From assembly GCF_001636405.1 (NCBI RefSeq), contig NZ_KV440950.1, positions 5,286,262 to 5,350,261 of the forward strand: DNA of 64,000 nucleotides, written 5' to 3'. The notes under the pieces are model-generated. The model saw only the letters and a list, made by a program, of their open reading frames with translations. It was not told the origin of the DNA and ran no database searches. The translations under genes were made by a program, and so were the position numbers. Source of the stretch: Peribacillus frigoritolerans (lineage in GTDB: Bacteria; Bacillota; Bacilli; Bacillales; DSM-1321). This document shows positions 1 through 64,000 of the stretch, one piece after another (the stretch's first letter is position 1; every line of letters begins with the position of its first letter).

Positions 1-1807
1 CTTCGGAAACGATACCTATTGCATGTTTAGTCGGGAATAAATTAACGATCGTACCGTCCACAGGAGAAACAACCAACCCTTCCTCGGGTACAATTGCAAA
101 TCCATCGCCCATCATTTTTTCAGCAAAAACTGCATCAGGCACTTCCGTGATCGGTTTTAATTCCCCTTTAATAGGAGAAACAAAGCGCTCGGAAACTTCA
201 TCCGTCCGTAAAGGTTTCGGGACGACATCCTCGATTTGCTTTTCCACACCTACTTCAGGAGACGTTTCTACTTTACGAGGCCTTTTTCCATCAATGATAT
301 CTTTCATTTGCCCCTTGATCGTTTCTGAACGAGGTCCGAAGATAGCCTGGATGTTATTGCCCACTTCCAGAACTCCAGCGGCACCAAGTTTCTTCAGCCT
401 ATTTTTATCAACGTTACCGATGTCATTGACCGATACACGAAGACGGGTAATGCAAGCATCCAAGTGAGAAATATTTTCTTTTCCGCCCATGGCATCCAAG
501 ATATCCCCTGGAAGACTTCCAGCTGTACTTGCAGATCCTTCCGCTTCCTCATCCTCTTCCACTTCACGACCAGGAGTTTTAAGGTTAAACTTCCTTATCG
601 CAAATCGGAATCCAAAGTAATAGATAACCGCAAGGACTAAACCAACCGGAATAACAATCCATGCATTGGTTTGCGGATTGATTAAACCAAACAGTACGTA
701 ATCGATCAAACCACCCGAGAACGTCATCCCGATTTTCACGTCCAGTAAATGCATGGTCATGAATGATAGACCGGCAAACAGACAGTGAATCCCGAAAAGT
801 ACTGGTGCAACAAATAAGAATGCAAATTCAAGTGGCTCAGTAATCCCAGTCAAGAATGATGTAAGTGCTGCAGAAGCCATCAATCCCCCGACTATTTTCT
901 TTCTTTCCGGTCTTGCTTCATGATAAATGGCCAAAGCTGCAGCTGGTAACCCGAACATCATGAATGGATATTTACCAGTCATGAAGGTACCGGCCGTTAA
1001 ATTCTGTACGCCATCTTTAATTTGTGCCATGAAGATGGCCTGGTCTCCTCTGACTGGCGTTCCCCCTCCTTGAGGGATATAGCTGCCAAATTCGAACCAG
1101 AATGGAGAATAGAAGATATGGTGCAATCCAAAAGGAATCAGCGCACGTTCTACAACCCCAAAAACGAAAGCTCCAAGTGTCAGGTTAGCACCCAACATAT
1201 TTTCGGAAAATGAATTTAACCCCGATTGAATCGTCGGCCAAATCAAAATCATCAACAACCCAAGAATAACTGCGCTTGCAGCTGTTACTATGGGTACAAA
1301 ACGTTTACCTGCAAAGAATCCTAAATAAGAAGGCAGTTCAATTTCATAAAACTTATTATACATAACAGCAGCCATGACACCGACGATAATACCGCCGAAC
1401 ACACCTGTTCCCAACGTCGGGATTCCCAGAACATTGGTATAAACCGCACTATTGTTCTCAATGTCGGCAGCGTCAATGCCAAGAACAGTTCCCATCGTGA
1501 CATTCATAATCAAGAAACCGATAATCGCCGCAAGGCCGGCAACACCATCTCCACCAGCTAACCCAATTGCGACCCCCACAGCAAACAACAAGGGAAGATT
1601 TCCAAAAATAATATTTCCGGCATTCTCCATTACCGATGCGACCATTTCCACTCCGCCACTCGCAAGAAACGGGGCGATATCCAACAAAGTTTCGTTTTGC
1701 AATGCATTACCAAACGCAAGCAAAATTCCGGCCGCTGGTAAAATGGCTACAGGAAGCATCAAAGCTTTACCGATTTTTTGCAAAACACCAAACAACTTCT
1801 TAAACAT
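1..1807 (-). CDS. ptsG: PTS glucose transporter subunit IICBA (3' end off window)
   Basis: Membrane permease that imports and phosphorylates glucose using phosphate from HPr. 602 residues are visible; the C-terminal end is cut by the left edge. Residues 1 to about 400 are the hydrophobic EIIC channel. EIIB follows, with the phosphorylated cysteine in [12 protein letters not shown] (Cys452). Then come an acidic linker and the start of EIIA ([28 protein letters not shown]). The second EIIA active-site histidine lies beyond the edge. The start at 1807 has an AGGAGG ribosome site. It lies directly downstream of glcT, as in B. subtilis, so it should be controlled by GlcT antitermination. A GlcNAc-specific IICBA paralogue is less likely because of the glcT neighbour. 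Confidence 0.93.
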
Positions 1808-1903
1808 AGGTTTTCCTCCTCTTTACTGTTTTTCCATGCTAATAAAACGGTTACATTCACGATGGTATTCATCTTCCCACGCATCAGAATTCAAATACAA
1901 AAA

Positions 1904-1987
1904 AGGCATAAGCAAAGATAGGATTGAAATGAAAATTCAGGTATATAATACCCTCTTTCATAACAATCATTCTCCTCACTTATGCCT
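1904..1987 (-). promoter_or_regulatory. ptsG leader terminator/antiterminator (GlcT target)
   Basis: In the 213-nt glcT-ptsG gap, a 9-bp stem pairs 1979-1987 with 1904-1912, and a U-run follows at about 1898-1903 on the minus strand. Inside the loop, 1940-1952 is a small perfect stem (GGTAT-ata-ATACC). This layout fits the RNA antiterminator (RAT) overlapping a terminator that GlcT opens in B. subtilis. The structure is seen; its role is inferred from the neighbours. Confidence 0.6.
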
Positions 1988-2020
1988 GATCGAATCAGTA
2001 ACACGTAAGTTAATGTATGT

Positions 2021-2863
2021 TTATTTAATTTTCTTTTGTAATCGTTGGATATGCATCGTTAGATAGACAGCTTCCGCATCACAAACCGGCTTGCCTAATT
2101 TCTGCTGCATAATTTTTATTAGCTTCCAAGAGATATTGTAACACAAAGGATATTCTTCTTTCAATAGCATTGCTATTTTTTCAGGTTCCTCTACTTTTTC
2201 CCCAGCAAGCACCCTGTCTATCATGAATCTTAAATGACGGACCAAACGTGAATAGTCTATGCTATCCTTATTAATTTTCACATTGAGCTGTTCTTCAACA
2301 ACTTGGATAAGGTGATAGATTAACTGCGAATGCTGATTGACTTCCGATAAGTCTTTATTTGATATTGCGCTATGAATATGAAGCGTAATAAAACCGATTT
2401 CCCCTTGGGGAAGGCCTATGCCTGTCTTATCTTGAATTAATTCTACTACATCGACAGCAATATCATGTTCAAAAGGATAAAGGGTTATCGTTTCTTTCAA
2501 GAATGGGTTTTTGATAGTCATTCCTTGTGAAACACGCTGAAGGGCGAACAATAAATGATCTGTTAAACCGACATGTATATGTTCATTTAGCTTTCCAGTA
2601 ACCCGGTCATTAATGAGATGAATGGATTCTATAATGGCTGCTTGAAGATTTTGATCGATTTGCGGCAAGAGTTTTTTGTAACTTTCCTGTTCCTTAACAT
2701 TTTTCAGGACAAACGTTTTCTCCGCTAGTTCCGGACTCAACTCTTCGCCTTTCTTTCGGTTGAAGCCTAAGCCCTTTCCAATAGTAACGACTTCTCCATA
2801 CGACGGATGCGTGGCAATCACCACATTATTGTTCAAAACCTTTTCAACGATAAAACCATTCAT
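2021..2863 (-). CDS. glcT: BglG/SacT-family transcriptional antiterminator GlcT
   Basis: RNA-binding antiterminator that allows ptsG transcription when glucose is present. 280 aa. An N-terminal co-antiterminator RNA-binding domain (about 1-60, beginning MNGFIVEKVLNNNVV) is followed by two PRD domains. PRD1 carries the histidines in NEHIHVGLTDH and FITLHIHSA; PRD2 those in LVRHLRFMIDRV and LTMHIQRLQ. PTS phosphorylation of such histidines controls this family. I chose the ATG at 2863, with a GAGGGAG site and the canonical N-terminus, over a longer frame reaching 2905. Confidence 0.93.
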   Translation of the reverse strand: MNGFIVEKVLNNNVVIATHPSYGEVVTIGKGLGFNRKKGEELSPELAEKTFVLKNVKEQESYKKLLPQIDQNLQAAIIESIHLINDRVTGKLNEHIHVGLTDHLLFALQRVSQGMTIKNPFLKETITLYPFEHDIAVDVVELIQDKTGIGLPQGEIGFITLHIHSAISNKDLSEVNQHSQLIYHLIQVVEEQLNVKINKDSIDYSRLVRHLRFMIDRVLAGEKVEEPEKIAMLLKEEYPLCYNISWKLIKIMQQKLGKPVCDAEAVYLTMHIQRLQKKIK

Positions 2864-2914
2864 TTTTCTCCCTCTTTTTTTCTCAAAGTCATCCCTATGC
2901 CCCATACAGGATAA

Positions 2915-2967
2915 AGTACTTAGTACTTAGTACTTTTACTATACACGATATGAGCTTTCTCTTACAA
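2915..2967 (-). promoter_or_regulatory. glcT promoter with triple AGTACTT repeat
   Basis: On the minus strand a -35-like TTGTAA (2962-2967) and -10-like TATAGT (2938-2943) are 18 bp apart. Immediately downstream, AGTACT palindromes occur at 2915, 2922 and 2929 with an exact 7-bp period, where an operator would sit. No regulator is identified. Confidence 0.5.
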
Positions 2968-2971
2968 CATG

Positions 2972-3000
2972 AAAGAAGAGCCCCGAAATCAGGACTCTCC
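2972..3000 (-). terminator. pbuG terminator
   Basis: An imperfect GC-rich hairpin (GAGAGTCC ... GGGGCTCTTC) is followed by a short U-rich stretch, 17 nt after the pbuG stop codon. Confidence 0.6.
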
Positions 3001-3016
3001 TTACTTACTTGCATTA

Positions 3017-4348
3017 TTACTTCAAGAAAATGAAATATAGCAGGAAGACGACTCCAAGACCCCACATGATCGGATGAACCTCTTTTGCTCTTCCTTTCAT
3101 CGACATAGTGATTGGATAGAAGATGAATCCGCAAGCGATACCTGTCGCAATTGAATATGTCATAGGCATCATGATGACCGTAAAGAATGCCGGAACCGCA
3201 ATTTCGAACTTTTGCCAGTCAATATTTTTAAGTGATGATGCCATTAATACTCCGACTATAACCAATGCCGGCGCAGTCACAGCAGATGTCACCACTGATA
3301 GAAGCGGGAAGAAGAAAAGGGATAGGACAAACAGCAACCCTGTCACTACAGCCGCAAATCCGCTTCGAGCACCAGCAGCAACACCCGATGTGGACTCTAC
3401 ATAAGATGTCGTGGTGGATGTACCAAGAATAGCACCTGAAACGATGGATAATGAATCAGCAAGCAATCCTTTACCCACTCTAGGAAGAACATTATCCTTC
3501 ATCAATCCAGCTTGTTGTGCGACAGCCACCAGCGTACCGGCTGTATCAAAGAATGCTACGAACAAGAAGGTCAGTATCACGATTAACATTTGACCAGTGA
3601 AGAGATCACCGGGATTTCCAAAGGCATCGAACGCCACCCCGAATGTAGGCGCTATGCTAGGGACGGCACCGATTATTTTGTCCGGCACCGGAACTTGTCC
3701 AAAGATCATTCCTGCAATGGCTGTAATGACCATTCCTATGAACACGCCGCTTTTGACGCCTCTCGTCATCAAAATGACGGTTACGACAATTCCAAACACA
3801 GCCAATAAAGTATTTCCTGATGTCAAATCGCCCAGTCCGACAAGAACGCTGTCATCATTCGTGATGATACCGGCATTCTGAAACCCTACAAAAGTAATGA
3901 ATAAACCGATACCGGCTCCAACTGCGTATTTCAATTCGACTGGAATTGCATTAATGATTTTTTCACGTATTCCCGATAGGGAAAGTAAAACGAAGATAAT
4001 ACCTGAAATCAATACTCCTGTTAAAGCCGTCTGCCAAGGAATTCCAAAGCCAAGCACAACGGTAAAAGCGAAGAAAGCATTCAACCCCATACCCGGCGCG
4101 AGCGAGATTGGATATCTGGCTATGAGTCCCATTAATATCGAGCCGATTGCGGCTGACAATGCGGTTGCGGCAAAAACCGCTCCGTAGTCCATTCTCAATT
4201 CATCCGGATAGTCCTCGATGCTTTGTAAAGTCAGCATTACAGGGTTTACAACCAGGATATATGCCATTGAAAGGAAAGTAGTTAGTCCACCAAGTATTTC
4301 ACGGCGATAATTAGTTCCCAGCTCGTTAAACCGAAAATAATTTTTCAT
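3017..4348 (-). CDS. pbuG: Guanine/hypoxanthine permease (NCS2/AzgA family)
   Basis: Proton-coupled importer of guanine and hypoxanthine for purine salvage. 443 aa, the usual length, with about 12 hydrophobic segments. Family signatures are the N-terminal RREILGGLTTFLSMAYI, the substrate-site segment LAPGMGLNAFFAF (about 84-96) and FFDTAGTLVAVA (about 265-276). The gene stands alone behind its own promoter and guanine riboswitch and follows guaA, the B. subtilis order. The synteny and riboswitch support PbuG over the adenine-preferring relative PbuO. Confidence 0.93.
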   Translation of the reverse strand: MKNYFRFNELGTNYRREILGGLTTFLSMAYILVVNPVMLTLQSIEDYPDELRMDYGAVFAATALSAAIGSILMGLIARYPISLAPGMGLNAFFAFTVVLGFGIPWQTALTGVLISGIIFVLLSLSGIREKIINAIPVELKYAVGAGIGLFITFVGFQNAGIITNDDSVLVGLGDLTSGNTLLAVFGIVVTVILMTRGVKSGVFIGMVITAIAGMIFGQVPVPDKIIGAVPSIAPTFGVAFDAFGNPGDLFTGQMLIVILTFLFVAFFDTAGTLVAVAQQAGLMKDNVLPRVGKGLLADSLSIVSGAILGTSTTTSYVESTSGVAAGARSGFAAVVTGLLFVLSLFFFPLLSVVTSAVTAPALVIVGVLMASSLKNIDWQKFEIAVPAFFTVIMMPMTYSIATGIACGFIFYPITMSMKGRAKEVHPIMWGLGVVFLLYFIFLK

Positions 4349-4380
4349 TATGAGTCTCCCCCATCATAAAATCGTGCCAA

Positions 4381-4535
4381 CAGAAAATGCCCCATTCGCT
4401 TTCGAACGGGGCTTGACTGCGGTCATGTAAAGAAGTGGCGGTTTATTTATACACGCCAATCCTTCCACATCGTAGTCAAGCCGTTCACGGCAGCTTGGTA
4501 GAAACTTTTGGGCCATATCCCCAATATTATACGAC
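4381..4535 (-). promoter_or_regulatory. Purine (guanine-class) riboswitch of pbuG with terminator
   Basis: The aptamer spans 4469-4535. P1 pairs 4530-4534 with 4470-4474. The conserved cores GGATATGG and AAGTTTCTACC and the J3/1 segment TTGACTACG are present. The ligand-pairing base in GACTA is C, which marks the guanine/hypoxanthine class; adenine aptamers have U. Downstream, hairpin 4389-4412 (GCCCC...GGGGC) is followed by a UUUU tract, a transcription terminator. Guanine should turn the gene off; this direction is inferred from the family. Confidence 0.93.
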
Positions 4536-4563
4536 AATTATGTTTTTTTATTATTATAGGTAT

Positions 4564-4592
4564 AGTGTATCAGTCACCAAAATAATCGTCAA
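4564..4592 (-). promoter_or_regulatory. pbuG promoter (sigma-A type)
   Basis: TTGACG (4587-4592) and TACACT (4564-4569) are separated by 17 bp, about 30 bp upstream of the riboswitch P1 helix. Confidence 0.75.
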
Positions 4593-4727
4593 TATACCAA
4601 ACGAATATTTTTTATGTAATTTTAGGCAACGTTCGCGTTTCGCTATATATTCCTTAATTATCATGGCTATATCTTCGCCAACATACGTAAAATGTAAGTA
4701 ATCTACATATTCAAATACTATTTCAAC

Positions 4728-4760
4728 AAAAAAATCAGTGAAGGTTAATTCCTTCACTGA
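4728..4760 (-). terminator. guaA Rho-independent terminator
   Basis: A perfect 10-bp stem (TCAGTGAAGG / CCTTCACTGA) with a 6-nt loop is followed by seven Us on the minus strand, 18 nt after the guaA stop. Confidence 0.92.
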
Positions 4761-4778
4761 TTGGATGGTTTCAATCTA

Positions 4779-6335
4779 CTATTCCCACTCGATCGTTGCA
4801 GGCGGCTTAGACGTAATGTCATAAACGACGCGGTTTACATGATTTACTTCATTAACGATTCTCGTTGAGATGATTTCAAGTACATCCCATGGGATTCTTG
4901 CCCAATCGGATGTCATTCCGTCAATGGACGTAACCGCACGGATTCCGATTGTATAGTCATACGTACGTGCATCGCCCATTACCCCTACGCTACGAATGTT
5001 AGGAAGCACCGTAAAGTACTGCCAAATTTCGCGTTCCAAACCATTTTTTCTAATTTCTTCACGTAAAATATGGTCAGACTCACGAACGATTTCAAGTTTT
5101 TCATCTGAAATTTCGCCTAATACACGAATACCTAAACCTGGACCAGGGAATGGTTGACGCCAAACGATTTCGTCCGGAATGCCCATTTCACTTCCAAGTG
5201 CACGCACTTCATCCTTGAATAGAGTGTTCAAAGGCTCAATCAATTTAAATTGCATATCTTCCGGCAGACCGCCAACATTGTGATGCGATTTAATTGTTTG
5301 TGCAGTGGCCGTGCCACTTTCAATAATGTCTGTGTAAAGTGTACCCTGTGCAAGGAAATCAATTCCTTCGAGCTTCGTTGCTTCGTCATCGAATACGTAG
5401 ATGAACTCGTTACCGATGATTTTCCGTTTTTGTTCCGGATCTGAAACGCCAGCAAGCTTCGATAGGAAACGTTCTTTTGCATCGACCTTGATTACGTTCA
5501 TATTGAAACCTTCCCTGAATGTTTCCATTACACCTTCGGCTTCGCCTTTACGAAGTAATCCATGATCAACGAAAATACATGTCAGCTGATCGCCGATCGC
5601 TTTATGGATCAATACAGCAACAACGGATGAATCCACCCCGCCGCTCAATGCGCATAACACTTTTTTATCTCCGACCGTTTGGCGGATTTTCTCCATCTCG
5701 ATTTCAATGAAGTTCTCCATTGACCAGTCACCTTTACAGCCACAAACGCCGAATACGAAATTTTTCAAAATGTCATTACCGTATACGGAATGACGGACTT
5801 CTGGATGGAATTGCACGGCATACAATTTACGTGACTCGTCACTCATAGCCGAAATTGGGCAAGACGGGTTCGTCCCGTCAATTTGGAAACCTTCAGGCGT
5901 TTCCACCACTAAATCACCATGGCTCATCCAGACGATTTGTTCTTTTGGCAGGTCACTGAATAACTTCGACTCATTTTGGATGGCAAGTGTCGCTTTCCCG
6001 TATTCACGGTTCTTCGCTGGTTCCACCTTACCGCCAAAATGTTTGGTCATAAGCTGCATGCCATAACAAATACCAAAAATCGGAAGACCCATTTCGAATA
6101 TGCGTTCATCACAACCAAAAGCATTTGCATCATAAACACTGTTCGGGCCCCCTGAGAAAATGATTCCCGTCGGGTTCATTTTCTCAATTTCTTCTACAGT
6201 GATTGTATGAGGATGAAGCTCACTGTACACACCAAATTCACGGATACGACGAGTGATCAATTGATTATATTGGCTTCCGAAATCAAGTACTACGATCATT
6301 TCCTGGTTTTTTTGCAATTCTGTTTTCCCCGGCAC
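4779..6335 (-). CDS. guaA: GMP synthase (glutamine-hydrolysing)
   Basis: Converts XMP, ATP and glutamine to GMP, the last step of guanine nucleotide synthesis. An N-terminal class I amidotransferase domain has Cys90 in FGICYGMQL and the His-Glu pair in QFHPEVRHS. The ATP-pyrophosphatase domain follows with the PP-loop [10 protein letters not shown], and then the dimerisation domain ending [11 protein letters not shown] chose the GTG at 6335, which sits 6 nt after a GAGGTG site and gives 518 aa. A TTG at 6353 is also in frame but has no ribosome site. The gene has its own promoter and guanine riboswitch, so end-product control is likely. Confidence 0.96.
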
Positions 6336-6440
6336 AAACGTCACCTCTATCAATGTAATTCACTCATAAAATCGAGTGATAATTCTTATAAAAAATATTA
6401 TCATAAAAAAAGAAAAACTAAAAACCCACCCTCAAAAATA

Positions 6441-6560
6441 CAGAAAAAGTACAGACGAAGGCAGATTTTCAGCTTTCCTGTTAAAATCCGCCTTCATAGT
6501 CAAATCATTTACGGTGATTCGGTAGAAACTTTCGATCCATATTATCGAGGATATATGAAG
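6441..6560 (-). promoter_or_regulatory. Purine (guanine-class) riboswitch of guaA
   Basis: The aptamer at 6492-6560 has P1 CTTCAT/ATGAAG, the core AAGTTTCTACC, the P3 loop element ACCGTAAATG and J3/1 GACTATG with C at the ligand position (guanine class). The 3' strand of P1 overlaps the base of a long hairpin at 6457-6495 (GAAGGCGGATTTT / AAAATCTGCCTTC). A U5 run lies about 10 nt beyond at 6443-6447. The overlap implies mutually exclusive folding, probably termination when guanine is bound. Confidence 0.92.
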
Positions 6561-6588
6561 GATATATTAGTTTAAGTTAGTTTTTGTT

Positions 6589-6618
6589 ATTGTATCAATA
6601 TAATAAAAACCTGGTCAA
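6589..6618 (-). promoter_or_regulatory. guaA promoter (sigma-A type)
   Basis: TTGACC (6613-6618) and TACAAT (6589-6594) are 18 bp apart, just upstream of the guaA riboswitch. The -35 overlaps the yebA stop codon, so guaA has its own start site although it lies behind yebA. Confidence 0.8.
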
Positions 6619-8816
6619 GAGCTAGTTTTTCTCATTAAGCTTTCCCAACCCTTTTGAAAGTGTTTCCATTCCCCATCTTCCGCGTCTCCACGATATATCA
6701 TTAACTCGTATCCAGCCGTCAATTCACTCATCTCATCTGTAGCGTACACTGCATCCACATAGGCGGCGTACTCCCTTAAGGTTTGCCCCTCCGGCCGAAC
6801 TAAACCAGCCCGTTTTAATTGTTTCAATAATATTAAATAAGCTGTCGAGAAATGAGCATCGGTTTTCTTTCTATAACGAAGAATCTGCAGAAGAGGAATC
6901 CACTTCCTTCTGAGGAAATAACCGATAGAAGCAAAAATCAATCCACCTGATAATGTGATTGCAGACCATTTTAAGAACCCTTCCATGTTCCCAAAACCCG
7001 TTTTCACGGAGGATTGAGTTTCCCTATCTGGTGTATCCTGGCGTTCCCTGGCCTCTTTCTTTGTTTGCTCTTCATTAGTCGGGGCTTCCTCAGGGTTCTT
7101 GATTGCTTCCTGTTTCAATTCCGAATCGTAAAATTCCACTTCCCCATTGAAACCCTTTGTCGGCTCGAAGGGAATCCAGCCTATTCCTGAAAAATAAACC
7201 TCGACCCAGGAATGTGCATTATTATTGGTCACCTTATAAACGGATTCGCCATCAAGGATTGATTTTTCCCCTTCGGTATAGCCCTTTACCCATCTTGCAG
7301 GTATATTGGCGGCCCTTAGTAATACGACCATGGCAGTTGAAAAATTATCGCAATACCCTATCTGTGTCTCGAATAAAAATTGATCGACATAATCTTGATT
7401 GCTCTCTGGATACGGAATATCGTCCTTGGAATAAATGAATTCAGCTCCGTCAAAATAATCCTCAATGGCTTTTGCTTTATCGTACCAATTCGTTTCATTG
7501 CTTGTAAGCCGGGAGGCCAATTCAAATATCCGGTTTGGCAATCCCTCTGGAAGCTGAGTGTTTTTTTCCATTAATAAATCCATGGAATCGTCGGGTTCCG
7601 TCACCTTCCTTAACTCAGCTATATCAAAACTTGGCATATCATAAACCAGTTCATACTCTTTCATGGAAAGTCGTTCGCCATTACCCTGTTCGGAAATAAA
7701 TTTGTCCATCTCCTGATAATATTTGAAATCCTGCCCGTTTTTGCCCTCGATCTTTTTTACATACCCGGACTGCGGATGAAGTATATGTGAATATGATTCT
7801 GTCATGGATACTTTTGCGGTCATTTCTTCAGTCCTCACCAATTCAGGAACGTCGTAAATATCTAACGTTGCCATATCCTGCCTGTTGGAAAAAGTGTGAA
7901 ATTCTGTTTCCGGTATGGAAACCCACCCTTTACCGGTATAAATATTCTTGTTCTCGACTTTCCAGTAATGTCCTGCAGTAGCATTATTATAAAAAACGAT
8001 GGAACTATCCGGCTCTATCGAACCGCCAAGATCCGAATCGTCTTCATCATATCCGACACTTTTACGCTTCGAATCACCGTCTTCTTTCACAGCTTTATCA
8101 GAATAGGAAGTAATATAAGGCACCGGGTCCGGCCACTGCGGAGAGAGCTTTGGGGCAGCAAAACCGACAAGGACACTTACCAATACCATACCGGTCAGCA
8201 TCAAGATCCACTTATTGATGGAAGACTTCGGAAACTTAATCCTCTCCTGTATCGTTAGCCGCAGCAGGGAAAGCGAGCCGAGCATCAAAAACCCGATGAT
8301 GATGATTCTTATCATTGCACTATCCCCCGCATAAGGTGTGAATGTGTCGAGTACAGATATAAAAATCACCGTTAACATAAAAAAGAAAAAGATGCTTTGC
8401 CTCACCATCACCCAGTAATGGATCAAATATGTCACAAGCCAAAGAAGGATAAAAAATAGATACGTTCGAAATGGATTTGTGATCAACTCCCAATTCCCAT
8501 CATATATAAAACCAAGATTGCCCTTAAAATCCGCTAGAAACCCTTTCAGCCATGACAATTGATATAAAGCCTCTTTTGAATGGAGGAACTGTAATGAAAT
8601 CATTATATATGCACTAATGAGAATAAATCGGATCGACCAATGTATGCTGAAATAATGCAGTAGCAGGGAGTAGAGCAAAAATAAGATAAAAATGATGATA
8701 TTACCTGTATCGGTGAGTCTATCGACAGGCCTTAACCATTCAGTAATCAACAACAGACCAAATACATACATGAGGACGTGCATGAACTTTTCCAATTTTT
8801 CGGTAGTGACATTCAT
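6615..8816 (-). CDS. yebA: Membrane transglutaminase-like protease-fold protein
   Basis: 733 aa. About six membrane segments fill residues 1-215. A large outside domain contains a transglutaminase core: Cys in GYCDNFSTAMVVLLRAA, His in NAHSWVEVYF, and the third site in IPFEPTKGF. One more membrane helix (about 628-650) and a cytoplasmic tail with DUF4129-type features follow. The start overlaps the yeaD stop (ATGA), showing translational coupling. yeaC-yeaD-yebA is a conserved MoxR ATPase / DUF58 / transglutaminase set. A role in folding or processing of a surface protein is plausible but not established. Confidence 0.85.
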   Translation of the reverse strand: MNVTTEKLEKFMHVLMYVFGLLLITEWLRPVDRLTDTGNIIIFILFLLYSLLLHYFSIHWSIRFILISAYIMISLQFLHSKEALYQLSWLKGFLADFKGNLGFIYDGNWELITNPFRTYLFFILLWLVTYLIHYWVMVRQSIFFFFMLTVIFISVLDTFTPYAGDSAMIRIIIIGFLMLGSLSLLRLTIQERIKFPKSSINKWILMLTGMVLVSVLVGFAAPKLSPQWPDPVPYITSYSDKAVKEDGDSKRKSVGYDEDDSDLGGSIEPDSSIVFYNNATAGHYWKVENKNIYTGKGWVSIPETEFHTFSNRQDMATLDIYDVPELVRTEEMTAKVSMTESYSHILHPQSGYVKKIEGKNGQDFKYYQEMDKFISEQGNGERLSMKEYELVYDMPSFDIAELRKVTEPDDSMDLLMEKNTQLPEGLPNRIFELASRLTSNETNWYDKAKAIEDYFDGAEFIYSKDDIPYPESNQDYVDQFLFETQIGYCDNFSTAMVVLLRAANIPARWVKGYTEGEKSILDGESVYKVTNNNAHSWVEVYFSGIGWIPFEPTKGFNGEVEFYDSELKQEAIKNPEEAPTNEEQTKKEARERQDTPDRETQSSVKTGFGNMEGFLKWSAITLSGGLIFASIGYFLRRKWIPLLQILRYRKKTDAHFSTAYLILLKQLKRAGLVRPEGQTLREYAAYVDAVYATDEMSELTAGYELMIYRGDAEDGEWKHFQKGWESLMRKTSS

Positions 8817-10006
8817 TTCGCCATCACCTCCGATCTGTCAAACTTTAGTTGGCCATGTTCAAAAAAGCTAACCTTTATCCCCCTCGAAACAGCAGAAGAG
8901 CTTGACAGCCTTTCCTCATCAGTAAGATCTGCCTGTTTCTTCACGCATAACATCAATCCCTGATTAGGCCGGAAAGCACTCAATATGTCCACCTTTTCTA
9001 AGGTTAAGTCTGAAACGATGAATATCACAGCAGCGTTTGCCGGAAGAATTCCCTTCCGGACATTTTCGTTCAATGCGTTTACAACACCCGGCTTTTCTTT
9101 AGCAAGCCGGTAAAAAATCTTTCGTTTCTGTTTGTTGCCTGCTGCTGCCGGTATGATTAACCTCGAGCCCCTACTCACATACCCAATTTCCATGCCCTTC
9201 TTTAACATGGCATGGGCAAGGGAAGCCGCCATTTCAATGGATTCTTCGAATAAATCCGACGGCTTTTCATCAAGCATGATGAATACATCCCGGTTTTTCT
9301 GCACCTCGAATTCCTTCGTCATGATTTCACTCGTCCTGGCAGTCGCCTTCCAGTTAATCCAAGACAATTGATCACCTGGCTGATATTCCCTTACACCGGA
9401 GACCACTGAATGTTCCCTTTGTGTTTTCTTTGTTGAAACCACTGCCCCCTGATTGAACACTCGATCAAGATCACTATAGGCAAGCTCGTGATAACGAGGA
9501 AAAACGGTTATTTTCAAAGGGGAGCTATAAATCGCTTCCTTTTCGACCAGCCCGAAAAAGTCCCCAATCCAAAAGCGGATCGATTGAAACGAATGCTCTC
9601 CCCGCTGCAAGTTTTCCAAGGTATATGACATGCTGAAGGTACGCTTGAACCCCGGAAAGATAATTACTTTCCTTTGTAGTCCCCTATCTTCCATCTCCTG
9701 AGGCAATTCCTCCTCTACCACCATAAATAATAGGGGCAGCCGGTTTTTACGCGTAAACGTCAATGCTATCTCAACGGATTCACCAGCTTGGCATTCCCTT
9801 TTATTGACCTTTCTCTCAACGGTAAAATCATGCAGCGGATAAAACAGCAGGATCAAAGCGTACACAGAAAACGGCAAAAATGAATAAAAAATGAACCAAC
9901 TGACAAAACCGCCTTGAAACATTGCATAGCAAAAGGAAACGATCATGAGTAATACAAGTCCGATCACACTCATATTTCCCCTTAGAATGTTGATGAATCT
10001 TCGCAT
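8813..10006 (-). CDS. yeaD: DUF58 domain membrane protein
   Basis: 397 aa. Two N-terminal membrane helices (about 9-55) precede a DUF58 domain with the signature SWINWKATARTSEIMTKEFE at about 215-234 and a von Willebrand-like fold (VFIMLDEK). DUF58 proteins partner MoxR ATPases, here the preceding yeaC, with which it shares a TAATG stop/start overlap. The client is unknown. Confidence 0.85.
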   Translation of the reverse strand: MRRFINILRGNMSVIGLVLLMIVSFCYAMFQGGFVSWFIFYSFLPFSVYALILLFYPLHDFTVERKVNKRECQAGESVEIALTFTRKNRLPLLFMVVEEELPQEMEDRGLQRKVIIFPGFKRTFSMSYTLENLQRGEHSFQSIRFWIGDFFGLVEKEAIYSSPLKITVFPRYHELAYSDLDRVFNQGAVVSTKKTQREHSVVSGVREYQPGDQLSWINWKATARTSEIMTKEFEVQKNRDVFIMLDEKPSDLFEESIEMAASLAHAMLKKGMEIGYVSRGSRLIIPAAAGNKQKRKIFYRLAKEKPGVVNALNENVRKGILPANAAVIFIVSDLTLEKVDILSAFRPNQGLMLCVKKQADLTDEERLSSSSAVSRGIKVSFFEHGQLKFDRSEVMAK

Positions 10007-10962
10007 TAGGTTACAGCCCGCTTCACAGGCACTTTTGTTATCGCGACAATTTCATGTATCACCATTCCTGCATCTAAGCCCTCATAATTCGCTTCCGGCT
10101 TCAAAATAAGCCGATGGGAAAATACGAATGGCACTAAATATTGAACATCGTCAGGCAGGACATAGTCCCTGCCCTGGATCAGCGCGTAAGCCTGGGCTGC
10201 CTTCATCAATGCTATCGATCCACGAGGGCTCACCCCTAAATAGACCCCTTCATGTGAACGTGTTTGATTCGCCAATTCAACAATGTATCGTTTTATTGTG
10301 TCATCCACTATCACCGCTTTTACCTCAGCCTGTAATTCTATCAATTCATCCAAGGTGATGACGGATTCCAATTCCTCTAGCGGTGCCGTGTATTGAGCCC
10401 TATGAAGAACCTCTATCTCTTCTTCCATACCTGGATAGCCCATTTTCATTTTTAATAGGAATCTATCCAATTGAGCCTCCGGCAGCGGATATGTTCCCTC
10501 GTACTCGATTGGATTTTGTGTCGCCATGACAAAAAAGGGTTTCTCCAATCCTCTTGTGACACCATCAATCGTCACACTTGCCTCTTCCATCGCTTCAAGC
10601 AATGCAGACTGGGTTTTCGGCGAGGTCCGGTTTATTTCATCGGCTAAAATAATATGGCCCATTATCGGACCTGGCCTAAAGATGAATTCTTGTTCCTTAG
10701 GATTGAAGATCGAAACGCCAGTAACATCCGAAGGAAGTAAATCGGGCGTGAATTGAATTCGCTTGAAGCTTGCACCTATTGATTTTGCCAATGCCCTTAC
10801 CATGACTGTCTTTCCCACACCCGGAACATCCTCCAATAAGACATGTCCGCCGGAAAGGAGTGCTACGATGCTTAGTTCTGCTATATCCCGTTTTCCGATA
10901 ATCACCTTTTCGATATTCCCCAGAACCATTTCCAGTTTTTGATTGACCTGCTTATAATTCAT
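10006..10962 (-). CDS. yeaC: MoxR-family AAA+ ATPase
   Basis: 318 aa, typical length. Walker A is EDVPGVGKTVMVRAL (about 40-54); Walker B is IILADEINRTSP (about 104-115); sensor 1 is MATQNPIEYEGTYPLPEAQLDRF. MoxR ATPases act as chaperones that activate partner complexes, here presumably YeaD and YebA. First gene of the operon, with a GGGAGG ribosome site 6 nt before the ATG. Confidence 0.9.
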   Translation of the reverse strand: MNYKQVNQKLEMVLGNIEKVIIGKRDIAELSIVALLSGGHVLLEDVPGVGKTVMVRALAKSIGASFKRIQFTPDLLPSDVTGVSIFNPKEQEFIFRPGPIMGHIILADEINRTSPKTQSALLEAMEEASVTIDGVTRGLEKPFFVMATQNPIEYEGTYPLPEAQLDRFLLKMKMGYPGMEEEIEVLHRAQYTAPLEELESVITLDELIELQAEVKAVIVDDTIKRYIVELANQTRSHEGVYLGVSPRGSIALMKAAQAYALIQGRDYVLPDDVQYLVPFVFSHRLILKPEANYEGLDAGMVIHEIVAITKVPVKRAVT

Positions 10963-11310
10963 TCTCTACCTCCCGGGATTCACATTATCACTATTATTTC
11001 ATGTCTTCTCTATATCACGCATTTTACATTAAGACCCAATTGAACCTTACATTGTAAGTTTACTAGATAACCGGAAAACCATAAACGAATTTGTTCTAAA
11101 AATATTATAGTGGCTTACTGAAAAAGGCAGGGTTAACGGTTTACTAAGTGAATATACCAATGATGACATCCATTTGTTTAATGAAAATGTCCTGTCACGC
11201 CATGGACCAAGGATTGGGGAAGCTGTTGAACTCGCAGACTGTTCATCCTGACTTGTTCAAATAACTGATAGGATGCGCCAATAAATCTGCACATCGCAGT
11301 TTGTAGACAA

Positions 11311-11344
11311 AAGGGTTTCGGAATTAAAAAATTCCGAAACCCTT
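11311..11344. terminator. Symmetric hairpin, likely bidirectional terminator
   Basis: A 15-bp perfect stem (AAGGGTTTCGGAATT and its complement, 4-nt loop) has T-runs on either side. No intact gene ends next to it, so it may be a leftover of a lost gene. Confidence 0.6.
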
Positions 11345-11364
11345 TTGAAATTCCACTTTTGGCA

Positions 11365-11460
11365 GTTATGAGAATTGGGCCGGGAAAAGCGCGTTCAGGA
11401 AGACCCCGCAGGCGCCCGCCCGCGGAAAGCGAGTGCCTGGAGCGGAGATCAACGTCCAAA
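11365..11460. repeat. Dispersed Bacillus intergenic repeat (GC-rich)
   Basis: This GC-rich block contains the strings AAAGCGAGTGCCTGGAGCGG, AGATCAACGTCC and a segment complementary to GGTCTTCCTGAACGCG. I recognise it as a non-coding repeat scattered through genomes of this Bacillus group. A degenerate second copy of its GCGAGTGCCT / ATCAACG part lies at 43012-43048. Recognition is from memory. Confidence 0.5.
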
Positions 11461-11649
11461 TTGTACAAGCCATAAATAAACGGCAGGCAAACTCCAATAA
11501 ATCGTCCACCTTTTCATAATTTCCCGCTCCTGTCATCAGGGCAATGAAGCCACGCCCTTCCGATCTGTATATTCTGAGTAAACTTCTTTTCTATCTTGTT
11601 TATGCTAAAATGAATGCAATCCACTCCTAAGATATAAGAGGTACTGATC

Positions 11650-11727
11650 ATGTATAAAAAATTCTTCATTTTGATCTTCGCAGCCGCCCTACTTTTAGGG
11701 CTTATTAAAACCGTTATGGATATGTAG
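11650..11727 (+). CDS. 25-aa single-pass membrane peptide
   Basis: MYKKFFILIFAAALLLGLIK followed by TVMDM: a lysine-rich start, one hydrophobic helix and a short tail. An AGAGG ribosome site lies 8 nt upstream, an extended -10 promoter element about 40 nt upstream, and a strong terminator starts 2 nt after the stop. The full set of expression signals supports a real small gene despite the length. Function unknown. Confidence 0.55.
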   Translation: MYKKFFILIFAAALLLGLIKTVMDM

Positions 11728-11728
11728 T

Positions 11729-11767
11729 GAAAACAGCCCGATTCCTGAGGGGAATCGGGCTGTTTTC
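11729..11767. terminator. Bidirectional terminator between peptide gene and essA
   Basis: A 17-bp perfect stem (GAAAACAGCCCGATTCC and its complement) with a 5-nt loop has T4 tracts on both sides. It closes the plus-strand peptide gene and overlaps the last codon region of essA, ending the type VII operon. Confidence 0.9.
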
Positions 11768-12248
11768 ATTTTCGTTTAACCTCTCCATTCAGCTTCCCCA
11801 TTTTCGGGATAAGGATAAAAAACAAACAAACGACCAAAAGTGCCAAAACGATGCCGAGCAATATCGTCAGGTCAAAATTAAGCGAAGGCTCTGTTTCTTC
11901 TTCGTTTCTCGTTGGAATGCGGACCTCCGAGAATAATCCAAGCTGTTCTGATTTTGAAGCGATGGTATTATTTTGATTCTCCATTACAGGAGACTGAAAC
12001 AGTGAGTCCTTCACCGAGTCAATGGCATCATATTTCCCTCTTTCAAAAGTGAGGTCTTTTTGTTCTTCAGGCAATTTCCGCTTCTGTTCCAACAATCCTT
12101 CTTCATGGAAAAACTCCGTTTGAATATCAATATCGTTTTCTTGATATTCATTGGGCTCCACCATCGGTTCCTCTTCCGCCCCGCCATGAGGTGCATGGCT
12201 AAAAAACAGGATGAGCAAGACAGGCATTACGTATTTATTCCACTTCAT
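11766..12248 (-). CDS. essA: Type VII secretion membrane protein EssA (YueC)
   Basis: Last gene of the type VII secretion operon. 160 aa from the ATG at 12248. A signal-like hydrophobic N-terminus (KYVMPVLLILFFSHAPHGGA) is followed by a polar, acidic outside segment and one C-terminal membrane helix (TILLGIVLALLVVCLFFILI), then a basic tail. This matches EssA/YueC topology. The reading frame overlaps the end of esaA by 14 nt. A TTG at 12272 would add 8 residues before the signal and is less likely. Confidence 0.82.
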   Translation of the reverse strand: MKWNKYVMPVLLILFFSHAPHGGAEEEPMVEPNEYQENDIDIQTEFFHEEGLLEQKRKLPEEQKDLTFERGKYDAIDSVKDSLFQSPVMENQNNTIASKSEQLGLFSEVRIPTRNEEETEPSLNFDLTILLGIVLALLVVCLFFILIPKMGKLNGEVKRK

Positions 12249-15162
12249 GGGCCATTGCTCTTCTTTCTGCAAGACGCTTCATTATATATGGAATGACCGT
12301 TGCGATAAGCGTCAGTACAATCAAGATGATACTAGCCGGAATGAATGCCGACTGATTACCGAATTGAATGGACATGTATACGTCCGCAACAGGGTGGTCT
12401 ACATTGAAATTAGGCATGATTAAATCCAATAATGGAATGGTAAAGAAACTGATCAAACCAATCACCAGGATAGCACCGACAAACGGCCCAATCGAGAAGG
12501 CAAGTCTGGTAAACGCTGAACAGAAGAATAAAAGCAGGACGGTGAAGACGGTCCATTTAATCTCCTGCATATCTCCCAGTGGATAGATCTTCAAGCCATA
12601 CATGCTGATGATTAAACCTACGATCAGATTCAATAAGGTAAACAAGGCCGCATGGACCATCATTGGAATGGCTTCATAATGATGCAGGAAGAAACCGATC
12701 AATATCCCAGAAATGAGTATGATCACCAACATGACGATCGGTGGGATATTAACCTTTTCCTGATGAAGGACTTCCCCGCTGATTTGTACGGGATTCGCTA
12801 AATATTCGTACACATACCCGTTCTCCTGATCATCGACTAGAGTATTGTTCAAGACGCTATATACATCCGTCTTGATTTTTTCAGTTGAGTCAACATTTTG
12901 GGACCAATTATCATTAAGCTGATCGGCCCTTTCCTGTACGGACCCCACTTTTGCTTGCAGGTCTGCTGTATCCTTCGTGACCGTTTCCTGTCTTTCCGCT
13001 ACAGAATTGACAAGCTCGGAAATGAAGCCGACAGTTGTTGCCGTATTGTCTTGAAGTGATACAAACATTTCTCCATCAAGGTTAACTGGCGGTTCGGCCT
13101 CCATCTCAGGAACTTCCATATCATCCGACAAATTGGCAGACACTTCTTGAGCCTTGCCGGTAATTGCCGCCAATTCAGCTAAAGTGGCTTTCTGCCCCGT
13201 TTCGACGTTAGCATCATATTCTTCCATATAACCCATAATGGATTCCGAGAACATCCCGAAGTTCTCATTGACTCCTGCTAAACTGGCTTTAACGAGTTTC
13301 GCTTCTTCATCTACATTTCCGGAAACCCCATTTTTCAAGTTTTCCAATTCTTTTATATTGGCTGCAAATATCTTATCTACATTTGCTTCGGTGACTCTTT
13401 CAGCCAATTCACCATAAGATGAGAGTGAACCGTAATAGGCAAGAAGGGTAGTTGAATCCCGATTGGTGATAGGATTCTCGAAGGCCTTCACAAGCACCGC
13501 TCGCCTTTCACCCCCCACTTTTTCCAGAAGTGACTGTTCGAGAGTCTTGATTTCTGCGATGGCCTCTTCGATTGTCATACTCTGGATGTCCTGTAATTTT
13601 TGAATATCTTCCTGTGACTTTTTCCATTGGTCACCTAAATCCTTATAATTCGTGCCGAGTTCATTATAATCAGCTTGTAATTCCGTAAACTGCGCCAGCA
13701 GGTCATTATATGAATCTACCAGTGTATTAAACTCCGTTATCACTTGGTTATAATTCCCCGTTCTGCCGCTTACCGTTCCGCTGAGATTATTGATTTCCGT
13801 TTGGAGTTCCGCTGTAAGGATGTTGATTTGTTCAGCAGCTCCTTCACTTCCTTCTGCCGGCACCAAACTTTCAAGTGCCGTGTTGATCCCATTGATTTGA
13901 TCCAGCAGTACCTGCAGAGACAGTTCATCAATCGGGTCCTTCTTGTCAGGTGCAGCAGCTGATTCACCTTTTCCCGTTTCCGTTTCAATATCCTCTATAG
14001 GCGTCGTTCCTTCACCTATATCCTCCCCATCACCAGAGCTGCTTGCAAGATTTCCTCTTTGCATAAGCAAGGTTGACTGAAGGTTATCAAGACCCGCCTC
14101 TTCCGATTGTTTCAATTGTTCAATCGAGCTTTGTTGATCTTGGGTGATTTTCGTAATTTGTTCTACTTGTTTGTCTTTCATGCTTGTTGAAAATTGTTCC
14201 AATTCATTACTGCTGGAATCAAGTTTCTGCTGCATGATTCCAACATTTTCTCTAATGCCTTGATCATTAAGGCTGTATTTCGTATTCATCCCTTGCTGAA
14301 TCTCTGGTATAGATTGATTCCCCTCATTCAGCACCTTGTCGTATGACTGCACACTCTCCATGACAAGCTGCTGATTTTGGGCAGAGGCCTTCTCAAAAAG
14401 GATACTTTGAGCTTTTTGATATTCCTCAAAAGAAACAACATCTTTCACAAATGAAGCCATTTGAGTCTTCGTGTTCCCTATTTCATCAATTGTTTCAGTA
14501 CTTGTTTTGCCAGCATCTTTCGTCTCGGCAAAAACTCCTTCAAGCATGTCCTTATGCTGCTTGATTTCGCCTGCAAGACTTTCCGAGCTTGGAGTATAAA
14601 ACTCATACATCGTGTTTTGAAAAGCGATTTCTTTAGCAAGGACATTATCGAACTTCTTACGGATGTCCTCGACTGATTGGGAAACATAGCTCCAATACTG
14701 TGTTGAAATATGCTTATTCATTTTGCTCTTTGTTTTCTCTAATTCCTTTTGTACCTTTTCCATGTTCTCTGCATTCAAACTGGGTTGTACCTTGTACTTT
14801 ATCCCCGCCTTGACAGGCTGTTCATCATCGAACGTATAAATATTCTCTGAAAAATCGGATGGAAAATATATGACTGCATCATACTTTTCATTTGCAAGTC
14901 CACTTTCCGCTGTACTTCTATTTACCACAAACCACTCATATTCAGAATCCTTGTCCAGTGTAGTAACAAGCTCTGAGCCCATGTAAATGGGGTTATTGTT
15001 AAATTCTGTCCCATTATCTTCATTTACAATGGCGATTTCGCGAGAAGCCGTTTCCGTCTTTTTCATTGGATTTTGGCCAATATAAGAAAAAAACAAGATT
15101 GGCAGCGCTAAGATCACCAGTATTTTACCGATTAACAGCATCGGTTTTATTTTTTCAGACAC
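12235..15162 (-). CDS. esaA: Type VII secretion protein EsaA (YueB)
   Basis: Large membrane core protein of the Bacillota type VII secretion system; in B. subtilis YueB is also the SPP1 phage receptor. About 975 aa. One N-terminal helix (LLIGKILVILALPILFFSYI) precedes an extracellular region of about 770 residues rich in glutamine and coiled coil, then five or six C-terminal helices (from about 795). I chose the GTG at 15162, 10 nt after AGGAGA and overlapping the essC stop by 8 nt. An in-frame ATG at 15189 has a poorer context. The acidic insert DEEAK/GEGTT region near 380-410 is probably a flexible linker. Confidence 0.88.
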   Translation of the reverse strand: MSEKIKPMLLIGKILVILALPILFFSYIGQNPMKKTETASREIAIVNEDNGTEFNNNPIYMGSELVTTLDKDSEYEWFVVNRSTAESGLANEKYDAVIYFPSDFSENIYTFDDEQPVKAGIKYKVQPSLNAENMEKVQKELEKTKSKMNKHISTQYWSYVSQSVEDIRKKFDNVLAKEIAFQNTMYEFYTPSSESLAGEIKQHKDMLEGVFAETKDAGKTSTETIDEIGNTKTQMASFVKDVVSFEEYQKAQSILFEKASAQNQQLVMESVQSYDKVLNEGNQSIPEIQQGMNTKYSLNDQGIRENVGIMQQKLDSSSNELEQFSTSMKDKQVEQITKITQDQQSSIEQLKQSEEAGLDNLQSTLLMQRGNLASSSGDGEDIGEGTTPIEDIETETGKGESAAAPDKKDPIDELSLQVLLDQINGINTALESLVPAEGSEGAAEQINILTAELQTEINNLSGTVSGRTGNYNQVITEFNTLVDSYNDLLAQFTELQADYNELGTNYKDLGDQWKKSQEDIQKLQDIQSMTIEEAIAEIKTLEQSLLEKVGGERRAVLVKAFENPITNRDSTTLLAYYGSLSSYGELAERVTEANVDKIFAANIKELENLKNGVSGNVDEEAKLVKASLAGVNENFGMFSESIMGYMEEYDANVETGQKATLAELAAITGKAQEVSANLSDDMEVPEMEAEPPVNLDGEMFVSLQDNTATTVGFISELVNSVAERQETVTKDTADLQAKVGSVQERADQLNDNWSQNVDSTEKIKTDVYSVLNNTLVDDQENGYVYEYLANPVQISGEVLHQEKVNIPPIVMLVIILISGILIGFFLHHYEAIPMMVHAALFTLLNLIVGLIISMYGLKIYPLGDMQEIKWTVFTVLLLFFCSAFTRLAFSIGPFVGAILVIGLISFFTIPLLDLIMPNFNVDHPVADVYMSIQFGNQSAFIPASIILIVLTLIATVIPYIMKRLAERRAMAHEVE

Positions 15163-18100
15163 TCTCTTGCACTCTCCTTCTTTCTTCACTTAGCGGAATT
15201 TGGATTTTACTCTCCTGGCCATTCAGCACAAAGTATCCGTAACCCGGCTGTATTTCTTCTTCTTTTCTGGAATAGGAGAGGGTGTACAAGCTTTGGTCCG
15301 ATTTTTTAAGAAGCAAAACAGCCTGTCTGACTTGTTTCAGTTCGGTTGTCAACGAATCATACCCCTTCGTGAAGTCGTTGGCATTTCCAGCGACAATCAG
15401 ACTAAACCCGAGATGGCTGTATTGTTTCATCAAACTGCTGATCCTATCCTGAATCCTGCCGTCTATCGTTTGTTGGATCCTTGAAATGCTATCTATGACA
15501 AATATGACCGGTGGGAATTCCAGTTGCTTCATCGGTGTCAATTCCAATGCCGCAAGATAACTTCGCTCACGTTCTTCAAATATTCCAGTGATATGATCGA
15601 GCCATTCGGTTATCCGCTCTTTTGTTTCCACATAGCTCACCTTCTCCTCAAAAGCATAAGAAGATAGGCCGCGATCCACTCCGTCAAATAATCCAATTTC
15701 GCCGACCGCCTGTGTAAGCAACGATTCCAGCAGCACTTTAAGGACATTCGTTTTCCCTTTACGTGACTGTCCTACGACAAGCAGGAATGGATTGGCATTC
15801 AACTCCACGAATACAGGTGTAACGCTTTCCTCTGAAAGCCCGATTGGAATGGTATCCTTCTTAATGGTTTGTGAGCAGTAACTCTGGAAGCTGCTGGAAT
15901 CAAGACGTGCCGGTAACATCCGAATCGCCGGCGGTTTGTCCATTTCCTTATATTTAACCTTATGTTCTGCCACAGATTGTTTCATTTCTTCCAAAACGGC
16001 TATATCATCCGCTCCATCGGCTGGTAAGTAAATCTGGGTGAGATAGGTTTGGTCCTTTTTCACCAACGCCCTGCCAGGAACAGGTTCATTTTCATAAGGG
16101 GTTCTCCCCAAAACTGAATATTTTTCCGAACTGTCCATTAAGTAATGGACGACCTTCGTCTTAAGGCTATTCATTAACGGCTGGCGAATCGCATTGATTC
16201 TCGTTGCCGTTAAAATCATGAAGATTCCAAGTGATTGTCCATCACGTGCAAACTGAACGAATTGGGCTTCCTGATCCTGCATCTCATCCTTCACTATGTC
16301 AAAATTGTCGACCACGATATAAATAATCGGCAATTTATCTTCCACCAATGCATTATAAAGCTTAATGTTACTAAGCTCCTTTTCTGAAAAAAGCTGCTTA
16401 CGCCTTTCCATTTCCACCTTCATGAATAACATGAATTTTTCGATTTTCCTTAACTCATCAAACCTAAAGTATTCCCCAGTATGAGGCAGCTGGCGCATTG
16501 GCAGTAAAGCGCTATTCCCGAAGTCAAAAATATAATAATGCAGTTCTTCAGGACTGAATTGATCTGCAAAACTAAAGAGAAGTGTCAAAACGGTGGTTGA
16601 CTTGCCGTACCCGGAAGAACCAAAAACCCCTATATTCCCATCATCAATCCAGTTATAGACATAATTGGTCTGGCTTTGCAATTCGGGCTCATCTTTCATT
16701 CCCAGGTGGAATTGATTCATCGTCAGGCTTCTTTCAGGGTTTCTTGATAAACGATCTGAAAGAGGCGGCAGCCATGGGCTTGCCAACTTCTTAATCTCCA
16801 TTTCTTCCTGTATCGCCACAATTCGATCCGCCACGGCTTCAATTTCACTAATCTTTTCTTTCCTCTTATTAGTGACCTGTTCCGATACATTAGAGATTTG
16901 AACAAGACCGAGGTCCGTGACAAGTGCCACTTCATCCTCAGATCCAACCGTATCCTCTAAATATGGTGCACCGCTCCATGCAGACTGGAACAATTCATAA
17001 ACTTCGTTATTTCCAACCTGCAAATATCCCCGTCCAGTGACAGTAATATTTGCCGCATCGCTATTTTTAAGAATTTCCTTACTATCATTGGCATCCTGCA
17101 CTTTCAAAGAAATTTTAAAACGGGCATTGCTCCAAATCTGGTTATCAATTACACCGCCCGGCTTTTGTGTAGCAAGAATTAAATGAACTCCCAAGCTCCG
17201 TCCAATTCGCGCCGTACTCACTAATTCGCGGATGAAATCGGGTTCTTCATTTTTAAGTTCCGCAAACTCATCTGATATCAAAAATAGGTGCGGTAACGGT
17301 TCATCCGCTTTGCCTTCTTTGTATAGGTCCGTGTAATCGTTGATATGATTGACTTCGTATCGATCAAACATGCGCTGGCGCTTCTTCAATTCACTATTGA
17401 TGGATGCTAGTGCCCTGGCACTGAAGTTCTTGCTTCCCTCAATATTCGTAATGACTCCCAGCAGATGCGGAATCTGCCTGAATGGCTGTGCCATTCCCCC
17501 GCCTTTATAATCAATGAGCAAAAAGGCAACTTCATGCGGATGATAATGAACGGCTAATGATAGGATGTAGGTTTGCAGCAATTCACTTTTCCCCGATCCT
17601 GTCGTTCCGGCAACCAATCCATGGGGGCCATGCGCCTTTTCATGCAAGTTCAATTCAACCCTATCCGTTTTCCCTTTCAATCCAATCGGAACTGCCAAGG
17701 ATTTGGAAGACTGATTGGTCCGCCAGTTTTGGCTGATAGGCAGCTCTTCCACTTCACGAGCTTTCAATAATTCAAGGAATGAAACGGTTTCTGGTATGGA
17801 ATTGTTCATGCCTTTTTGATGATCTAATGAACGGAGCGTACGTGCATAACGCTCATTTCCTTCTTTTGAATGTGCATCAAGTTTAAAGGGAGTATGAACG
17901 GCCTTCGTTTGCTGGATGAGAATCTCACCCTCAAAATCATTGATGTACTTAACAAGCGTATGGACATTTTCCGTCAAACTTTCTTTTGCATCCGCTGCAA
18001 AAATCGTCGAGATGCCTAAATCGTCCGTTTTGCCTTCTAAATATTCCAATATGACATGCTCAGCAATTAAATTACGATCCGTGACAATAAAGACAAAGTG

Positions 18101-19636
18101 GGGAGTGAATCTCACTTTCCCTTTGTTCTCATCCAAATCTCTTTCCCTCAATAGCTGATAAATCGAGGTCAGGAGCTGGTCACGTGATTGCTCATTATAT
18201 ATGAATCCTTTTGCATAGGCATGCGGCAATTGAAAATGAGGGAGCCATTTCATCCATTCCCATTCCTGATAATCCTTTTCCGGAAAGATGGCGACAAATC
18301 GAACATCATGATAACTATGAAAAAAGGCCAGTTGCCCAATCAATTGCTGCAGCTCCCGTTTAACAATCGATTCCTTTCCGACCAGGCCCATCGATCCGTT
18401 TGATAAATCGATCGATAATGGAAGATCTTCCAAGTTTTTGTACACATCCACAAGTTCCTGCGACTGCTCAAGTAAATCATCTATATCCCGATTGGACATA
18501 TCGCTGCTATTTACCGACACCTGATAACTTGAGGGTATGGTCGCCGTTCCGATCTTAAAGTGCAGGGCATCTTCACTTTCCAGAGTTCGTTCCCATATAC
18601 GATCGCTAATACTATCAGTTAGAAGCTTCATCCTTTCAAAGGAGGGGTAATGATAGAACAGCACATTCTTTTGTTTTTCAGACAGCTCTTGAAGTTCTTC
18701 CCTCTTCTGCTCTAGATACCTGGTATATACACGTTGGCGTTTTTCTTCTCTGAATTTTTGCTTCTTTTTGTCTTTAAAGTATTGTACCGTCGAGGTAACT
18801 AAAGTCGTCGTGAACATCACAATAGATATGATGATGAAAATGCCCCGCGGCTGAATGACCGTGATGACCCCCATGACGATCAGCATCATTAAGGGCGGCA
18901 TAAGGATTAACCATAACCCTCTATTATTATCTTCAGCTTCTTGGCTCGGAAAAGATATCGTCACTTTCTCATCCGGCAATTCGTAGATCATCCTTGGTGT
19001 CCGGCGATACTGTGGATAGTTTTTTTTCATTTCAGAGATTGGCTTCTTCATTTTAGCTAATGATGTTTCATAACTTTCGGCGCTATGAATCATCAATAAG
19101 TCGCCTTCAATCAACCTCAGCACCATATGCGGCCAGCAAACCAGATCACCATTTTGGATGGGAACAGCCTTCGTTACCCTTTCACCATTCAGGAATATCC
19201 TGCCATTACCCTCTGGCATGAGGTGCCACTGCCCTTTATGCAGCACAAGGGAAAAGTCATTGCCGGAAACGGGTCCTTCTTTACGAATGGTCGCTCCCGC
19301 CTTGGCCGATAAAGTGATTTCTTTCAAGTTGCCTATATAATAGAGGCTTTCTTCCAATTCCCCCGACGTATAAAAAATCTCGACCGTTTCTTCTCCTTCT
19401 TGAAAGGTGAAGCTATGGAATGGCTTTACATCGCCAAGCTTCTTGGCCTCTCTAAACACCTCATATTCATCAAGTCCCTCATGTTTTTTCAGCTTGATAG
19501 GACCTTGTTCAAAAGGAATGGAATAAACGGTAATCGTATCCTGTTTTGATGGCCCAATCGAAATTGGACCGTTATGATTATCCTTGATCGTAAAGGATTG
19601 GTAGGTCCCACTAGAATAAATCCATAATAAACTCAT
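15155..19636 (-). CDS. essC: Type VII secretion ATPase EssC (YukBA)
   Basis: Motor of the secretion system. 1493 aa. Two N-terminal FHA-like domains (about 1-190; VSGNDFSLVLHKGQWHL, GRIFLNGERV) precede two membrane helices (about 226-270) and three FtsK/SpoIIIE-type ATPase domains. Walker A lysines are K683 (GTTGSGKS), K1012 (GSSGYGKST) and K1295 (GQSRKGKTN). D1 has the canonical Walker B VAFLLIDYKGGG. D3 has a less canonical P-loop, as in the family, where D1 does most ATP hydrolysis. Length and architecture match the fused YukBA form. It is followed by esaA with overlapping ends. Confidence 0.95.
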   Translation of the reverse strand: MSLLWIYSSGTYQSFTIKDNHNGPISIGPSKQDTITVYSIPFEQGPIKLKKHEGLDEYEVFREAKKLGDVKPFHSFTFQEGEETVEIFYTSGELEESLYYIGNLKEITLSAKAGATIRKEGPVSGNDFSLVLHKGQWHLMPEGNGRIFLNGERVTKAVPIQNGDLVCWPHMVLRLIEGDLLMIHSAESYETSLAKMKKPISEMKKNYPQYRRTPRMIYELPDEKVTISFPSQEAEDNNRGLWLILMPPLMMLIVMGVITVIQPRGIFIIISIVMFTTTLVTSTVQYFKDKKKQKFREEKRQRVYTRYLEQKREELQELSEKQKNVLFYHYPSFERMKLLTDSISDRIWERTLESEDALHFKIGTATIPSSYQVSVNSSDMSNRDIDDLLEQSQELVDVYKNLEDLPLSIDLSNGSMGLVGKESIVKRELQQLIGQLAFFHSYHDVRFVAIFPEKDYQEWEWMKWLPHFQLPHAYAKGFIYNEQSRDQLLTSIYQLLRERDLDENKGKVRFTPHFVFIVTDRNLIAEHVILEYLEGKTDDLGISTIFAADAKESLTENVHTLVKYINDFEGEILIQQTKAVHTPFKLDAHSKEGNERYARTLRSLDHQKGMNNSIPETVSFLELLKAREVEELPISQNWRTNQSSKSLAVPIGLKGKTDRVELNLHEKAHGPHGLVAGTTGSGKSELLQTYILSLAVHYHPHEVAFLLIDYKGGGMAQPFRQIPHLLGVITNIEGSKNFSARALASINSELKKRQRMFDRYEVNHINDYTDLYKEGKADEPLPHLFLISDEFAELKNEEPDFIRELVSTARIGRSLGVHLILATQKPGGVIDNQIWSNARFKISLKVQDANDSKEILKNSDAANITVTGRGYLQVGNNEVYELFQSAWSGAPYLEDTVGSEDEVALVTDLGLVQISNVSEQVTNKRKEKISEIEAVADRIVAIQEEMEIKKLASPWLPPLSDRLSRNPERSLTMNQFHLGMKDEPELQSQTNYVYNWIDDGNIGVFGSSGYGKSTTVLTLLFSFADQFSPEELHYYIFDFGNSALLPMRQLPHTGEYFRFDELRKIEKFMLFMKVEMERRKQLFSEKELSNIKLYNALVEDKLPIIYIVVDNFDIVKDEMQDQEAQFVQFARDGQSLGIFMILTATRINAIRQPLMNSLKTKVVHYLMDSSEKYSVLGRTPYENEPVPGRALVKKDQTYLTQIYLPADGADDIAVLEEMKQSVAEHKVKYKEMDKPPAIRMLPARLDSSSFQSYCSQTIKKDTIPIGLSEESVTPVFVELNANPFLLVVGQSRKGKTNVLKVLLESLLTQAVGEIGLFDGVDRGLSSYAFEEKVSYVETKERITEWLDHITGIFEERERSYLAALELTPMKQLEFPPVIFVIDSISRIQQTIDGRIQDRISSLMKQYSHLGFSLIVAGNANDFTKGYDSLTTELKQVRQAVLLLKKSDQSLYTLSYSRKEEEIQPGYGYFVLNGQESKIQIPLSEERRRVQESV

Positions 19637-19666
19637 TAAATCTCACCTCCGCAAAAGGCCCACTGC

Positions 19667-21010
19667 TCACTCTTTGCTTTTCTCTTTTTCTTCAGTTGAT
19701 TTTTTGGAGGAATCCTTACTTTCTTCTTTTCCCCCAGAAGCAGGTTCGTTTTCCGCTTCATCTTTTACAGCAGGTTTTGCTTCCTCTGCGCCTTTATCCT
19801 CTATATTCGGGTCTGTTGCAGCAGGGTTCTGATCTTGCTGTTCCTCCATTTGCTTATCCAATTCCTTTTTTTCCTTTTCATATTGGGACAGCTCGGTATC
19901 GACTTCTTTAATTTGCGTTTCCTTTTCTTCCCCAGATAGGCTATCGTCCAACTTAATCTGTTCTTTCTGGTTTACCAGCCCGTACATAATCAATTCGCGA
20001 TCCTCCATGATTCTCGCCAGATCGATCGCTTCCTCGCTCATTCCCCTGCCTATATAAATCCAATATAGGAGATACTGACTATCCGTTTGCAACGAGATTG
20101 CATTTTCCACATTTTTCCTAGCTACTCCCTCCAACGGTTCATAAGTGACGTAGGACTTCGCCAGTTCATATTGAACCACATATGGCATCTTTTTCGGATC
20201 GTAGTTTTCCAAACGGTCAATGACTTCACTGTATTTTTGTTTTAAGAAGCTTTCACCGCTTTCTACATATGCATCCTGCTTAGGTTGGGAGAAGAATAGT
20301 GTGTAAATCGCAAACAATAGCAGTGGCACGAGAACGATCACCGTACCCCAAAGTGTATAACGGCCCGTTTTCCATTTCTTTTCAGGGATATGTACAAATG
20401 CTTTTTCTTCCTTCTCTAAAGCTTCTATCCGGTTTTGAATGACCGTGGAAAGTTCATCCCAAGTCCCCGATGACAATATACTTTGTGATTCGTTCGATAG
20501 TTTCAGTGTTTTATGGTAAAGCAGATACTCTTCGAATGTATGCTGCCCATCCACAAGCGCCGAAATCGTTGCCTTCGTTTCTTTAAATAACTCATCTTGA
20601 TTATGCTCATAAGGAGGCAAACTGTCTTTTACGCCATAATGCAGGAAATATGGGGTCAAGCTTGAATCAAAAACGATATTTTCCGGACAAACGACTAGTT
20701 GCAGGCGATTCAATTCATGATTCCTTATTTTCTTTTGGATTTGATAAGACGATAACCATTTACTCAATGGATTTTTATCTTTAGCTTTGGAAAAAACAAA
20801 AAAAGAGGCTGGTGGATTTACTCTGATCTTCACCTCGTCCTCTGTCACCTCTATATGTTTCTGGAGAGCATCATCCGCTTCATGAATAAGCTGTAATTCC
20901 AGTGGGTCCTGCATCGATAGTTTTGCCCGTTGGAAAACGAACGAATGCCCCTTATCATCCTTCATCATTGCAGCTTCTGTTTTTTTCTCCAGATATGGTT
21001 TCTCATCCAT
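19667..21010 (-). CDS. essB: Type VII secretion protein EssB (YukC)
   Basis: 447 aa. An N-terminal cytosolic pseudokinase-like domain (about 1-215), one membrane helix (WGTVIVLVPLLLFAIYTLFF, about 223-242) and an extracellular helical domain lead to a long Glu/Lys/Ser-rich tail (last 70 residues). EssB forms the core complex with EssC. The start has an AAAGGAG site. Between esaB and essC, as in other Bacillus loci. Confidence 0.92.
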   Translation of the reverse strand: MDEKPYLEKKTEAAMMKDDKGHSFVFQRAKLSMQDPLELQLIHEADDALQKHIEVTEDEVKIRVNPPASFFVFSKAKDKNPLSKWLSSYQIQKKIRNHELNRLQLVVCPENIVFDSSLTPYFLHYGVKDSLPPYEHNQDELFKETKATISALVDGQHTFEEYLLYHKTLKLSNESQSILSSGTWDELSTVIQNRIEALEKEEKAFVHIPEKKWKTGRYTLWGTVIVLVPLLLFAIYTLFFSQPKQDAYVESGESFLKQKYSEVIDRLENYDPKKMPYVVQYELAKSYVTYEPLEGVARKNVENAISLQTDSQYLLYWIYIGRGMSEEAIDLARIMEDRELIMYGLVNQKEQIKLDDSLSGEEKETQIKEVDTELSQYEKEKKELDKQMEEQQDQNPAATDPNIEDKGAEEAKPAVKDEAENEPASGGKEESKDSSKKSTEEKEKSKE

Positions 21011-21080
21011 TTTATGTAACTCCTTTACCCCTGCTAAAGGGCTTTAGACTTTTTTCCTATAAAGAGTCCACACCTATCCA

Positions 21081-21329
21081 TTAGAGGATCTCAAGGCGGT
21101 CCCCCGTCGTAATTCCGCTATCAAGCAGGGTTTCATAACCTGAACATACGAACTCTTTATTCTGGACCCGCACCCAATAGCCTTCTTTAGGTGCACTGGC
21201 AATATCTTTTACCTGCCATATTATCTCCACAACCTTCTTGATGGAGCGGTAATTTGACACTTGCAAATCAAATACTTCCCCTGTATACCTGTTTAAATCG
21301 ATCGTTAGTTGAATATATATGGAATCCAC
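21081..21329 (-). CDS. esaB: Ubiquitin-like type VII secretion protein EsaB (YukD)
   Basis: Small cytosolic protein with a ubiquitin fold, required for type VII secretion. 82 aa; the body YIQLTIDLNRYTGEVFDLQV and end GITTGDRLEIL closely resemble YukD. The start is unclear. The only standard codon is the GTG at 21329, but the GAGGTG ribosome-site-like motif overlaps it. The homologous first residue falls at an ATA codon (21320), which is 6 nt after that motif. Confidence 0.88.
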   Translation of the reverse strand: MDSIYIQLTIDLNRYTGEVFDLQVSNYRSIKKVVEIIWQVKDIASAPKEGYWVRVQNKEFVCSGYETLLDSGITTGDRLEIL

Positions 21330-21341
21330 CTCTTTTAAAGC

Positions 21342-21383
21342 AAAAAAGCACCACGATCTTCAAAAAGAGTCGCGGCGCTTTTT
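21342..21383 (-). terminator. Attenuating terminator between esxA and esaB
   Basis: A stem of about 14 bp (AAAAAGCGCCGCGA paired with TCGTGGTGCTTTTTT, one or two wobbles) is followed by a U6 run, 33 nt after the esxA stop. It should let most transcripts end after esxA, giving more substrate than secretion machinery. Confidence 0.85.
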
Positions 21384-21415
21384 CCTAGAAATTCTTTTTC
21401 TCATTTACCTAATGA

Positions 21416-21706
21416 TTATCCGCGAATTTGACTAGCAATCTGATTATCTGTGTCTTCAAGGATTTGAGCTGATTTATTCAATTGTTGAGAAACTTCATTC
21501 AACAAGCGAGCCATATCCATGAATGAAGGCTTTAATTCTTCGTACTGACCTACGAAAGCCTCACTGGAAGAACCTTCCCAAATACCAGTTAAATGATCTC
21601 TCATTCTATCTAAACGACCAATCATATCAGTTACTTGTTGGCTCTCATTATCATATTGTCTAGCTACATCTTTCAGTTCCGAAGGTGTTACGCGAATTTG
21701 TGACAT
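21416..21706 (-). CDS. esxA: WXG100 family secreted protein EsxA (YukE)
   Basis: Secreted helical-hairpin protein and substrate of the type VII system. 96 aa with the WEG turn (W43-E44-G45) between two amphipathic helices. The C-terminal segment LEDTDNQIASQIRG closely matches the YukE end. The AAAGGAGG ribosome site is very strong. First gene of the operon; the downstream attenuator suggests it is the most highly expressed member. Confidence 0.95.
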   Translation of the reverse strand: MSQIRVTPSELKDVARQYDNESQQVTDMIGRLDRMRDHLTGIWEGSSSEAFVGQYEELKPSFMDMARLLNEVSQQLNKSAQILEDTDNQIASQIRG

Positions 21707-22247
21707 AGAAAAAATCCTCCTTTTATCTTATATAGTACATTTTAATAGAACCATACATTTTCTGCCATATAAATAAGCGCAAAGTCGAAAAATGGTAAAT
21801 TATAATTATGCAAAAAAACCTAAATATGGCATTATGAAAGTCTATGTACCTGTTTTCCCAAACCTTTAAACCCATTTTTTAATTAAATTTTAATATTTTA
21901 CTTTTTTATGGTAAAAAAAGTACTTTATACCCAATATTTTTGAACCATTATCCATTAATATGGCTTTCACCATAATATTAGTGACTTTCGAATTTCTTTT
22001 CTACGGAATTAATCAAACGTTTGATTAAAGTCTGAAAAGCAATTTTTATGATTGATTGAATATAAACCATTTACAAAACATAATGAATGGAGGACCTTTT
22101 TTACCATGCTACTTTCAACTTTAATTGGACAGGTATCCTTGTCATATAGCGGGAATCGATATATCCAACAGAAACAGGCCAGCTCTTGCCAATGATTTTT
22201 TTGGAATATCCTTTATGTTACATTCATGATTCAATTACGTTGCTTAA
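21707..22247. other. Intergenic region upstream of esxA with a 20-bp palindrome
   Basis: Very AT-rich. 22009-22028 is a perfect 20-bp palindrome (half-site TTAATCAAAC, centre CG), which resembles an operator of LacI- or TetR-type regulators. It lies about 300 bp upstream of esxA and 220 bp beyond the nucleoside hydrolase stop. I could not assign an esxA promoter with confidence. A 29-codon frame at 22106-22195 was considered and rejected. Confidence 0.55.
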
Positions 22248-23162
22248 TCATATAACCCGTTCCAAAAAGTGTTTCAAAAACCGCTCACTTTCCACATTCG
22301 TACAGACACGGATTCTAGGTTCGCCATCCTTTTGACCGATTGTCCTGCCTGCTTCTTCACCCTCGGTCACCACCTTGACGTTCATCCATTCTGTCCTGAC
22401 AAAACTTGAATCAATCGCAACCCCGACTGCAAGTGGATCATGAAGGGCGCAACCACCCAAACCTGGATGGGAGTTTTCATATGCTTTCATATAATAATCG
22501 GTCATTTCCGCTAAAAATTCGGCGCTTTCCTTACCAGTGGCACGCCAATCATCAAGCTTCGATTTCAGTAGGTATGTTTGCAGCGTCACATCAAGTCCCA
22601 CTAGGGTAATCGGCAGTCCTGAAGTCAATACCTGATGTGCCGCTTCAGGATCTGATATTATGTTCGCTTCAGCATAAGGGGTTACATTTCCTGGTACGTT
22701 TACGGCACCGCCCATAATTACGACCTCTTTTACAAGCGACATGATCATCGGAGCTTTATTGATCGCCAATGCGATGTTAGTCAGTGGTCCAACTGCAATG
22801 ATCGTAATTTCATGCGGTCGGCTTTGCACTTGATCGATAATGAAATCTGCTGCATTTCCTTGTGATGCTTTGATGGTTGGTTTAAACCGAAGGGTATTTC
22901 CTAACCCGTCTTCCCCATGAACATGCTTGGGATACCGCTTCTTCCTTCCGCGTACCAAAGTTTGGTCAGCACCTTCATATACCGGTATGCGCCTATTTAA
23001 TTTCTCCAAGACGGCAAGTGTATTACGGGTCGAATCAACAACGGGCACGTTACCAAAGCAAGTGGTGAATCCGAGCACTTCCAATTCAGGGGAATTTAAA
23101 GCATATGCCATCGCCATGGCATCATCTATCCCCGTATCTACATCAAATATGATTGGTTTCAA
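22248..23162 (-). CDS. Inosine-uridine preferring nucleoside hydrolase
   Basis: Hydrolyses ribonucleosides to base and ribose in purine/pyrimidine salvage. 304 aa. The calcium-site motif DVDTGIDDA (D7, D9, D13, D14) is at the N-terminus. The family segment ITIIAVGPLTNIALAI and the late active-site region HDPLAVGVAI are present. I chose the TTG at 23162, 9 nt after GGAAGGTG, because it puts the aspartate motif at residue 7 as usual. A TTG at 23201 would add 13 atypical residues. Monocistronic here. Confidence 0.87.
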   Translation of the reverse strand: MKPIIFDVDTGIDDAMAMAYALNSPELEVLGFTTCFGNVPVVDSTRNTLAVLEKLNRRIPVYEGADQTLVRGRKKRYPKHVHGEDGLGNTLRFKPTIKASQGNAADFIIDQVQSRPHEITIIAVGPLTNIALAINKAPMIMSLVKEVVIMGGAVNVPGNVTPYAEANIISDPEAAHQVLTSGLPITLVGLDVTLQTYLLKSKLDDWRATGKESAEFLAEMTDYYMKAYENSHPGLGGCALHDPLAVGVAIDSSFVRTEWMNVKVVTEGEEAGRTIGQKDGEPRIRVCTNVESERFLKHFLERVI

Positions 23163-23473
23163 TATTTCCACACCTTCCAAAATCACTTTTTGCTTTAACA
23201 ACTCATTGCTTCTCTTATCTCTTCCTTATTTATAAAGAAACACTGTTTTCCAACTGAATTTTAACATTCAACGATAGCCCAGTTCCACAGAAATTTAAGA
23301 ATACTCGTAATTCACAAACAAATGACAAGTACAGTCGGAACTTGTATCTACCAGTAAAAATAGTTGACCGCCCATAAATATCAATGATATAAAAAGTGAA
23401 AAGAAGAAGTTGTGCCACGAATTAGTTATGAATACATGCGTTACGAATTTATGATATCCAAGGTGGAAAAAGG
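23163..23473. other. Intergenic region with no gene seen
   Basis: About 310 bp of divergent upstream DNA between the nucleoside hydrolase (minus) and the 60-aa gene (plus). The promoters of both must be here, but I see no convincing pair of boxes, operator or hairpin. Confidence 0.4.
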
Positions 23474-23656
23474 ATGAAAATGTTTAAGTTGATTGAAGAT
23501 GTTCCATCTGCGTATAAAAAAGGGACAAAATTCTTTTTAATATCGCATTCTGAATTCATTGGCGTGAAAAGTTATGTATTACTGGCAGAAGATTTAAAAG
23601 GAAAGATCGAAGTAACGGAAGAGGAATTGAGGAGTAAATTCGTTACCATCCATTGA
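23474..23656 (+). CDS. 60-aa hypothetical protein
   Basis: A small soluble, lysine- and glutamate-rich protein (KLIEDVPSAYKKGTKFFLIS; LKGKIEVTEEELRSKFV). The ATG at 23474 is 7 nt after AAGGTGG; an in-frame ATG at 23480 is an alternative. A bidirectional terminator follows 37 nt after the stop. No family recognised; composition and signals support a real gene. Confidence 0.65.
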   Translation: MKMFKLIEDVPSAYKKGTKFFLISHSEFIGVKSYVLLAEDLKGKIEVTEEELRSKFVTIH

Positions 23657-23693
23657 TGTTTAGTATTATAAAGCTCAGCACCCCATCAAAATT

Positions 23694-23735
23694 AAAAACG
23701 AGGGAATTTCATTTCAGAAATTCCCTCGTTTTTTC
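23694..23735. terminator. Bidirectional terminator (60-aa gene and opuA operon)
   Basis: A long perfect stem, AAAAACGAGGGAATTTC and its complement around a 6-nt loop, has T-runs on both strands. It sits directly after the opuA operon stop and after the convergent small gene. Confidence 0.92.
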
Positions 23736-25466
23736 TTATTGTTTTAAATCTTCAATTGAATCAATATCGACGTAATCCGGTACGACCAGACCAAGTTTTG
23801 TTCCTTTTAAGTTTGGTCCAAGGTCAACCATGTCATCTTTATACTTATTATAGTATTCAAGATGTGTTCCCGGAAGCCATGCAGCCACCATAGCGTCCGC
23901 ACTTCCGTTTGCAACGCCAGCAAACATTGGCCCCACTTCAACCTGGCTTAATGTTACATCATAGCCATTCTGCTCCAGTACCTTGCTAATCACATTTGTA
24001 CTGGCAATTTCAGTGTCCCAGGCAACATAAACCAGTTTGATCTTTTCACCATTTCCTGATTGTGCTCCTTGGGTCCATTTGGACACTTTGTCCTGATTTT
24101 TCTTTATCCATTCTTCTGCTGCTTCTGAAGGAGACATCCCATCAGCAACCTTGACCATTACATCTTCCATATCTTTTGTTTCCCAGTAGAATTGATCAAG
24201 AATTTTATAGGCACCTGGCGCATCCTGTTCAAGTCCTTTTCTGGCAATGGAATTGATGTTTTCAGCCTTGCCGAAGGATCCATTCGGATCTTCGAGATAT
24301 TTCAAGTCATATGTCGAGAACATCCAATGCGGTGACCAGCCAGTAACGACGATTGGTTCTTTTTTATCAATTGCTTTTTTCAATTCTGCAACCATCGCTG
24401 CCGATGACCCTTCAACCACGTTCCAATCATCCAGCTTATAATCATCTATAGCCGATTTAGTCAGCTTCATTATTCCTGCTCCAGGTTCAATTCCGATGAT
24501 TTCAAAATTGGCTTTGGCAGCAAAACTGTTTTCATCCCCATTTTCTGCTTTTTCTTTTGTAAAAGTACCGAATAGCGCAGTACCCACAACTAGTAAGGCC
24601 AATATTGTAAAAATGATTTTCCTGCTAACGATATGCTCGTAAGCTGGTTTACGAAGGTTTTGAGTGATACGATCGAGTATGATTGCAATGATTACGATGG
24701 ATAATCCTGCTTCAAATCCTTGCCCCACATTAATTTGGCTGACTGCCCTGTAGACATCCGCCCCAAGTCCGGGTGCTCCAACCAATGAAGCTGTAACTAC
24801 CATGGATAGTGCCAGCATGATGCTTTGGTTAACTCCTGCCATAATCGTCGGAGTAGCCAACGGTATTTGTACCTTGAATAACTTTTGGCTGGTGGTTGAA
24901 CCAAAAGCATCCGATGCTTCGATCAAATCATTAGGCACTTCCTGAATCCCAAGATTGGTCATACGGATTGTCGGTGCAATCGCGAAAATGAATGACGCGA
25001 TGATTCCAGGCACTACCCCTATTCCAAAGAATAAAATCGAAGGAATCAAATAAACGAAGGCAGGCATCGTTTGCATGAAATCCAAGATCGGGGTAACGAT
25101 ATTGCGCACGGTTTTATTTTGGGCACACCATATTCCGATTGGTATCCCGATCAATATGGTGAGGAATCCTGACAAAATAACGATCGCCAGTGTTTGGATG
25201 CTTGATTCCCAATAACCAAGATTATCAATCAATAGTAAGCTGATTAATGTAAATAACCCCAATGTCCATTTGCTTGTATAGGTAACCAAAAGGGTCAGGA
25301 CGATGATTAAAATGATCGAAGGTCCTGCACTCATTACATCGACCAGGATATCCAGTAGTCCCTCGATCACATTCGTAATAAGTGTAAATAATCCAGCAAA
25401 TACAATGGTAATCCAATCCACTAAAGAATCGACCCATGCTCCTAGTGGGATTTTCGGCATATTCAT
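23736..25466 (-). CDS. Glycine betaine ABC transporter, fused permease and substrate-binding protein (OpuAB-AC)
   Basis: Osmoprotectant importer. 576 aa. Residues 1 to about 275 are the membrane permease; the coupling region RMTNLGIQEVPNDLIEASDAFGS and NQSIMLALSMVV are typical. A further helix (IIFTILALLVVGTALFG) anchors the extracellular betaine-binding domain (about 315-576). That domain has the IGIEPGAGI half and TGWSPHWMF first and YVAWDTEIASTNVI last, the circularly permuted order of B. subtilis OpuAC. In B. subtilis AB and AC are separate genes; this fusion resembles Lactococcus OpuABC. Start ATG 25466 follows GGAGAG; an upstream ATG at 25490 overlaps opuAA. Confidence 0.92.
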   Translation of the reverse strand: MNMPKIPLGAWVDSLVDWITIVFAGLFTLITNVIEGLLDILVDVMSAGPSIILIIVLTLLVTYTSKWTLGLFTLISLLLIDNLGYWESSIQTLAIVILSGFLTILIGIPIGIWCAQNKTVRNIVTPILDFMQTMPAFVYLIPSILFFGIGVVPGIIASFIFAIAPTIRMTNLGIQEVPNDLIEASDAFGSTTSQKLFKVQIPLATPTIMAGVNQSIMLALSMVVTASLVGAPGLGADVYRAVSQINVGQGFEAGLSIVIIAIILDRITQNLRKPAYEHIVSRKIIFTILALLVVGTALFGTFTKEKAENGDENSFAAKANFEIIGIEPGAGIMKLTKSAIDDYKLDDWNVVEGSSAAMVAELKKAIDKKEPIVVTGWSPHWMFSTYDLKYLEDPNGSFGKAENINSIARKGLEQDAPGAYKILDQFYWETKDMEDVMVKVADGMSPSEAAEEWIKKNQDKVSKWTQGAQSGNGEKIKLVYVAWDTEIASTNVISKVLEQNGYDVTLSQVEVGPMFAGVANGSADAMVAAWLPGTHLEYYNKYKDDMVDLGPNLKGTKLGLVVPDYVDIDSIEDLKQ

Positions 25467-25470
25467 TGAA

Positions 25471-26676
25471 TTATTCACTCTCCATTTCATTCAAGGAATC
25501 TTTATTTCCGGCCAAAGCACCGATGACGGCACCGCGAAGAAGAATTCCTTTAATTCTGTTCTGATCATCGATCACTGAGATCGGCAAGCTTGAAGTCGCC
25601 ATCACATCCATGAGGTTTCCAAGTAATTCATCCTCTTTTACAGTTGGGATATCAGTTGTCATCACTTCAGAAATCGATTGATCATTGCTCATTGCCTGAC
25701 GTGCCTGTTCAGCAGTCACGGCCCCCAATAACTTCTGCTTCCTATCCACAACGAAAATGCTGGAATACCCTTGTTTGCGCATGATTTCCAAGGCAACCCT
25801 CGGGCCTCTGTCCACCGCAATCTTCTCTGGGCGTATCATCACATGAGACGCTGTCAATACTTTTGACAGATCAACATCTTCCACAAACTTCTCGACGAAT
25901 TCATTGGCTGGATTCATCATGATTTGTTCAGGGGTACCCAATTGAATGACGCTTCCATCTTTCATAAGGGCAATTCTATCCCCGATTCTTAAGGCTTCAT
26001 CAAGATCATGGGTAATGAAAATGATCGTTTTTTTGTACTGATCTTGGATTTGAATCAGTTCATCCTGCATATCCTTACGAATCAATGGATCAAGGGCACT
26101 GAAGGCTTCATCCATCAGTAGGATATCTGTATCACTGGCGAGTGCCCGGGCTAACCCAACCCTCTGCTGCATACCGCCGCTAAGCTGTGATGGCAGCTGA
26201 TTTTCGTAGCCTTTCAATCCAACGGCCTCAAGAGCCTTCATCGCATTTTCATGACGTTTCGCTGGATCTACTTTTTGAATTTCGAGCCCAAATTCAGCGT
26301 TTTCCAATATCGTTTTATGCGGGAATAAAGCAAAGTTCTGAAATACCATGCTTATTTTCTTTTGTCTGACTTCCCTTAACCGGGCAGCGTTCATCTTCAC
26401 GATATCCTCGTCATCAATTAAGATTTCACCCAAAGTGGGATCGATCAAACGATTGAACATGCGGATCAAAGTTGATTTCCCGCTTCCGGATAGGCCCATG
26501 ATGACAAAAATCTCGCCAGGATAAATCTCGAAATTAACATTATTCACTCCGACCGTTTGTCCCGTTTCTTTCAAGATTTCCTTTTTCGTTTTGCCTTGCT
26601 TCAATAAGTCTGTTGCTGCTTTTGGAGATTTGCCAAAAATTTTCGAGACATTTCTGACTTCTACATACGGCTTCAT
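25471..26676 (-). CDS. opuAA: Glycine betaine ABC transporter ATP-binding protein OpuAA
   Basis: ATPase of the betaine importer. 401 aa. Walker A GLSGSGKST (about 63-71), signature LSGGMQQRV, Walker B DILLMDEAFSALD, and a C-terminal pair of CBS domains (about 275-395; TAEQARQAMS, TSSLPISVIDDQNRIKG). In OpuA-type transporters the CBS domains sense ionic strength. The ATG at 26676 is 5 nt after GAGGTG. opuAA precedes the fused opuAB-AC, with a 4-nt gap between them. Confidence 0.95.
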   Translation of the reverse strand: MKPYVEVRNVSKIFGKSPKAATDLLKQGKTKKEILKETGQTVGVNNVNFEIYPGEIFVIMGLSGSGKSTLIRMFNRLIDPTLGEILIDDEDIVKMNAARLREVRQKKISMVFQNFALFPHKTILENAEFGLEIQKVDPAKRHENAMKALEAVGLKGYENQLPSQLSGGMQQRVGLARALASDTDILLMDEAFSALDPLIRKDMQDELIQIQDQYKKTIIFITHDLDEALRIGDRIALMKDGSVIQLGTPEQIMMNPANEFVEKFVEDVDLSKVLTASHVMIRPEKIAVDRGPRVALEIMRKQGYSSIFVVDRKQKLLGAVTAEQARQAMSNDQSISEVMTTDIPTVKEDELLGNLMDVMATSSLPISVIDDQNRIKGILLRGAVIGALAGNKDSLNEMESE

Positions 26677-26938
26677 CAAGTCACCTCATTCTAATAGTTG
26701 CCCATATGATATTCAGTTTTGCTGAATTCCCCCGTTTTATGCGAGTGATGATTATTAATGCACAAGTATCTTGAAATAACCGAAATTCTACCCCTTCAAA
26801 AATGCGGAAGTGACACTTATTTAGTGGCACAGGGGTTACGTGTATAGAAAAATAATCTATATTTATTATTTCCAAGAAGCAATTCTTTACTTGGATTATA
26901 TTTTGTGTGATAAATTGAGCATTTCAAGTAGAAAAAAA

Positions 26939-27067
26939 GAGGTGCAATCACAACTGAGGAAACTAGCAGGCACAACATATACCAACTGTAATATAAACGA
27001 TTTCCACTTAGAGTTTTGTCCTGATGATGGACTTACGACTACCCTCTAAAGTACTTCATTTCCTTTA
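26939..27067 (+). repeat. Imperfect direct repeat, copy 1
   Basis: It begins GAGGTGCAATCACAACTGAG and ends CTAAAGTACTTCATTTCC. It matches copy 2 at 27166-27301 closely in the first 55 bp and last 20 bp, with a diverged centre. Spacing between copies is about 228 bp. Confidence 0.7.
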
Positions 27068-27165
27068 CCAGGTGGAATGATACTTGCAGTGCAGTATAAC
27101 ACCAAAACGCATAGAAATATGATTATGGGATTCCCAATGGTCTATTTTAAAGCTTTGCAGGGAAA

Positions 27166-27301
27166 AGAGGTGCAATACAACTGAGGAAACTAACAGGCAC
27201 ACAGCATATACCAACTGAAATATTATGGTTTTTTATTTTAGGGTTCTGTTCAGTCCCAACACTTGGAATGAACCTGTATCCCTAAAGTACTTCATTACCT
27301 T
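27166..27301 (+). repeat. Imperfect direct repeat, copy 2
   Basis: It begins GAGGTGCAATACAACTGAGG and ends CTAAAGTACTTCATTACC. It shares ACATATACCAACTG-like and GAGGAAACTA blocks with copy 1. No coding frame is shared by both copies, so an old duplication of non-coding DNA or of a decayed gene is likely. Confidence 0.7.
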
Positions 27302-27472
27302 AACAAAGAATGAATATAAGTTCAAATGATGCGGGACGGAATTCTTGCCTAAAAAGCCCATTTACGCCATCGATTCTAAAGGTTATGGAAGACACCAAAA
27401 ACCTTGATATACCAACACTTCGGCTTCCTATAATCATAAACTCCCAACATCGGCCACAATTTTTTTTCAGTT

Positions 27473-27526
27473 TTTTTAATTCTAAAATCATCCAAAAAGT
27501 GGGAAAGGTGATTTTAGAATTAAAAA
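27473..27526. repeat. Perfect 18-bp AT-rich inverted repeat
   Basis: Arms 27473-27490 and 27509-27526 are exact complements around an 18-nt loop. There is no T-tract of terminator type at the base. Confidence 0.6.
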
Positions 27527-27611
27527 TCACATGGCAAGATTGGGATTTCACACATTTTTTTTAATGGTTATGTTTTATGCAGCCATATAAGGAAATGTGT
27601 CATATATACAG

Positions 27612-27647
27612 AGAAAAACCTTGAAACAAACATTTCATTTCAAGGTT
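27612..27647 (-). terminator. Terminator of the LysP-like permease gene
   Basis: 10-bp perfect stem (AACCTTGAAA / TTTCAAGGTT), then UUUUU on the minus strand, 22 nt after the permease stop. Confidence 0.8.
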
Positions 27648-27668
27648 CATGCATATTATCGATACAAA

Positions 27669-29159
27669 CTATTTAGCATTCCGATGTTCATCAAAATCAA
27701 TTTGGCATTCCTCTAGCGGAGTTACTTTCGTTTTCTTTATGAATTTATAACCAAGCCACATCACCAGAAAGAATGGGATGCCAAGATAGGCAGCGAACAC
27801 ACTGGCCCAGTTAATGTCATCGCCAATAAAGGCTTGATAGTTTTGCGCCAATAATACGAAGAAACAAAGAGCAAAGGAAAATATCGGGCCGAAAGGAAAC
27901 CATTTGGATTTATAGGGGAGATCGTCCAGTGAATACCCTTGAGCAATATAAGCTTTTCTAAAGCGGTAATGGCTTGCCGCTATACCGAGCCAAAATATAA
28001 ATCCAGTGACTCCAACCGCATTCATAAGCCAAATATAAATGACTCCATCACCGAAAATGGAAGCAAAAAAGGCCAACATCCCTACAAGTGAAGTGACAAC
28101 CAATCCCCAAATGGGAACGCCGCGTTTGTTAAGTTTGCCAAAAATGCGCGGTGCCAGCCCTTCTTTTGCCATGGAGTATAACATTCGGCTTGTCACGTAA
28201 AGACTCGAATTACCTGCGGATAATACGGCTGTCAAAATGATGGCATTCATCACGGAAGCAGCGAATGCCAGTCCCACTTTTTCAAACACCATCGTAAATG
28301 GGCTAACCATGATCGTGTGTCCCTGCAGACTGCCATTCGTATAAGGAACGATCAATCCGATAACCAATATGGCCAGGATATAAAAGAGGAAGATTCTCCA
28401 AAAAATGCTGCGAACTGCACGTGGTACATTTTTTGCCGGGTCTTCACTTTCACCGGCTGCAACACCGACTATTTCTGTACCTTGAAAAGAAAATCCAGCA
28501 GCAATGAAAATACCCAATGTTGCCAAAAAACCACCGGCAAACGGAGCGTCACCAACTGTGAAGTTTTTAAAACCAATCGCCTCTCCGTTCATGATCCCGA
28601 ATATCATCAATATTCCGACAACTATGAAAATGATGATGGTCGCCACTTTGATGAGGGAGAACCAATACTCCCCTTCGCCATACCCTTTAACGGATACGTA
28701 ATTCAATAAGAATATCAAAACTAAAAACAATGAACTCCATAAAAAAGACGAGCTGTCAGGAAACCAAAACTTCATAACCATCGTTGCGGCAGATAGTTCC
28801 GCAGCAAGAGTCATTGCCCAAGTGAACCAATAGTTCCAACCAAGTGCAAACCCTAATGCTGGGTCGATGAAACGCGAAGCATAGGTACTGAAAGCGCCGC
28901 TGACCGGCATAAATGACGCCAGTTCTCCAAGGCTTGTCATAATAAAATAAACCATTATGCCAATTACGGTGTAAGCGACCAAAGCACCGCCAGGCCCCGC
29001 AGAGTGAATGGCTGGCCCGCTTCCGAGAAACAGCCCTGTTCCAATTGCACCGCCCAGCGAAATCATCGTAAGGTGGCGTGCTTTTAGCTTCCTTTGTAAT
29101 GTATTTGACGGCTGGTTTTTTTCATTTATGACAGGTGGTTGCAATTGCCGATTTTCCAA
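27669..29159 (-). CDS. Amino acid permease, LysP-like (APC superfamily)
   Basis: 496 aa with about 12 membrane helices. The N-terminal LKARHLTMISLGGAIGTGLF is the amino acid permease signature, and GFSFQGTEIVGVAAGESEDP (helix 6 region) closely resembles E. coli LysP throughout, including YISVRGFGEAEYWFSLIKV-like segments. Basic amino acid uptake is the best guess. It follows hutH, where B. subtilis has histidine genes ending in the permease hutM, so histidine transport is an alternative that the neighbourhood favours. 228 bp and a strong inverted repeat separate it from hutH. Confidence 0.85.
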   Translation of the reverse strand: MENRQLQPPVINEKNQPSNTLQRKLKARHLTMISLGGAIGTGLFLGSGPAIHSAGPGGALVAYTVIGIMVYFIMTSLGELASFMPVSGAFSTYASRFIDPALGFALGWNYWFTWAMTLAAELSAATMVMKFWFPDSSSFLWSSLFLVLIFLLNYVSVKGYGEGEYWFSLIKVATIIIFIVVGILMIFGIMNGEAIGFKNFTVGDAPFAGGFLATLGIFIAAGFSFQGTEIVGVAAGESEDPAKNVPRAVRSIFWRIFLFYILAILVIGLIVPYTNGSLQGHTIMVSPFTMVFEKVGLAFAASVMNAIILTAVLSAGNSSLYVTSRMLYSMAKEGLAPRIFGKLNKRGVPIWGLVVTSLVGMLAFFASIFGDGVIYIWLMNAVGVTGFIFWLGIAASHYRFRKAYIAQGYSLDDLPYKSKWFPFGPIFSFALCFFVLLAQNYQAFIGDDINWASVFAAYLGIPFFLVMWLGYKFIKKTKVTPLEECQIDFDEHRNAK

Positions 29160-29320
29160 ATTAGATTCCCCTCCAAAAATGCATGTTTAATCTAGCACGA
29201 ATAGGTAAAGTCGATCATTCCATCAATAGTCATTTCCTGCATTTATTACTATTTCAAGGTCATTTTCTCTAATAGACCTTTTTTGGATTTCTGGGATCTT
29301 TGTAGCATTTACATAAAGGT

Positions 29321-29360
29321 GTTAGGCTTAAAGCCCAAGTCAAAGGGCTATAAGCCTAAC
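29321..29360. terminator. Strong hairpin after hutH
   Basis: A near-perfect stem of about 15 bp (GTTAGGCTTA-AGCCC / GGGCT-ATAAGCCTAAC) lies 28 nt after the hutH stop. There is no long U-run, so it may be a weak terminator or an mRNA-stabilising hairpin. Confidence 0.5.
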
Positions 29361-29387
29361 GTTCATTCGGATATTCCGAGCTTCATA

Positions 29388-30905
29388 TTATGTTGTAGGT
29401 AAACTCCTATGAATAAATGAATTCCAGTCAATTTGCAGTAACCAGCTTGCCGTTGCTTCAATATCCTTTGAAAAGATACGATCTTGTGTAATGCTTGGAA
29501 TGAGCTTTCTTGCTTCCGTATAAAACTCTTTTGTAAACGGGGCCATCTTCTCTATTCCACGGTATTCAACCGCTTGTAAGGCACAAATGAGCTCAATCGC
29601 CAAAACACGGCGAACGTTTTGGATGATTTGATGTGCGTGCCGGGAGCCAATCGTTCCCATGCTTACATGATCTTCCTGATTCGCTGAAGATGGAATGGAA
29701 TCAACACTTGCAGGATGTGCGAGTGTTTTATTCTCAGAGACTAGGGAAGCTGCACAATATTGCATGATCATCGCTCCCGACTGCAAGCCAGGTGAAGGGC
29801 TCAAGAATGGCGGTAAATCATTCAGCTGAGGATTGACGAGTCGCTCAATCCGGCGCTCTGAAATATTTGCAAGCTCTGCAACAGCGATTTTCATGAAGTC
29901 CATCGCAAATGCAATCGGCTGTCCATGGAAGTTCCCTCCTGAAATAACCTTTTCCCCATCGTCAAAAATAAGCGGATTATCCGTCGCTGCATTCATTTCA
30001 ATTTCCAATTTTTCTTTTACATAATCAAGAGTTTGCCATGATGCCCCATGCACTTGCGGGATGCAGCGAAGGGAATAAGCATCCTGAACCCGCAGTTCTC
30101 CTTGCTTGGTGATGAGCTGGCTGCCGCTGATCATGCGGCTAATCCGTTCAGCGACCTCTGTTTGCTGGCGGTAACCGCGTGCTAGATGAACATCCGGATC
30201 AAAGGCATCTTCAATGCCGCGTAATCCCTCTAAAGTCAGTGAAGCAATCGCTTCAGTTTGATGGGCCAGCTGTTCGGCTTCAATGTAATTTACGAGGCCC
30301 ATCCCCGTCATGGCCTGTGTTCCGTTAATTAATGCAAGACCTTCTTTTGCTTTAAGTGTCACTGGAAGAATGCCTTCTTTCGATAAAGCTGCGATGGCCT
30401 CCATTCGCTCTCCTTTATAAAACACTTCCCCTTCTCCCATCAATACTAGCGCCAAATGCGAAAGCGGCGCCAAGTCCCCGCTTGCCCCAAGAGAACCTTG
30501 CTGAGGGATGACCGGGTGGATATGAGCATTCAAAAGATCGATCAAACGTTCAATGACGATAGGACGGACGCCGGAGAACCCTTTTAATAGCGCGTTGGCA
30601 CGGAGAAGGACCATAGCTCTCGAAACCACCTCTGGAAATGGTTCCCCGACTCCGCACGCATGGGAATGAATCAAATTCCACTGTAGCTGCTCAGCGTCCT
30701 CTGCATCAATCAAAACATCGCTGAACTTTCCAAAACCTGTTGTGATGCCATAGACGACTTTCTTTTGTTTCACGATATTTTCAACCGCTTCGCGGCTTTT
30801 TTCCACTTTCTTTACACTTTCGGCTGAAGCAGAGACAAATGCTTCTCCATACAATACTTTTTTCGCTTCTTCAATCGTTAAAGTTTGGCCCGTTAACATA
30901 ATCAT
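29388..30905 (-). CDS. hutH: Histidine ammonia-lyase
   Basis: Deaminates histidine to urocanate, the first step of histidine breakdown. 505 aa. The MIO cofactor triad Ala141-Ser142-Gly143 is in [14 protein letters not shown]. Other active-site segments are [23 protein letters not shown] and the block around [10 protein letters not shown] chose the ATG at 30905 because its N-terminus aligns with B. subtilis HutH and AGGGGTG lies 6 nt upstream; a longer frame to 30950 runs into the leader. It lies behind hutP, but the usual hutU-hutI-hutG genes do not follow. Confidence 0.95.
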
Positions 30906-30930
30906 TTCCTGCACCCCTATTCTTTTTTTG

Positions 30931-31006
30931 AACAAACAAAAGGAGGCCATATTGACAGACTTATCCAGTCTATCAATACAGCCCCCTATTTCACTAAATA
31001 ACTATA
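30931..31006 (-). promoter_or_regulatory. HutP-controlled terminator in the hutP-hutH gap
   Basis: A long hairpin (30942-30986, about 19 bp around a 6-nt loop) is followed by UUUUGUUUGUU, a terminator ahead of hutH. Just upstream on the transcript, UAG triplets begin at 31004, 30996 and 30988 with a constant 8-nt period. HutP of B. subtilis binds UAG repeats next to such a terminator in the presence of histidine and Mg2+, letting transcription continue. Confidence 0.85.
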
Positions 31007-31019
31007 GGCTTTTAATTAT

Positions 31020-31469
31020 TTAAATGTGGTTAATTCCCAAACCGACGGCTTCATGTTCAAATCCCCGAACCGGTGCTCCAATCGTTCCATACACGGCGAC
31101 AGCAATCCATTCACCTTCGGCACCGTTTTTAAACGGCCTGCCCCGAACGATTGCAAACCGAAGGCCCGCAGTCCTCAAAAGACCGCCAAGCTCGACTTGG
31201 CCGCGTGTCACTCCTTGGAGTGCTTCGATGATCGCATGATACAGCGCATGCATTTCACGATACATATCGGGATTGACCAATCCAAGTCTTTTCGCAGATG
31301 TCTCAATGGCCGCAACTATTTTCTGCAGCTCCATTGAACCGACTTTACCTTTTCCATAAAGCCAATCCATCCGCTTAAGTTCATTCGTCAATATGACTTC
31401 TTCCTCTTCGTCCGCAAATGCGTACATGATTGCATGGCGCCCAATTCTTTTGTCGAATTCCTTTGTCAT
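31020..31469 (-). CDS. hutP: Hut operon antiterminator HutP
   Basis: Histidine-responsive RNA-binding protein that opens the terminator before hutH. 149 aa, the usual length. The conserved core [53 protein letters not shown] and the terminal [20 protein letters not shown] are all present. The start at 31469 follows AGAGGT; an upstream TTG/ATG extension to 31502 is not supported. It is the first gene of this short hut operon. Confidence 0.95.
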
Positions 31470-31517
31470 GCAGGTACCTCTTTTACAATTTTCTAAATAC
31501 ACTAATAACTAAATATT

Positions 31518-31547
31518 ATTGTAAGCGGATACAGGCTGTTCGGTCAA
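31518..31547 (-). promoter_or_regulatory. hutP promoter overlapped by a CcpA cre box
   Basis: -35 TTGACC (31542-31547) and -10 TACAAT (31518-31523) are 18 bp apart. The sequence TGTATCCGCTTACA (31520-31533) matches the cre consensus TGWAANCGNTNWCA at 13 of 14 positions and covers the -10. CcpA binding should shut the operon off when glucose is present. Confidence 0.85.
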
Positions 31548-31653
31548 TATATTTTTTAAAATAGTTCTTTTAGGGGGATGAATCATCACTCCCGAAAGCA
31601 GTCGAACAACCATCATCTAAATCCTTTCTAGAAAACGACCATGCCTGCAAAAT

Positions 31654-31692
31654 AGCCCATCTTCACTAGTGTCCTTGAAAATGGGCTTTTTT
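31654..31692. terminator. Terminator-like hairpin
   Basis: Stem AGCCCATcTTC / GAAaATGGGCT followed by TTTTTT on the plus strand, with a shorter T-tract on the minus strand. No intact plus-strand gene precedes it; it may close the FecCD remnant on the minus strand. Confidence 0.6.
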
Positions 31693-31715
31693 CTGATTAC
31701 ATGTTTTTCACGAGT

Positions 31716-32160
31716 AAGTAGATAAAATACCTATTATCGAAAGGATAATCCCCACCGGCAATTCCATCGGAGCCAGATGGCTCTTCCTAATGTATTGGCA
31801 GATAACAGCAATAAGGAACCTAAGATTGGTTTTTGCATGTCTCACCCCACTAATCTCCTGGCTATATGCGGGGCGATCAGCCTAAGAACGTAATGCCTCC
31901 GCCCACCGAAACGCATACACCTGCCAATGCGACTGAAATCAGCAATAAAGGCCTGCGTTCCTTTTCTATCTGTACACCAAATCCAATGGCAATCGGGTCA
32001 CCCAAGCGCAAAACATCCAATACTTTGGATTTATAAATCGCTAAAGTAATCGATACGACCAACCACGGCAATAACGCCCATACAAAGGTCCAATTCGTCC
32101 CCCAGATCATCCCGGATAACAGATTAATGCCTTCATGAAATTGTTCGGTTCCATAGATTA
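31716..32160 (-). pseudogene. FecCD-type siderophore ABC permease, 3' remnant with frameshifts
   Basis: The C-terminal half of an iron-siderophore permease. The in-frame part 31877-32160 reads GINLLSGMIWGTNWTFVWAL through GGGITFLG. In other frames the protein continues as LIAPHIARRLVG, then RHAK..., then MELPVGIILSIIG, the standard end of this family. At least two frameshifts or stops break it. The 5' half is missing and the sequence joins an unrelated ABC exporter fragment on the other strand at about 32160. Confidence 0.8.
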
Positions 32161-32343
32161 GTGACAATTAAACATGCCGATCGCATCATCGTTGTACAAA
32201 ATGGGGAAATCATCGAACAAGGTGCCCATGATGATTTGCTCCATCAAGACGGAGCATATAAAAACCTGATCCTTGCCCAAACTGTATGGAATAAAGCTTC
32301 CAGAAATTCTGATGGAACAAGAAAAAAGGCCTCCCGACATTAA
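32160..32343 (+). pseudogene. ABC exporter (MsbA/multidrug type), 3' remnant
   Basis: The last 60 codons of a fused ABC exporter. VTIKHADRIIVVQNGEIIEQ, then GAHDDLLHQDGAYKNLI, is the region after the H-loop that ends such ATPases. Walker A, signature and Walker B are absent because the gene is cut at about 32160. No ribosome site is present, so it is not expected to be translated. Confidence 0.8.
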
Positions 32344-32354
32344 TGGGAGGTCTT
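32322..32354 (-). terminator. Terminator of the serine hydrolase gene
   Basis: Stem GACCTCCC / GGGAGGCC with a 9-nt loop, followed by UUUUUU on the minus strand, 22 nt after the stop at 32376. It overlaps the end of the ABC remnant. Confidence 0.82.
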
Positions 32355-32375
32355 AAACTTTATGGAGATTTCCGT

Positions 32376-33752
32376 TTATTCATTCGTTTCCAATGCTTCA
32401 TAAATCGCAGTTACAACACTTCCATAGCTTCCTGTTTTGAAGAGGTCGCCAAAAAACTGATTGGAATTGGCTACAGGATTGACGAGCGGAGAGTGCTTTT
32501 TATTAGTAAGTAAAACGATCCCTAAATCCATTTCCGGATCAATGATCGTGACCGTCCCTGTCCATCCAGTATGACCATAGGCACTGTCGCTTGCAAGAGG
32601 ACTGAACATCCACTCCATGCTAGCATCGCCATTTCGTCTCCAACCAAGACCATATGTAGGATTCATCTCGGAAGGTGCGACGAATTCATCGATTGTTTCT
32701 TGATAAAACAACGTATGTTTACCGTATCCCCCGCCATTCAGCATCACCTGCAGAAGGACGGCCATATCTTTCGTATTGGAGAAAAGGCCGGCATGCCCTG
32801 AAACGCCCCCCATCGAATAAAAGGCTTTTTCATCATGCACTTCCCCTTGAAGTGTGTATGTACGAATGTTAGGGAAATCTATCACGCCATCCCGGGTGTT
32901 GCCAAGCAATTCGGTTGCGGCAAAATCCCTTGGCTTAAAGCCCTTTCGCAGAGGATTGAACTTAGTATTTTTCAACCCAAGCGGCTTGTACAATTCATTT
33001 TCAACATAGACATCAAGCTGCTGACCCGTTATTTCTTCAACAATGGCACCAAGCAGCATATAATCGACATCACTGTAGACATTCTGTGTTCCAGGTACAT
33101 ATGTGAGCGGTGTCTTGGAAATGAACTCGATGGTTTTATCCCGCTCCTGGGAATAAAGTTCTTTCGAAACCTTTGGATTATGGTATTGCGGGTCGGGTCT
33201 AAACCCTGCAGTATGATGTAGAACATCAATAACCCTCAGATTGTCCTTTCCTTTGATCACATCCTCCTCCGTGTCTTTGAATTCAGGAATGTATTGCTGC
33301 ACTCTTGCCTGGATATTCAGCTTGCCTTCGCTGACTAATTTCTGAATGGCAAAATTGGTTGCATACATCTTCGTGTTTGAAGCAAGGTCAAATAACGTGT
33401 CATTTCCCATTTTTTGAAACTTCTTAAGAGCTTTATGTTCATTAAACTTCTGTTTGTACCCGTAGCTTTCATTTTTAACGATCTTTCCGTCCTTTATGAC
33501 AATCAAGGCAGCACCGGGGAAACCGGCCGCCACTTCCATTTCAATGAGCTGATCCACTTTTTCCAGCTTTTCAGACGAAAATCCCGCTTCTTCCGGCTTA
33601 TTTACTTTCTTTAATATTGGATACTGACTGGCAGTCTCCTTACTCACAGCGGCTTCATGATTTGAGTTTTCATTAGCAAAAGACACGGAAGGTGCTAATA
33701 AGGAAAGTGCCAGAATTGAACTCAGTGTGCAGCTTGTCCATATATTCATCAT
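32376..33752 (-). CDS. Exported serine hydrolase of the beta-lactamase/penicillin-binding family
   Basis: 458 aa. A signal peptide (about 1-26, ending PSVSFANE) precedes a class C beta-lactamase-like domain. The SxxK motif is S125-N-T-K128 in FDLASNTKMYA; YSDVDY fills the Tyr-x-Asn position; YGHTGWTG is the third motif. Such proteins are DD-peptidases, esterases or peptidoglycan-fragment enzymes, and the exact substrate is not visible. It resembles B. subtilis YbbE. The ATG at 33752 has AAAGGAG 6 nt upstream; the longer frame to 33827 is not needed. Confidence 0.85.
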   Translation of the reverse strand: MMNIWTSCTLSSILALSLLAPSVSFANENSNHEAAVSKETASQYPILKKVNKPEEAGFSSEKLEKVDQLIEMEVAAGFPGAALIVIKDGKIVKNESYGYKQKFNEHKALKKFQKMGNDTLFDLASNTKMYATNFAIQKLVSEGKLNIQARVQQYIPEFKDTEEDVIKGKDNLRVIDVLHHTAGFRPDPQYHNPKVSKELYSQERDKTIEFISKTPLTYVPGTQNVYSDVDYMLLGAIVEEITGQQLDVYVENELYKPLGLKNTKFNPLRKGFKPRDFAATELLGNTRDGVIDFPNIRTYTLQGEVHDEKAFYSMGGVSGHAGLFSNTKDMAVLLQVMLNGGGYGKHTLFYQETIDEFVAPSEMNPTYGLGWRRNGDASMEWMFSPLASDSAYGHTGWTGTVTIIDPEMDLGIVLLTNKKHSPLVNPVANSNQFFGDLFKTGSYGSVVTAIYEALETNE

Positions 33753-34302
33753 TTTCCACTCCTTTGAAATCACTTTAAAAATAAAGAACAAAGAACAACT
33801 TAACCAAAAGATAATATTCTCATTCATTCCGTCCTTTTTTCACGTGGCTTTACAATTCGATAATATGTTCCGGATTGTGATTTGGATCTTTTATTCCAAA
33901 TTGATTAATGCGGAAATTTCCCAAAGGAGGGTTATATTTACAAATAATTCTCAATTTTCAGTATATGTTATTTCTAACATCATTTCAATTTCATCTTGAT
34001 ATTTTTAAAATTATATTTCAAATCTTGAGCTTAAGTCATCCCCCGTTCTAAGAAGTAAAGCCTATGTTCATTAAAGCTCACTACTTTAATCAATGAGTCA
34101 TTCGGATAAGTCCCAGACATCGATTTCTCCTCTACCAGATTCAAAATCACTTTTTCCACAAGGCTAATGTGAAGTATGAATTGATGCTAAATTTGGCTAA
34201 TGGCTTTTAAGTTCATTGCATAAGAAACACAGAAGATATTAATACTATTTGAGAAATAAAGGAATATCAGTTGCTATCTGAGACAAGTATAGGGTGATGA
34301 AA
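33753..34302. other. Intergenic region with one possible 29-aa gene
   Basis: Divergent upstream DNA of the serine hydrolase (minus) and the germination operon (plus). Apart from the small minus frame at 34031-34120 I see no gene. The germination operon would be expected to have a forespore sigma-G promoter, but I cannot place one with confidence. Confidence 0.4.
34031..34120 (-). CDS. Possible 29-aa peptide
   Basis: The ATG at 34120 is 6 nt after GAGGAG and encodes SGTYPNDSLIKVVSFNEHRL, then YFLERGMT. The frame stays open upstream to a GTG at 34159 (42 aa). The spacing of NDSLIKV and EHRL faintly recalls Spo0E-like phosphatases (SQxLD motif), but the key residues differ. A decayed Spo0E-like gene or a real peptide are both possible. 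Confidence 0.35.
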   Translation of the reverse strand: MSGTYPNDSLIKVVSFNEHRLYFLERGMT

Positions 34303-34428
34303 ATGTGGCAAACGATTGTTTCCTACCTACCAAAATGGCAGGTTTTTATACAGGCTTTCATTGTGTTTGTAATTCCGTATCTAATCGGCAAATTGTTTAA
34401 AGTGCTTCGCACCTCAAAGGATGAGTGA
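34303..34428 (+). CDS. 41-aa membrane protein ahead of the germinant receptor
   Basis: [20 protein letters not shown], a hydrophobic helix through [15 protein letters not shown], then a short charged tail. AGGGTG lies 6 nt before the ATG at 34303. Its stop overlaps the next ATG (TGATG), so it is translationally coupled to the receptor A subunit. Small accessory membrane proteins (D subunits) encoded with germinant receptors are known; this one is shorter and lies first in the operon, so the match is only by context. Confidence 0.6.
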
Positions 34429-35999
34429 TGATGATGAAAGAGTGGCTATCAAAGATTGGCAATAAAGGAAAAGATCCCGATAAAGACAAACAAGCACCTG
34501 CCTCACAAGATACAACGTGTCCGTTTACAGATAATCTTCATTTTAATCTTGAATGTCTTAAGCAAGAAATCGGCCATAATTGGGATGTCCATTTTCGGGA
34601 ATTTAATCTTGGGCGTACCGGTATACGCTCGGTTATCATTTTTGTGGATGGACTATCGGATAAAGATCTCATTGATAAGCATATTATGCCATCATTGATG
34701 GTTGATTTTTCAGCAGAATATAAACAGAACCTTCCCTACCTCAAAGGGAGCATTTCAAAAGAATTCATAAAAAATGAAGTGTTATCCATTAGTGAAATAG
34801 AAGCTGTCCGCTCCATTAAAGAGTTAGCATCTAAAGTACTAACAGGTTCTACCGCCCTTTTAATTGATGGGTCTTTGGATGCACTGCTCCTTGGAACTGC
34901 CAAACATAAAACAAGGGCAATTGAAGAGCCGGTATCAGAGGCACTAGTCAGAGGTCCCCGTGTCGGTTTCACTGAATCATTGAGTGATAATACATCTTTT
35001 TTAAGATGCAGTGGTGAAATCGAGAATTTATCGTTAGTAAAATTCCAAGTAGGAAAGCGTTCAAAAAAGGATTTGGTTGTCGCATACATAAAGGATATTG
35101 TTGATCCCGAATTAGTTCAAGAGGTGGAAAATCGAATTAAGAAAATTGATATTGATAGTGTTCCTGAATCAGGTTATGTAGAGCAGCTTATTGAAGATAA
35201 TTACCTTAGTCCTTTTCCGCAGGTACAGAATACAGAGCGTCCTGATCGCGTGGTCGCTGCTTTGATGGAAGGGCGAGTGGCCATCTTGTTAGATGGGACC
35301 CCTTTCGTTTTGATCGTTCCTGTTACCTTAAGCATGATGCTACAATCACCGGAAGATTATTATGAAAGGTGGATTCCGGGAACATTCATCCGTATGCTTC
35401 GTTACCTCGCAGCTATTCTGGCCCTTTTTACACCGTCGTTGTATATAGCTTTCATCTCATTTCATTCAGGATTGATTCCGACCAAACTGGCCATCTCCAT
35501 TATCGGAACCAGGTCCGGTGTTCCGTTTCCGGCACTTATCGAAGCATTATTCATGGAAATAGCCATTGAAATTTTGCGGGAAGCAGGACTGCGATTGCCT
35601 AAGCCAATCGGTCCAGCAATGGGAATTGTCGGCGGTTTAATCATTGGGGAAGCTGCTGTTCAGGCAGGGATCGTTAGTCCTGTTTTGGTGATTGTGGTAG
35701 CGTTAACCGCCATTTCATCATTTTCCATTCCGCACTATAGTATTGGGATTACATTACGGATGCTTCGTTTTCCCGCAATGATATGTGCTGCCACTTTTGG
35801 ATTATACGGGGTCATTCTCTTTTTCCTTTTAATGACCAGCCATTTAGTGAAATTAAAAAGCTTTGGTGTGCCTTACTTGAGTCCAGCCGTTCCTTATCGC
35901 TTAAGTGAGTGGAAAGACCTGATGGTCCGCATGCCGCTTATGATGATGAAACGCCGTCCAAAGATGTTGCATACAAAAAACCCCATACGTAAAGGATAA
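34428..35999 (+). CDS. Spore germination receptor subunit A (GerA family)
   Basis: 523 aa. A hydrophilic N-terminal domain (about 1-285), a segment [17 protein letters not shown] typical of GerA/SpoVAF proteins, and four to five membrane helices (about 305-475) precede a basic tail. It sits in the inner spore membrane and with subunits B and C senses small-molecule germinants. The germinant cannot be read from sequence. Start chosen at the first ATG after AAAGG (34428); further in-frame ATGs follow. Confidence 0.93.
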
Positions 36000-36025
36000 C
36001 CTATCGGTGAAAGGGTGGTTAAAGA

Positions 36026-37132
36026 ATGATTCTCAGTCCGAAAGACAAAATTACAACTCCTCAAGCAGCTGTCATTGTCATCAACTTCATACTCGGCACA
36101 GGATTGCTCACCCTACCCAGATCATCTACGGAGAAGGTACAAACACCAGATGCATGGATAAGCGTCATTTTAGGCGGAGTTATCACTATAACCGCTGGGC
36201 TGATCATGGTCAAATTAAGCCAACAGTTTTCCGAAAAGACCTTCTATCAATACATCAATGATATTGTTGGAAAATGGGTGGGCGGGTTACTGAGTTTAGT
36301 TGTAATCTGTTACTTTCTTACAACTTCCAGTTTTCAGATCCGTGCAATGGCGGAAGTAATAAGGTATTTACTTCTGGAGGGTACGCCTACTTGGGCAATT
36401 ATTATGATTTTCATGTGGGTAGGTCTTTATCTTATCATCGGCGGCATTAACCCGATCGCCCGTCTATTTGAAATTATCTTACCTTTGACAGTTATCCTTT
36501 TTTTGGTTGTTACCTTCATGAGCTTTAAAATATTCGAGATCGATAATCTGCGTCCGGTATTAGGAGAAGGAATCGTCCCTGTACTAAAAGGAGTAAAAAC
36601 AACGGCTCTCGCTTTTTCAGGGCCTGAAATCATGTTACTGCTTATTCCATTTATGAATTCACCAAAAAAAGCAGGAAAAGCCCTGCTTGTTGGAGTTTCC
36701 ATTCCATTGATTTTTTACGTGATAACGGTCGTAATGGTTATCGGGGCATTATCTATTGATGGAGTGGTCCTGAGAACATGGCCGACACTTGATCTTATCC
36801 GAAGTTTTGAAGTTGCCGGGTTGATCTTTGAACGGTTTGAATCTTTATTGCTCGTTGTCTGGATCATGCAAATATTCGCCACATTTACCATAACCTACTT
36901 TGCAGCCGCTTTAGGGCTAGCTCAACTTTCGAAAAAGAGCATTCACCCCTTCATGTTTGGCTTGCTTCCGGTTCTATACATCATTGCCATGGTTCCGAAA
37001 AATATGAATGACCTATTTAAAGTAGGGGATTTCGTCGGCAATGTCGCAATGTTTTTATTTGGTTTACTCCCGCTTCTACTGCTTATCATCTCAAGAATAA
37101 AGGGAGGGAAAAAACATGAAACAATCACATAG
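36026..37132 (+). CDS. Spore germination receptor subunit B (GerAB/ArcD/ProY family)
   Basis: 368 aa with ten predicted membrane helices. It begins ITTPQAAVIVINFILGTGLL, the APC-superfamily fold of germinant-binding B subunits. Follows the A gene by 26 nt and overlaps the C gene by 17 nt, the standard tricistronic layout. In this family the ligand is bound here. Confidence 0.93.
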   Translation: MILSPKDKITTPQAAVIVINFILGTGLLTLPRSSTEKVQTPDAWISVILGGVITITAGLIMVKLSQQFSEKTFYQYINDIVGKWVGGLLSLVVICYFLTTSSFQIRAMAEVIRYLLLEGTPTWAIIMIFMWVGLYLIIGGINPIARLFEIILPLTVILFLVVTFMSFKIFEIDNLRPVLGEGIVPVLKGVKTTALAFSGPEIMLLLIPFMNSPKKAGKALLVGVSIPLIFYVITVVMVIGALSIDGVVLRTWPTLDLIRSFEVAGLIFERFESLLLVVWIMQIFATFTITYFAAALGLAQLSKKSIHPFMFGLLPVLYIIAMVPKNMNDLFKVGDFVGNVAMFLFGLLPLLLLIISRIKGGKKHETIT

Positions 37133-38330
37133 CAATACACACCCCCTCTTCATTTCCCTCTCCGTTCTTTTGTTCTTATCCCTAACAGGATGCTGGAGCA
37201 GTCATGAAATTGAAGAGCAAAGTTTAGGCATAGGTTTGGCATTTGATAAAGCCAAGCAATCCTCCATCGAGAAAAAGTTAAACGAACAAGGGGGAGCTTA
37301 TTCAAAAAGGAACCTGATTACTACAACCTATCAATTTATCACTCCACAGGTAGCGAGTTCGACAACGAAACAATCCGGACCACAACAAAAATCTTATGTT
37401 AATGTTTCTGAAACTGGAGACTCCATGCATCAAATGGTTCGTGAATTATCATTGAGGAGTGAACAACCCGTAACCGCTCACCATATGAAAGTGGTTGTTA
37501 TCGGTGAAAATCTTGCAAGATCGTATAAGTTGGAACAATTACTTGATCAAAATCTACGGGAAAGTGAGCTTAGACCAAGCTGCCTTGTGCTCATCAGTAA
37601 AGGAAGAGCAAGCAATACACTGGAAACAAAGAAAGCAGGAGAAATTCCAGCGTTCCGTCTGGCTGGCATTGTAGAAAATGCCTATCGGACAACGAGGATA
37701 TTGCCCCCCATGTCACATATTAAAGTAGAAAGCAAGATCAAATCAGGGTCTAGTTTTCTGATGCAAAAAGTTCTATCAGCAGATGGGCAAGTCAAATTTG
37801 CCGGAGCTGCCGTAATCGATGGAAAGACGCACAAAATGACTGGTACTTTGAATGAGGAGGAACTGGAGGGCGTAACATGGATAACAGGTAAGGGAAAAGG
37901 CGGTGTAGTGAAAAGCTTTGATAAAGAAACCGGTCAGCCGATTGTATATGAAATAGAGACCATGAAAAGCAGTATAATACCACATGTTAAAAGAGACAGC
38001 ATTTCCTTTGATGTAAACATTGAATCAGTGGGGAGACTGTCTGAAAACTGGGTAGTTTCAGCAGGTACTTTTAAAAATGAATTTCTAAAAAATGCAGAAA
38101 AATCATCTGAAGAAGAAGTAAAACGCTTGGTGGGAAATGTATTGGAAAAAATGCAAAAAGAATATAAAGCGGACGTTGCTGGCTTCGGAAATCGTTTGAG
38201 AATTGAGCACCCCAAAGTATGGAATAAGGTCAAAAAGGATTGGGACCAAAGATTTAGTGAGGCTCCAATCAATTACGATGTAAAATTAACTATTAATGAT
38301 TATGGAACTACAGGAGGATCAAAGAAGTGA
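37116..38330 (+). CDS. Spore germination receptor subunit C (Ger(x)C lipoprotein)
   Basis: 404 aa lipoprotein. Signal sequence and lipobox LTGC (Cys about 25), followed by the typical CWSSHEIEEQSLGIGLAFDK start of Ger(x)C proteins. The rest is the three-subdomain soluble part, ending with VWNKVKKDWDQRFSEAPINYDV. Anchored on the outer face of the inner spore membrane and needed for receptor function. Confidence 0.93.
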   Translation: MKQSHSNTHPLFISLSVLLFLSLTGCWSSHEIEEQSLGIGLAFDKAKQSSIEKKLNEQGGAYSKRNLITTTYQFITPQVASSTTKQSGPQQKSYVNVSETGDSMHQMVRELSLRSEQPVTAHHMKVVVIGENLARSYKLEQLLDQNLRESELRPSCLVLISKGRASNTLETKKAGEIPAFRLAGIVENAYRTTRILPPMSHIKVESKIKSGSSFLMQKVLSADGQVKFAGAAVIDGKTHKMTGTLNEEELEGVTWITGKGKGGVVKSFDKETGQPIVYEIETMKSSIIPHVKRDSISFDVNIESVGRLSENWVVSAGTFKNEFLKNAEKSSEEEVKRLVGNVLEKMQKEYKADVAGFGNRLRIEHPKVWNKVKKDWDQRFSEAPINYDVKLTINDYGTTGGSKK

Positions 38331-38395
38331 ATCCTCTGAGCTTCTAGCATTAAATGTTGGAAATGAAAACTATTTATACATATACGATGAGCATG

Positions 38396-38431
38396 AAAAG
38401 GCCTCCCACAGTAAACTGCGGGAGGCCTTTT
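38396..38431. terminator. Bidirectional terminator between ger operon and Hsp70-like gene
   Basis: AAAAGGCCTCCC / GGGAGGCCTTTT stem with T-tracts on both strands. It is nearly the same sequence as the hairpin at 42910-42943, including the loop segment CAGTAAACTG. Confidence 0.9.
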
Positions 38432-38448
38432 GATTTTCCATCCAAAGA

Positions 38449-41400
38449 TCAGCTTAATTCCACTTTAGTAATTTTACTTAAATGGACCTCATTTAAAATC
38501 GACTCTTCGTCTGCAACAACATATTCGATGACAGTCGGGCTTATGGTCCGAATATAAACAAAAGCTGAATCATCTACATGCTCAATTCGAAGCTTTTTCC
38601 TCTGTGCCTGCTTAATGTCAAGCTGGTTGGTACTAGCTTCCGGCAGGCTTGTGTAATAAATTTCAAAATCTTCTTCTGATGCATCAATGAAAAGATGCCA
38701 TTTGTTATACTCTTCTTCTTGATCAATCATTGTTTTTAATTTCCCTTTTCTCCCGATGCCAAGAAAATACTTGAACTTTGATTCCCCATTCACCATATCG
38801 CGGTCAATAACTTTTATACTTCCGCCTTTTCTGCTTTGTACAAGCCCAAAGGCAACGCCTGTTTTTCCTGTAGGGGCTGTTATTATATCCCGGTTAACCA
38901 CTCTGTTTCTCTCTTCTTGCTTTAAATAAGCGCCTTCTGTCCCCAGTGGCGGGAGAATCTCAAAAAGGTCACTAGACACTTCTCCCCAATTTTGAGTGTT
39001 CTGCACTTCCCTTTCAATCCATTTATTAAATAGACTCATGACAACCGGGGATTTACTTGAATTACCCGCAAGCAGTATATTCACTTTATTAATTTTACTG
39101 TGTACTGACCGGGCAAAAGCGCGCCGTAGAGACTCAAAGAAATTTTTAATGCCTTTGTCGATTCTTTCCTCAATCAACTGTTCCATTTCATCTTGATCGA
39201 TCAATAGTTCCACATTGAGTTTGGCGCGGCCGGCTTTGTCAAATAAATCTGCCCGGATCATGCCTTTTCCAAACTGTTCTTCATACCGTTCATGTCTTTC
39301 CCAAAGCGGCCTTAATTTTTCCACCAATTGTTTCGTATTTAAATAGGATTCTTGTGACTCATTAATCAATGTTTCACTTCCGGGAAATTTCACACATTCC
39401 GCTGGGAGGGTAAAAGGAATGTTTAGCTCACGCATTGTTCTTTGGTTGTTTTTAAACACTTGGAACGCCAAAAGCTCCAGCATGTTCTCACCGCCTAAAT
39501 ACCGATCCCCGCCCGCTGCAAAATGCTCAATGACATAATCGTATCTGCTTTCTTTCAAGCCCGCTTCACGCCAAATCCCAAAATCAAAATCTGTCGTTCC
39601 TCCACCAAAGTCAAACACACCGTAGTACGTTTTTTCACCCTCTTCCGGTTCAAATCCGTATTCCTGTAACGCACAAACGGCATAGGCAGCAGGTTCACTC
39701 GCCCCAGCGGTGACACGAAACTTTTTCATTAATTCTTCATCCTGCTGAATCGGCATAGGAAGTGTCTTTTTTAAACCACATTCAAAACACGTTAGAATTT
39801 TTTCCCTTACCTCTTTTTCATACGTCACCGGGAAAGATAAGGTGTAATCGAGGTAAATTCCATTGTTCTGGTTATTGATATACAAACCGAGGTAATAGGC
39901 GTACAACTCGATTGGGTTGATTTCCTGATCGGTTAAGTCCAAAAAGGAACGCAGTACAACGGCATATCCCCTCTTGTCTTTTAATCGGAGTTCGTTATTC
40001 TTTTCCCCAGCCCACTGCTTTAGATTATTCAATATGGAATAATAATGGTCACTCTTTCCATTCATCAAGTTGTTAAGTGCATTGTGGGAAACCGTCACAT
40101 CCTGCCACCTTGTATCCGGTCTTCCTTTTTTTTCTTGATATAGCTCCAGGAAATGTTCTAAATCAATAAATTCAATCACAGTTGGATTTTCATAATGCCA
40201 GTCTTGTACTTCCGTGTTTAGGTAGCCAACCCCAATACGCATGGGAAGAGTAACATCACTTTCTTCTTGATGAACGACAACTGTACTTTTCGTTCCAAAA
40301 TCTATGCCGACTATACCGTCCTCCCTAATATCCATTTTAGGGTTTCTGGCCATTATTTCTTCGTTCAGCTTTATCGTTAAAGGTTTTTCATCAGAGGTGA
40401 CAGGCCATAAATCCCAATGTCCCCGGTTTGGATCTGTTAGCATCTTATCATCATATGTATCAATATCAGCCCTTACTTTTTCAGAGTTTAAAAGCTTCTC
40501 ATAAAACGTGTTGGAATCGATAGCGATCGATGGCAATTCTTTAAGAAAACTTTCATGATCTAATTCCTTTAATTGATACAATTCCAGCAAATAATCATAC
40601 TCCTTCTGGCGTTCTGCGCTTAATCCGCTTGGAACTAACCGGTTTTCCAGCCAAAGATGGAGAGCCTTTCGGTCATTGATTTCAAAAGCATTTTCCCCAT
40701 TTAAACGGAAGACGGGAACGAAAAATCCTTTTCCCAGCAAATTGTTTTTTTGATTTACTACATCGTAGCTTTGAATGTCGTACCCGTTGGATTTAAACGC
40801 TATCGATTTAGAAGAGTTAGCCGTTTGATTGGCAAATATCCTTGAAATGGAAGGATTTTTATTCGCGGAATAATCGTCTAAAGTTAATATTCTCTTATAT
40901 ACAGGGTGATCGGTTGTATTGAAACTTTTCGCAGCCTCTTCCCTCGTCATGGCATCACCTTTAAAACCGGAAACGTCCAGATGCTTTTTGTAGTCAAAAT
41001 CCTCGTCCATTAATTCATAGTATTTTCTATAAGGAAATACCGCTGCGATGTTGTGATCATATATAATATTCCCATTATTCATGTAAACCCATCTGGAACG
41101 GAGCATCTTTTTAATGTCTTGAAAGAAGCTCGCTTCATCCTTGAAGAAGGTTTCTTCTGCACTCTGATATAAATGGCTGATCAACGATCTCACTTCTTTA
41201 TAAGTCATTGAAATGGCAGAGACCGGAACGGTTTGGGAATCCGTTGAGAATAGAACCTGCTCTTCGTTCTTATTCATTAAGTATATGGAACTGTCTATGT
41301 TATTTTTTTCAGCTAAGCTTGTTACGTTCTCAATCGACTCTTTATCTTCCTTCGTTTCTTGTTTTTCAACTTCTTTTAATAATTCTTCAGAAATTGCATC

Positions 41401-41634
41401 ACCAGAATCCAAATAACATATCAGGTCACCAATCTTGACTATAGTGTCCTCCGCTACGTTCAATTCTTTAAGGGTACCTTCTTTTTCTGAAAAGAGGTCA
41501 AATTCGATGCCCTCACAGCTGAATTTGGCTAAGCTTTCGCCCACCGTAATATACTCGCCTGGCTGTTTATACCATTGCACAAGAAGGATTTTTTCAATGC
41601 CTTCTTCAATCTCTGGGATAATAATCGATGTCAT
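38449..41634 (-). CDS. Hsp70-like ATPase with N-terminal degenerate lipoyl-type domain
   Basis: 1061 aa, much longer than DnaK (about 610). Residues 1-75 look like a biotinyl/lipoyl domain (IPEIEEGIEKILLVQWYKQP, GDLICYLD), but the hairpin that normally holds the modified lysine reads SCEGIEF, with no lysine. Residues 80-430 match nothing I know. An Hsp70/actin-type ATPase follows: phosphate-1 GIVGIDFGTKST (D445), phosphate-2 FDFGGGTTDFDF (G677-G679), adenosine motif LLAGNSSKSP (G857). A mostly beta C-terminal part (about 900-1061) ends it. AAAGGAG precedes the ATG. It follows a GrpE-like gene by 37 nt. Client and role unknown. Confidence 0.82.
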   Translation of the reverse strand: MTSIIIPEIEEGIEKILLVQWYKQPGEYITVGESLAKFSCEGIEFDLFSEKEGTLKELNVAEDTIVKIGDLICYLDSGDAISEELLKEVEKQETKEDKESIENVTSLAEKNNIDSSIYLMNKNEEQVLFSTDSQTVPVSAISMTYKEVRSLISHLYQSAEETFFKDEASFFQDIKKMLRSRWVYMNNGNIIYDHNIAAVFPYRKYYELMDEDFDYKKHLDVSGFKGDAMTREEAAKSFNTTDHPVYKRILTLDDYSANKNPSISRIFANQTANSSKSIAFKSNGYDIQSYDVVNQKNNLLGKGFFVPVFRLNGENAFEINDRKALHLWLENRLVPSGLSAERQKEYDYLLELYQLKELDHESFLKELPSIAIDSNTFYEKLLNSEKVRADIDTYDDKMLTDPNRGHWDLWPVTSDEKPLTIKLNEEIMARNPKMDIREDGIVGIDFGTKSTVVVHQEESDVTLPMRIGVGYLNTEVQDWHYENPTVIEFIDLEHFLELYQEKKGRPDTRWQDVTVSHNALNNLMNGKSDHYYSILNNLKQWAGEKNNELRLKDKRGYAVVLRSFLDLTDQEINPIELYAYYLGLYINNQNNGIYLDYTLSFPVTYEKEVREKILTCFECGLKKTLPMPIQQDEELMKKFRVTAGASEPAAYAVCALQEYGFEPEEGEKTYYGVFDFGGGTTDFDFGIWREAGLKESRYDYVIEHFAAGGDRYLGGENMLELLAFQVFKNNQRTMRELNIPFTLPAECVKFPGSETLINESQESYLNTKQLVEKLRPLWERHERYEEQFGKGMIRADLFDKAGRAKLNVELLIDQDEMEQLIEERIDKGIKNFFESLRRAFARSVHSKINKVNILLAGNSSKSPVVMSLFNKWIEREVQNTQNWGEVSSDLFEILPPLGTEGAYLKQEERNRVVNRDIITAPTGKTGVAFGLVQSRKGGSIKVIDRDMVNGESKFKYFLGIGRKGKLKTMIDQEEEYNKWHLFIDASEEDFEIYYTSLPEASTNQLDIKQAQRKKLRIEHVDDSAFVYIRTISPTVIEYVVADEESILNEVHLSKITKVELS

Positions 41635-41671
41635 TGTATTTCTCCTTTACTATCATTCTCTGTTTCGCCTG

Positions 41672-42364
41672 CTAGATTCTCACAACGGTTTTTTTAATGG
41701 TTTTACCATTAATGCTTATATATCCTGGCAGCAGGACTTCCATGATGTTCCCGGATATTTTGCTATTGAGGGCCCTTATGTACAAGTCCTCCCTGAAGAC
41801 CTCATTCATTTTCACTTCCTGTATTTTATATAAAGGGGTATCGTATGTTTTACTGTACTCTTGAAAGAAATACAGAAAAAGGGCGAGCAAAGTCTCTCTT
41901 TCCTGCTCCCGTCCTTCCATAATCTCGTTTTTGATAAAATCCCACAAAGATGAAATGTTTTCATATTGTACGCCACAGACTATAAATTCCTGCACGGAAC
42001 CGCCCTTGAAGATTCCTTTCAAGGAACTTTTAGTGGTTTCGGATAATTGTTGAACAGCTTCGTAAAGTTTTTCTGCTTCCCGATAGTCCGCTCTTCTCTT
42101 TTGCAATTCATTATAATAGGATTCCATTTTCTCATTCAGATGGTGGATCATTATTTGGTACTCACTAATTTCTGCTTTTTTCGAGGCAAGCTCTTGTTGA
42201 AGTTTTGCTATTTCATTTTCTTTTTCTTTCAGCAGTTCCTTATGCTCCCCCGACTGACTATACGAGCCCGCATCTGCTATTGCTTGTATCTTTTCAATGA
42301 CTCTTTCGTCTTGTAGGGAAACCATTAATGCCTCAATAAAACCATCATCCCATTCCTTATTCAT
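41672..42364 (-). CDS. GrpE-like coiled-coil protein, partner of the Hsp70-like ATPase
   Basis: 230 aa. Residues about 30-120 are a long coiled coil (LLKEKENEIAKLQQELASKK, EKMESYYNELQKRRADY). A helical part follows. The end, GNIMEVLLPGYISINGKTI plus KKTVVRI, has the pattern of the GrpE beta-wing (GTVVEVLQKGY..NGRVLRPAMVKV). Being next to an Hsp70-like gene, a nucleotide-exchange role is the natural inference. I chose the ATG at 42364 with AAAGGAG; a frame to 42493 adds 43 residues without a ribosome site. It is not the housekeeping GrpE, which lies with dnaK-dnaJ. Confidence 0.72.
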   Translation of the reverse strand: MNKEWDDGFIEALMVSLQDERVIEKIQAIADAGSYSQSGEHKELLKEKENEIAKLQQELASKKAEISEYQIMIHHLNEKMESYYNELQKRRADYREAEKLYEAVQQLSETTKSSLKGIFKGGSVQEFIVCGVQYENISSLWDFIKNEIMEGREQERETLLALFLYFFQEYSKTYDTPLYKIQEVKMNEVFREDLYIRALNSKISGNIMEVLLPGYISINGKTIKKTVVRI

Positions 42365-42513
42365 CTTTACACTCCTTTCAAAAGTGTTAACCAATCGCTC
42401 TGTATATGCATGAAAGAGTTCCCTTTTTTCGCCATAGAAAAATCCCCTCCCAGATAGACTGTTAGGAGAATACAACCATAACTTATATACCAAGATATCA
42501 GTGGTGAGATTAC

Positions 42514-42732
42514 TTATTTCTTATCAAAAATACGTATATAACGTATTAAAGATGTATGAATAATATGATGCTTACTTTCACTTTTCACTATTAAATACTC
42601 ACAGTGTTCCATCCTTTTTAAGACTTCTTGTAAAACATCCTCTTTTTTACTGCTCAATCCTTTTTTTATTTTCTCCCACTTAACATCAGCGTCAAGAGTA
42701 TAACAAACATAGAATTCCTTTAACAGGTTAAT
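42514..42732 (-). CDS. 72-codon open frame without ATG/GTG start, upstream of the GrpE-like gene
   Basis: An open frame with protein-like composition: LLKEFYVCYTLDADVKWEKI, KKGLSSKKEDVLQEVLKRM, EHCEYLIVKSESKHHIIHTS, LIRYIRIFDKK. AAGGGGAAG lies just ahead, but the codons in reach are ATT (42732) and CTG (42726). An in-frame TTG about 20 codons in has no ribosome site. Either a rare start codon is used or this is the 3' end of a lost gene. It precedes the GrpE-like gene on the same strand by 149 nt. Confidence 0.4.
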   Translation of the reverse strand: MNLLKEFYVCYTLDADVKWEKIKKGLSSKKEDVLQEVLKRMEHCEYLIVKSESKHHIIHTSLIRYIRIFDKK

Positions 42733-42909
42733 CTTCCCCTTAAATGCTTAGTTTCTTTAACTGTTTTTATTGTTTATATCTAATCCGAATTCATATTTTT
42801 CCTCAATCCGATATACTACCTTATGAGTACCACTTAATAATATTCGGTATGATCATGTTGTTTAAGTGGGTTGAAATGACTAGGGTAAACCTCCGGATTC
42901 CTTGATAAG

Positions 42910-42943
42910 AAAAGGCCTCCCCTCAGTAAACTGTGGGAGGCCT
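42910..42943 (-). terminator. Terminator-like hairpin, near copy of 38396-38431
   Basis: AGGCCTCCC / GGGAGGCCT stem, then UUUUC on the minus strand. The sequence differs from the hairpin at the other end of the Hsp70 cassette at only a few positions. Confidence 0.75.
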
Positions 42944-42946
42944 CAG

Positions 42947-42992
42947 ACTGTAGACAAACTCGATGAAAATCGAGTTTGTCTACAGTTTTTTT
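42947..42992 (+). terminator. Very strong plus-strand terminator
   Basis: 18-bp perfect stem (ACTGTAGACAAACTCGAT and its complement, GAAA loop) followed by TTTTTTT. No plus-strand gene ends nearby. It may be part of a repeat or insertion-sequence remnant that continues to 43237. Confidence 0.75.
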
Positions 42993-43011
42993 GCTTGTAC
43001 AAATTTAGACG

Positions 43012-43048
43012 TTGATTGGAACGTAGGCACTCGCTCCAATCAACTATG
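43012..43048. repeat. Degenerate copy of the dispersed intergenic repeat
   Basis: Contains GACGTTGATTGGAACG and GGCACTCGCTCCAATCAAC. GTTGATTGGA and TCCAATCAAC form an inverted repeat, and the AGGCACTCGC string is the complement of GCGAGTGCCT in the repeat at 11365-11460. Confidence 0.5.
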
Positions 43049-43129
43049 TTTAAAAATTTGGATAGAACTCCTTTTGCCTACAGTCTTTTTTGTTTTAAAA
43101 TAGATCTATTAAAACTTGAGGTGATGAGG

Positions 43130-43237
43130 ATGCTTTCGAAACATCATTCTATTCAACGAGATCAACTTGAAATGATTACACATGCTCCCCATTCATCTTT
43201 CAATAAAAACCCGAACAAAAAAGCCCTTCTCGTTTGA
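43130..43237 (+). pseudogene. IS1182-family transposase, 5' stub
   Basis: MLSKHHSIQRDQLEMIT is the characteristic N-terminus of IS1182-group transposases, with GAGGTG 6 nt before the ATG at 43130. After about 17 codons the frame runs into unrelated sequence and stops, so nearly the whole transposase is deleted. Confidence 0.65.
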
Positions 43238-43299
43238 GATGGCCTTTCGTTATGCTGTTCCAGCACACTCGCTTAACTATTAAATCGCACATCTTGATG

Positions 43300-43476
43300 C
43301 TAGTGGATTCTTGATGGTTCGCATGCATGTTTGTATGGAAGTTTAAACAAATTATCCATAACAGCATTAACACAATCTTCACAATAATAATTGACGAACT
43401 CTCTACCTTGTTCAAAAATTGGTGTCATCGTATCTATGTCAGCCCATTTAAAACAGTAAATACACATTTGCCTCAT
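43300..43476 (-). CDS. 58-aa CxxC...CxxC zinc-ribbon-like protein
   Basis: MRQMCIYCFKWADIDTMTPI, FEQGREFVNYYCEDCVNAVM, DNLFKLPYKHACEPSRIH. Two CxxC pairs (C5/C8 and C32/C35) 23 residues apart suggest one zinc site. AAGGAGTG lies 7 nt before the ATG at 43476. Too short for usual ORF cut-offs, but signals and motif support a real gene. Function unknown. Confidence 0.65.
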   Translation of the reverse strand: MRQMCIYCFKWADIDTMTPIFEQGREFVNYYCEDCVNAVMDNLFKLPYKHACEPSRIH

Positions 43477-43515
43477 GATATATCACTCCTTTTCCACGCG
43501 GAAATAATTTGGTAA

Positions 43516-43653
43516 TATCCAAAAGAAGAATATGTGCCACTTGCCGACATTATTCAAGAAACGTTTGTGAACCCCGACTGTAAAATTAAGGTAGATAGGG
43601 GATTAAATGCTATAAACCGATATCATTTATATACCACTCAACCTGAGTATTAA
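43516..43653 (+). pseudogene. C-terminal fragment of an unidentified protein
   Basis: A 45-codon frame with coding character (KEEYVPLADIIQETFVNPDC, KIKVDRGLNAINRYHLYTTQ) and no start codon or ribosome site. It looks like the tail of a lost gene. I do not recognise the family. Confidence 0.4.
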
Positions 43654-43801
43654 ACCTCCCCCATAAATATTATTCGTTGCCCCTCAATCTTTTCCACCAA
43701 GACTTTTTCCATTTTGAAGTTCACCCATGGTTCGAAATAACGCAATCAATCTTTTTTCACTGAAAAATTCCTTTATCCACTAGCTGCACCTTTTGTTACA
43801 T

Positions 43802-43834
43802 AAGAAAAAAGAGCTGCCAAAGCAACTCTTTTTT
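43802..43834 (-). terminator. gnt operon terminator
   Basis: AAAAAAGAG(T)TGC / GC(A)CTCTTTTTT-type hairpin with U-run on the minus strand, about 70 nt after the gntZ stop; it also has a T-run on the plus strand. Confidence 0.75.
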
Positions 43835-43901
43835 GAAGTAAAATACCTGTTTCAACTTCATGGACGGTATTACAAATGACTATTTCTTTTGTCACTTTCC
43901 A

Positions 43902-45305
43902 TCACTGCCAGTTCGTGTGGAAAACCCCTGCTAAATCACGTCGTTCATAGGTATGCGCACCAAAATAATCACGTTGTGCTTGCAAAAGGTTAGCATTTGA
44001 GATGCCTGTTCGATAACTATCGTAATAAGTAAGTGAAGAGCCTAAACATGGAAACGAGATGCCGGAATTTATTCCCTCACAGACTACCTTTCGCAATCCC
44101 GCCTGGTACTTTGCTACCTTTTCAGCGAAATATGGTGAAATCAATAAATTGGCCAGATTTGGCTGCTCTTGATAGGCTTCGCTAATGACGTTTAAAAATT
44201 CTGCCCGAATGATGCAGCCGCCGCGGAAAATAAGCGCAATATCCTTCAAAGGCAAATCCCAGCCGTTAAGTTCAGAACTCATTTTATATTGAGTGAAACC
44301 TTGCGCGTATGCACAAACCTTTCCCATATATAATGCTTGCCTAATATAGTCAATCCACTCATTTTTATCTAATTTTTGCTGAACGTTCTCAGGCCCTGTT
44401 AGAATGTTTTCCGCATGAACCCGTTCTTCTTTTAGAGCGGAAATGTAGCGCGCAAACAAAGACTCTGTAATGATCGATGCTGGTATTCCGTTATCAATCG
44501 CTTGCATGCTGGTCCATTTTCCTGTGCCTTTTTGCCCTGCTTTATCGAGAATCACATCGATCAATGGTAAGCCCGTTACTTCATCTTTTTTCCTTAAGAT
44601 TTCGGCCGTGATTTCGATTAAATAACTTTTCAGTTCGCCTTGATTCCATGTTTCAAAGATGTCAGCAATTTCATTAACCTCTAAATGCAATTTTTCTCTT
44701 AAAAATGTATATGCTTCGGCGATTAATTGCATATCTGCATACTCAATCCCGTTATGTACCATTTTCACAAAATGACCTGCCCCTTTTGGACCGATATAGG
44801 TACAGCAAGGAGCATCATTTACTTTGGCTGCGATTTTTGTCAGGATTGGAGCTACTTTTTCATAGGCGTCCTTATCTCCTCCTGGCATGATTGAAGGTCC
44901 TTTTAACGCACCGACTTCCCCACCGGAAATACCAATTCCTACATAACTGAATCCTTTAGATTTCAATTCATCATATCTGCGTTCAGTATCTTCGTAATGG
45001 GAGTTACCGCCGTCCATGATAATATCGCCTGATTCAAGATGAGGCAGTAATGAAGTGATCACCGAGTCGATCGCTTTACCCGCTGTCACCATCAGAAAAA
45101 TCTTTCTTGGCGTTTCCAGAGACTGAACGAAATCTTGGATTTCGTAATACGGATGGATTGACTGACCGTCCAATTCAGCAACAAGCTGATCCGTTAAATC
45201 TCTTGTGTAATTATAGACAGCTACTTTTTCTCCTTTATTAGCCATATTTAACGCGATATTACTGCCCATTACCCCTAAACCAATGACACCAATTGTATTG
45301 AACAT
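43902..45305 (-). CDS. gntZ: 6-phosphogluconate dehydrogenase (decarboxylating)
   Basis: Oxidises 6-phosphogluconate to ribulose 5-phosphate and CO2. 467 aa. Nucleotide-binding loop GVIGLGVMGSNIA at the N-terminus, the family segment IMDGGNSHYEDTERRYDEL and the substrate/catalytic block GPKGAGHFVKMVHNGIEY (about 176-193). Last gene of gntR-gntK-gntP-gntZ, so it links gluconate uptake to the pentose phosphate pathway. A second copy elsewhere in the genome is usual. The cofactor (NADP or NAD) cannot be fixed by eye. Confidence 0.95.
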   Translation of the reverse strand: MFNTIGVIGLGVMGSNIALNMANKGEKVAVYNYTRDLTDQLVAELDGQSIHPYYEIQDFVQSLETPRKIFLMVTAGKAIDSVITSLLPHLESGDIIMDGGNSHYEDTERRYDELKSKGFSYVGIGISGGEVGALKGPSIMPGGDKDAYEKVAPILTKIAAKVNDAPCCTYIGPKGAGHFVKMVHNGIEYADMQLIAEAYTFLREKLHLEVNEIADIFETWNQGELKSYLIEITAEILRKKDEVTGLPLIDVILDKAGQKGTGKWTSMQAIDNGIPASIITESLFARYISALKEERVHAENILTGPENVQQKLDKNEWIDYIRQALYMGKVCAYAQGFTQYKMSSELNGWDLPLKDIALIFRGGCIIRAEFLNVISEAYQEQPNLANLLISPYFAEKVAKYQAGLRKVVCEGINSGISFPCLGSSLTYYDSYRTGISNANLLQAQRDYFGAHTYERRDLAGVFHTNWQ

Positions 45306-45336
45306 TATTTCTGCTCCTTCTTATGTAAGAATAATA

Positions 45337-45374
45337 GGCAGTAAATCCCTGCCATAAGTCGGGGATTTACTGCC
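45337..45374 (-). other. Hairpin between gntP and gntZ
   Basis: A 14-bp stem with one mismatch (GGCAGTAAATCCC / GGGATTTACTGCC) in the 77-nt gap, without a clear U-run. It may adjust gntZ expression or protect the upstream message. Confidence 0.55.
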
Positions 45375-45382
45375 GGGAAAGC

Positions 45383-46729
45383 CTATACAAATAAGCTTAG
45401 TAATAGAATGAATCCTAATCCAGCCACTGATATGATCGTCTCAAGCAAAGTCCATGTTGCGAATGTTTCTTTCATGCTTAAGCCAAAATACTCTTTAAAC
45501 ATCCAGAAACCAGCATCGTTAACGTGTGAAGCGATTAAACTTCCCGCTCCTGTAGCAAGTACGACCAGAGCAAGGTTAACGTCCGTCTGACCTAACATCG
45601 GAATAACCAAACCAGCTGTCGTCAAGGCAGCAACTGTAGCAGATCCCAATGAAATACGCAGGATTGCCGCGATGATCCAGGCAAGCAGGATTGGTGATAA
45701 TGATGTTCCTTTGAATAATTCAGCTACATAGTCACCTACACCGCCATCGATCAATACTTGTTTGAAGGCTCCTCCGCCCCCAATGATCAAGAGCATCATT
45801 CCGATATGCAGGATCGCTGATGTACAAGATTCCATAATATCCTTCATTGGAATCTTTCTTGCCACTCCCATTGAATAGACCGCAAATAATAAGGAAAGCA
45901 ACATGGAAGTACCGGCTTCACCAATAAAACGGATAGCGGCCAGTAAACCATTATCTTCAAATCCCATCGTTTTTTGCATCAAAGTGATGATTGTAGCAAT
46001 TGACATTAATATAACCGGAAGTAATGCAGTAAATACACTGATTCCAAATCCAGGTGTTTCTTCAAGTTTAAAAGATTTTTGTTCCCCTAATGAGGCAATG
46101 CTGCCTGTTTTCGTAAATGATTCAGGTACTAATCTTTTCGCTATCTTCGTAAATACTGGTCCAGCTAAAATAACGGTTGGAACTGCAATGATGAAGCCGT
46201 AAAGTAAAACTTGACCAATGTCTGCGCCATATTCACCAGCGATGACGGTTGGTCCTGGGTGCGGCGGTAAGAAACCGTGTGTTACGGATAATGCCGCCAC
46301 CATTGGAATGCCAAGATACAATATCGAAACTTTTAATTCTCTTGAAATCGCAAATACGATTGGAATCAATAATACTAATCCCACTTCAAAAAATAATGCG
46401 ATACCGATAATGAATGATGCTGCCACGACTGCCCATTGAATATTCTTTTCACCGAATTTCTTAACAAGGGTCATGGCAATGCGTTGCGCTCCGCCCGAAT
46501 CTGCGATCAACTTACCTAACATCGCCCCAAGTCCAAAGATTAACGCTAAGTGGCCGAGTGTTCCGCCTAATCCAGCTTCAATGGTTTTGACAATTCCGTC
46601 AAGCGGCATCCCAAGTGCTAAAGCCACTCCAAACGATACAATGATCAAGGAAATAAAGGTGTTTAATTTTAAGCCCATTATTAAAATTAATAAAGCGACA
46701 ATTCCTAAAGCGACAATGACTAATGGCAT
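45383..46729 (-). CDS. gntP: Gluconate permease GntP
   Basis: Proton-coupled gluconate importer of the GntP family. 448 aa, about 12-14 membrane helices. Family segments include GLGGTLGHLALIFGLGAMLG, GIPMVAALSVTHGFLPPHPGP (about 142-162) and SLIASHVNDAGFWMFKEYFG near the C-terminus. Third gene of the operon, 18 nt after gntK. Paralogues in the family carry other sugar acids, but the operon fixes gluconate as substrate. Confidence 0.95.
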   Translation of the reverse strand: MPLVIVALGIVALLILIMGLKLNTFISLIIVSFGVALALGMPLDGIVKTIEAGLGGTLGHLALIFGLGAMLGKLIADSGGAQRIAMTLVKKFGEKNIQWAVVAASFIIGIALFFEVGLVLLIPIVFAISRELKVSILYLGIPMVAALSVTHGFLPPHPGPTVIAGEYGADIGQVLLYGFIIAVPTVILAGPVFTKIAKRLVPESFTKTGSIASLGEQKSFKLEETPGFGISVFTALLPVILMSIATIITLMQKTMGFEDNGLLAAIRFIGEAGTSMLLSLLFAVYSMGVARKIPMKDIMESCTSAILHIGMMLLIIGGGGAFKQVLIDGGVGDYVAELFKGTSLSPILLAWIIAAILRISLGSATVAALTTAGLVIPMLGQTDVNLALVVLATGAGSLIASHVNDAGFWMFKEYFGLSMKETFATWTLLETIISVAGLGFILLLSLFV

Positions 46730-46747
46730 TGTAATCCCCCCATGTCT

Positions 46748-48292
46748 TTACTTTGCAGCATTTATTAAGTTTCTTTGGTAATTCGCAATCTGTGTATATT
46801 CGTTTTCCAATACCCTTGATAGGTTAATGAAAATCGGCAGCAGCTGCCTGTATTCATTTACAGAATCAGCTTTCGGTGTGTGCTTGTGGGTATTGCCTAT
46901 CATTTCAGAAACCACTTCGAAGGAATCAATTTCCCCAGTTGCATATAACCCTAATATACAAGCACCAAGGCACGAACTTTCGTAGCTTTCTGGAACCACG
47001 ACTTCCGATTCGAAGATATCGGACATCATTTGTCGCCAAACATCCGACCTTGCGAATCCTCCCGTAGCTTGAATTCGGGTCACGGGACCGTCCATGCATT
47101 CGGTTAAGGCCAAAAATACGGTGTATAAATTGTAAATGACTCCCTCTAGCGCCGCTCGAATCATATGTTCTTTCTTATGCGACAGCGTTAATCCGAAAAA
47201 TGAACCCCTTACGTCCGGATTCCATAATGGTGCACGTTCACCTGCAAGATATGGATGGAATAACAATCCATCAGCGCCCGGTCTTACCCGTTCGGCAATC
47301 TTGGTCAAGACTTCATAAGCGTCGATTCCGAGTCTTTTAGCTGTTTCCACCTCGGAAGAAGCAAATTCATCGCGAATCCAGCGAAGGACCATCCCCCCAT
47401 TGTTTACCGGCCCGCCAATCACCCAATGCTTTTCCGTTAAGGCATAGCAAAAGATTCTTCCTTTTTCGTCTGTTTTCGGTTCGTCAATAATTGTCCGAAT
47501 CGCACCGCTTGTCCCGATCGTGACAGCGATTTCACCTTTCCGGATAGCGTTTACACCTAGATTTGAAAGGACACCATCACTTGCCCCAATGACAAATGGT
47601 GTTTGTGGGTCAATCCCGATCTGTTTGGCTAAATCCGCGTCACAGTTGTTAAAGGTCTTTGTTGTTGGTACGAGTTCAGATAATTGATCACGCGTTACTC
47701 CAGCAATTCTTAGGGCTTCCTCATCCCAATCCAAGTTTTTGAGATTCAACATGCCCATGGATGAAGCAAGGGAATAATCGACAACGTATTGATCAAAGAA
47801 CTTTTTAAAGATATATTCTTTAATCCCGATATACTTTTTAACATTGGTTGCGATCTCCGGGTGATCATTCACGATCCAGGTAATCTTGGATAATGGTGAC
47901 ATCGGGTGAATCGGTGTTCCGGTTCGCTTGTAAACTTCATGCCCATCTAATTCATCCTTTATTTTATGGGCCCAAGCTTCACTGCGATTATCTGCCCAAG
48001 TGATGCAAGAGGTTAGCGGCTGGTCGTTTTCATCCATAGCTATAACACTATGCATCGCACTGCTAAATGAAATAAATGATGGTTTTTTATCTGGATGCTG
48101 CTTCGTTATATTTGAAAAGGCTTTCAGAACAGCCTGGAAAATCTCCTCAGGGTCTTGTTCCGCCGTTGTCATATCCGGTGTGTAAAGAGGATAGCCAATA
48201 TTCTCTTGCTGGATGACATCGCCTTTTTTCGTGAATAATACAGCTTTTGTACTTGTTGTACCGATGTCTACTCCTAACATATAGCTAGTCAT
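46748..48292 (-). CDS. gntK: Gluconokinase
   Basis: Phosphorylates gluconate to 6-phosphogluconate. 514 aa, FGGY carbohydrate kinase. N-terminal LGVDIGTTSTKAVLF; the second lobe has EIAVTIGTSGAIR and the C-terminal ATP-site segment RIQATGGFARSDVWRQ. The ATG at 48292 matches the B. subtilis N-terminus (MTSYMLG.DIGTTSTK). It overlaps the gntR stop by 8 nt and reuses AAAGGAG inside gntR as ribosome site; the longer frame to 48376 lies within gntR. Confidence 0.95.
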   Translation of the reverse strand: MTSYMLGVDIGTTSTKAVLFTKKGDVIQQENIGYPLYTPDMTTAEQDPEEIFQAVLKAFSNITKQHPDKKPSFISFSSAMHSVIAMDENDQPLTSCITWADNRSEAWAHKIKDELDGHEVYKRTGTPIHPMSPLSKITWIVNDHPEIATNVKKYIGIKEYIFKKFFDQYVVDYSLASSMGMLNLKNLDWDEEALRIAGVTRDQLSELVPTTKTFNNCDADLAKQIGIDPQTPFVIGASDGVLSNLGVNAIRKGEIAVTIGTSGAIRTIIDEPKTDEKGRIFCYALTEKHWVIGGPVNNGGMVLRWIRDEFASSEVETAKRLGIDAYEVLTKIAERVRPGADGLLFHPYLAGERAPLWNPDVRGSFFGLTLSHKKEHMIRAALEGVIYNLYTVFLALTECMDGPVTRIQATGGFARSDVWRQMMSDIFESEVVVPESYESSCLGACILGLYATGEIDSFEVVSEMIGNTHKHTPKADSVNEYRQLLPIFINLSRVLENEYTQIANYQRNLINAAK

Positions 48293-49016
48293 TTTCTTGT
48301 TCGACTCCTTTTGAAAGCATCTGTTGAGCCATCCATAAGTCTTCAACTTTTCCTTGAACATCATCAAAGTTTTCATGTAACGACTTAATCATGATGTCTC
48401 GATCTTTTGTTTTGATCGCATCAATATACAGCTGATGATTATTTATGATCCGTGTAAAGTCTTCATACTTTTCTTTAAAACGGCTGCGCATGGATAGAAG
48501 AATCAAACTTTCCATTACAGGTTTTAAATTATCCCAGATCATCAGGATGTAGGAATGATCGATGGAGCGAATGATCGTTTCGTGGAATAGAACATCCTGA
48601 TAGGAAAACTCATCCGCATCCAGGTATTTTATGGACACTTTCATCATTCCCAATATTTTACTAAGTTCCATTACTAATTCATTCGTGTTCATCCTCACTA
48701 GACGTTCAAATACAAACGTTTCAATGAGAATACGTACATCATAAATTTCTGCATACTTTTTTTCTGTTAAACCAATGACAACCGCACCCATTCTTTCTAA
48801 TCGGATGATATTTTCAGAGGCCAGTATTTTTAACGCTTCACGAACGGGTGAGCGGCTTACGCCGAAATCAGCAGCTAATTTATTTTCAGAAAGGATGGCA
48901 CCGCTTTCAATCATCCCCGAAATAATACGCATTCTAAGCTCGGATGTAACGCGATCGCCAGCTGAAGCTTTTGAAAGCCATTTTACAGGATAAAGAAATT
49001 CCTTTGATTCAGCCAT
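48285..49016 (-). CDS. gntR: Gluconate operon repressor GntR
   Basis: Repressor of its own operon, released by gluconate. 243 aa, the same length as B. subtilis GntR. Winged helix with ENKLAADFGVSRSPVREALK (about 43-62), then an all-helical FCD effector domain (about 90-225). First gene of the gnt operon; a matching operator lies 30 nt upstream of its start. Confidence 0.95.
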   Translation of the reverse strand: MAESKEFLYPVKWLSKASAGDRVTSELRMRIISGMIESGAILSENKLAADFGVSRSPVREALKILASENIIRLERMGAVVIGLTEKKYAEIYDVRILIETFVFERLVRMNTNELVMELSKILGMMKVSIKYLDADEFSYQDVLFHETIIRSIDHSYILMIWDNLKPVMESLILLSMRSRFKEKYEDFTRIINNHQLYIDAIKTKDRDIMIKSLHENFDDVQGKVEDLWMAQQMLSKGVEQEND

Positions 49017-49045
49017 AAATTCACCTTCTTATAGAGTTCAAGTAC

Positions 49046-49059
49046 ACTTGTATACAAGT
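49046..49059. promoter_or_regulatory. GntR operator in the gnt promoter
   Basis: A perfect 14-bp palindrome (ACTTGTATACAAGT), extended on one side by TA, nearly equal to the known B. subtilis gnt operator core. A TATAAAAT-like -10 lies immediately upstream on the minus strand (about 49060-49067), so bound GntR would cover the start site. Confidence 0.85.
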
Positions 49060-49067
49060 ATTTTATA

Positions 49068-49519
49068 ATAATCATAATAAATAATGCAAGCTTTTTGAAT
49101 TCAACCGGGTTCTTGCCAATATACTCCAAGTTTGTTGGGAGTTTAGAAGGTTCTGGGGCAAAATAACTTATAAATGAATACCTGGTATTATTTTTTTCAC
49201 TGCATTCCCACCAAGCGCTTCACTCCTTTTCCAGAAATTTTTTAAAGCCTTCCCTCTGATACATCAAAAGAGATGTAGGTTCCTTCAACTCGAGGTTTAA
49301 TACTGCTTTTCATAGACTCCATCTCATAAACAATCAACTGACCAGTCTATTTATTGAAGCTTTTCAATGCCCCCATTTTTATCTCACTAAAAAAAGCTTG
49401 GACCTACGGTCTTAGCTTCTTCCGTTGCCCCTCGGGATCAAAGCATCCGTGTTAACCTATTACTTAAATTATTTTAATTCTTAAAATTTATTATTTTTAG
49501 AAAATTGTAAATTTAAATC
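49068..49519. other. Intergenic region between gnt and galactonate operons
   Basis: No gene seen. On the minus strand a hairpin at about 49386-49414 (AGCT..GACC-gta-GGTC..AGCT, then U7) looks like a terminator, but no minus-strand gene precedes it; it may be a leftover. Upstream control DNA of both operons lies at the two ends. Confidence 0.45.
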
Positions 49520-49593
49520 TTGATATTTAGCTTCCCTATGATAATATTAAATCATCAAATCACATACAGGATACCAAATCATATATGTGATTT
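49520..49593 (+). promoter_or_regulatory. Promoter and inverted-repeat operator of the galactonate operon
   Basis: -35 TTGATA (49520-49525) and -10 TAATAT (49542-49547) are 16 bp apart. Downstream, AAATCACATA (49557-49566) and TATGTGATTT (49584-49593) are exact inverted half-sites with 27-bp centre spacing, where a repressor would block elongation. Autoregulation by the IclR protein is inferred. Confidence 0.6.
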
Positions 49594-49609
49594 AAAGGAG
49601 AGTAAACAA

Positions 49610-50371
49610 ATGTCCGTTAAATCTGCAGAAAGAGTTTTAAGAGTGTTTGAATTATTAAGCCAGAATCAGCATGGTTTAACAATCAAGGAAATTAGTGAAT
49701 CCTTATCTTTTCCACAAAGCAGTACTTCTGGTCTCATTAGAACGTTGTTAAATGAAGGGTATCTCTCTCTCGATTCCTTTAATAAATATAAGTTAGGACC
49801 AAAGCTGATTCAAATTGGCAGCGCTGCCATGGATTCGTTGGATATTTCCTCACAAGGGATGCCTTATTTAAAAAAATTGATGGAGGATGTTCAAGAAACG
49901 GTGTTCATGGCCGTGTTATCAGAGAATGAACTGGTATATGTTGCGAAAATTGATAACAACCGTTCTATTCGTACTACTGCACAGCCTGGAAGTCAAAAAC
50001 CCTTATATTGCACAGGTCTCGGAAAGGCTTTTTTGGCCTTTTTACCTCAGCAACAAAGGACTACTATCCTGGATAATCTTGAATTACGCCCTATCACCGA
50101 GCATACCATCACAGACAAAAAGAGGCTTGAGCAGCAGCTAACATTGTTTAATGAGCTTGGTTATTCAATAGATGATGAGGAAAATGAAGATGGTTTATTT
50201 TGCCTTGCCGCTCCGATTTACGGAAGCAACCATACCATTCAAGCAGCCGTCAGTGTTGCAGGTCCAAAGGATAGGATGATTAAGCAAAAGGATTTTATCG
50301 TAGAAAAATTGATTACCACGGCAAAAGACATTGCAACCAGTATTGGAAATGCAGGGAATAGTCAGTTTTAA
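49610..50371 (+). CDS. IclR-family transcriptional regulator
   Basis: 253 aa. N-terminal winged helix (about 1-60; LTIKEISESLSFPQSSTSGL) and a C-terminal IclR effector domain (about 75-245; RTTAQPGSQKPLYCTGLGKA, LGYSIDDEENEDGLFCLAAP). It leads the operon for D-galactonate breakdown and probably senses galactonate or KDGal. The ATG at 49610 is 7 nt after AAAGGAGAG; the longer frame begins inside the operator and was rejected. Its stop overlaps an ATG of the kinase frame. Confidence 0.9.
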   Translation: MSVKSAERVLRVFELLSQNQHGLTIKEISESLSFPQSSTSGLIRTLLNEGYLSLDSFNKYKLGPKLIQIGSAAMDSLDISSQGMPYLKKLMEDVQETVFMAVLSENELVYVAKIDNNRSIRTTAQPGSQKPLYCTGLGKAFLAFLPQQQRTTILDNLELRPITEHTITDKKRLEQQLTLFNELGYSIDDEENEDGLFCLAAPIYGSNHTIQAAVSVAGPKDRMIKQKDFIVEKLITTAKDIATSIGNAGNSQF

Positions 50372-50388
50372 TGAAACGAGGTGTTCAT

Positions 50389-51342
50389 ATGGATGTTGTA
50401 AGTTTAGGGGAAACGATGATCATATTTTCTGCTGAAGAAACAGGTCAATTACGATACAACCGGAATTTCACTTCGAGAGTTGCCGGTGCTGAAACAAATA
50501 CACTTATTGGATTAGCGAAACTTGGCTATCAAACGGGATGGATGAGCAGAGTAGGCAAGGATGAGCTTGGAAAACGTATCCTTTCAAAAATACGGGGGGA
50601 AGGCGTAGACACTTCTTTTGTAAAAGAAGATGAAAGCGCACCCACGGGTTTGTTTTTAAGAGAAAGAACGACTATCAATAGTTCAAGAGTCTTCTATTAC
50701 CGAAATCAATCTGCTGCCAGTAAAATGGTCCCTGCAGATATGGAAGAAAGCTATTTAGCCAAAGCAAAATTCCTATATCTTACTGGAATAACACCTGCAC
50801 TTAGTGATTCTTGTAAAAACACCGTTTTACATGCAATAGAGCTTGCCAAGAAAAATGGTCAAAAAATCGTATTTGACCCCAATGTACGGAAGACGCTTCT
50901 TGATGATAAAACTGGGAGAGAAACGTTATTGGAAATAGCAGCAAAGTCCGATATCATTCTTCCAGGAATCTCGGAAGGATACTACTTATTCAAGTCAACA
51001 GATTGTGAAGAGATAGCGAAAGAATGTAAACAATTAGGTGCCGAAATGGCAATAGTGAAACTGGGAGAAAAGGGAGCATACTATTCCACTTCTGATACTT
51101 CTGGTTATGTTCAGCCTTATCAAGTCGAAAGGGTAATCGATCCCATTGGAGCTGGCGATGGATTCGCTGCCGGCGTATTATCGGGAATATTGGATGAAAT
51201 CCCCATTCACGAAGCGGTAAAACGTGGTTGTGCGATAGGAGCAATTGTTACATCTGTAGATGGTGACATTGAAGGGCTTCCAGATAAAGAAACACTTGAA
51301 GAATATATGAACCTAACCAATAAAGAGGATGTAATCCGTTAA
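50389..51342 (+). CDS. PfkB-family 2-keto-3-deoxy sugar-acid kinase
   Basis: 317 aa ribokinase-fold kinase. Gly-rich N-terminal SRVAGAETNTLIGLAKLGYQ; substrate segment KIVFDPNVRKTLL; anion hole and catalytic base in DPIGAGDGFAAG (Asp257). It resembles KdgK (2-keto-3-deoxygluconate kinase). In this operon its substrate is probably 2-keto-3-deoxygalactonate, the job done by the unrelated DgoK in E. coli. The ATG at 50389 is preceded by CGAGGTG. Confidence 0.85.
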   Translation: MDVVSLGETMIIFSAEETGQLRYNRNFTSRVAGAETNTLIGLAKLGYQTGWMSRVGKDELGKRILSKIRGEGVDTSFVKEDESAPTGLFLRERTTINSSRVFYYRNQSAASKMVPADMEESYLAKAKFLYLTGITPALSDSCKNTVLHAIELAKKNGQKIVFDPNVRKTLLDDKTGRETLLEIAAKSDIILPGISEGYYLFKSTDCEEIAKECKQLGAEMAIVKLGEKGAYYSTSDTSGYVQPYQVERVIDPIGAGDGFAAGVLSGILDEIPIHEAVKRGCAIGAIVTSVDGDIEGLPDKETLEEYMNLTNKEDVIR

Positions 51343-51355
51343 AGGAGTGTTCAGA

Positions 51356-51982
51356 ATGAATACGCTTACTCAAATTTTTGAAAATAAAATCATATCCATT
51401 GTCCGAGGGGCAATGCCAGAGGATACATTAAAAATTGCAAAGGCCTTACGGGATGGTGGTGTCAGATTAATTGAGATCACTCTTAACTCCCCTAATGCAC
51501 TAGAATCTATTGAACTAATTTCTCAAGAGCTTGGCGAGGAAATGGTGGTGGGTGCTGGTACGGTATTAGACCCTGAAACAGCCCGGGCAGCCCTACTCGC
51601 AGGTTCAAAATTCATCTTATCTCCAACCGTACATCTAGAAACCATTAAAATGACGAAAAGATATGGTGCAGTTAGTATACCAGGGGCTTTCACCCCTACG
51701 GAAATTCTAACAGCATATGAAAATGGAGGAGATATTATCAAGGTTTTCCCGGCAAGTGTCGGTCCCAATTATTTTAAAGATATTCGGGGTCCGTTATCTC
51801 ATATCCCTCTTTTACCTACAGGGGGAGTTACTTTAGACAATATAACCGAGTTCCAAAAAGCTGGAGTTGTTGGTTTCGGAATTGGCAGCTCGCTTGTCGA
51901 CGCAAAACAGGAAGTAAACGAAAAGTATTTAGCGGCATTGACGCAAAAAGCTAAATCATTTGTTTCTGCTATTCGATCTTAA
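51356..51982 (+). CDS. Class I KDPG/KDPGal aldolase
   Basis: Splits 2-keto-3-deoxy-6-phosphogluconate or -galactonate to pyruvate and glyceraldehyde 3-phosphate. 208 aa. Catalytic Glu40 in RLIEITLNSP and Schiff-base Lys129 in DIIKVFPAS, plus the phosphate-site LPTGGVTLDN. The start at 51356 follows AAAGGAG; GTG at 51347 is less likely. The C4 stereochemistry preferred cannot be told by eye; context favours the galactonate product (DgoA-like). Confidence 0.9.
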   Translation: MNTLTQIFENKIISIVRGAMPEDTLKIAKALRDGGVRLIEITLNSPNALESIELISQELGEEMVVGAGTVLDPETARAALLAGSKFILSPTVHLETIKMTKRYGAVSIPGAFTPTEILTAYENGGDIIKVFPASVGPNYFKDIRGPLSHIPLLPTGGVTLDNITEFQKAGVVGFGIGSSLVDAKQEVNEKYLAALTQKAKSFVSAIRS

Positions 51983-52033
51983 AATCATAGATGTCTATCA
52001 ATCACCGCAAAAACTACTAGGGAGAGATTAACA

Positions 52034-53182
52034 ATGAAAATTAAAAGCTATGAATTATTCCAAGTACCACCTCGTTGGTTATTTTTAAAAATTGAAACAG
52101 ATGAAGGCATTGTTGGCTGGGGAGAACCCGTAATTGAGGGAAAAGCGGCAACTGTAAAAGCTGCAGTTGATGAATTAATGGAAAATCTAATTGGTAAAGA
52201 TCCACTTAATATTGAAGACCATTGGAATCTCATGTACAGAGCAGGATTCTATCGTGGAGGCCCAATCTTAATGAGTGCGATTTCCGGGATTGATCAAGCT
52301 CTTTGGGATATCAAAGGGAAATATTATAACGCCCCGGTCCACCAGCTACTTGGAGGAAAAGCCAGAGATTCTATTAAGGTTTATTCTTGGATTGGCGGAG
52401 ACCGCCCTTCCGATGTTGGTGAAGCAGCTAAGGAAGTTGTATCTAAGGGATTCACAGCGGTTAAAATGAATGGGACTGAAGAACTACAATATGTTGACTC
52501 TTATGAAAAAATCGATCAGGTGATGGAGCGAATTGCTGCTGTACGTGAATCGGTAGGCCCACATATTGGAATCGGAATTGACTTTCACGGAAGGGTCCAT
52601 AAACCAATGGCCAAAATCCTTGTAAAAGAGCTGGAAGCATACAGACCGATGTTCATTGAAGAACCTGTATTACCAGAGAATAATGAAGCTTTGCGGGATA
52701 TTGTGAATCATACTGCGATTCCGATTGCAACCGGTGAAAGAATGTACTCTAAGTGGGATTTTAAAAAGCTGCTGACAGATGGATATGCTGATATTATTCA
52801 GCCTGACTTATCGCACGCTGGGGGAATAACAGAATGTAAGAAAATCATCTCGATGGCTGAGGCTTTTGATGTGGCAGCCGCTCCTCATTGTCCATTAGGA
52901 CCGATTGCTTTGGCAGCCTGTCTACAAGTGGATGCTACTTGCCATAACGCATTTATCCAAGAACAAAGCCTAGGCATTCATTATAACCAAGGTAGTGATT
53001 TGCTGGATTACATAGTTGATAATCAAGTGTTCAAATACGAGGAAGGCTATGTGAAAATTCCGGATGGGGCAGGACTGGGAATTGAGATAAATGAGGACCA
53101 TGTGAGAAAAATGACGGAGATTGGTCATAATTGGAGAAACCCTGTTTGGAGACACAAGGACGGTAGTATCGCGGAGTGGTAA
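52034..53182 (+). CDS. dgoD: D-galactonate dehydratase
   Basis: Enolase-superfamily enzyme converting D-galactonate to 2-keto-3-deoxygalactonate. 382 aa, same length and numbering as E. coli DgoD. Mg2+ ligands Asp183, Glu209 and Glu235 (GIDFHGR, FIEEPV, ATGERM), bases His185 and His285 (APHCPLGP). The ends also match ([36 protein letters not shown]). The best-supported substrate call in the operon. GGGAGAG lies before the ATG. Confidence 0.94.
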
Positions 53183-53213
53183 AAGAAAATCCCAAATGAA
53201 AAAGGTGAGTACA

Positions 53214-54539
53214 GTGAATAAGAAAATGACAAAAGTTCGTTACGGAATTGTAATGATGCTATTTTTCACCGTAATTATTAACTACATGGATCGAAGCAAT
53301 ATTTCCATAGCAGCACCTTTTATTTCAAAAGAACTAGGATTGGATTCCGTAAGTATGGGGTTAATCTTTTCTGCGTTCGGCTGGACTTATTGTGCTTTGC
53401 AGATTCCAGGCGGGTGGATTTTAGAAAAACTAGGGAACCGCAGAACTCACGCATACGGAATTGCGGGATTTTCCATCGCAACGCTTCTACAGGGATTTGC
53501 AAGCGGGTTTTCAGGATTTTTCTTGTTACGGGTCGGACTTGGAGCGTTCGAAGCTCCTGCCTTCCCGACCAACAGTAAGGTTGCGGCAAGCTGGTTTCCA
53601 GAAAATGAACGAGCAAGAGCCATCTCCATCTACACATCCGGTCAATTTGTAGGCCTGGCTTTCTTAACTCCAACATTAGTGTTTCTCCAGCAGTCCGTAG
53701 GCTGGCGTGGGCTTTTTATTATAACAGGGATCATAGGGGTGGCTTGGTCCATTTTATGGTATGTTTTATATAGAGATCCACAGCATAGTAAGAGCATAAA
53801 CAAGGCTGAAATGGATTATATCAAAAAAGGTGGAGCTATCATTGAATCTTCTTCTCGAAATGATGATTCACCTGTTAGAAAAATAGGTAAAAAAGATTTC
53901 TTGGCTGTTCTGACAAGCAGAAAACTATGGGGAATATATATAGGACAGTTTGCAGTAGCCTCCACATTATGGTTTTTCTTAACATGGTTCCCTACTTACC
54001 TTGTTGAATACAGAGGCTTAACATTCATTAAGTCTGGTCTTCTGGCTTCCTTACCATTCTTAGCGGCATTTGTCGGAGTTTTACTAGCAGGCTTCCTATC
54101 CGATTTCCTTGTTAAAAAAGGAGTATCGGCAGATATTGCAAGGAAAGTTCCTGTAATATCAGGATTATTGCTTTCCACTTCAATCATTGGAGCGAATTTC
54201 GTTGACAATACTAATCTAGTTATTTTATTCATGTGTATCGCCTTTTTTGGAAACGGTTTCGCTTCAATCACCTGGGTGTTTGTTTCATTGCTTGCCCCAA
54301 AAAGGCTGATTGGGATTGCTGGAGGTACCTTCAACTTCATTGGTGGTACAGCATCCATCATTATACCGATTGTGATTGGCTTCCTGGCAAAGGGCGGTGA
54401 TTTTGCTCCTGCACTTACCTTTATTGCTTGTATAACCTTTGCTGGAGCCCTGTCCTACATTTTCTTGGTTGGCAAAATCGAAAGGGTTCAGGATTATGTG
54501 GATTTTGATTTAACGAATGATAACAAGTTATCAAGCTAA
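53214..54539 (+). CDS. dgoT: MFS D-galactonate transporter (anion:cation symporter family)
   Basis: 441 aa, 12 membrane helices. It begins VRYGIVMMLFFTVIINYMDR, the characteristic first helix of the ACS family (DgoT, GarP, ExuT). The cytoplasmic loop motif GGWILEKLGNRR follows. Position behind dgoD supports galactonate uptake. I chose the GTG at 53214, just after AAAGGTGAG; an ATG at 53196 lacks a ribosome site. The longer frame from 53121 overlaps dgoD. Confidence 0.88.
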   Translation: MNKKMTKVRYGIVMMLFFTVIINYMDRSNISIAAPFISKELGLDSVSMGLIFSAFGWTYCALQIPGGWILEKLGNRRTHAYGIAGFSIATLLQGFASGFSGFFLLRVGLGAFEAPAFPTNSKVAASWFPENERARAISIYTSGQFVGLAFLTPTLVFLQQSVGWRGLFIITGIIGVAWSILWYVLYRDPQHSKSINKAEMDYIKKGGAIIESSSRNDDSPVRKIGKKDFLAVLTSRKLWGIYIGQFAVASTLWFFLTWFPTYLVEYRGLTFIKSGLLASLPFLAAFVGVLLAGFLSDFLVKKGVSADIARKVPVISGLLLSTSIIGANFVDNTNLVILFMCIAFFGNGFASITWVFVSLLAPKRLIGIAGGTFNFIGGTASIIIPIVIGFLAKGGDFAPALTFIACITFAGALSYIFLVGKIERVQDYVDFDLTNDNKLSS

Positions 54540-54562
54540 TGATGAATGCGTAGAATACCTAA

Positions 54563-54615
54563 ACAAACAACAAAGCAGTGCACCCGAAAATTGGGATCAC
54601 TGCTTTGTTGTTTGT
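54563..54615 (+). terminator. Terminator of the galactonate operon
   Basis: 18-bp perfect stem (ACAAACAACAAAGCAGTG and complement) around a 17-nt loop, ending in a U-rich 3' arm. Confidence 0.85.
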
Positions 54616-54771
54616 CAGATAAGCTAAATAATATAGAAGCTAAATGCAGTAATTATTGCTAAGACTAGCTTTTTGCAAAAATCCGATAAGGAGTATTATG
54701 TAAAACGAATCACCATCAATTTTTTCCATTTCCACAACCGTTATCCCACAGTATTAATGAAAAAACCGGCC

Positions 54772-54993
54772 TCATTTGGTAATGATTTTCACCAATGCAT
54801 TAACTTCATTAATAGTAAGCTCTACGTTATGCTCGATAAAGGAATCCTCTTTTGCAACATGTATATAAGTTTTTAAAAAAACTCCATAGATATCAAATTT
54901 ACTCAATAAGCGTTCTAATTTTGTCGATATCCGCTCAGAATTTGTAGTTATTTCTCGGGAAATTGTTGAAATTTGAATGTGACATATCGTTTG
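54772..54993 (-). pseudogene. 73-codon open frame without a start, likely gene remnant
   Basis: Reads ISTISREITTNSERISTKLE, RLLSKFDIYGVFLKTYIHVA, KEDSFIEHNVELTINEVNAL, VKIITK. Composition is clearly protein-like (amphipathic helices), but no ATG, GTG or TTG with a ribosome site begins it, and a TGA bounds it upstream. Probably a truncated gene; a rare start codon is the alternative. No family recognised. Confidence 0.4.
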
Positions 54994-55105
54994 TCAGGTA
55001 GATGCTCATTTCACACGTAGCTGCAAGTTTATTGGGTTAATAATCCAGCTCTCTTTTAATTGAATGAGAACATGGGTTAATGCGAGTTGAGAAGGATAAG
55101 AACTT

Positions 55106-55510
55106 TTACTCAAAAACAAGAGTCATCCTTACTAGAGTTCCTCCAGAACAGGGATTGATCGGTACTTTTTTTGTTTCATATCGCTGGACGATATAACTTG
55201 CAAATGAATTTTTTTCATATGTATCGGGTATCGCTATCTGTGTTTCATTCGATCCTTCTAATCTTTCTTTTTGTTGATATACAAGGTCTTTAGCTGTATC
55301 GTCTAGGGGTTTGTCCGTATCGCGTAGCGCTATAAGCGCTACGATGTCAGATTGAACAAAGATACGTCGATCTCCATCCTTCAAAAACTCATATCCATTC
55401 CGCTCCAAGATTTGACCATACTTTCGAACAGTGGGAGTTGCAATCCCCACTTCTTCTGCCACTTTCTTGGAAGAGAAAGCTCGTTCATTCAGTTGTATAC
55501 CACGTCGCAT
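55106..55510 (-). CDS. MerR-type HTH DNA-binding protein
   Basis: 134 aa. An N-terminal helix-turn-helix of MerR/RacA type (SSKKVAEEVGIATPTVRKYG, LERNGYEF, then wing DGDRRIFVQSDI) is followed by a short helical tail. It resembles plasmid- or phage-type DNA-binding proteins of Bacillus that carry a longer C-terminal part, so truncation is possible. The ribosome site is weak (AAGG) at the first ATG. Confidence 0.55.
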   Translation of the reverse strand: MRRGIQLNERAFSSKKVAEEVGIATPTVRKYGQILERNGYEFLKDGDRRIFVQSDIVALIALRDTDKPLDDTAKDLVYQQKERLEGSNETQIAIPDTYEKNSFASYIVQRYETKKVPINPCSGGTLVRMTLVFE

Positions 55511-56485
55511 ATCGGGCCTTTTTTCTATAACTCGTTGTATCTGTAGTCTACCTGACCTAAAATTTTGTGTTTAGATAAGTATAACCTATCCTGAAGTTGT
55601 TAGGGATAGCGATAAGATTTCCTTTTCCATTCTTCTGTTTCCATATAGGATTAGATCATCTATTCGCTTACCTTCCTTTTCTTGCATAGACCCTATCTAC
55701 AAGATACGACACCTCAACTTTGGCTTAACCATACGCGATTGGCTAATACCAGCTTGATGTTACCTATTATGGTCTGCTATGTCCAAATATCCCATTTAAT
55801 TGTGGCTTCGTTACCATTTTCATACACATTTTCTGTTTATCATCGAGTCAAATGTTTTTCGCCCCTTTGCACCAGCACCGCTAATTTGAACAGTTAGTAA
55901 AATGAAGCTTTTTACTAAAGAATCAAGGAAACACGCGTCTACTTAGTTTTAGTTAAATGTATTTTAATTTCATTGCCAACTTCAAGATTGCAATCTTGAC
56001 GATCCATAACTGGAGTTTGAGTTAAATCAAACTCCTTTCATGATACCTTAACTCCTTTTATTAATTCGTCTTTTTAATTTCATAGGCTCAGCTAATTCAA
56101 TGCCCCAAGGCACTTTTTGCATACCATGTACCTTTTAGTCAACCAACTCTTCCACTCTATGTCCACTTATGTAATAATTTGTATATGACAAATTGACAAT
56201 CACTGTTAAATCAATGGTTGCACATCGTTTAACATATTTAAAGTAGTTTTAAGTTATCTCTGTTCGAGGCAAATTAGACTAATCGATTTTTACAAACCAA
56301 AAACCAGTCAAGAACACGAAAGTTTTAGGGTGTATAAACTCTGAACCTTAAGACAAAAATGATACTTGAAAGGTTGGGAGATTATATTAAAGAGCAGATA
56401 ATGGCGATGTTTTCACTTAAAGTAGGCGTCCAGTAGAGGAAACGCTACTACGGCTATTCTGGCTGCAATCCTAGGGGGAAAAAAA
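55511..56485. other. Gene-free stretch before the cation transporter
   Basis: About 975 bp with many stops in all frames. I see no convincing promoter, hairpin or repeat apart from AGGGGG just before the transporter ATG. A 33-codon minus frame near 55586-55687 has a poor ribosome site. Probably decayed sequence. Confidence 0.5.
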
Positions 56486-57412
56486 ATGAATACCGAACAA
56501 AGAATACTTCGCGTCTCCATTGGCGTTACTATCTTCGTTGCTTGCTTTGGGATCATTTTCGGCCTGCTATCAGGGTCGTTCTCTATCACCTTTGATGGGT
56601 TCTATTCTCTGACCGATGCAATCATGAGCGTCTTGGCGCTCATTGTCTCAAAGTTGATTACCTCGTCCACTGCACCGAATAGGCAGAATGGTAAATTGAG
56701 TGAACGCTTCACAATGGGATTTTGGCACTTGGAGCCAATCGTCCTTGGTCTCAACGGTGTCATGCTCATGGGGGCGGCCGTTTATGCGTTGATTAATGCA
56801 ATTGGTAGTCTTCTGACGGGCGGCCGCAATCTCGAGTTCGGTTTCGCCATCGTCTATGCCGTTGTGACGATGATCGCTTGCTGTTCCATGGCGATTTTCG
56901 AAACACGCTTAAACAAGACACTTAGCTCGGATTTTGTTGCCCTTGACGCTAAGGCCTGGATGATGACCGGTGGCATAACCGCTGCGCTCTTGATCGCGTT
57001 TTGCATCGGATACGCTTTTGAAGGAACGAATTTGGAATGGCTTACACCCTATATTGATCCGGCAGTACTTGTACTGATCTGTTTGGTAATTATTCCGCTG
57101 CCGATTTCAACGGTAAAGCGGGCCTTGGCGGATGTCCTGCTGATCACCCCTCAATCACTCAAGCAGCATGTGGACGAGGTCGCACAGGACTTTGTGAAGC
57201 GCTACGACTTCGTTTCTTACCGAGCTTACGTCGCAAAGGTTGGCCGGGGAAAACAAATTGAACTATACTTTATTGTGCCTGGCGGGTGGCCGGCTAAATG
57301 CCTTGAAGAGTGGGACGCAATCCGTGATGAAATCGGTAATGCCATCGGCGAGGAAAGTACTGATCGATGGTTAACAATTGTGTTCACGACCGATGTTGAA
57401 TGGGCGGACTAA
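56486..57412 (+). CDS. Cation diffusion facilitator (CDF) family transporter, atypical metal site
   Basis: 308 aa. Six membrane helices (about 10-215) and a C-terminal cytoplasmic domain. The frame FGLLSGSFSITFDGFYSLTD and GFWHLEPIVLGLNGVMLMGA follow the CDF pattern (ADxxHSxxD; YGHGKxE). The usual helix-2 His/Asp ligand is Tyr here (DGFYSLTD), and helix 5 reads LDAKAWMMTGG instead of the paired DxxxD/HxxxD. Metal transport is therefore uncertain. Codon use and GC (near 50 per cent) differ from the AT-rich flanks, suggesting recent acquisition. AGGGGG lies 7-8 nt before the ATG. Confidence 0.8.
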   Translation: MNTEQRILRVSIGVTIFVACFGIIFGLLSGSFSITFDGFYSLTDAIMSVLALIVSKLITSSTAPNRQNGKLSERFTMGFWHLEPIVLGLNGVMLMGAAVYALINAIGSLLTGGRNLEFGFAIVYAVVTMIACCSMAIFETRLNKTLSSDFVALDAKAWMMTGGITAALLIAFCIGYAFEGTNLEWLTPYIDPAVLVLICLVIIPLPISTVKRALADVLLITPQSLKQHVDEVAQDFVKRYDFVSYRAYVAKVGRGKQIELYFIVPGGWPAKCLEEWDAIRDEIGNAIGEESTDRWLTIVFTTDVEWAD

Positions 57413-58011
57413 AAACAAGGTAGTAAGCAGGCTCGTACGGCGGCAGTATGTTTGTTTAAAGAGCCACGGACCTCATGTGCATTAGGGGTAACCACCAGCA
57501 AAAACGCGTCTCTTTTTAAACTAACTGCCCCGATAGTTGCATAAAAAATGCTGCCTTAAAGACTGCTTCAATCATCGGCTAACGCATTACAGAATCGCAC
57601 CAAATACTTGAATAAACATTTTACTTATCTTAGCTGTAACATGTTTAGTTTTTTTCTAATTTATGCTCCATCTTTCTATTAATATAGGGATGTCAAAAAA
57701 ACAAAAATAAAGGTAGAGCTAAAGATAATCCAACGGTAATATGAGATAAAAGACAAATCCATATTTATAAATACCAAGAAAACTGTACATGAGATTAAAA
57801 AATCAACTGCAAAAAAGGCCGATATCGTGTTAGTGAATAATAATTCCATTTATAAACCTAAATCAAGTCCATTATCCTCTTTAAAAACCTAGACATGAGT
57901 AGAATAGCTGGGTTTCTTTATTATATACGTCCAAGCACTAAGTTATTTCGTGCAGCTTCTACTACTTCGGTGGTAATCGATGTAAGTAAGGGTGATTGAT
58001 TTCGAGGATGC
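57413..58011. other. Intergenic stretch with possible decayed frame
   Basis: No intact gene. Between 57690 and 57892 a lysine-rich plus frame (KDKSIFINTKKTVHEIKKST, AKKADIVLVNNNSIYKPKSS) is interrupted by a stop and by a frame slip at an A7 run after an ATG. It could be a small pseudogene or chance in AT-rich DNA. Confidence 0.4.
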
Positions 58012-59250
58012 TTAAAATGCTTTTGAGCTTTTATCTTTCCTCGTTAATAAATCATTCTTTGTCAGTAAGGTATTTAATTTTTCTGAACTTAGGAGCATTG
58101 CTACAACAAAAACAGCAATACAAAATGGAAAGATTCCTATTGTTGAATGTGATGCAATGAAGCCAAGAAGAGGTGGTATGAAAGTACTACCTGTATAAGC
58201 AACAGCCATTTGATAACCCATAATTGTCTGGGAATGCTTCTTCCCAAAACGTGTTGGAGTTTCATGCAACATACACGGAAATATCGGTGCTAATCCTAGT
58301 CCAACCATAATAAAACCTACAAGCGAAAAAGTGGAAGGCAATGGTAGGAATAGAAGCGTGGCACCAGCTAATGCTATTATTTGCCCCATCCGAATGAGAG
58401 TACGGTTACTCATTTTAAAGGTAATGAAGCCTGTAATAAATCTCCCCATTGTTATCCCTGCGTAATATAAGGAAACCCATTGTGCAGCAACCGATACGGG
58501 TAACTCCTTGACATTTACCAGAAAGCTACTTCCCCAAAGACCCACTGTTGATTCAACCCCACAATAAAACAAGAAGGAGATCAGAGCCAGTTTAACTCCT
58601 TTAATTTGTAAAGGTTTTACATGTTTAGCATCTTCATTATAAAATACACCTTTTGAATCTTCCTGCGCTTCATTTATTGTTATATTGCTTTCCTTTTTCA
58701 CTCTATTCCATAAGGGCAAAGTGAAGAGAAGGATTACAGTTAACATGAACTGAATTCCAGAGATTGCAAGATATCCATTTCTCCAAGAATTTTGTTCTGA
58801 GATAAACTGAGCCATAATGATAGGACCAAAAGTAGCTCCGACTCCCCAAAAACAATGTAACCAACTCATATGGTGTGCCTTATACTGTGTAGCAACATAA
58901 TCGTTTAATCCTGCATCAACAGATCCTGCACCTAATCCAAGTGGTATGGCACATACAATTAACCAAACAAGCGATGGAGCAAAATGAAATCCCAACAAAG
59001 CACCAGCAGTCAGTAAGCAACTGACAAATGTGACATTGCCAGTTCCAAACCGTTTAAGTACCATTCCGCTAGCTAAACTGGAAATAATTGTACCACCAGC
59101 TATCGTCATAAAAAGTAATCCAGCAGTCTCAAGCGGGGCTCCATAGTCCAACTGCATCACAGGCCACGCTACCCCCAACAATGAATCAGGTAAGCCTAAG
59201 CTAATAAAAGCTAAATAAATGATGACTAAAAGGAATGTTGTCATATTCAA
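58012..59250 (-). CDS. MFS transporter
   Basis: 412 aa, 12 membrane helices in two halves with a charged loop (about 190-225). FISLGLPDSLLGVAWPVMQL and GLGAGSVDAGLNDYVA are typical of the fucose permease-like/YfkF group of the major facilitator superfamily. Substrate unknown. It lies behind the sucrose genes on the same strand, so sugar efflux or uptake is possible, but a kinase remnant and about 400 bp separate them. Confidence 0.82.
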   Translation of the reverse strand: MNMTTFLLVIIYLAFISLGLPDSLLGVAWPVMQLDYGAPLETAGLLFMTIAGGTIISSLASGMVLKRFGTGNVTFVSCLLTAGALLGFHFAPSLVWLIVCAIPLGLGAGSVDAGLNDYVATQYKAHHMSWLHCFWGVGATFGPIIMAQFISEQNSWRNGYLAISGIQFMLTVILLFTLPLWNRVKKESNITINEAQEDSKGVFYNEDAKHVKPLQIKGVKLALISFLFYCGVESTVGLWGSSFLVNVKELPVSVAAQWVSLYYAGITMGRFITGFITFKMSNRTLIRMGQIIALAGATLLFLPLPSTFSLVGFIMVGLGLAPIFPCMLHETPTRFGKKHSQTIMGYQMAVAYTGSTFIPPLLGFIASHSTIGIFPFCIAVFVVAMLLSSEKLNTLLTKNDLLTRKDKSSKAF

Positions 59251-59297
59251 ACCTCGCCTTTAATTATTTGGTACTCAATTGCACTTTCCAATTTATT

Positions 59298-59537
59298 TTA
59301 CTTGCTTGTTCCATTCATCATGAGATCAGGCCCAAGACTTTGTAATCCATATAAACAATCCACACATTGAAGATGTTCTGACGGGAGATATTTTGAGCTA
59401 CCTATAGCAATTTTGTCTAATATTCCTTTATCAACTTCATCGTTACAAAAAATGGTGGAATGCGGGTTAATGATAGCTACAAACGAGGCCACACCTGCTA
59501 ATGCATCAATCTCATAATGCTCACAGATAGTTACTTT
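59298..59537 (-). pseudogene. ROK-family sugar kinase, C-terminal remnant
   Basis: ALAGVASFVAIINPHSTIFC through KYLPSEHLQ and LYGLQSLGPDLM has the pattern of the last part of ROK kinases. The frame begins right after a stop and has no ATP- or zinc-binding motif, so most of the gene is lost. Possibly an older fructokinase displaced by the PfkB-type one upstream. Confidence 0.5.
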
Positions 59538-59647
59538 TTAGGTCCACTCGATTTTCCGAAACTTTCATAAAGTTCTAATAATCATACTGGGACGAACCAA
59601 ACCTTGTCCTTATAAATAATGAACACAGTAAGGGATTTTAAAACTCT

Positions 59648-60658
59648 TTACAAAATTTCTTTCTCCCCCCTCTTTGTTGTGTCCCGTTGAGTAGAAATAA
59701 AATTTAATACATGGCGTTTTCCGGGTGCTTCCTGAATAGCCCCTTTTACGGAAGCAGTCAGTGCTCCACTTGCATTTGCAAAAGTAAGTAATCGTTGATG
59801 ATTTTCACTCACTCTTTCACATAGATTTTCATTAGTTACTTCAAGTGAAACTAGTTCGGATAAGAAACCTCCGATAAATGCATCACCTGCCCCTGTTGTA
59901 TCCGAAACAATTACTTTAAATCCTTTGTCTTCATATACCTCTCCATTTTTCAAATAAATATTTGCGCCATCGCTACCTTTTGTATATACGACCACTTTCA
60001 CGTTACCGACAAAAAGGGATTCAATCGCTTCTTTTTCCGTATGAATGTTTGTTATAAAATATAATTCTTCATCAGATACTTTTACAATATCCGCTAGAGG
60101 CAAGAAGTTTAGTATGGTACTCCGACAGCTTTCTTCATCTGGCCATAAAGGAAGCCTGACATTAGGGTCAAAACTTACAATTCCACCTATTTTATTAAAT
60201 CTGTCTATCACTTTTATATGGGTTTGTTTCATTGGACTTTCAACTAAATCCACTGAGCAAAAGTGAAGAAGATCTCCTTGATTAAACCACTCTGACTTCA
60301 CCTCATCTGGTGAAAGTAATAAATCAGCTGCATTCTTTCGGTAAAAATTAAAACTTCTTTCTCCGAAATTATCTACAGATACAAATGCTAATCCAGTTTC
60401 ACCTTCATCGCTTCGAATAATATAGGAAGTGTCAACATCATTTCCTCGAAGCAAATCCTCTAAATAATCACCAAAATTATCATTAGCTATCTTGGTCAGC
60501 ATGACGGAATTCACACCATATTTTGCAATTGCAATCGCAACGTTCATAGGAGCTCCACCGGCAACACGTTCAAAACCAGTAACCTCTTTTAAAGATTTTT
60601 CTTTTTGAATAGGAATAAAATCAATTAATGTCTCACCAATACAAAAAACTTTTTTCAA
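59648..60658 (-). CDS. Fructokinase (PfkB family)
   Basis: Phosphorylates the fructose released from sucrose. 336 aa. Start motif FCIGETLIDFIP, Gly-rich GGAPMNVAIAIAKYG, and DTTGAGDAFIGGF with catalytic Asp259. I chose the TTG at 60658, 6 nt after AGGGGTG; a GTG at 60667 overlaps that site. Third gene after cscB and the invertase, matching a non-PTS sucrose pathway (CscB-CscA-CscK). Confidence 0.9.
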   Translation of the reverse strand: MKKVFCIGETLIDFIPIQKEKSLKEVTGFERVAGGAPMNVAIAIAKYGVNSVMLTKIANDNFGDYLEDLLRGNDVDTSYIIRSDEGETGLAFVSVDNFGERSFNFYRKNAADLLLSPDEVKSEWFNQGDLLHFCSVDLVESPMKQTHIKVIDRFNKIGGIVSFDPNVRLPLWPDEESCRSTILNFLPLADIVKVSDEELYFITNIHTEKEAIESLFVGNVKVVVYTKGSDGANIYLKNGEVYEDKGFKVIVSDTTGAGDAFIGGFLSELVSLEVTNENLCERVSENHQRLLTFANASGALTASVKGAIQEAPGKRHVLNFISTQRDTTKRGEKEIL

Positions 60659-60674
60659 TGTTTTCACCCCTAAA

Positions 60675-60706
60675 CAAGGAACAAGTGTGTAGACACTTGT
60701 TCCTTG
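60675..60706 (-). other. Strong hairpin in the invertase-fructokinase gap
   Basis: 13-bp perfect stem (CAAGGAACAAGTG and complement) with a 6-nt loop fills most of the 53-nt gap and ends about 8 nt before the fructokinase ribosome site. It lacks a U-run, so control of message stability or translation is more likely than termination. Confidence 0.65.
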
Positions 60707-60711
60707 CTATT

Positions 60712-62184
60712 TTATTTCCAGATGTCTTGAAGGTTCCAATAGGTTATTTCCTTGACTTTTACATCACCCTTCTCAGCAAATAACTCAATTCCTAGTCTAT
60801 CTTCATTCGGATAGATACGACTTGTCATGGTCGTTTGTCCATCATTCGCAAAGATTTCAATGGAAGATCGATCAATAAATACACGCAGGGAAAGCTCTTT
60901 ATTTGTCTCAAGCATCGTGCTTCTAACACCATCTTCCACTTTTCCTGACTTGGAGCAATCAAGTGTTAGTTGTTGTTTATCTAAGTGATACGTTAATACT
61001 GTTTCTTCTTTGTTAACTCCACGAATCTTTAGACCTACAGATTGAGCGCTACAATTAATTAAATCAAACACTGCTTTCACTTCAAGTAAATCCTCTTTCG
61101 TTTCTATCAAATAGCTTTCAGAAATGGATTGATTTGTACACTCAATGTGTTCAGAATCCCGTAATAAGATTAATTCCTCAACAGGATTCATTAAAATCTT
61201 GTTATGATCCCCTAGCGTTATTTCACGTGGTAATGTTAAGGCTCCACACCATCCATCAGCTTTAGTTGGCATGTTTGACTCCCACATATCCATCCAACCA
61301 ATCGCAATTCGACGCCCCTTATCATCTAACAGTGTTTGAACTGCATAAAAATCATGTCCATTATCCAGTTCGGTAAATGATCCGTGAACAAACTCGTTTG
61401 TTTCGTAATTATAATCTCCAACCAAATAACCTGTTTGGAATAGATTATTATATAAATCTCCATTTGATTTAATACCTTGAGGAGAGATCATTAAAATATA
61501 TTTTCCATCTAATTCAAAGAAGTCCGGGCATTCCCACATATATCCAAGGGATCCATCACTTTGCGCAAGAACGCCAATGTATTCCCAATTCAGTAGATCA
61601 GAAGAACGGTATAAAATAACTCTTCCGACATTCTCCTTCGTCGAATTTCCTAAAACCATGTACCAGGTATCATTGTGCCTCCACACCTTTGGATCACGGA
61701 AGTGATGTGCACTATCTACTGGTGGTTTAGCAATAACCGGATTTTCTCCCACTTTCTCAAATGATATTCCATCCGTACTGACCGCAATATTTTGATTTTG
61801 ATAGAAGTGGTCTTTTTCCTTGTCTGTATAGTGATGTCCTGTATAGATCAGGGTTAGTTCACCATCATTATCAACGGCACTTCCTGAGAAACACCCATCT
61901 GTATCACAAGCATCCCCGGGAGCTAAAGCAACAGGCAAGTGCTCCCAATGAACGAGATCTTTACTTTTAACATGGCCCCAATGCATAGGTCCCCAATTTG
62001 CATCATATGGATGGCATTGATAAAAGGCATGATATTCCCCTTTATACTGCGCGAAACCGTTCGGGTCATTCATCCAGTTAGCTGGAGCCATGATATGGTA
62101 ACCTAATCGATAACGATCATTTATTTTTTTCTTGGCTTTCTTCAGTGCCTCTTCAGCCTGTTTAATTTTATTAATTGTTAACAT
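60712..62184 (-). CDS. Glycoside hydrolase family 32 sucrose hydrolase (invertase/sucrose-6-phosphate hydrolase)
   Basis: 490 aa, cytoplasmic (no signal). Nucleophile Asp40 in WMNDPNG, transition-state Asp164 in HFRDPK, acid/base Glu218 in WECPD, then the C-terminal beta-sandwich (LSLRVFIDRSSIEIFANDGQ). With a CscB-type symporter rather than a sucrose PTS beside it, the natural substrate is likely free sucrose. SacA-type sucrose-6-phosphate activity cannot be excluded. The start follows AGGAGG. Confidence 0.92.
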   Translation of the reverse strand: MLTINKIKQAEEALKKAKKKINDRYRLGYHIMAPANWMNDPNGFAQYKGEYHAFYQCHPYDANWGPMHWGHVKSKDLVHWEHLPVALAPGDACDTDGCFSGSAVDNDGELTLIYTGHHYTDKEKDHFYQNQNIAVSTDGISFEKVGENPVIAKPPVDSAHHFRDPKVWRHNDTWYMVLGNSTKENVGRVILYRSSDLLNWEYIGVLAQSDGSLGYMWECPDFFELDGKYILMISPQGIKSNGDLYNNLFQTGYLVGDYNYETNEFVHGSFTELDNGHDFYAVQTLLDDKGRRIAIGWMDMWESNMPTKADGWCGALTLPREITLGDHNKILMNPVEELILLRDSEHIECTNQSISESYLIETKEDLLEVKAVFDLINCSAQSVGLKIRGVNKEETVLTYHLDKQQLTLDCSKSGKVEDGVRSTMLETNKELSLRVFIDRSSIEIFANDGQTTMTSRIYPNEDRLGIELFAEKGDVKVKEITYWNLQDIWK

Positions 62185-62196
62185 CTTAACATCCTC

Positions 62197-63438
62197 CTAT
62201 ATTATCTTTCGTAACCTTTCCAGATTGCGATTTAAGCCTTTTCTTTTTTTAGAACCTTTTAAAGTAAAAATTGAAATAATGGTAAAACAAAACACCATGA
62301 TTCCCATGATGAGATAGGTATTACGAAATCCTACACTGTCATATAATCCACCTGCAAGTGGTGAAAGAATAGAAGCACCAACCTGAGATGCAAATTGGAA
62401 ACCAACTAGATAAAGCACAGAAGATAGACGGGTATCGAAATTTGCTGCTAAATATTTAAAAATAGCAATTAGCATAATAGGCAGTTCTAGGGCGTGAATT
62501 AATTTCATCGAAGAAATTCCGATTGGCCCAACAACAATTCCAGAACCGATGATTCGGAAGGCCATTAAAAATCCTGCTAGAATTAAACTATTCTTTACAC
62601 CAAACTTATTTACGATAAACGGAGCAAGAAACATCATTCCGGCCTCTAAAAATACTTGGAACGAGTTTAGATATCCGAATACTTGATTGCCTAACGATTC
62701 AGTCGGAAATAATGAGGCGTAATAAAGAGGGAATTGCTGATCATAAACACTGTAGACGCATGTCACCCCAATAATGTACATCATGAAAAACCAGAAATCT
62801 TTTAATAAAAAAAGTTGTCCAACGTCTCTTAATTTAATAGAATCGGCTCTATTCATCTCTTGATCCGTCATTTCTATTTTCACAGACATAATAATGGCCA
62901 CTAATATGATCGCTGAAACAGATGCAACCCAGAAATTGATATTTGGGTTAATATTAAACAGCTGTCCTGCAAAAAATGTAGCTGCCGCCCACCCTAGAGA
63001 TCCCCACATTCTCGATTTTCCATATTCGAAATCATATTTACGGCTAATCTTCTCAATATATGATTCAATAGCTCCAATACCAGCTAGAAAAGCAACGGCT
63101 AAATAGATTCCTCCAACAATCGCGCCCCAAAAGACATTGTGTTTTAATAATGGTCCATAGACGAAAATATAAAATGGTCCTACAAATACGAGTAGCAAAC
63201 TAATGAAAGATAATATTTTTTTCTTTAAACCTATTTTGTCAGATATATAACCATATAGTGGCTGCATACATAAGGCGAAGATAGCGTTTACAGAAAAGAT
63301 AATACCTGTAGCTGCCCCACTTAAATTTATTTCTTGTCCTAACCAAATGGAAAATAAAGAGTAACTTGAAGACCAAGTAAAAAAGAAAAAGAAAAAATAC
63401 GCACTTAACTTCCAATACAGAATTTTTGAAACTTCCAA
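62197..63438 (-). CDS. Sucrose:H+ symporter (oligosaccharide symporter family, CscB/LacY-like)
   Basis: 413 aa, 12 membrane helices. YWKLSAYFFFFFFTWSSSYS and LFSIWLGQEINLSG recall the first helix of LacY/CscB; the loop GYISDKIGLKKK is the conserved motif between helices 2 and 3; YGKSRMWGSLGWA is also typical. A TTG start at 63438 is preceded by AAAGGAGC. Encoded directly before the invertase. Confidence 0.9.
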   Translation of the reverse strand: MEVSKILYWKLSAYFFFFFFTWSSSYSLFSIWLGQEINLSGAATGIIFSVNAIFALCMQPLYGYISDKIGLKKKILSFISLLLVFVGPFYIFVYGPLLKHNVFWGAIVGGIYLAVAFLAGIGAIESYIEKISRKYDFEYGKSRMWGSLGWAAATFFAGQLFNINPNINFWVASVSAIILVAIIMSVKIEMTDQEMNRADSIKLRDVGQLFLLKDFWFFMMYIIGVTCVYSVYDQQFPLYYASLFPTESLGNQVFGYLNSFQVFLEAGMMFLAPFIVNKFGVKNSLILAGFLMAFRIIGSGIVVGPIGISSMKLIHALELPIMLIAIFKYLAANFDTRLSSVLYLVGFQFASQVGASILSPLAGGLYDSVGFRNTYLIMGIMVFCFTIISIFTLKGSKKRKGLNRNLERLRKII

Positions 63439-63549
63439 TTTAATTGCTCCTTTTACTAGACATGTGAAAAGAAATGTTGACGATATGAAAAAGAAGAATC
63501 AGAAATGTGAATTTAAGTCCATACATGGTTGTTAATGATGATACACTCT

Positions 63550-64000
63550 CTATTTAATGCCTGTACCTGAACCACCAATCCCCTCTAAAATATAACGTTG
63601 AGCCACAATATAGATAATAATCAATGGAACGGTGGATATCGTCAGAACAGCCATGACTTGGTTAGTATAAACCGGATCTGTACTATTAATTGCTGTAATC
63701 GCTACTTGGATCGGAAATTTCGACTTGTCTGTCAAGACCATCAGAGGCCAGATGTAGTCATTCCAACTTCCGATAAAAGCCAATGTCCCAACAGTGGCAA
63801 CCGCCGGTTTGGACATCGGTAGCATGATCCGCCAGAATACTTGCCATGTATTTGCCCCATCCAATTTAGCCGATTCAATAATCTCTTTTGGAATAGCCAT
63901 AAAAAAGTTCCGGAACAAATAGATATTGAATGCCCCTGCCAACGCTGGCAAAATAACCGCAAGACGTGTATCCACTAATCCAATGCTATGAATAATGGTA
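63550..64000 (-). CDS. Carbohydrate ABC transporter permease (MalG/MsmG type), 5' end off window
   Basis: The C-terminal 149 codons of an inner-membrane permease. The EAA loop EIIESAKLDGANTWQVFWRI and the end GYxxxG-type LEGIGGSGTGIK are typical of MalG-like proteins. The frame is open to the right edge, so an ATG at 63975 is internal. It lies upstream of cscB on the same strand; a sugar import operon probably continues to the right. Substrate unknown, perhaps fructo-oligosaccharides. Confidence 0.9.
   Translation of the reverse strand, partial: TIIHSIGLVDTRLAVILPALAGAFNIYLFRNFFMAIPKEIIESAKLDGANTWQVFWRIMLPMSKPAVATVGTLAFIGSWNDYIWPLMVLTDKSKFPIQVAITAINSTDPVYTNQVMAVLTISTVPLIIIYIVAQRYILEGIGGSGTGIK

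Follow-up and report, generated by a model that had tools for sequence, protein, structure and literature searches.

The window analysed here is a 64,000-nucleotide stretch of the genome of Peribacillus frigoritolerans, a soil-dwelling relative of Bacillus. On its minus strand lie a gene for a GrpE-like partner and, downstream of it, a gene for a large Hsp70-type protein, P0001 (Table 1). The partner starts at an ATG at 42364 (−), and both this start position and the ribosome-binding site are kept across an alignment of 13 sequences (window included), in which nothing else upstream of the partner was conserved; because the upstream region is not conserved, no shared stress promoter was seen. 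The intergenic gap is 37 nt in the window and 28–43 nt over the 13 sequences. The preliminary description of this DNA had reported the same layout (a 1061-aa gene, the partner just upstream, 37-nt spacing) and no J-domain gene nearby, and both observations held: the J-domain motif was found in none of 60 loci of the family, compared with 25 of 28 dnaK loci used as a positive control. Besides the pair, the genome carries its own ordinary dnaK and grpE.

Table 1. Features of the Hsp70-type gene and its GrpE-like partner (positions in the window).
Feature	Position	Strand	Basis
Hsp70-type protein gene (P0001, 1061 aa)	38449..41634	−	ORF and profile matches
C-terminal region, residues 936–1061	38452..38829	−	at the place of a β-type substrate-binding domain
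Hsp70-type nucleotide-binding domain, residues 437–935	38830..40326	−	IDFGTKS, SEPAA, FDFGGGTTDFD, LGGE, LAGNSS; profiles
N-region, residues 131–436	40327..41244	−	common to 24 sequences of the wider family
Fast-evolving linker, residues 79–130	41245..41400	−	mean identity 56%, median dN/dS 0.37
Lipoyl-type domain, residues 1–78	41401..41634	−	PF00364 above cut-off; median dN/dS 0.18
Codon of G42 (lysine attachment position)	41509..41511	−	G/D/E column in 13/13; aligned to E2 lysine
GrpE-like partner gene (230 aa)	41672..42364	−	ORF and profile match
GrpE-type β-wing, partner residues 186–230	41675..41809	−	hhalign 96.0%
Partner ribosome-binding site AAAGGAGT	42371..42378	−	sole conserved upstream element in alignment

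The larger protein is predicted to contain an Hsp70-type ATPase, as its motifs had suggested at first reading. Used singly, the P0001 sequence gave no match to Pfam HSP70 (PF00012) at E ≤ 1, and its NCBIfam matches to HscA (E = 3.8e-5) and DnaK (E = 3e-4) were far under the curated cut-offs; one relative reached 15.7 bits with PF00012 (cut-off 20.6). A 10-row profile of the protein found DnaK in the PDB (E = 2.9e-6), all 58 of the PDB chains listed at E ≤ 0.1 were DnaK or other Hsp70s, and profile–profile comparison with DnaK gave 95.6%. The phosphate-1, phosphate-2 and adenosine motifs occur in order, each of the 11 active-site positions examined is retained across all 62 sequences, and the domain is under strong constraint (median dN/dS 0.065). 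The equivalent of the catalytic lysine K70 of DnaK, at which the alignment is of moderate confidence, is a lysine in 3 of 62 sequences and in none of the lipoyl clade, whose 13 sequences have L or F there. The C-terminal region is collinear with the substrate-binding β domain of DnaK at a non-significant probability of 1.2%, and P0001 ends where the helical lid would begin, the C-terminal region being too short for a lid as well. A canonical Hsp70 cycle is uncertain, because so few sequences have the K70 lysine and the substrate-binding domain match is so low.

The partner is predicted to be a coiled coil ending in a GrpE-type β-wing. The wing aligned with GrpE over 46 columns (E = 3.9e-9) at 96.0%, compared with at most 1.3% for 23 control families and at most 1.1% for column-shuffled GrpE in 20 shuffles, which supports the GrpE-like wing proposed earlier from the letters. 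Pfam GrpE gave no match at E ≤ 1 on the single partner sequence, and a PF01025 search of the genome itself returned the ordinary grpE only.

At its N-terminus, P0001 carries a lipoyl-type head. PF00364 matches residues 4–75 (E = 3.8e-7; 30.3 bits vs. a cut-off of 22.1), and the nearest known domains are those of dehydrogenase E2 proteins, namely 2-oxoglutarate dehydrogenase in NCBIfam and pyruvate dehydrogenase in the PDB. The attachment column, G42, is occupied by G (9 sequences), D (3) or E (1) in the 13 sequences compared, that of the window among them, and never by lysine, whereas three E2-like proteins of the same genome do have a lysine at the equivalent position. The head is under purifying selection (median dN/dS 0.18). 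These data support a conserved lipoyl-type domain that would be unmodifiable for want of its attachment lysine, in agreement with the preliminary description. Within the wider Hsp70 family the head was seen in the Bacillales branch only; PF00364 matched 4 of 31 N-terminal rows, rows that are not named but equal in count the untrimmed Bacillales rows.

The earlier remark that about 350 residues beyond the head match nothing known needs correcting, since residues 131–436 match 24 sequences of the wider Hsp70 family (profile match 100%, E = 1e-45). Lcl_C (DUF1566-type) appeared in 2 of 31 N-terminal rows, both from Acinetobacter relatives (best E = 2.5e-7; 28.6 and 29.5 bits, under the cut-off of 34.9). 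Residues ~180–330 of P0001 are collinear with this weak match, and the relation is not significant: profile comparison reached 1.0% with the lipoyl clade and 0.2% with the remaining 24 sequences, no higher than the 2.2% of controls. Scored by its early part with a strict lipoyl-clade model, the N-region tended to occur where the partner occurs (56 proteins: both in 14, N-region only in 4, partner only in 12, neither in 26; p = 0.0016, computed ignoring kinship). The pattern is clearer in two nested groups of orphan Hsp70s (9 and 6 proteins), which keep just the last part of the N-region, in loci without a partner.

P0001 and its partner form one branch of a wider, apparently unnamed Hsp70 family. 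The partner is present in 25 of 46 wider-family loci, in 24 of which it immediately precedes an Hsp70 gene, and no recognisable partner is found in the other 21. The 15 orphan Hsp70s fall in two clades without a partner, and therefore not every family member needs one; a search of 20 genomes with orphan Hsp70s, run without a positive control, found no partner elsewhere. In raw counts, a VgrG-like spike gene lies downstream in 6 of the 46 loci, five of them with a DUF4280 nuclease toxin and Imm11 (the module comprises DUF4280 plus an AHH nuclease, Imm11 and the VgrG-like protein), and a HerA-type ATPase gene lies downstream in 15, a module that also comprises a glycine/serine-rich hydrophobic protein. 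The small protein after the HerA-type ATPase weakly matches phage tape-measure families (E = 8e-4). In one of the 46, on a Helicobacter plasmid, genes for a WXG100-like protein, a WHH nuclease, SMI1/KNR4 immunity and FtsK follow the Hsp70. All 6 VgrG-type and 11 of 15 HerA-type loci have the partner, and the tree joins the lipoyl clade to the VgrG-type clade (support 99/89). Taken together, the genes around the relatives suggest modules for toxin delivery or for other kinds of conflict. Viral contigs yielded no relative with P0001 and four remote Hsp70-like loci with the profile, three of which the family model scored at 16–18 bits, with no score for the fourth; phage records held no match, and E. 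coli genomes held none at the DNA level.

In the Bacillales the pair is a bare two-gene unit. Of 36 genomes of the genus, the same 13 carry both genes, and the two are adjacent in 13 of 13 Bacillales loci, as expected for the dedicated Hsp70/GrpE-type pair, with genes occurring together, that had been proposed. The flanks differ among Peribacillus, Domibacillus and Lysinibacillus. Nine cluster profiles, with positive controls detected, found none of the relatives' HerA-, spike-, toxin- or immunity-type genes in the flanks of the 13 loci (up to 10 kb per side) or in the window, and DUF4280 was found in 0 of 36 genomes of the genus in a search without a positive control.

Because many distant relatives lie directly upstream of genes resembling toxin-delivery or conflict machinery, the pair probably serves bacterial conflict as a private chaperone machine. 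Our preferred reading, held with belief and doubt in equal measure, is a dedicated Hsp70/exchange-factor engine derived from toxin-delivery loci and fitted with an unmodified, lipoyl-derived docking head. P0001, given the fold indicated by profiles, would bind ATP and grip a client, and the partner would open the nucleotide cleft with its GrpE-type wing. Ancestrally, the family most likely held, primed or loaded toxins or components of their delivery, because its genes often stand directly upstream of toxin-delivery or related conflict modules, of which there are three dissimilar kinds, the third found at a single locus. In the Bacillales, the pair standing alone would have gained its lysine-less head, since kept by selection, and the head would most likely provide an unmodified surface at which a client encoded elsewhere docks and is selected. 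More tentatively, and with less than even odds, the GrpE-like/Hsp70 pair could be a general, swappable ATP engine of weapon delivery, serving three unrelated modules (a VgrG-type spike, a HerA/EccE3-type pump and WXG100/FtsK-type secretion), with exchangeable N-terminal heads choosing the cargo. The Bacillales head would then be a lipoyl domain minus its lysine, and the cargo or secretion system that it serves would be encoded elsewhere, the latter possibly being the type VII secretion system (T7SS) of the window.

A rather unlikely alternative is an anti-phage defence unit: the pair would detect RNA or protein that is viral or aberrant, and the toxins and HEPN/dynamin proteins of its relatives would act as effectors inside the cell. 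The Hsp70-like CnuD of CoCoNuT systems has been proposed as such a sensor (PMC11090510). The patchy distribution in the genus (13/36 genomes) would suit defence, as would relatives on plasmids, one of them in Acinetobacter beside genes annotated HEPN, dynamin and integrase, and an Hsp70 active site degenerate like that described for CnuD (PMC11090510). In Photobacterium, the HerA-type ATPase of the relatives also has a DUF2357 gene next to it and csm6 nearby, but the family profile matched no ORF in that 20-kb stretch. PADLOC likewise assigned no family to the Hsp70-type protein at E ≤ 1 and gave the partner weak matches over its coiled coil only (best LmuB, E = 2.7e-4), and VgrG-like spike and immunity genes suit delivery better than intracellular suicide.

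We consider it improbable that the pair is a chaperone with a housekeeping or stress role, dedicated to one host machine such as a lipoyl enzyme or the window's T7SS. The E2-like head and the strongly constrained ATPase are consistent with this, and a T7SSb cluster lies in the same window at 11766–21706, ~17 kb from the pair. However, 23 of the 36 genus genomes lack the pair, its upstream region is not conserved, and E2 proteins matched only the Hsp70's own head in the window and in the DNA flanking the 13 Bacillales loci. These neighbourhoods lend no support to the biotin/lipoyl enzyme suggested as client in the preliminary description. The window's T7SS proteins had no match in those flanks (up to 10 kb per side), a result informative for Domibacillus and Lysinibacillus only, because the 10-kb Peribacillus flanks fall short of the T7SS. 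Finally, a polymerising, actin-like ATPase whose filaments the coiled coil regulates would fit the mostly missing K70 equivalent, the partner's long coiled coil and the 1.2% substrate-binding match, but is very improbable given a PDB list made up entirely of Hsp70s and the GrpE wing on the partner.

Returning to the proposed conflict-derived chaperone engine, the pair shares with DnaK–GrpE an Hsp70-type nucleotide-binding domain and a GrpE-winged coiled coil encoded just upstream, as in this genome's grpE–dnaK, but differs in having no nearby J-domain motif, no K70 lysine and no room for a helical lid, and in its added N-region and lipoyl-type head. SrfB and SrfC are Hsp70-like and dynamin-like proteins. 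The large Hsp70-type protein near a dynamin-like gene on the Acinetobacter plasmid recalls them, but no SrfB family matched P0001 at E ≤ 1. In Type III CoCoNuT, CnuD (CnuCD) is an Hsp70-like protein with a degenerate nucleotide site in a conflict operon, and in an extension of the system a HerA-superfamily (EccE3-like) ATPase is accompanied by a small helical protein (PMC11090510). This ATPase and small protein resemble those adjoining the pair's relatives, and we infer that the two sets are the same. In contrast to CoCoNuT, the pair's family includes a GrpE-like partner, a term that does not occur in the main text of PMC11090510, and no McrB or DUF2357 match was found by Pfam among 30 scanned proteins of the relatives' loci (Hsp70s included, one protein twice). 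A variant of the GAP1-N2 GTPase systems also brings Hsp70 and GrpE together in a predicted conflict system, but it has GTPases, GAP1 and DnaJ fused to FNIII repeats (PMC7159879), and no J-domain motif was found in the pair's 60 loci.

In the accessible part of the literature searched, we found no description of an Hsp70/GrpE pair that serves toxin delivery or carries a lipoyl domain. To our knowledge, Hsp70s are not an expected core part of bacterial toxin delivery; if the preferred reading is true, an Hsp70 family that brings its own exchange factor, and has no J-proteins encoded beside it, is at work there, and a lipoyl domain has been turned to docking alone. As the Bacillales form consists of just the two genes and occurs in soil bacteria, the question of its client is directly approachable by deletion and pull-down.

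The 1061-aa Hsp70-type protein begins with a domain (residues 4-75) that matches Pfam Biotin_lipoyl over the cut-off and is closest to dehydrogenase-complex E2s (2-oxoglutarate dehydrogenase in NCBIfam, pyruvate dehydrogenase in the PDB). Three E2-like proteins of the same genome carry K at the attachment position; across the lipoyl clade, the 13 Bacillales Hsp70s with such a head (window sequence included), the residue there is G in 9, D in 3 and E in 1. With a median dN/dS of 0.18 (74 of 78 pairs usable, with pairs restricted to 0.05<dS<2), versus 0.37 in the linker (residues 79-130), the domain is being maintained rather than decaying. Under the same restriction, residues 131-436 (the N-region) gave a median of 0.13, the C-terminus 0.115 and the ATPase domain 0.065.

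As judged by profile comparison, the ATPase domain is Hsp70-type. DnaK was the top match when a 10-member ATPase profile was compared with PDB chains (E 2.9e-6), and a 62-member profile matched a 26-member DnaK profile at 95.6%. All 11 active-site positions checked are invariant in 62/62 sequences, and the equivalent of DnaK K70 is a lysine in just 3/62. The last 126 residues align collinearly with the DnaK beta substrate-binding domain, at a non-significant match (1.2%). Among 31 N-terminal rows, PF00364 matched 4, as many as there are Bacillales rows left untrimmed (the PF00364 part had been cut from the window row), and Lcl_C matched 2, the Acinetobacter pair, below the cut-off. The part ahead of the engine thus varies by branch, as might be expected of a head that selects a client or a site.

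The 230-aa partner, used as a single sequence, gave weak Pfam matches, for the most part to coiled coils. In profile comparison its C-terminal stretch matched the GrpE beta-wing over 46 columns (96.0%, E 3.9e-9); none of 23 unrelated families exceeded 1.3%, and none of 20 column-shuffled GrpE profiles exceeded 1.1%. The genome also holds a single ordinary grpE, adjoined by an ordinary dnaK, so the pair is an extra set. No J-domain motif was found in 60 loci of the family, compared with 25/28 dnaK loci used as positive control.

The Hsp70 gene occurs in 13/36 genomes of the genus (interrupted in one, G024), and the partner gene in the same 13. In the genome collection, the partner lies upstream at 13/13 loci from Peribacillus, Domibacillus, Lysinibacillus and Bacillus sp., one of which (L016) is broken into shorter frames. 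Domibacillus and Lysinibacillus have other genes around the pair, so the unit consists of these two genes only. Profile searches found relatives in 5/348 genomes from across the phylum (one of the five is the genome of the window) and in 57/350 genomes of one class, probably Negativicutes (45/300 in an overlapping sample). Plasmid records yielded 2/72,556, from Acinetobacter piscicola and a cat Helicobacter.

We examined 46 loci of this wider family, 40 of them hand-picked for diversity from among the class profile matches and several of them short contigs. The partner was present in 25/46, in 24 immediately upstream of an Hsp70. Three types of neighbourhood are recurrent or striking, and at the other loci the Hsp70 stands alone or has neighbours of another sort. 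A HerA/FtsK-type ATPase of ~1090 aa is encoded near the Hsp70 in 15 loci (partner in 11); its gene immediately follows the Hsp70 gene in 14 and lies upstream of it in Acinetobacter, and 14 of these loci encode a second protein with a hydrophobic, Gly/Ser-rich N-terminus that frequently starts MGFW or MGWF. Six loci, all with the partner, carry a VgrG-like gene, and 5/6 also encode DUF4280 and Imm11-type proteins directly after the Hsp70. At the one locus scanned, Phage_base_V, DUF4280 and Imm11 were over cut-off, TIGR03361 under and AHH nuclease just under; assignments at the remaining loci rest on clustering. Finally, a Helicobacter plasmid encodes on a single strand, in this order, the partner, the Hsp70 (divided between two frames that overlap), then a 213-aa protein, a WXG100-like protein (under cut-off), a WHH nuclease (over cut-off), SMI1/KNR4, a 77-aa protein and FtsK/SpoIIIE. 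The split may be of the kind that PMC11090510 reports for CoCoNuT genes of Helicobacter, which the standard code breaks up into small fragments. Nine cluster profiles from the HerA- and VgrG-type loci, positive on their own loci, matched none of the 13 Bacillales loci, nor the window.

In a tree of 62 sequences (midpoint root only, several long branches, L033 and L048 left out), the HerA-type, VgrG-type and 13 lipoyl-clade sequences each group on their own, aside from the Acinetobacter pair and three highly divergent sequences, and the lipoyl clade joins the VgrG clade (99/89). Nine orphan Hsp70s of one genus, at an apparent housekeeping locus, fall within the HerA group, and six short orphans within the VgrG group. 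Both orphan groups lack the partner at their loci and contain just the last part of the N-region, which suggests a joint function of N-region and partner. The stand-alone, partnerless relatives of 885-910 aa at the apparent housekeeping locus in nine genomes of one genus (L047, L091, L093, L097, L099, L101, L103, L105, L106) are possibly a domesticated form. Another, very divergent Hsp70 branch (L102, L114, L116; tree branch 3.78) has clusters c32, c33 and c41-c44 as recurrent neighbours.

PMC11090510 describes a CoCoNuT extension that comprises a HerA-superfamily (EccE3-like) ATPase and a small helical protein. The HerA-type ATPase beside the Hsp70 relatives is probably the same one, a reading supported by Photobacterium, where a relative of this ATPase adjoins a DUF2357 gene, with csm6 near. 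Other ATPase relatives adjoin annotated HNH nuclease and SMI1/KNR4 genes on E. coli and Exiguobacterium plasmids, where the Hsp70 profile had no match. The E. coli plasmid locus L128 has two dynamin-family genes, then HerA-type ATPase, HNH nuclease and SMI1/KNR4, the dynamin genes occupying the place of the GrpE/Hsp70 pair in relatives. Both modules are present on the Acinetobacter plasmid (L032), and they may be interchangeable.

The sequence data show the fold assignments (by profile), the strict pairing within the genus, the selection on the head and the relatives' neighbours. In the mechanism we propose, the Hsp70-type protein would grip a client, gated by ATP, with the partner driving nucleotide exchange and the lipoyl-type head serving as a dock; the ancestral role may have been the handling of toxins or delivery parts. 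Already published are the combination of Hsp70 and GrpE in GAP1-N2 GTPase systems, which are predicted conflict systems (PMC7159879), and the Hsp70-like CnuD of CoCoNuTs (PMC11090510). In literature mostly outside subscription papers, we found no description of this Hsp70 family or its GrpE-like partner, of its place ahead of VgrG-, HerA- or WXG100-type modules, or of an Hsp70 with a lysine-less lipoyl head.

Within the window, a T7SSb-type secretion cluster lies ~17 kb from the pair. A search of up to 10 kb on either side of the pair in Domibacillus and Lysinibacillus did not find such a cluster, and its proximity here may be plain synteny. The operons flanking the pair, which we take from ORF reading to be gerABC-like and gluconate operons, do not adjoin it in Domibacillus or Lysinibacillus either.

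Coordinates of the pair, its surroundings in the window and two plasmid loci
Feature	Position	Strand	Remarks
T7SSb-type cluster	11766-21706	minus
EssA	in 11766-21706	minus	PF10661
EssC-like FtsK, 1493 aa	in 11766-21706	minus
YukC/EssB	in 11766-21706	minus	PF10140
984-aa T7SSb protein			presumably EsaA/YueB-like; no Pfam match
Two small ORFs of T7SSb cluster			presumably YukD-like, WXG100-like
Presumed gerABC-like spore germination operon	34425-38330	opposite to pair
Hsp70-type gene, 1061 aa	38449-41634	minus	37 nt downstream of partner gene
Partner gene, 230 aa	41672-42364	minus	start codon ATG 42364
22-codon ORF	42367-42435		own likely RBS; stops just ahead of partner start
Inverted repeat	42947-42986		intergenic, upstream of pair; two perfect 18-nt arms, 4 nt between
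Inverted repeat	43011-43044		intergenic, upstream of pair
Presumed gluconate operon	43902-49016
L128, E. coli plasmid: dynamin-family genes to SMI1/KNR4	4691-13090
L033, Helicobacter plasmid: Hsp70 in two overlapping frames	6125-8739

Upstream of the partner, only the RBS and coding start are well conserved in an alignment of the 13 sequences. By eye, a stretch resembling the 22-codon ORF appears in this alignment in L006, L008 and L015 alone. The inverted repeats may be a terminator or a mobile remnant.
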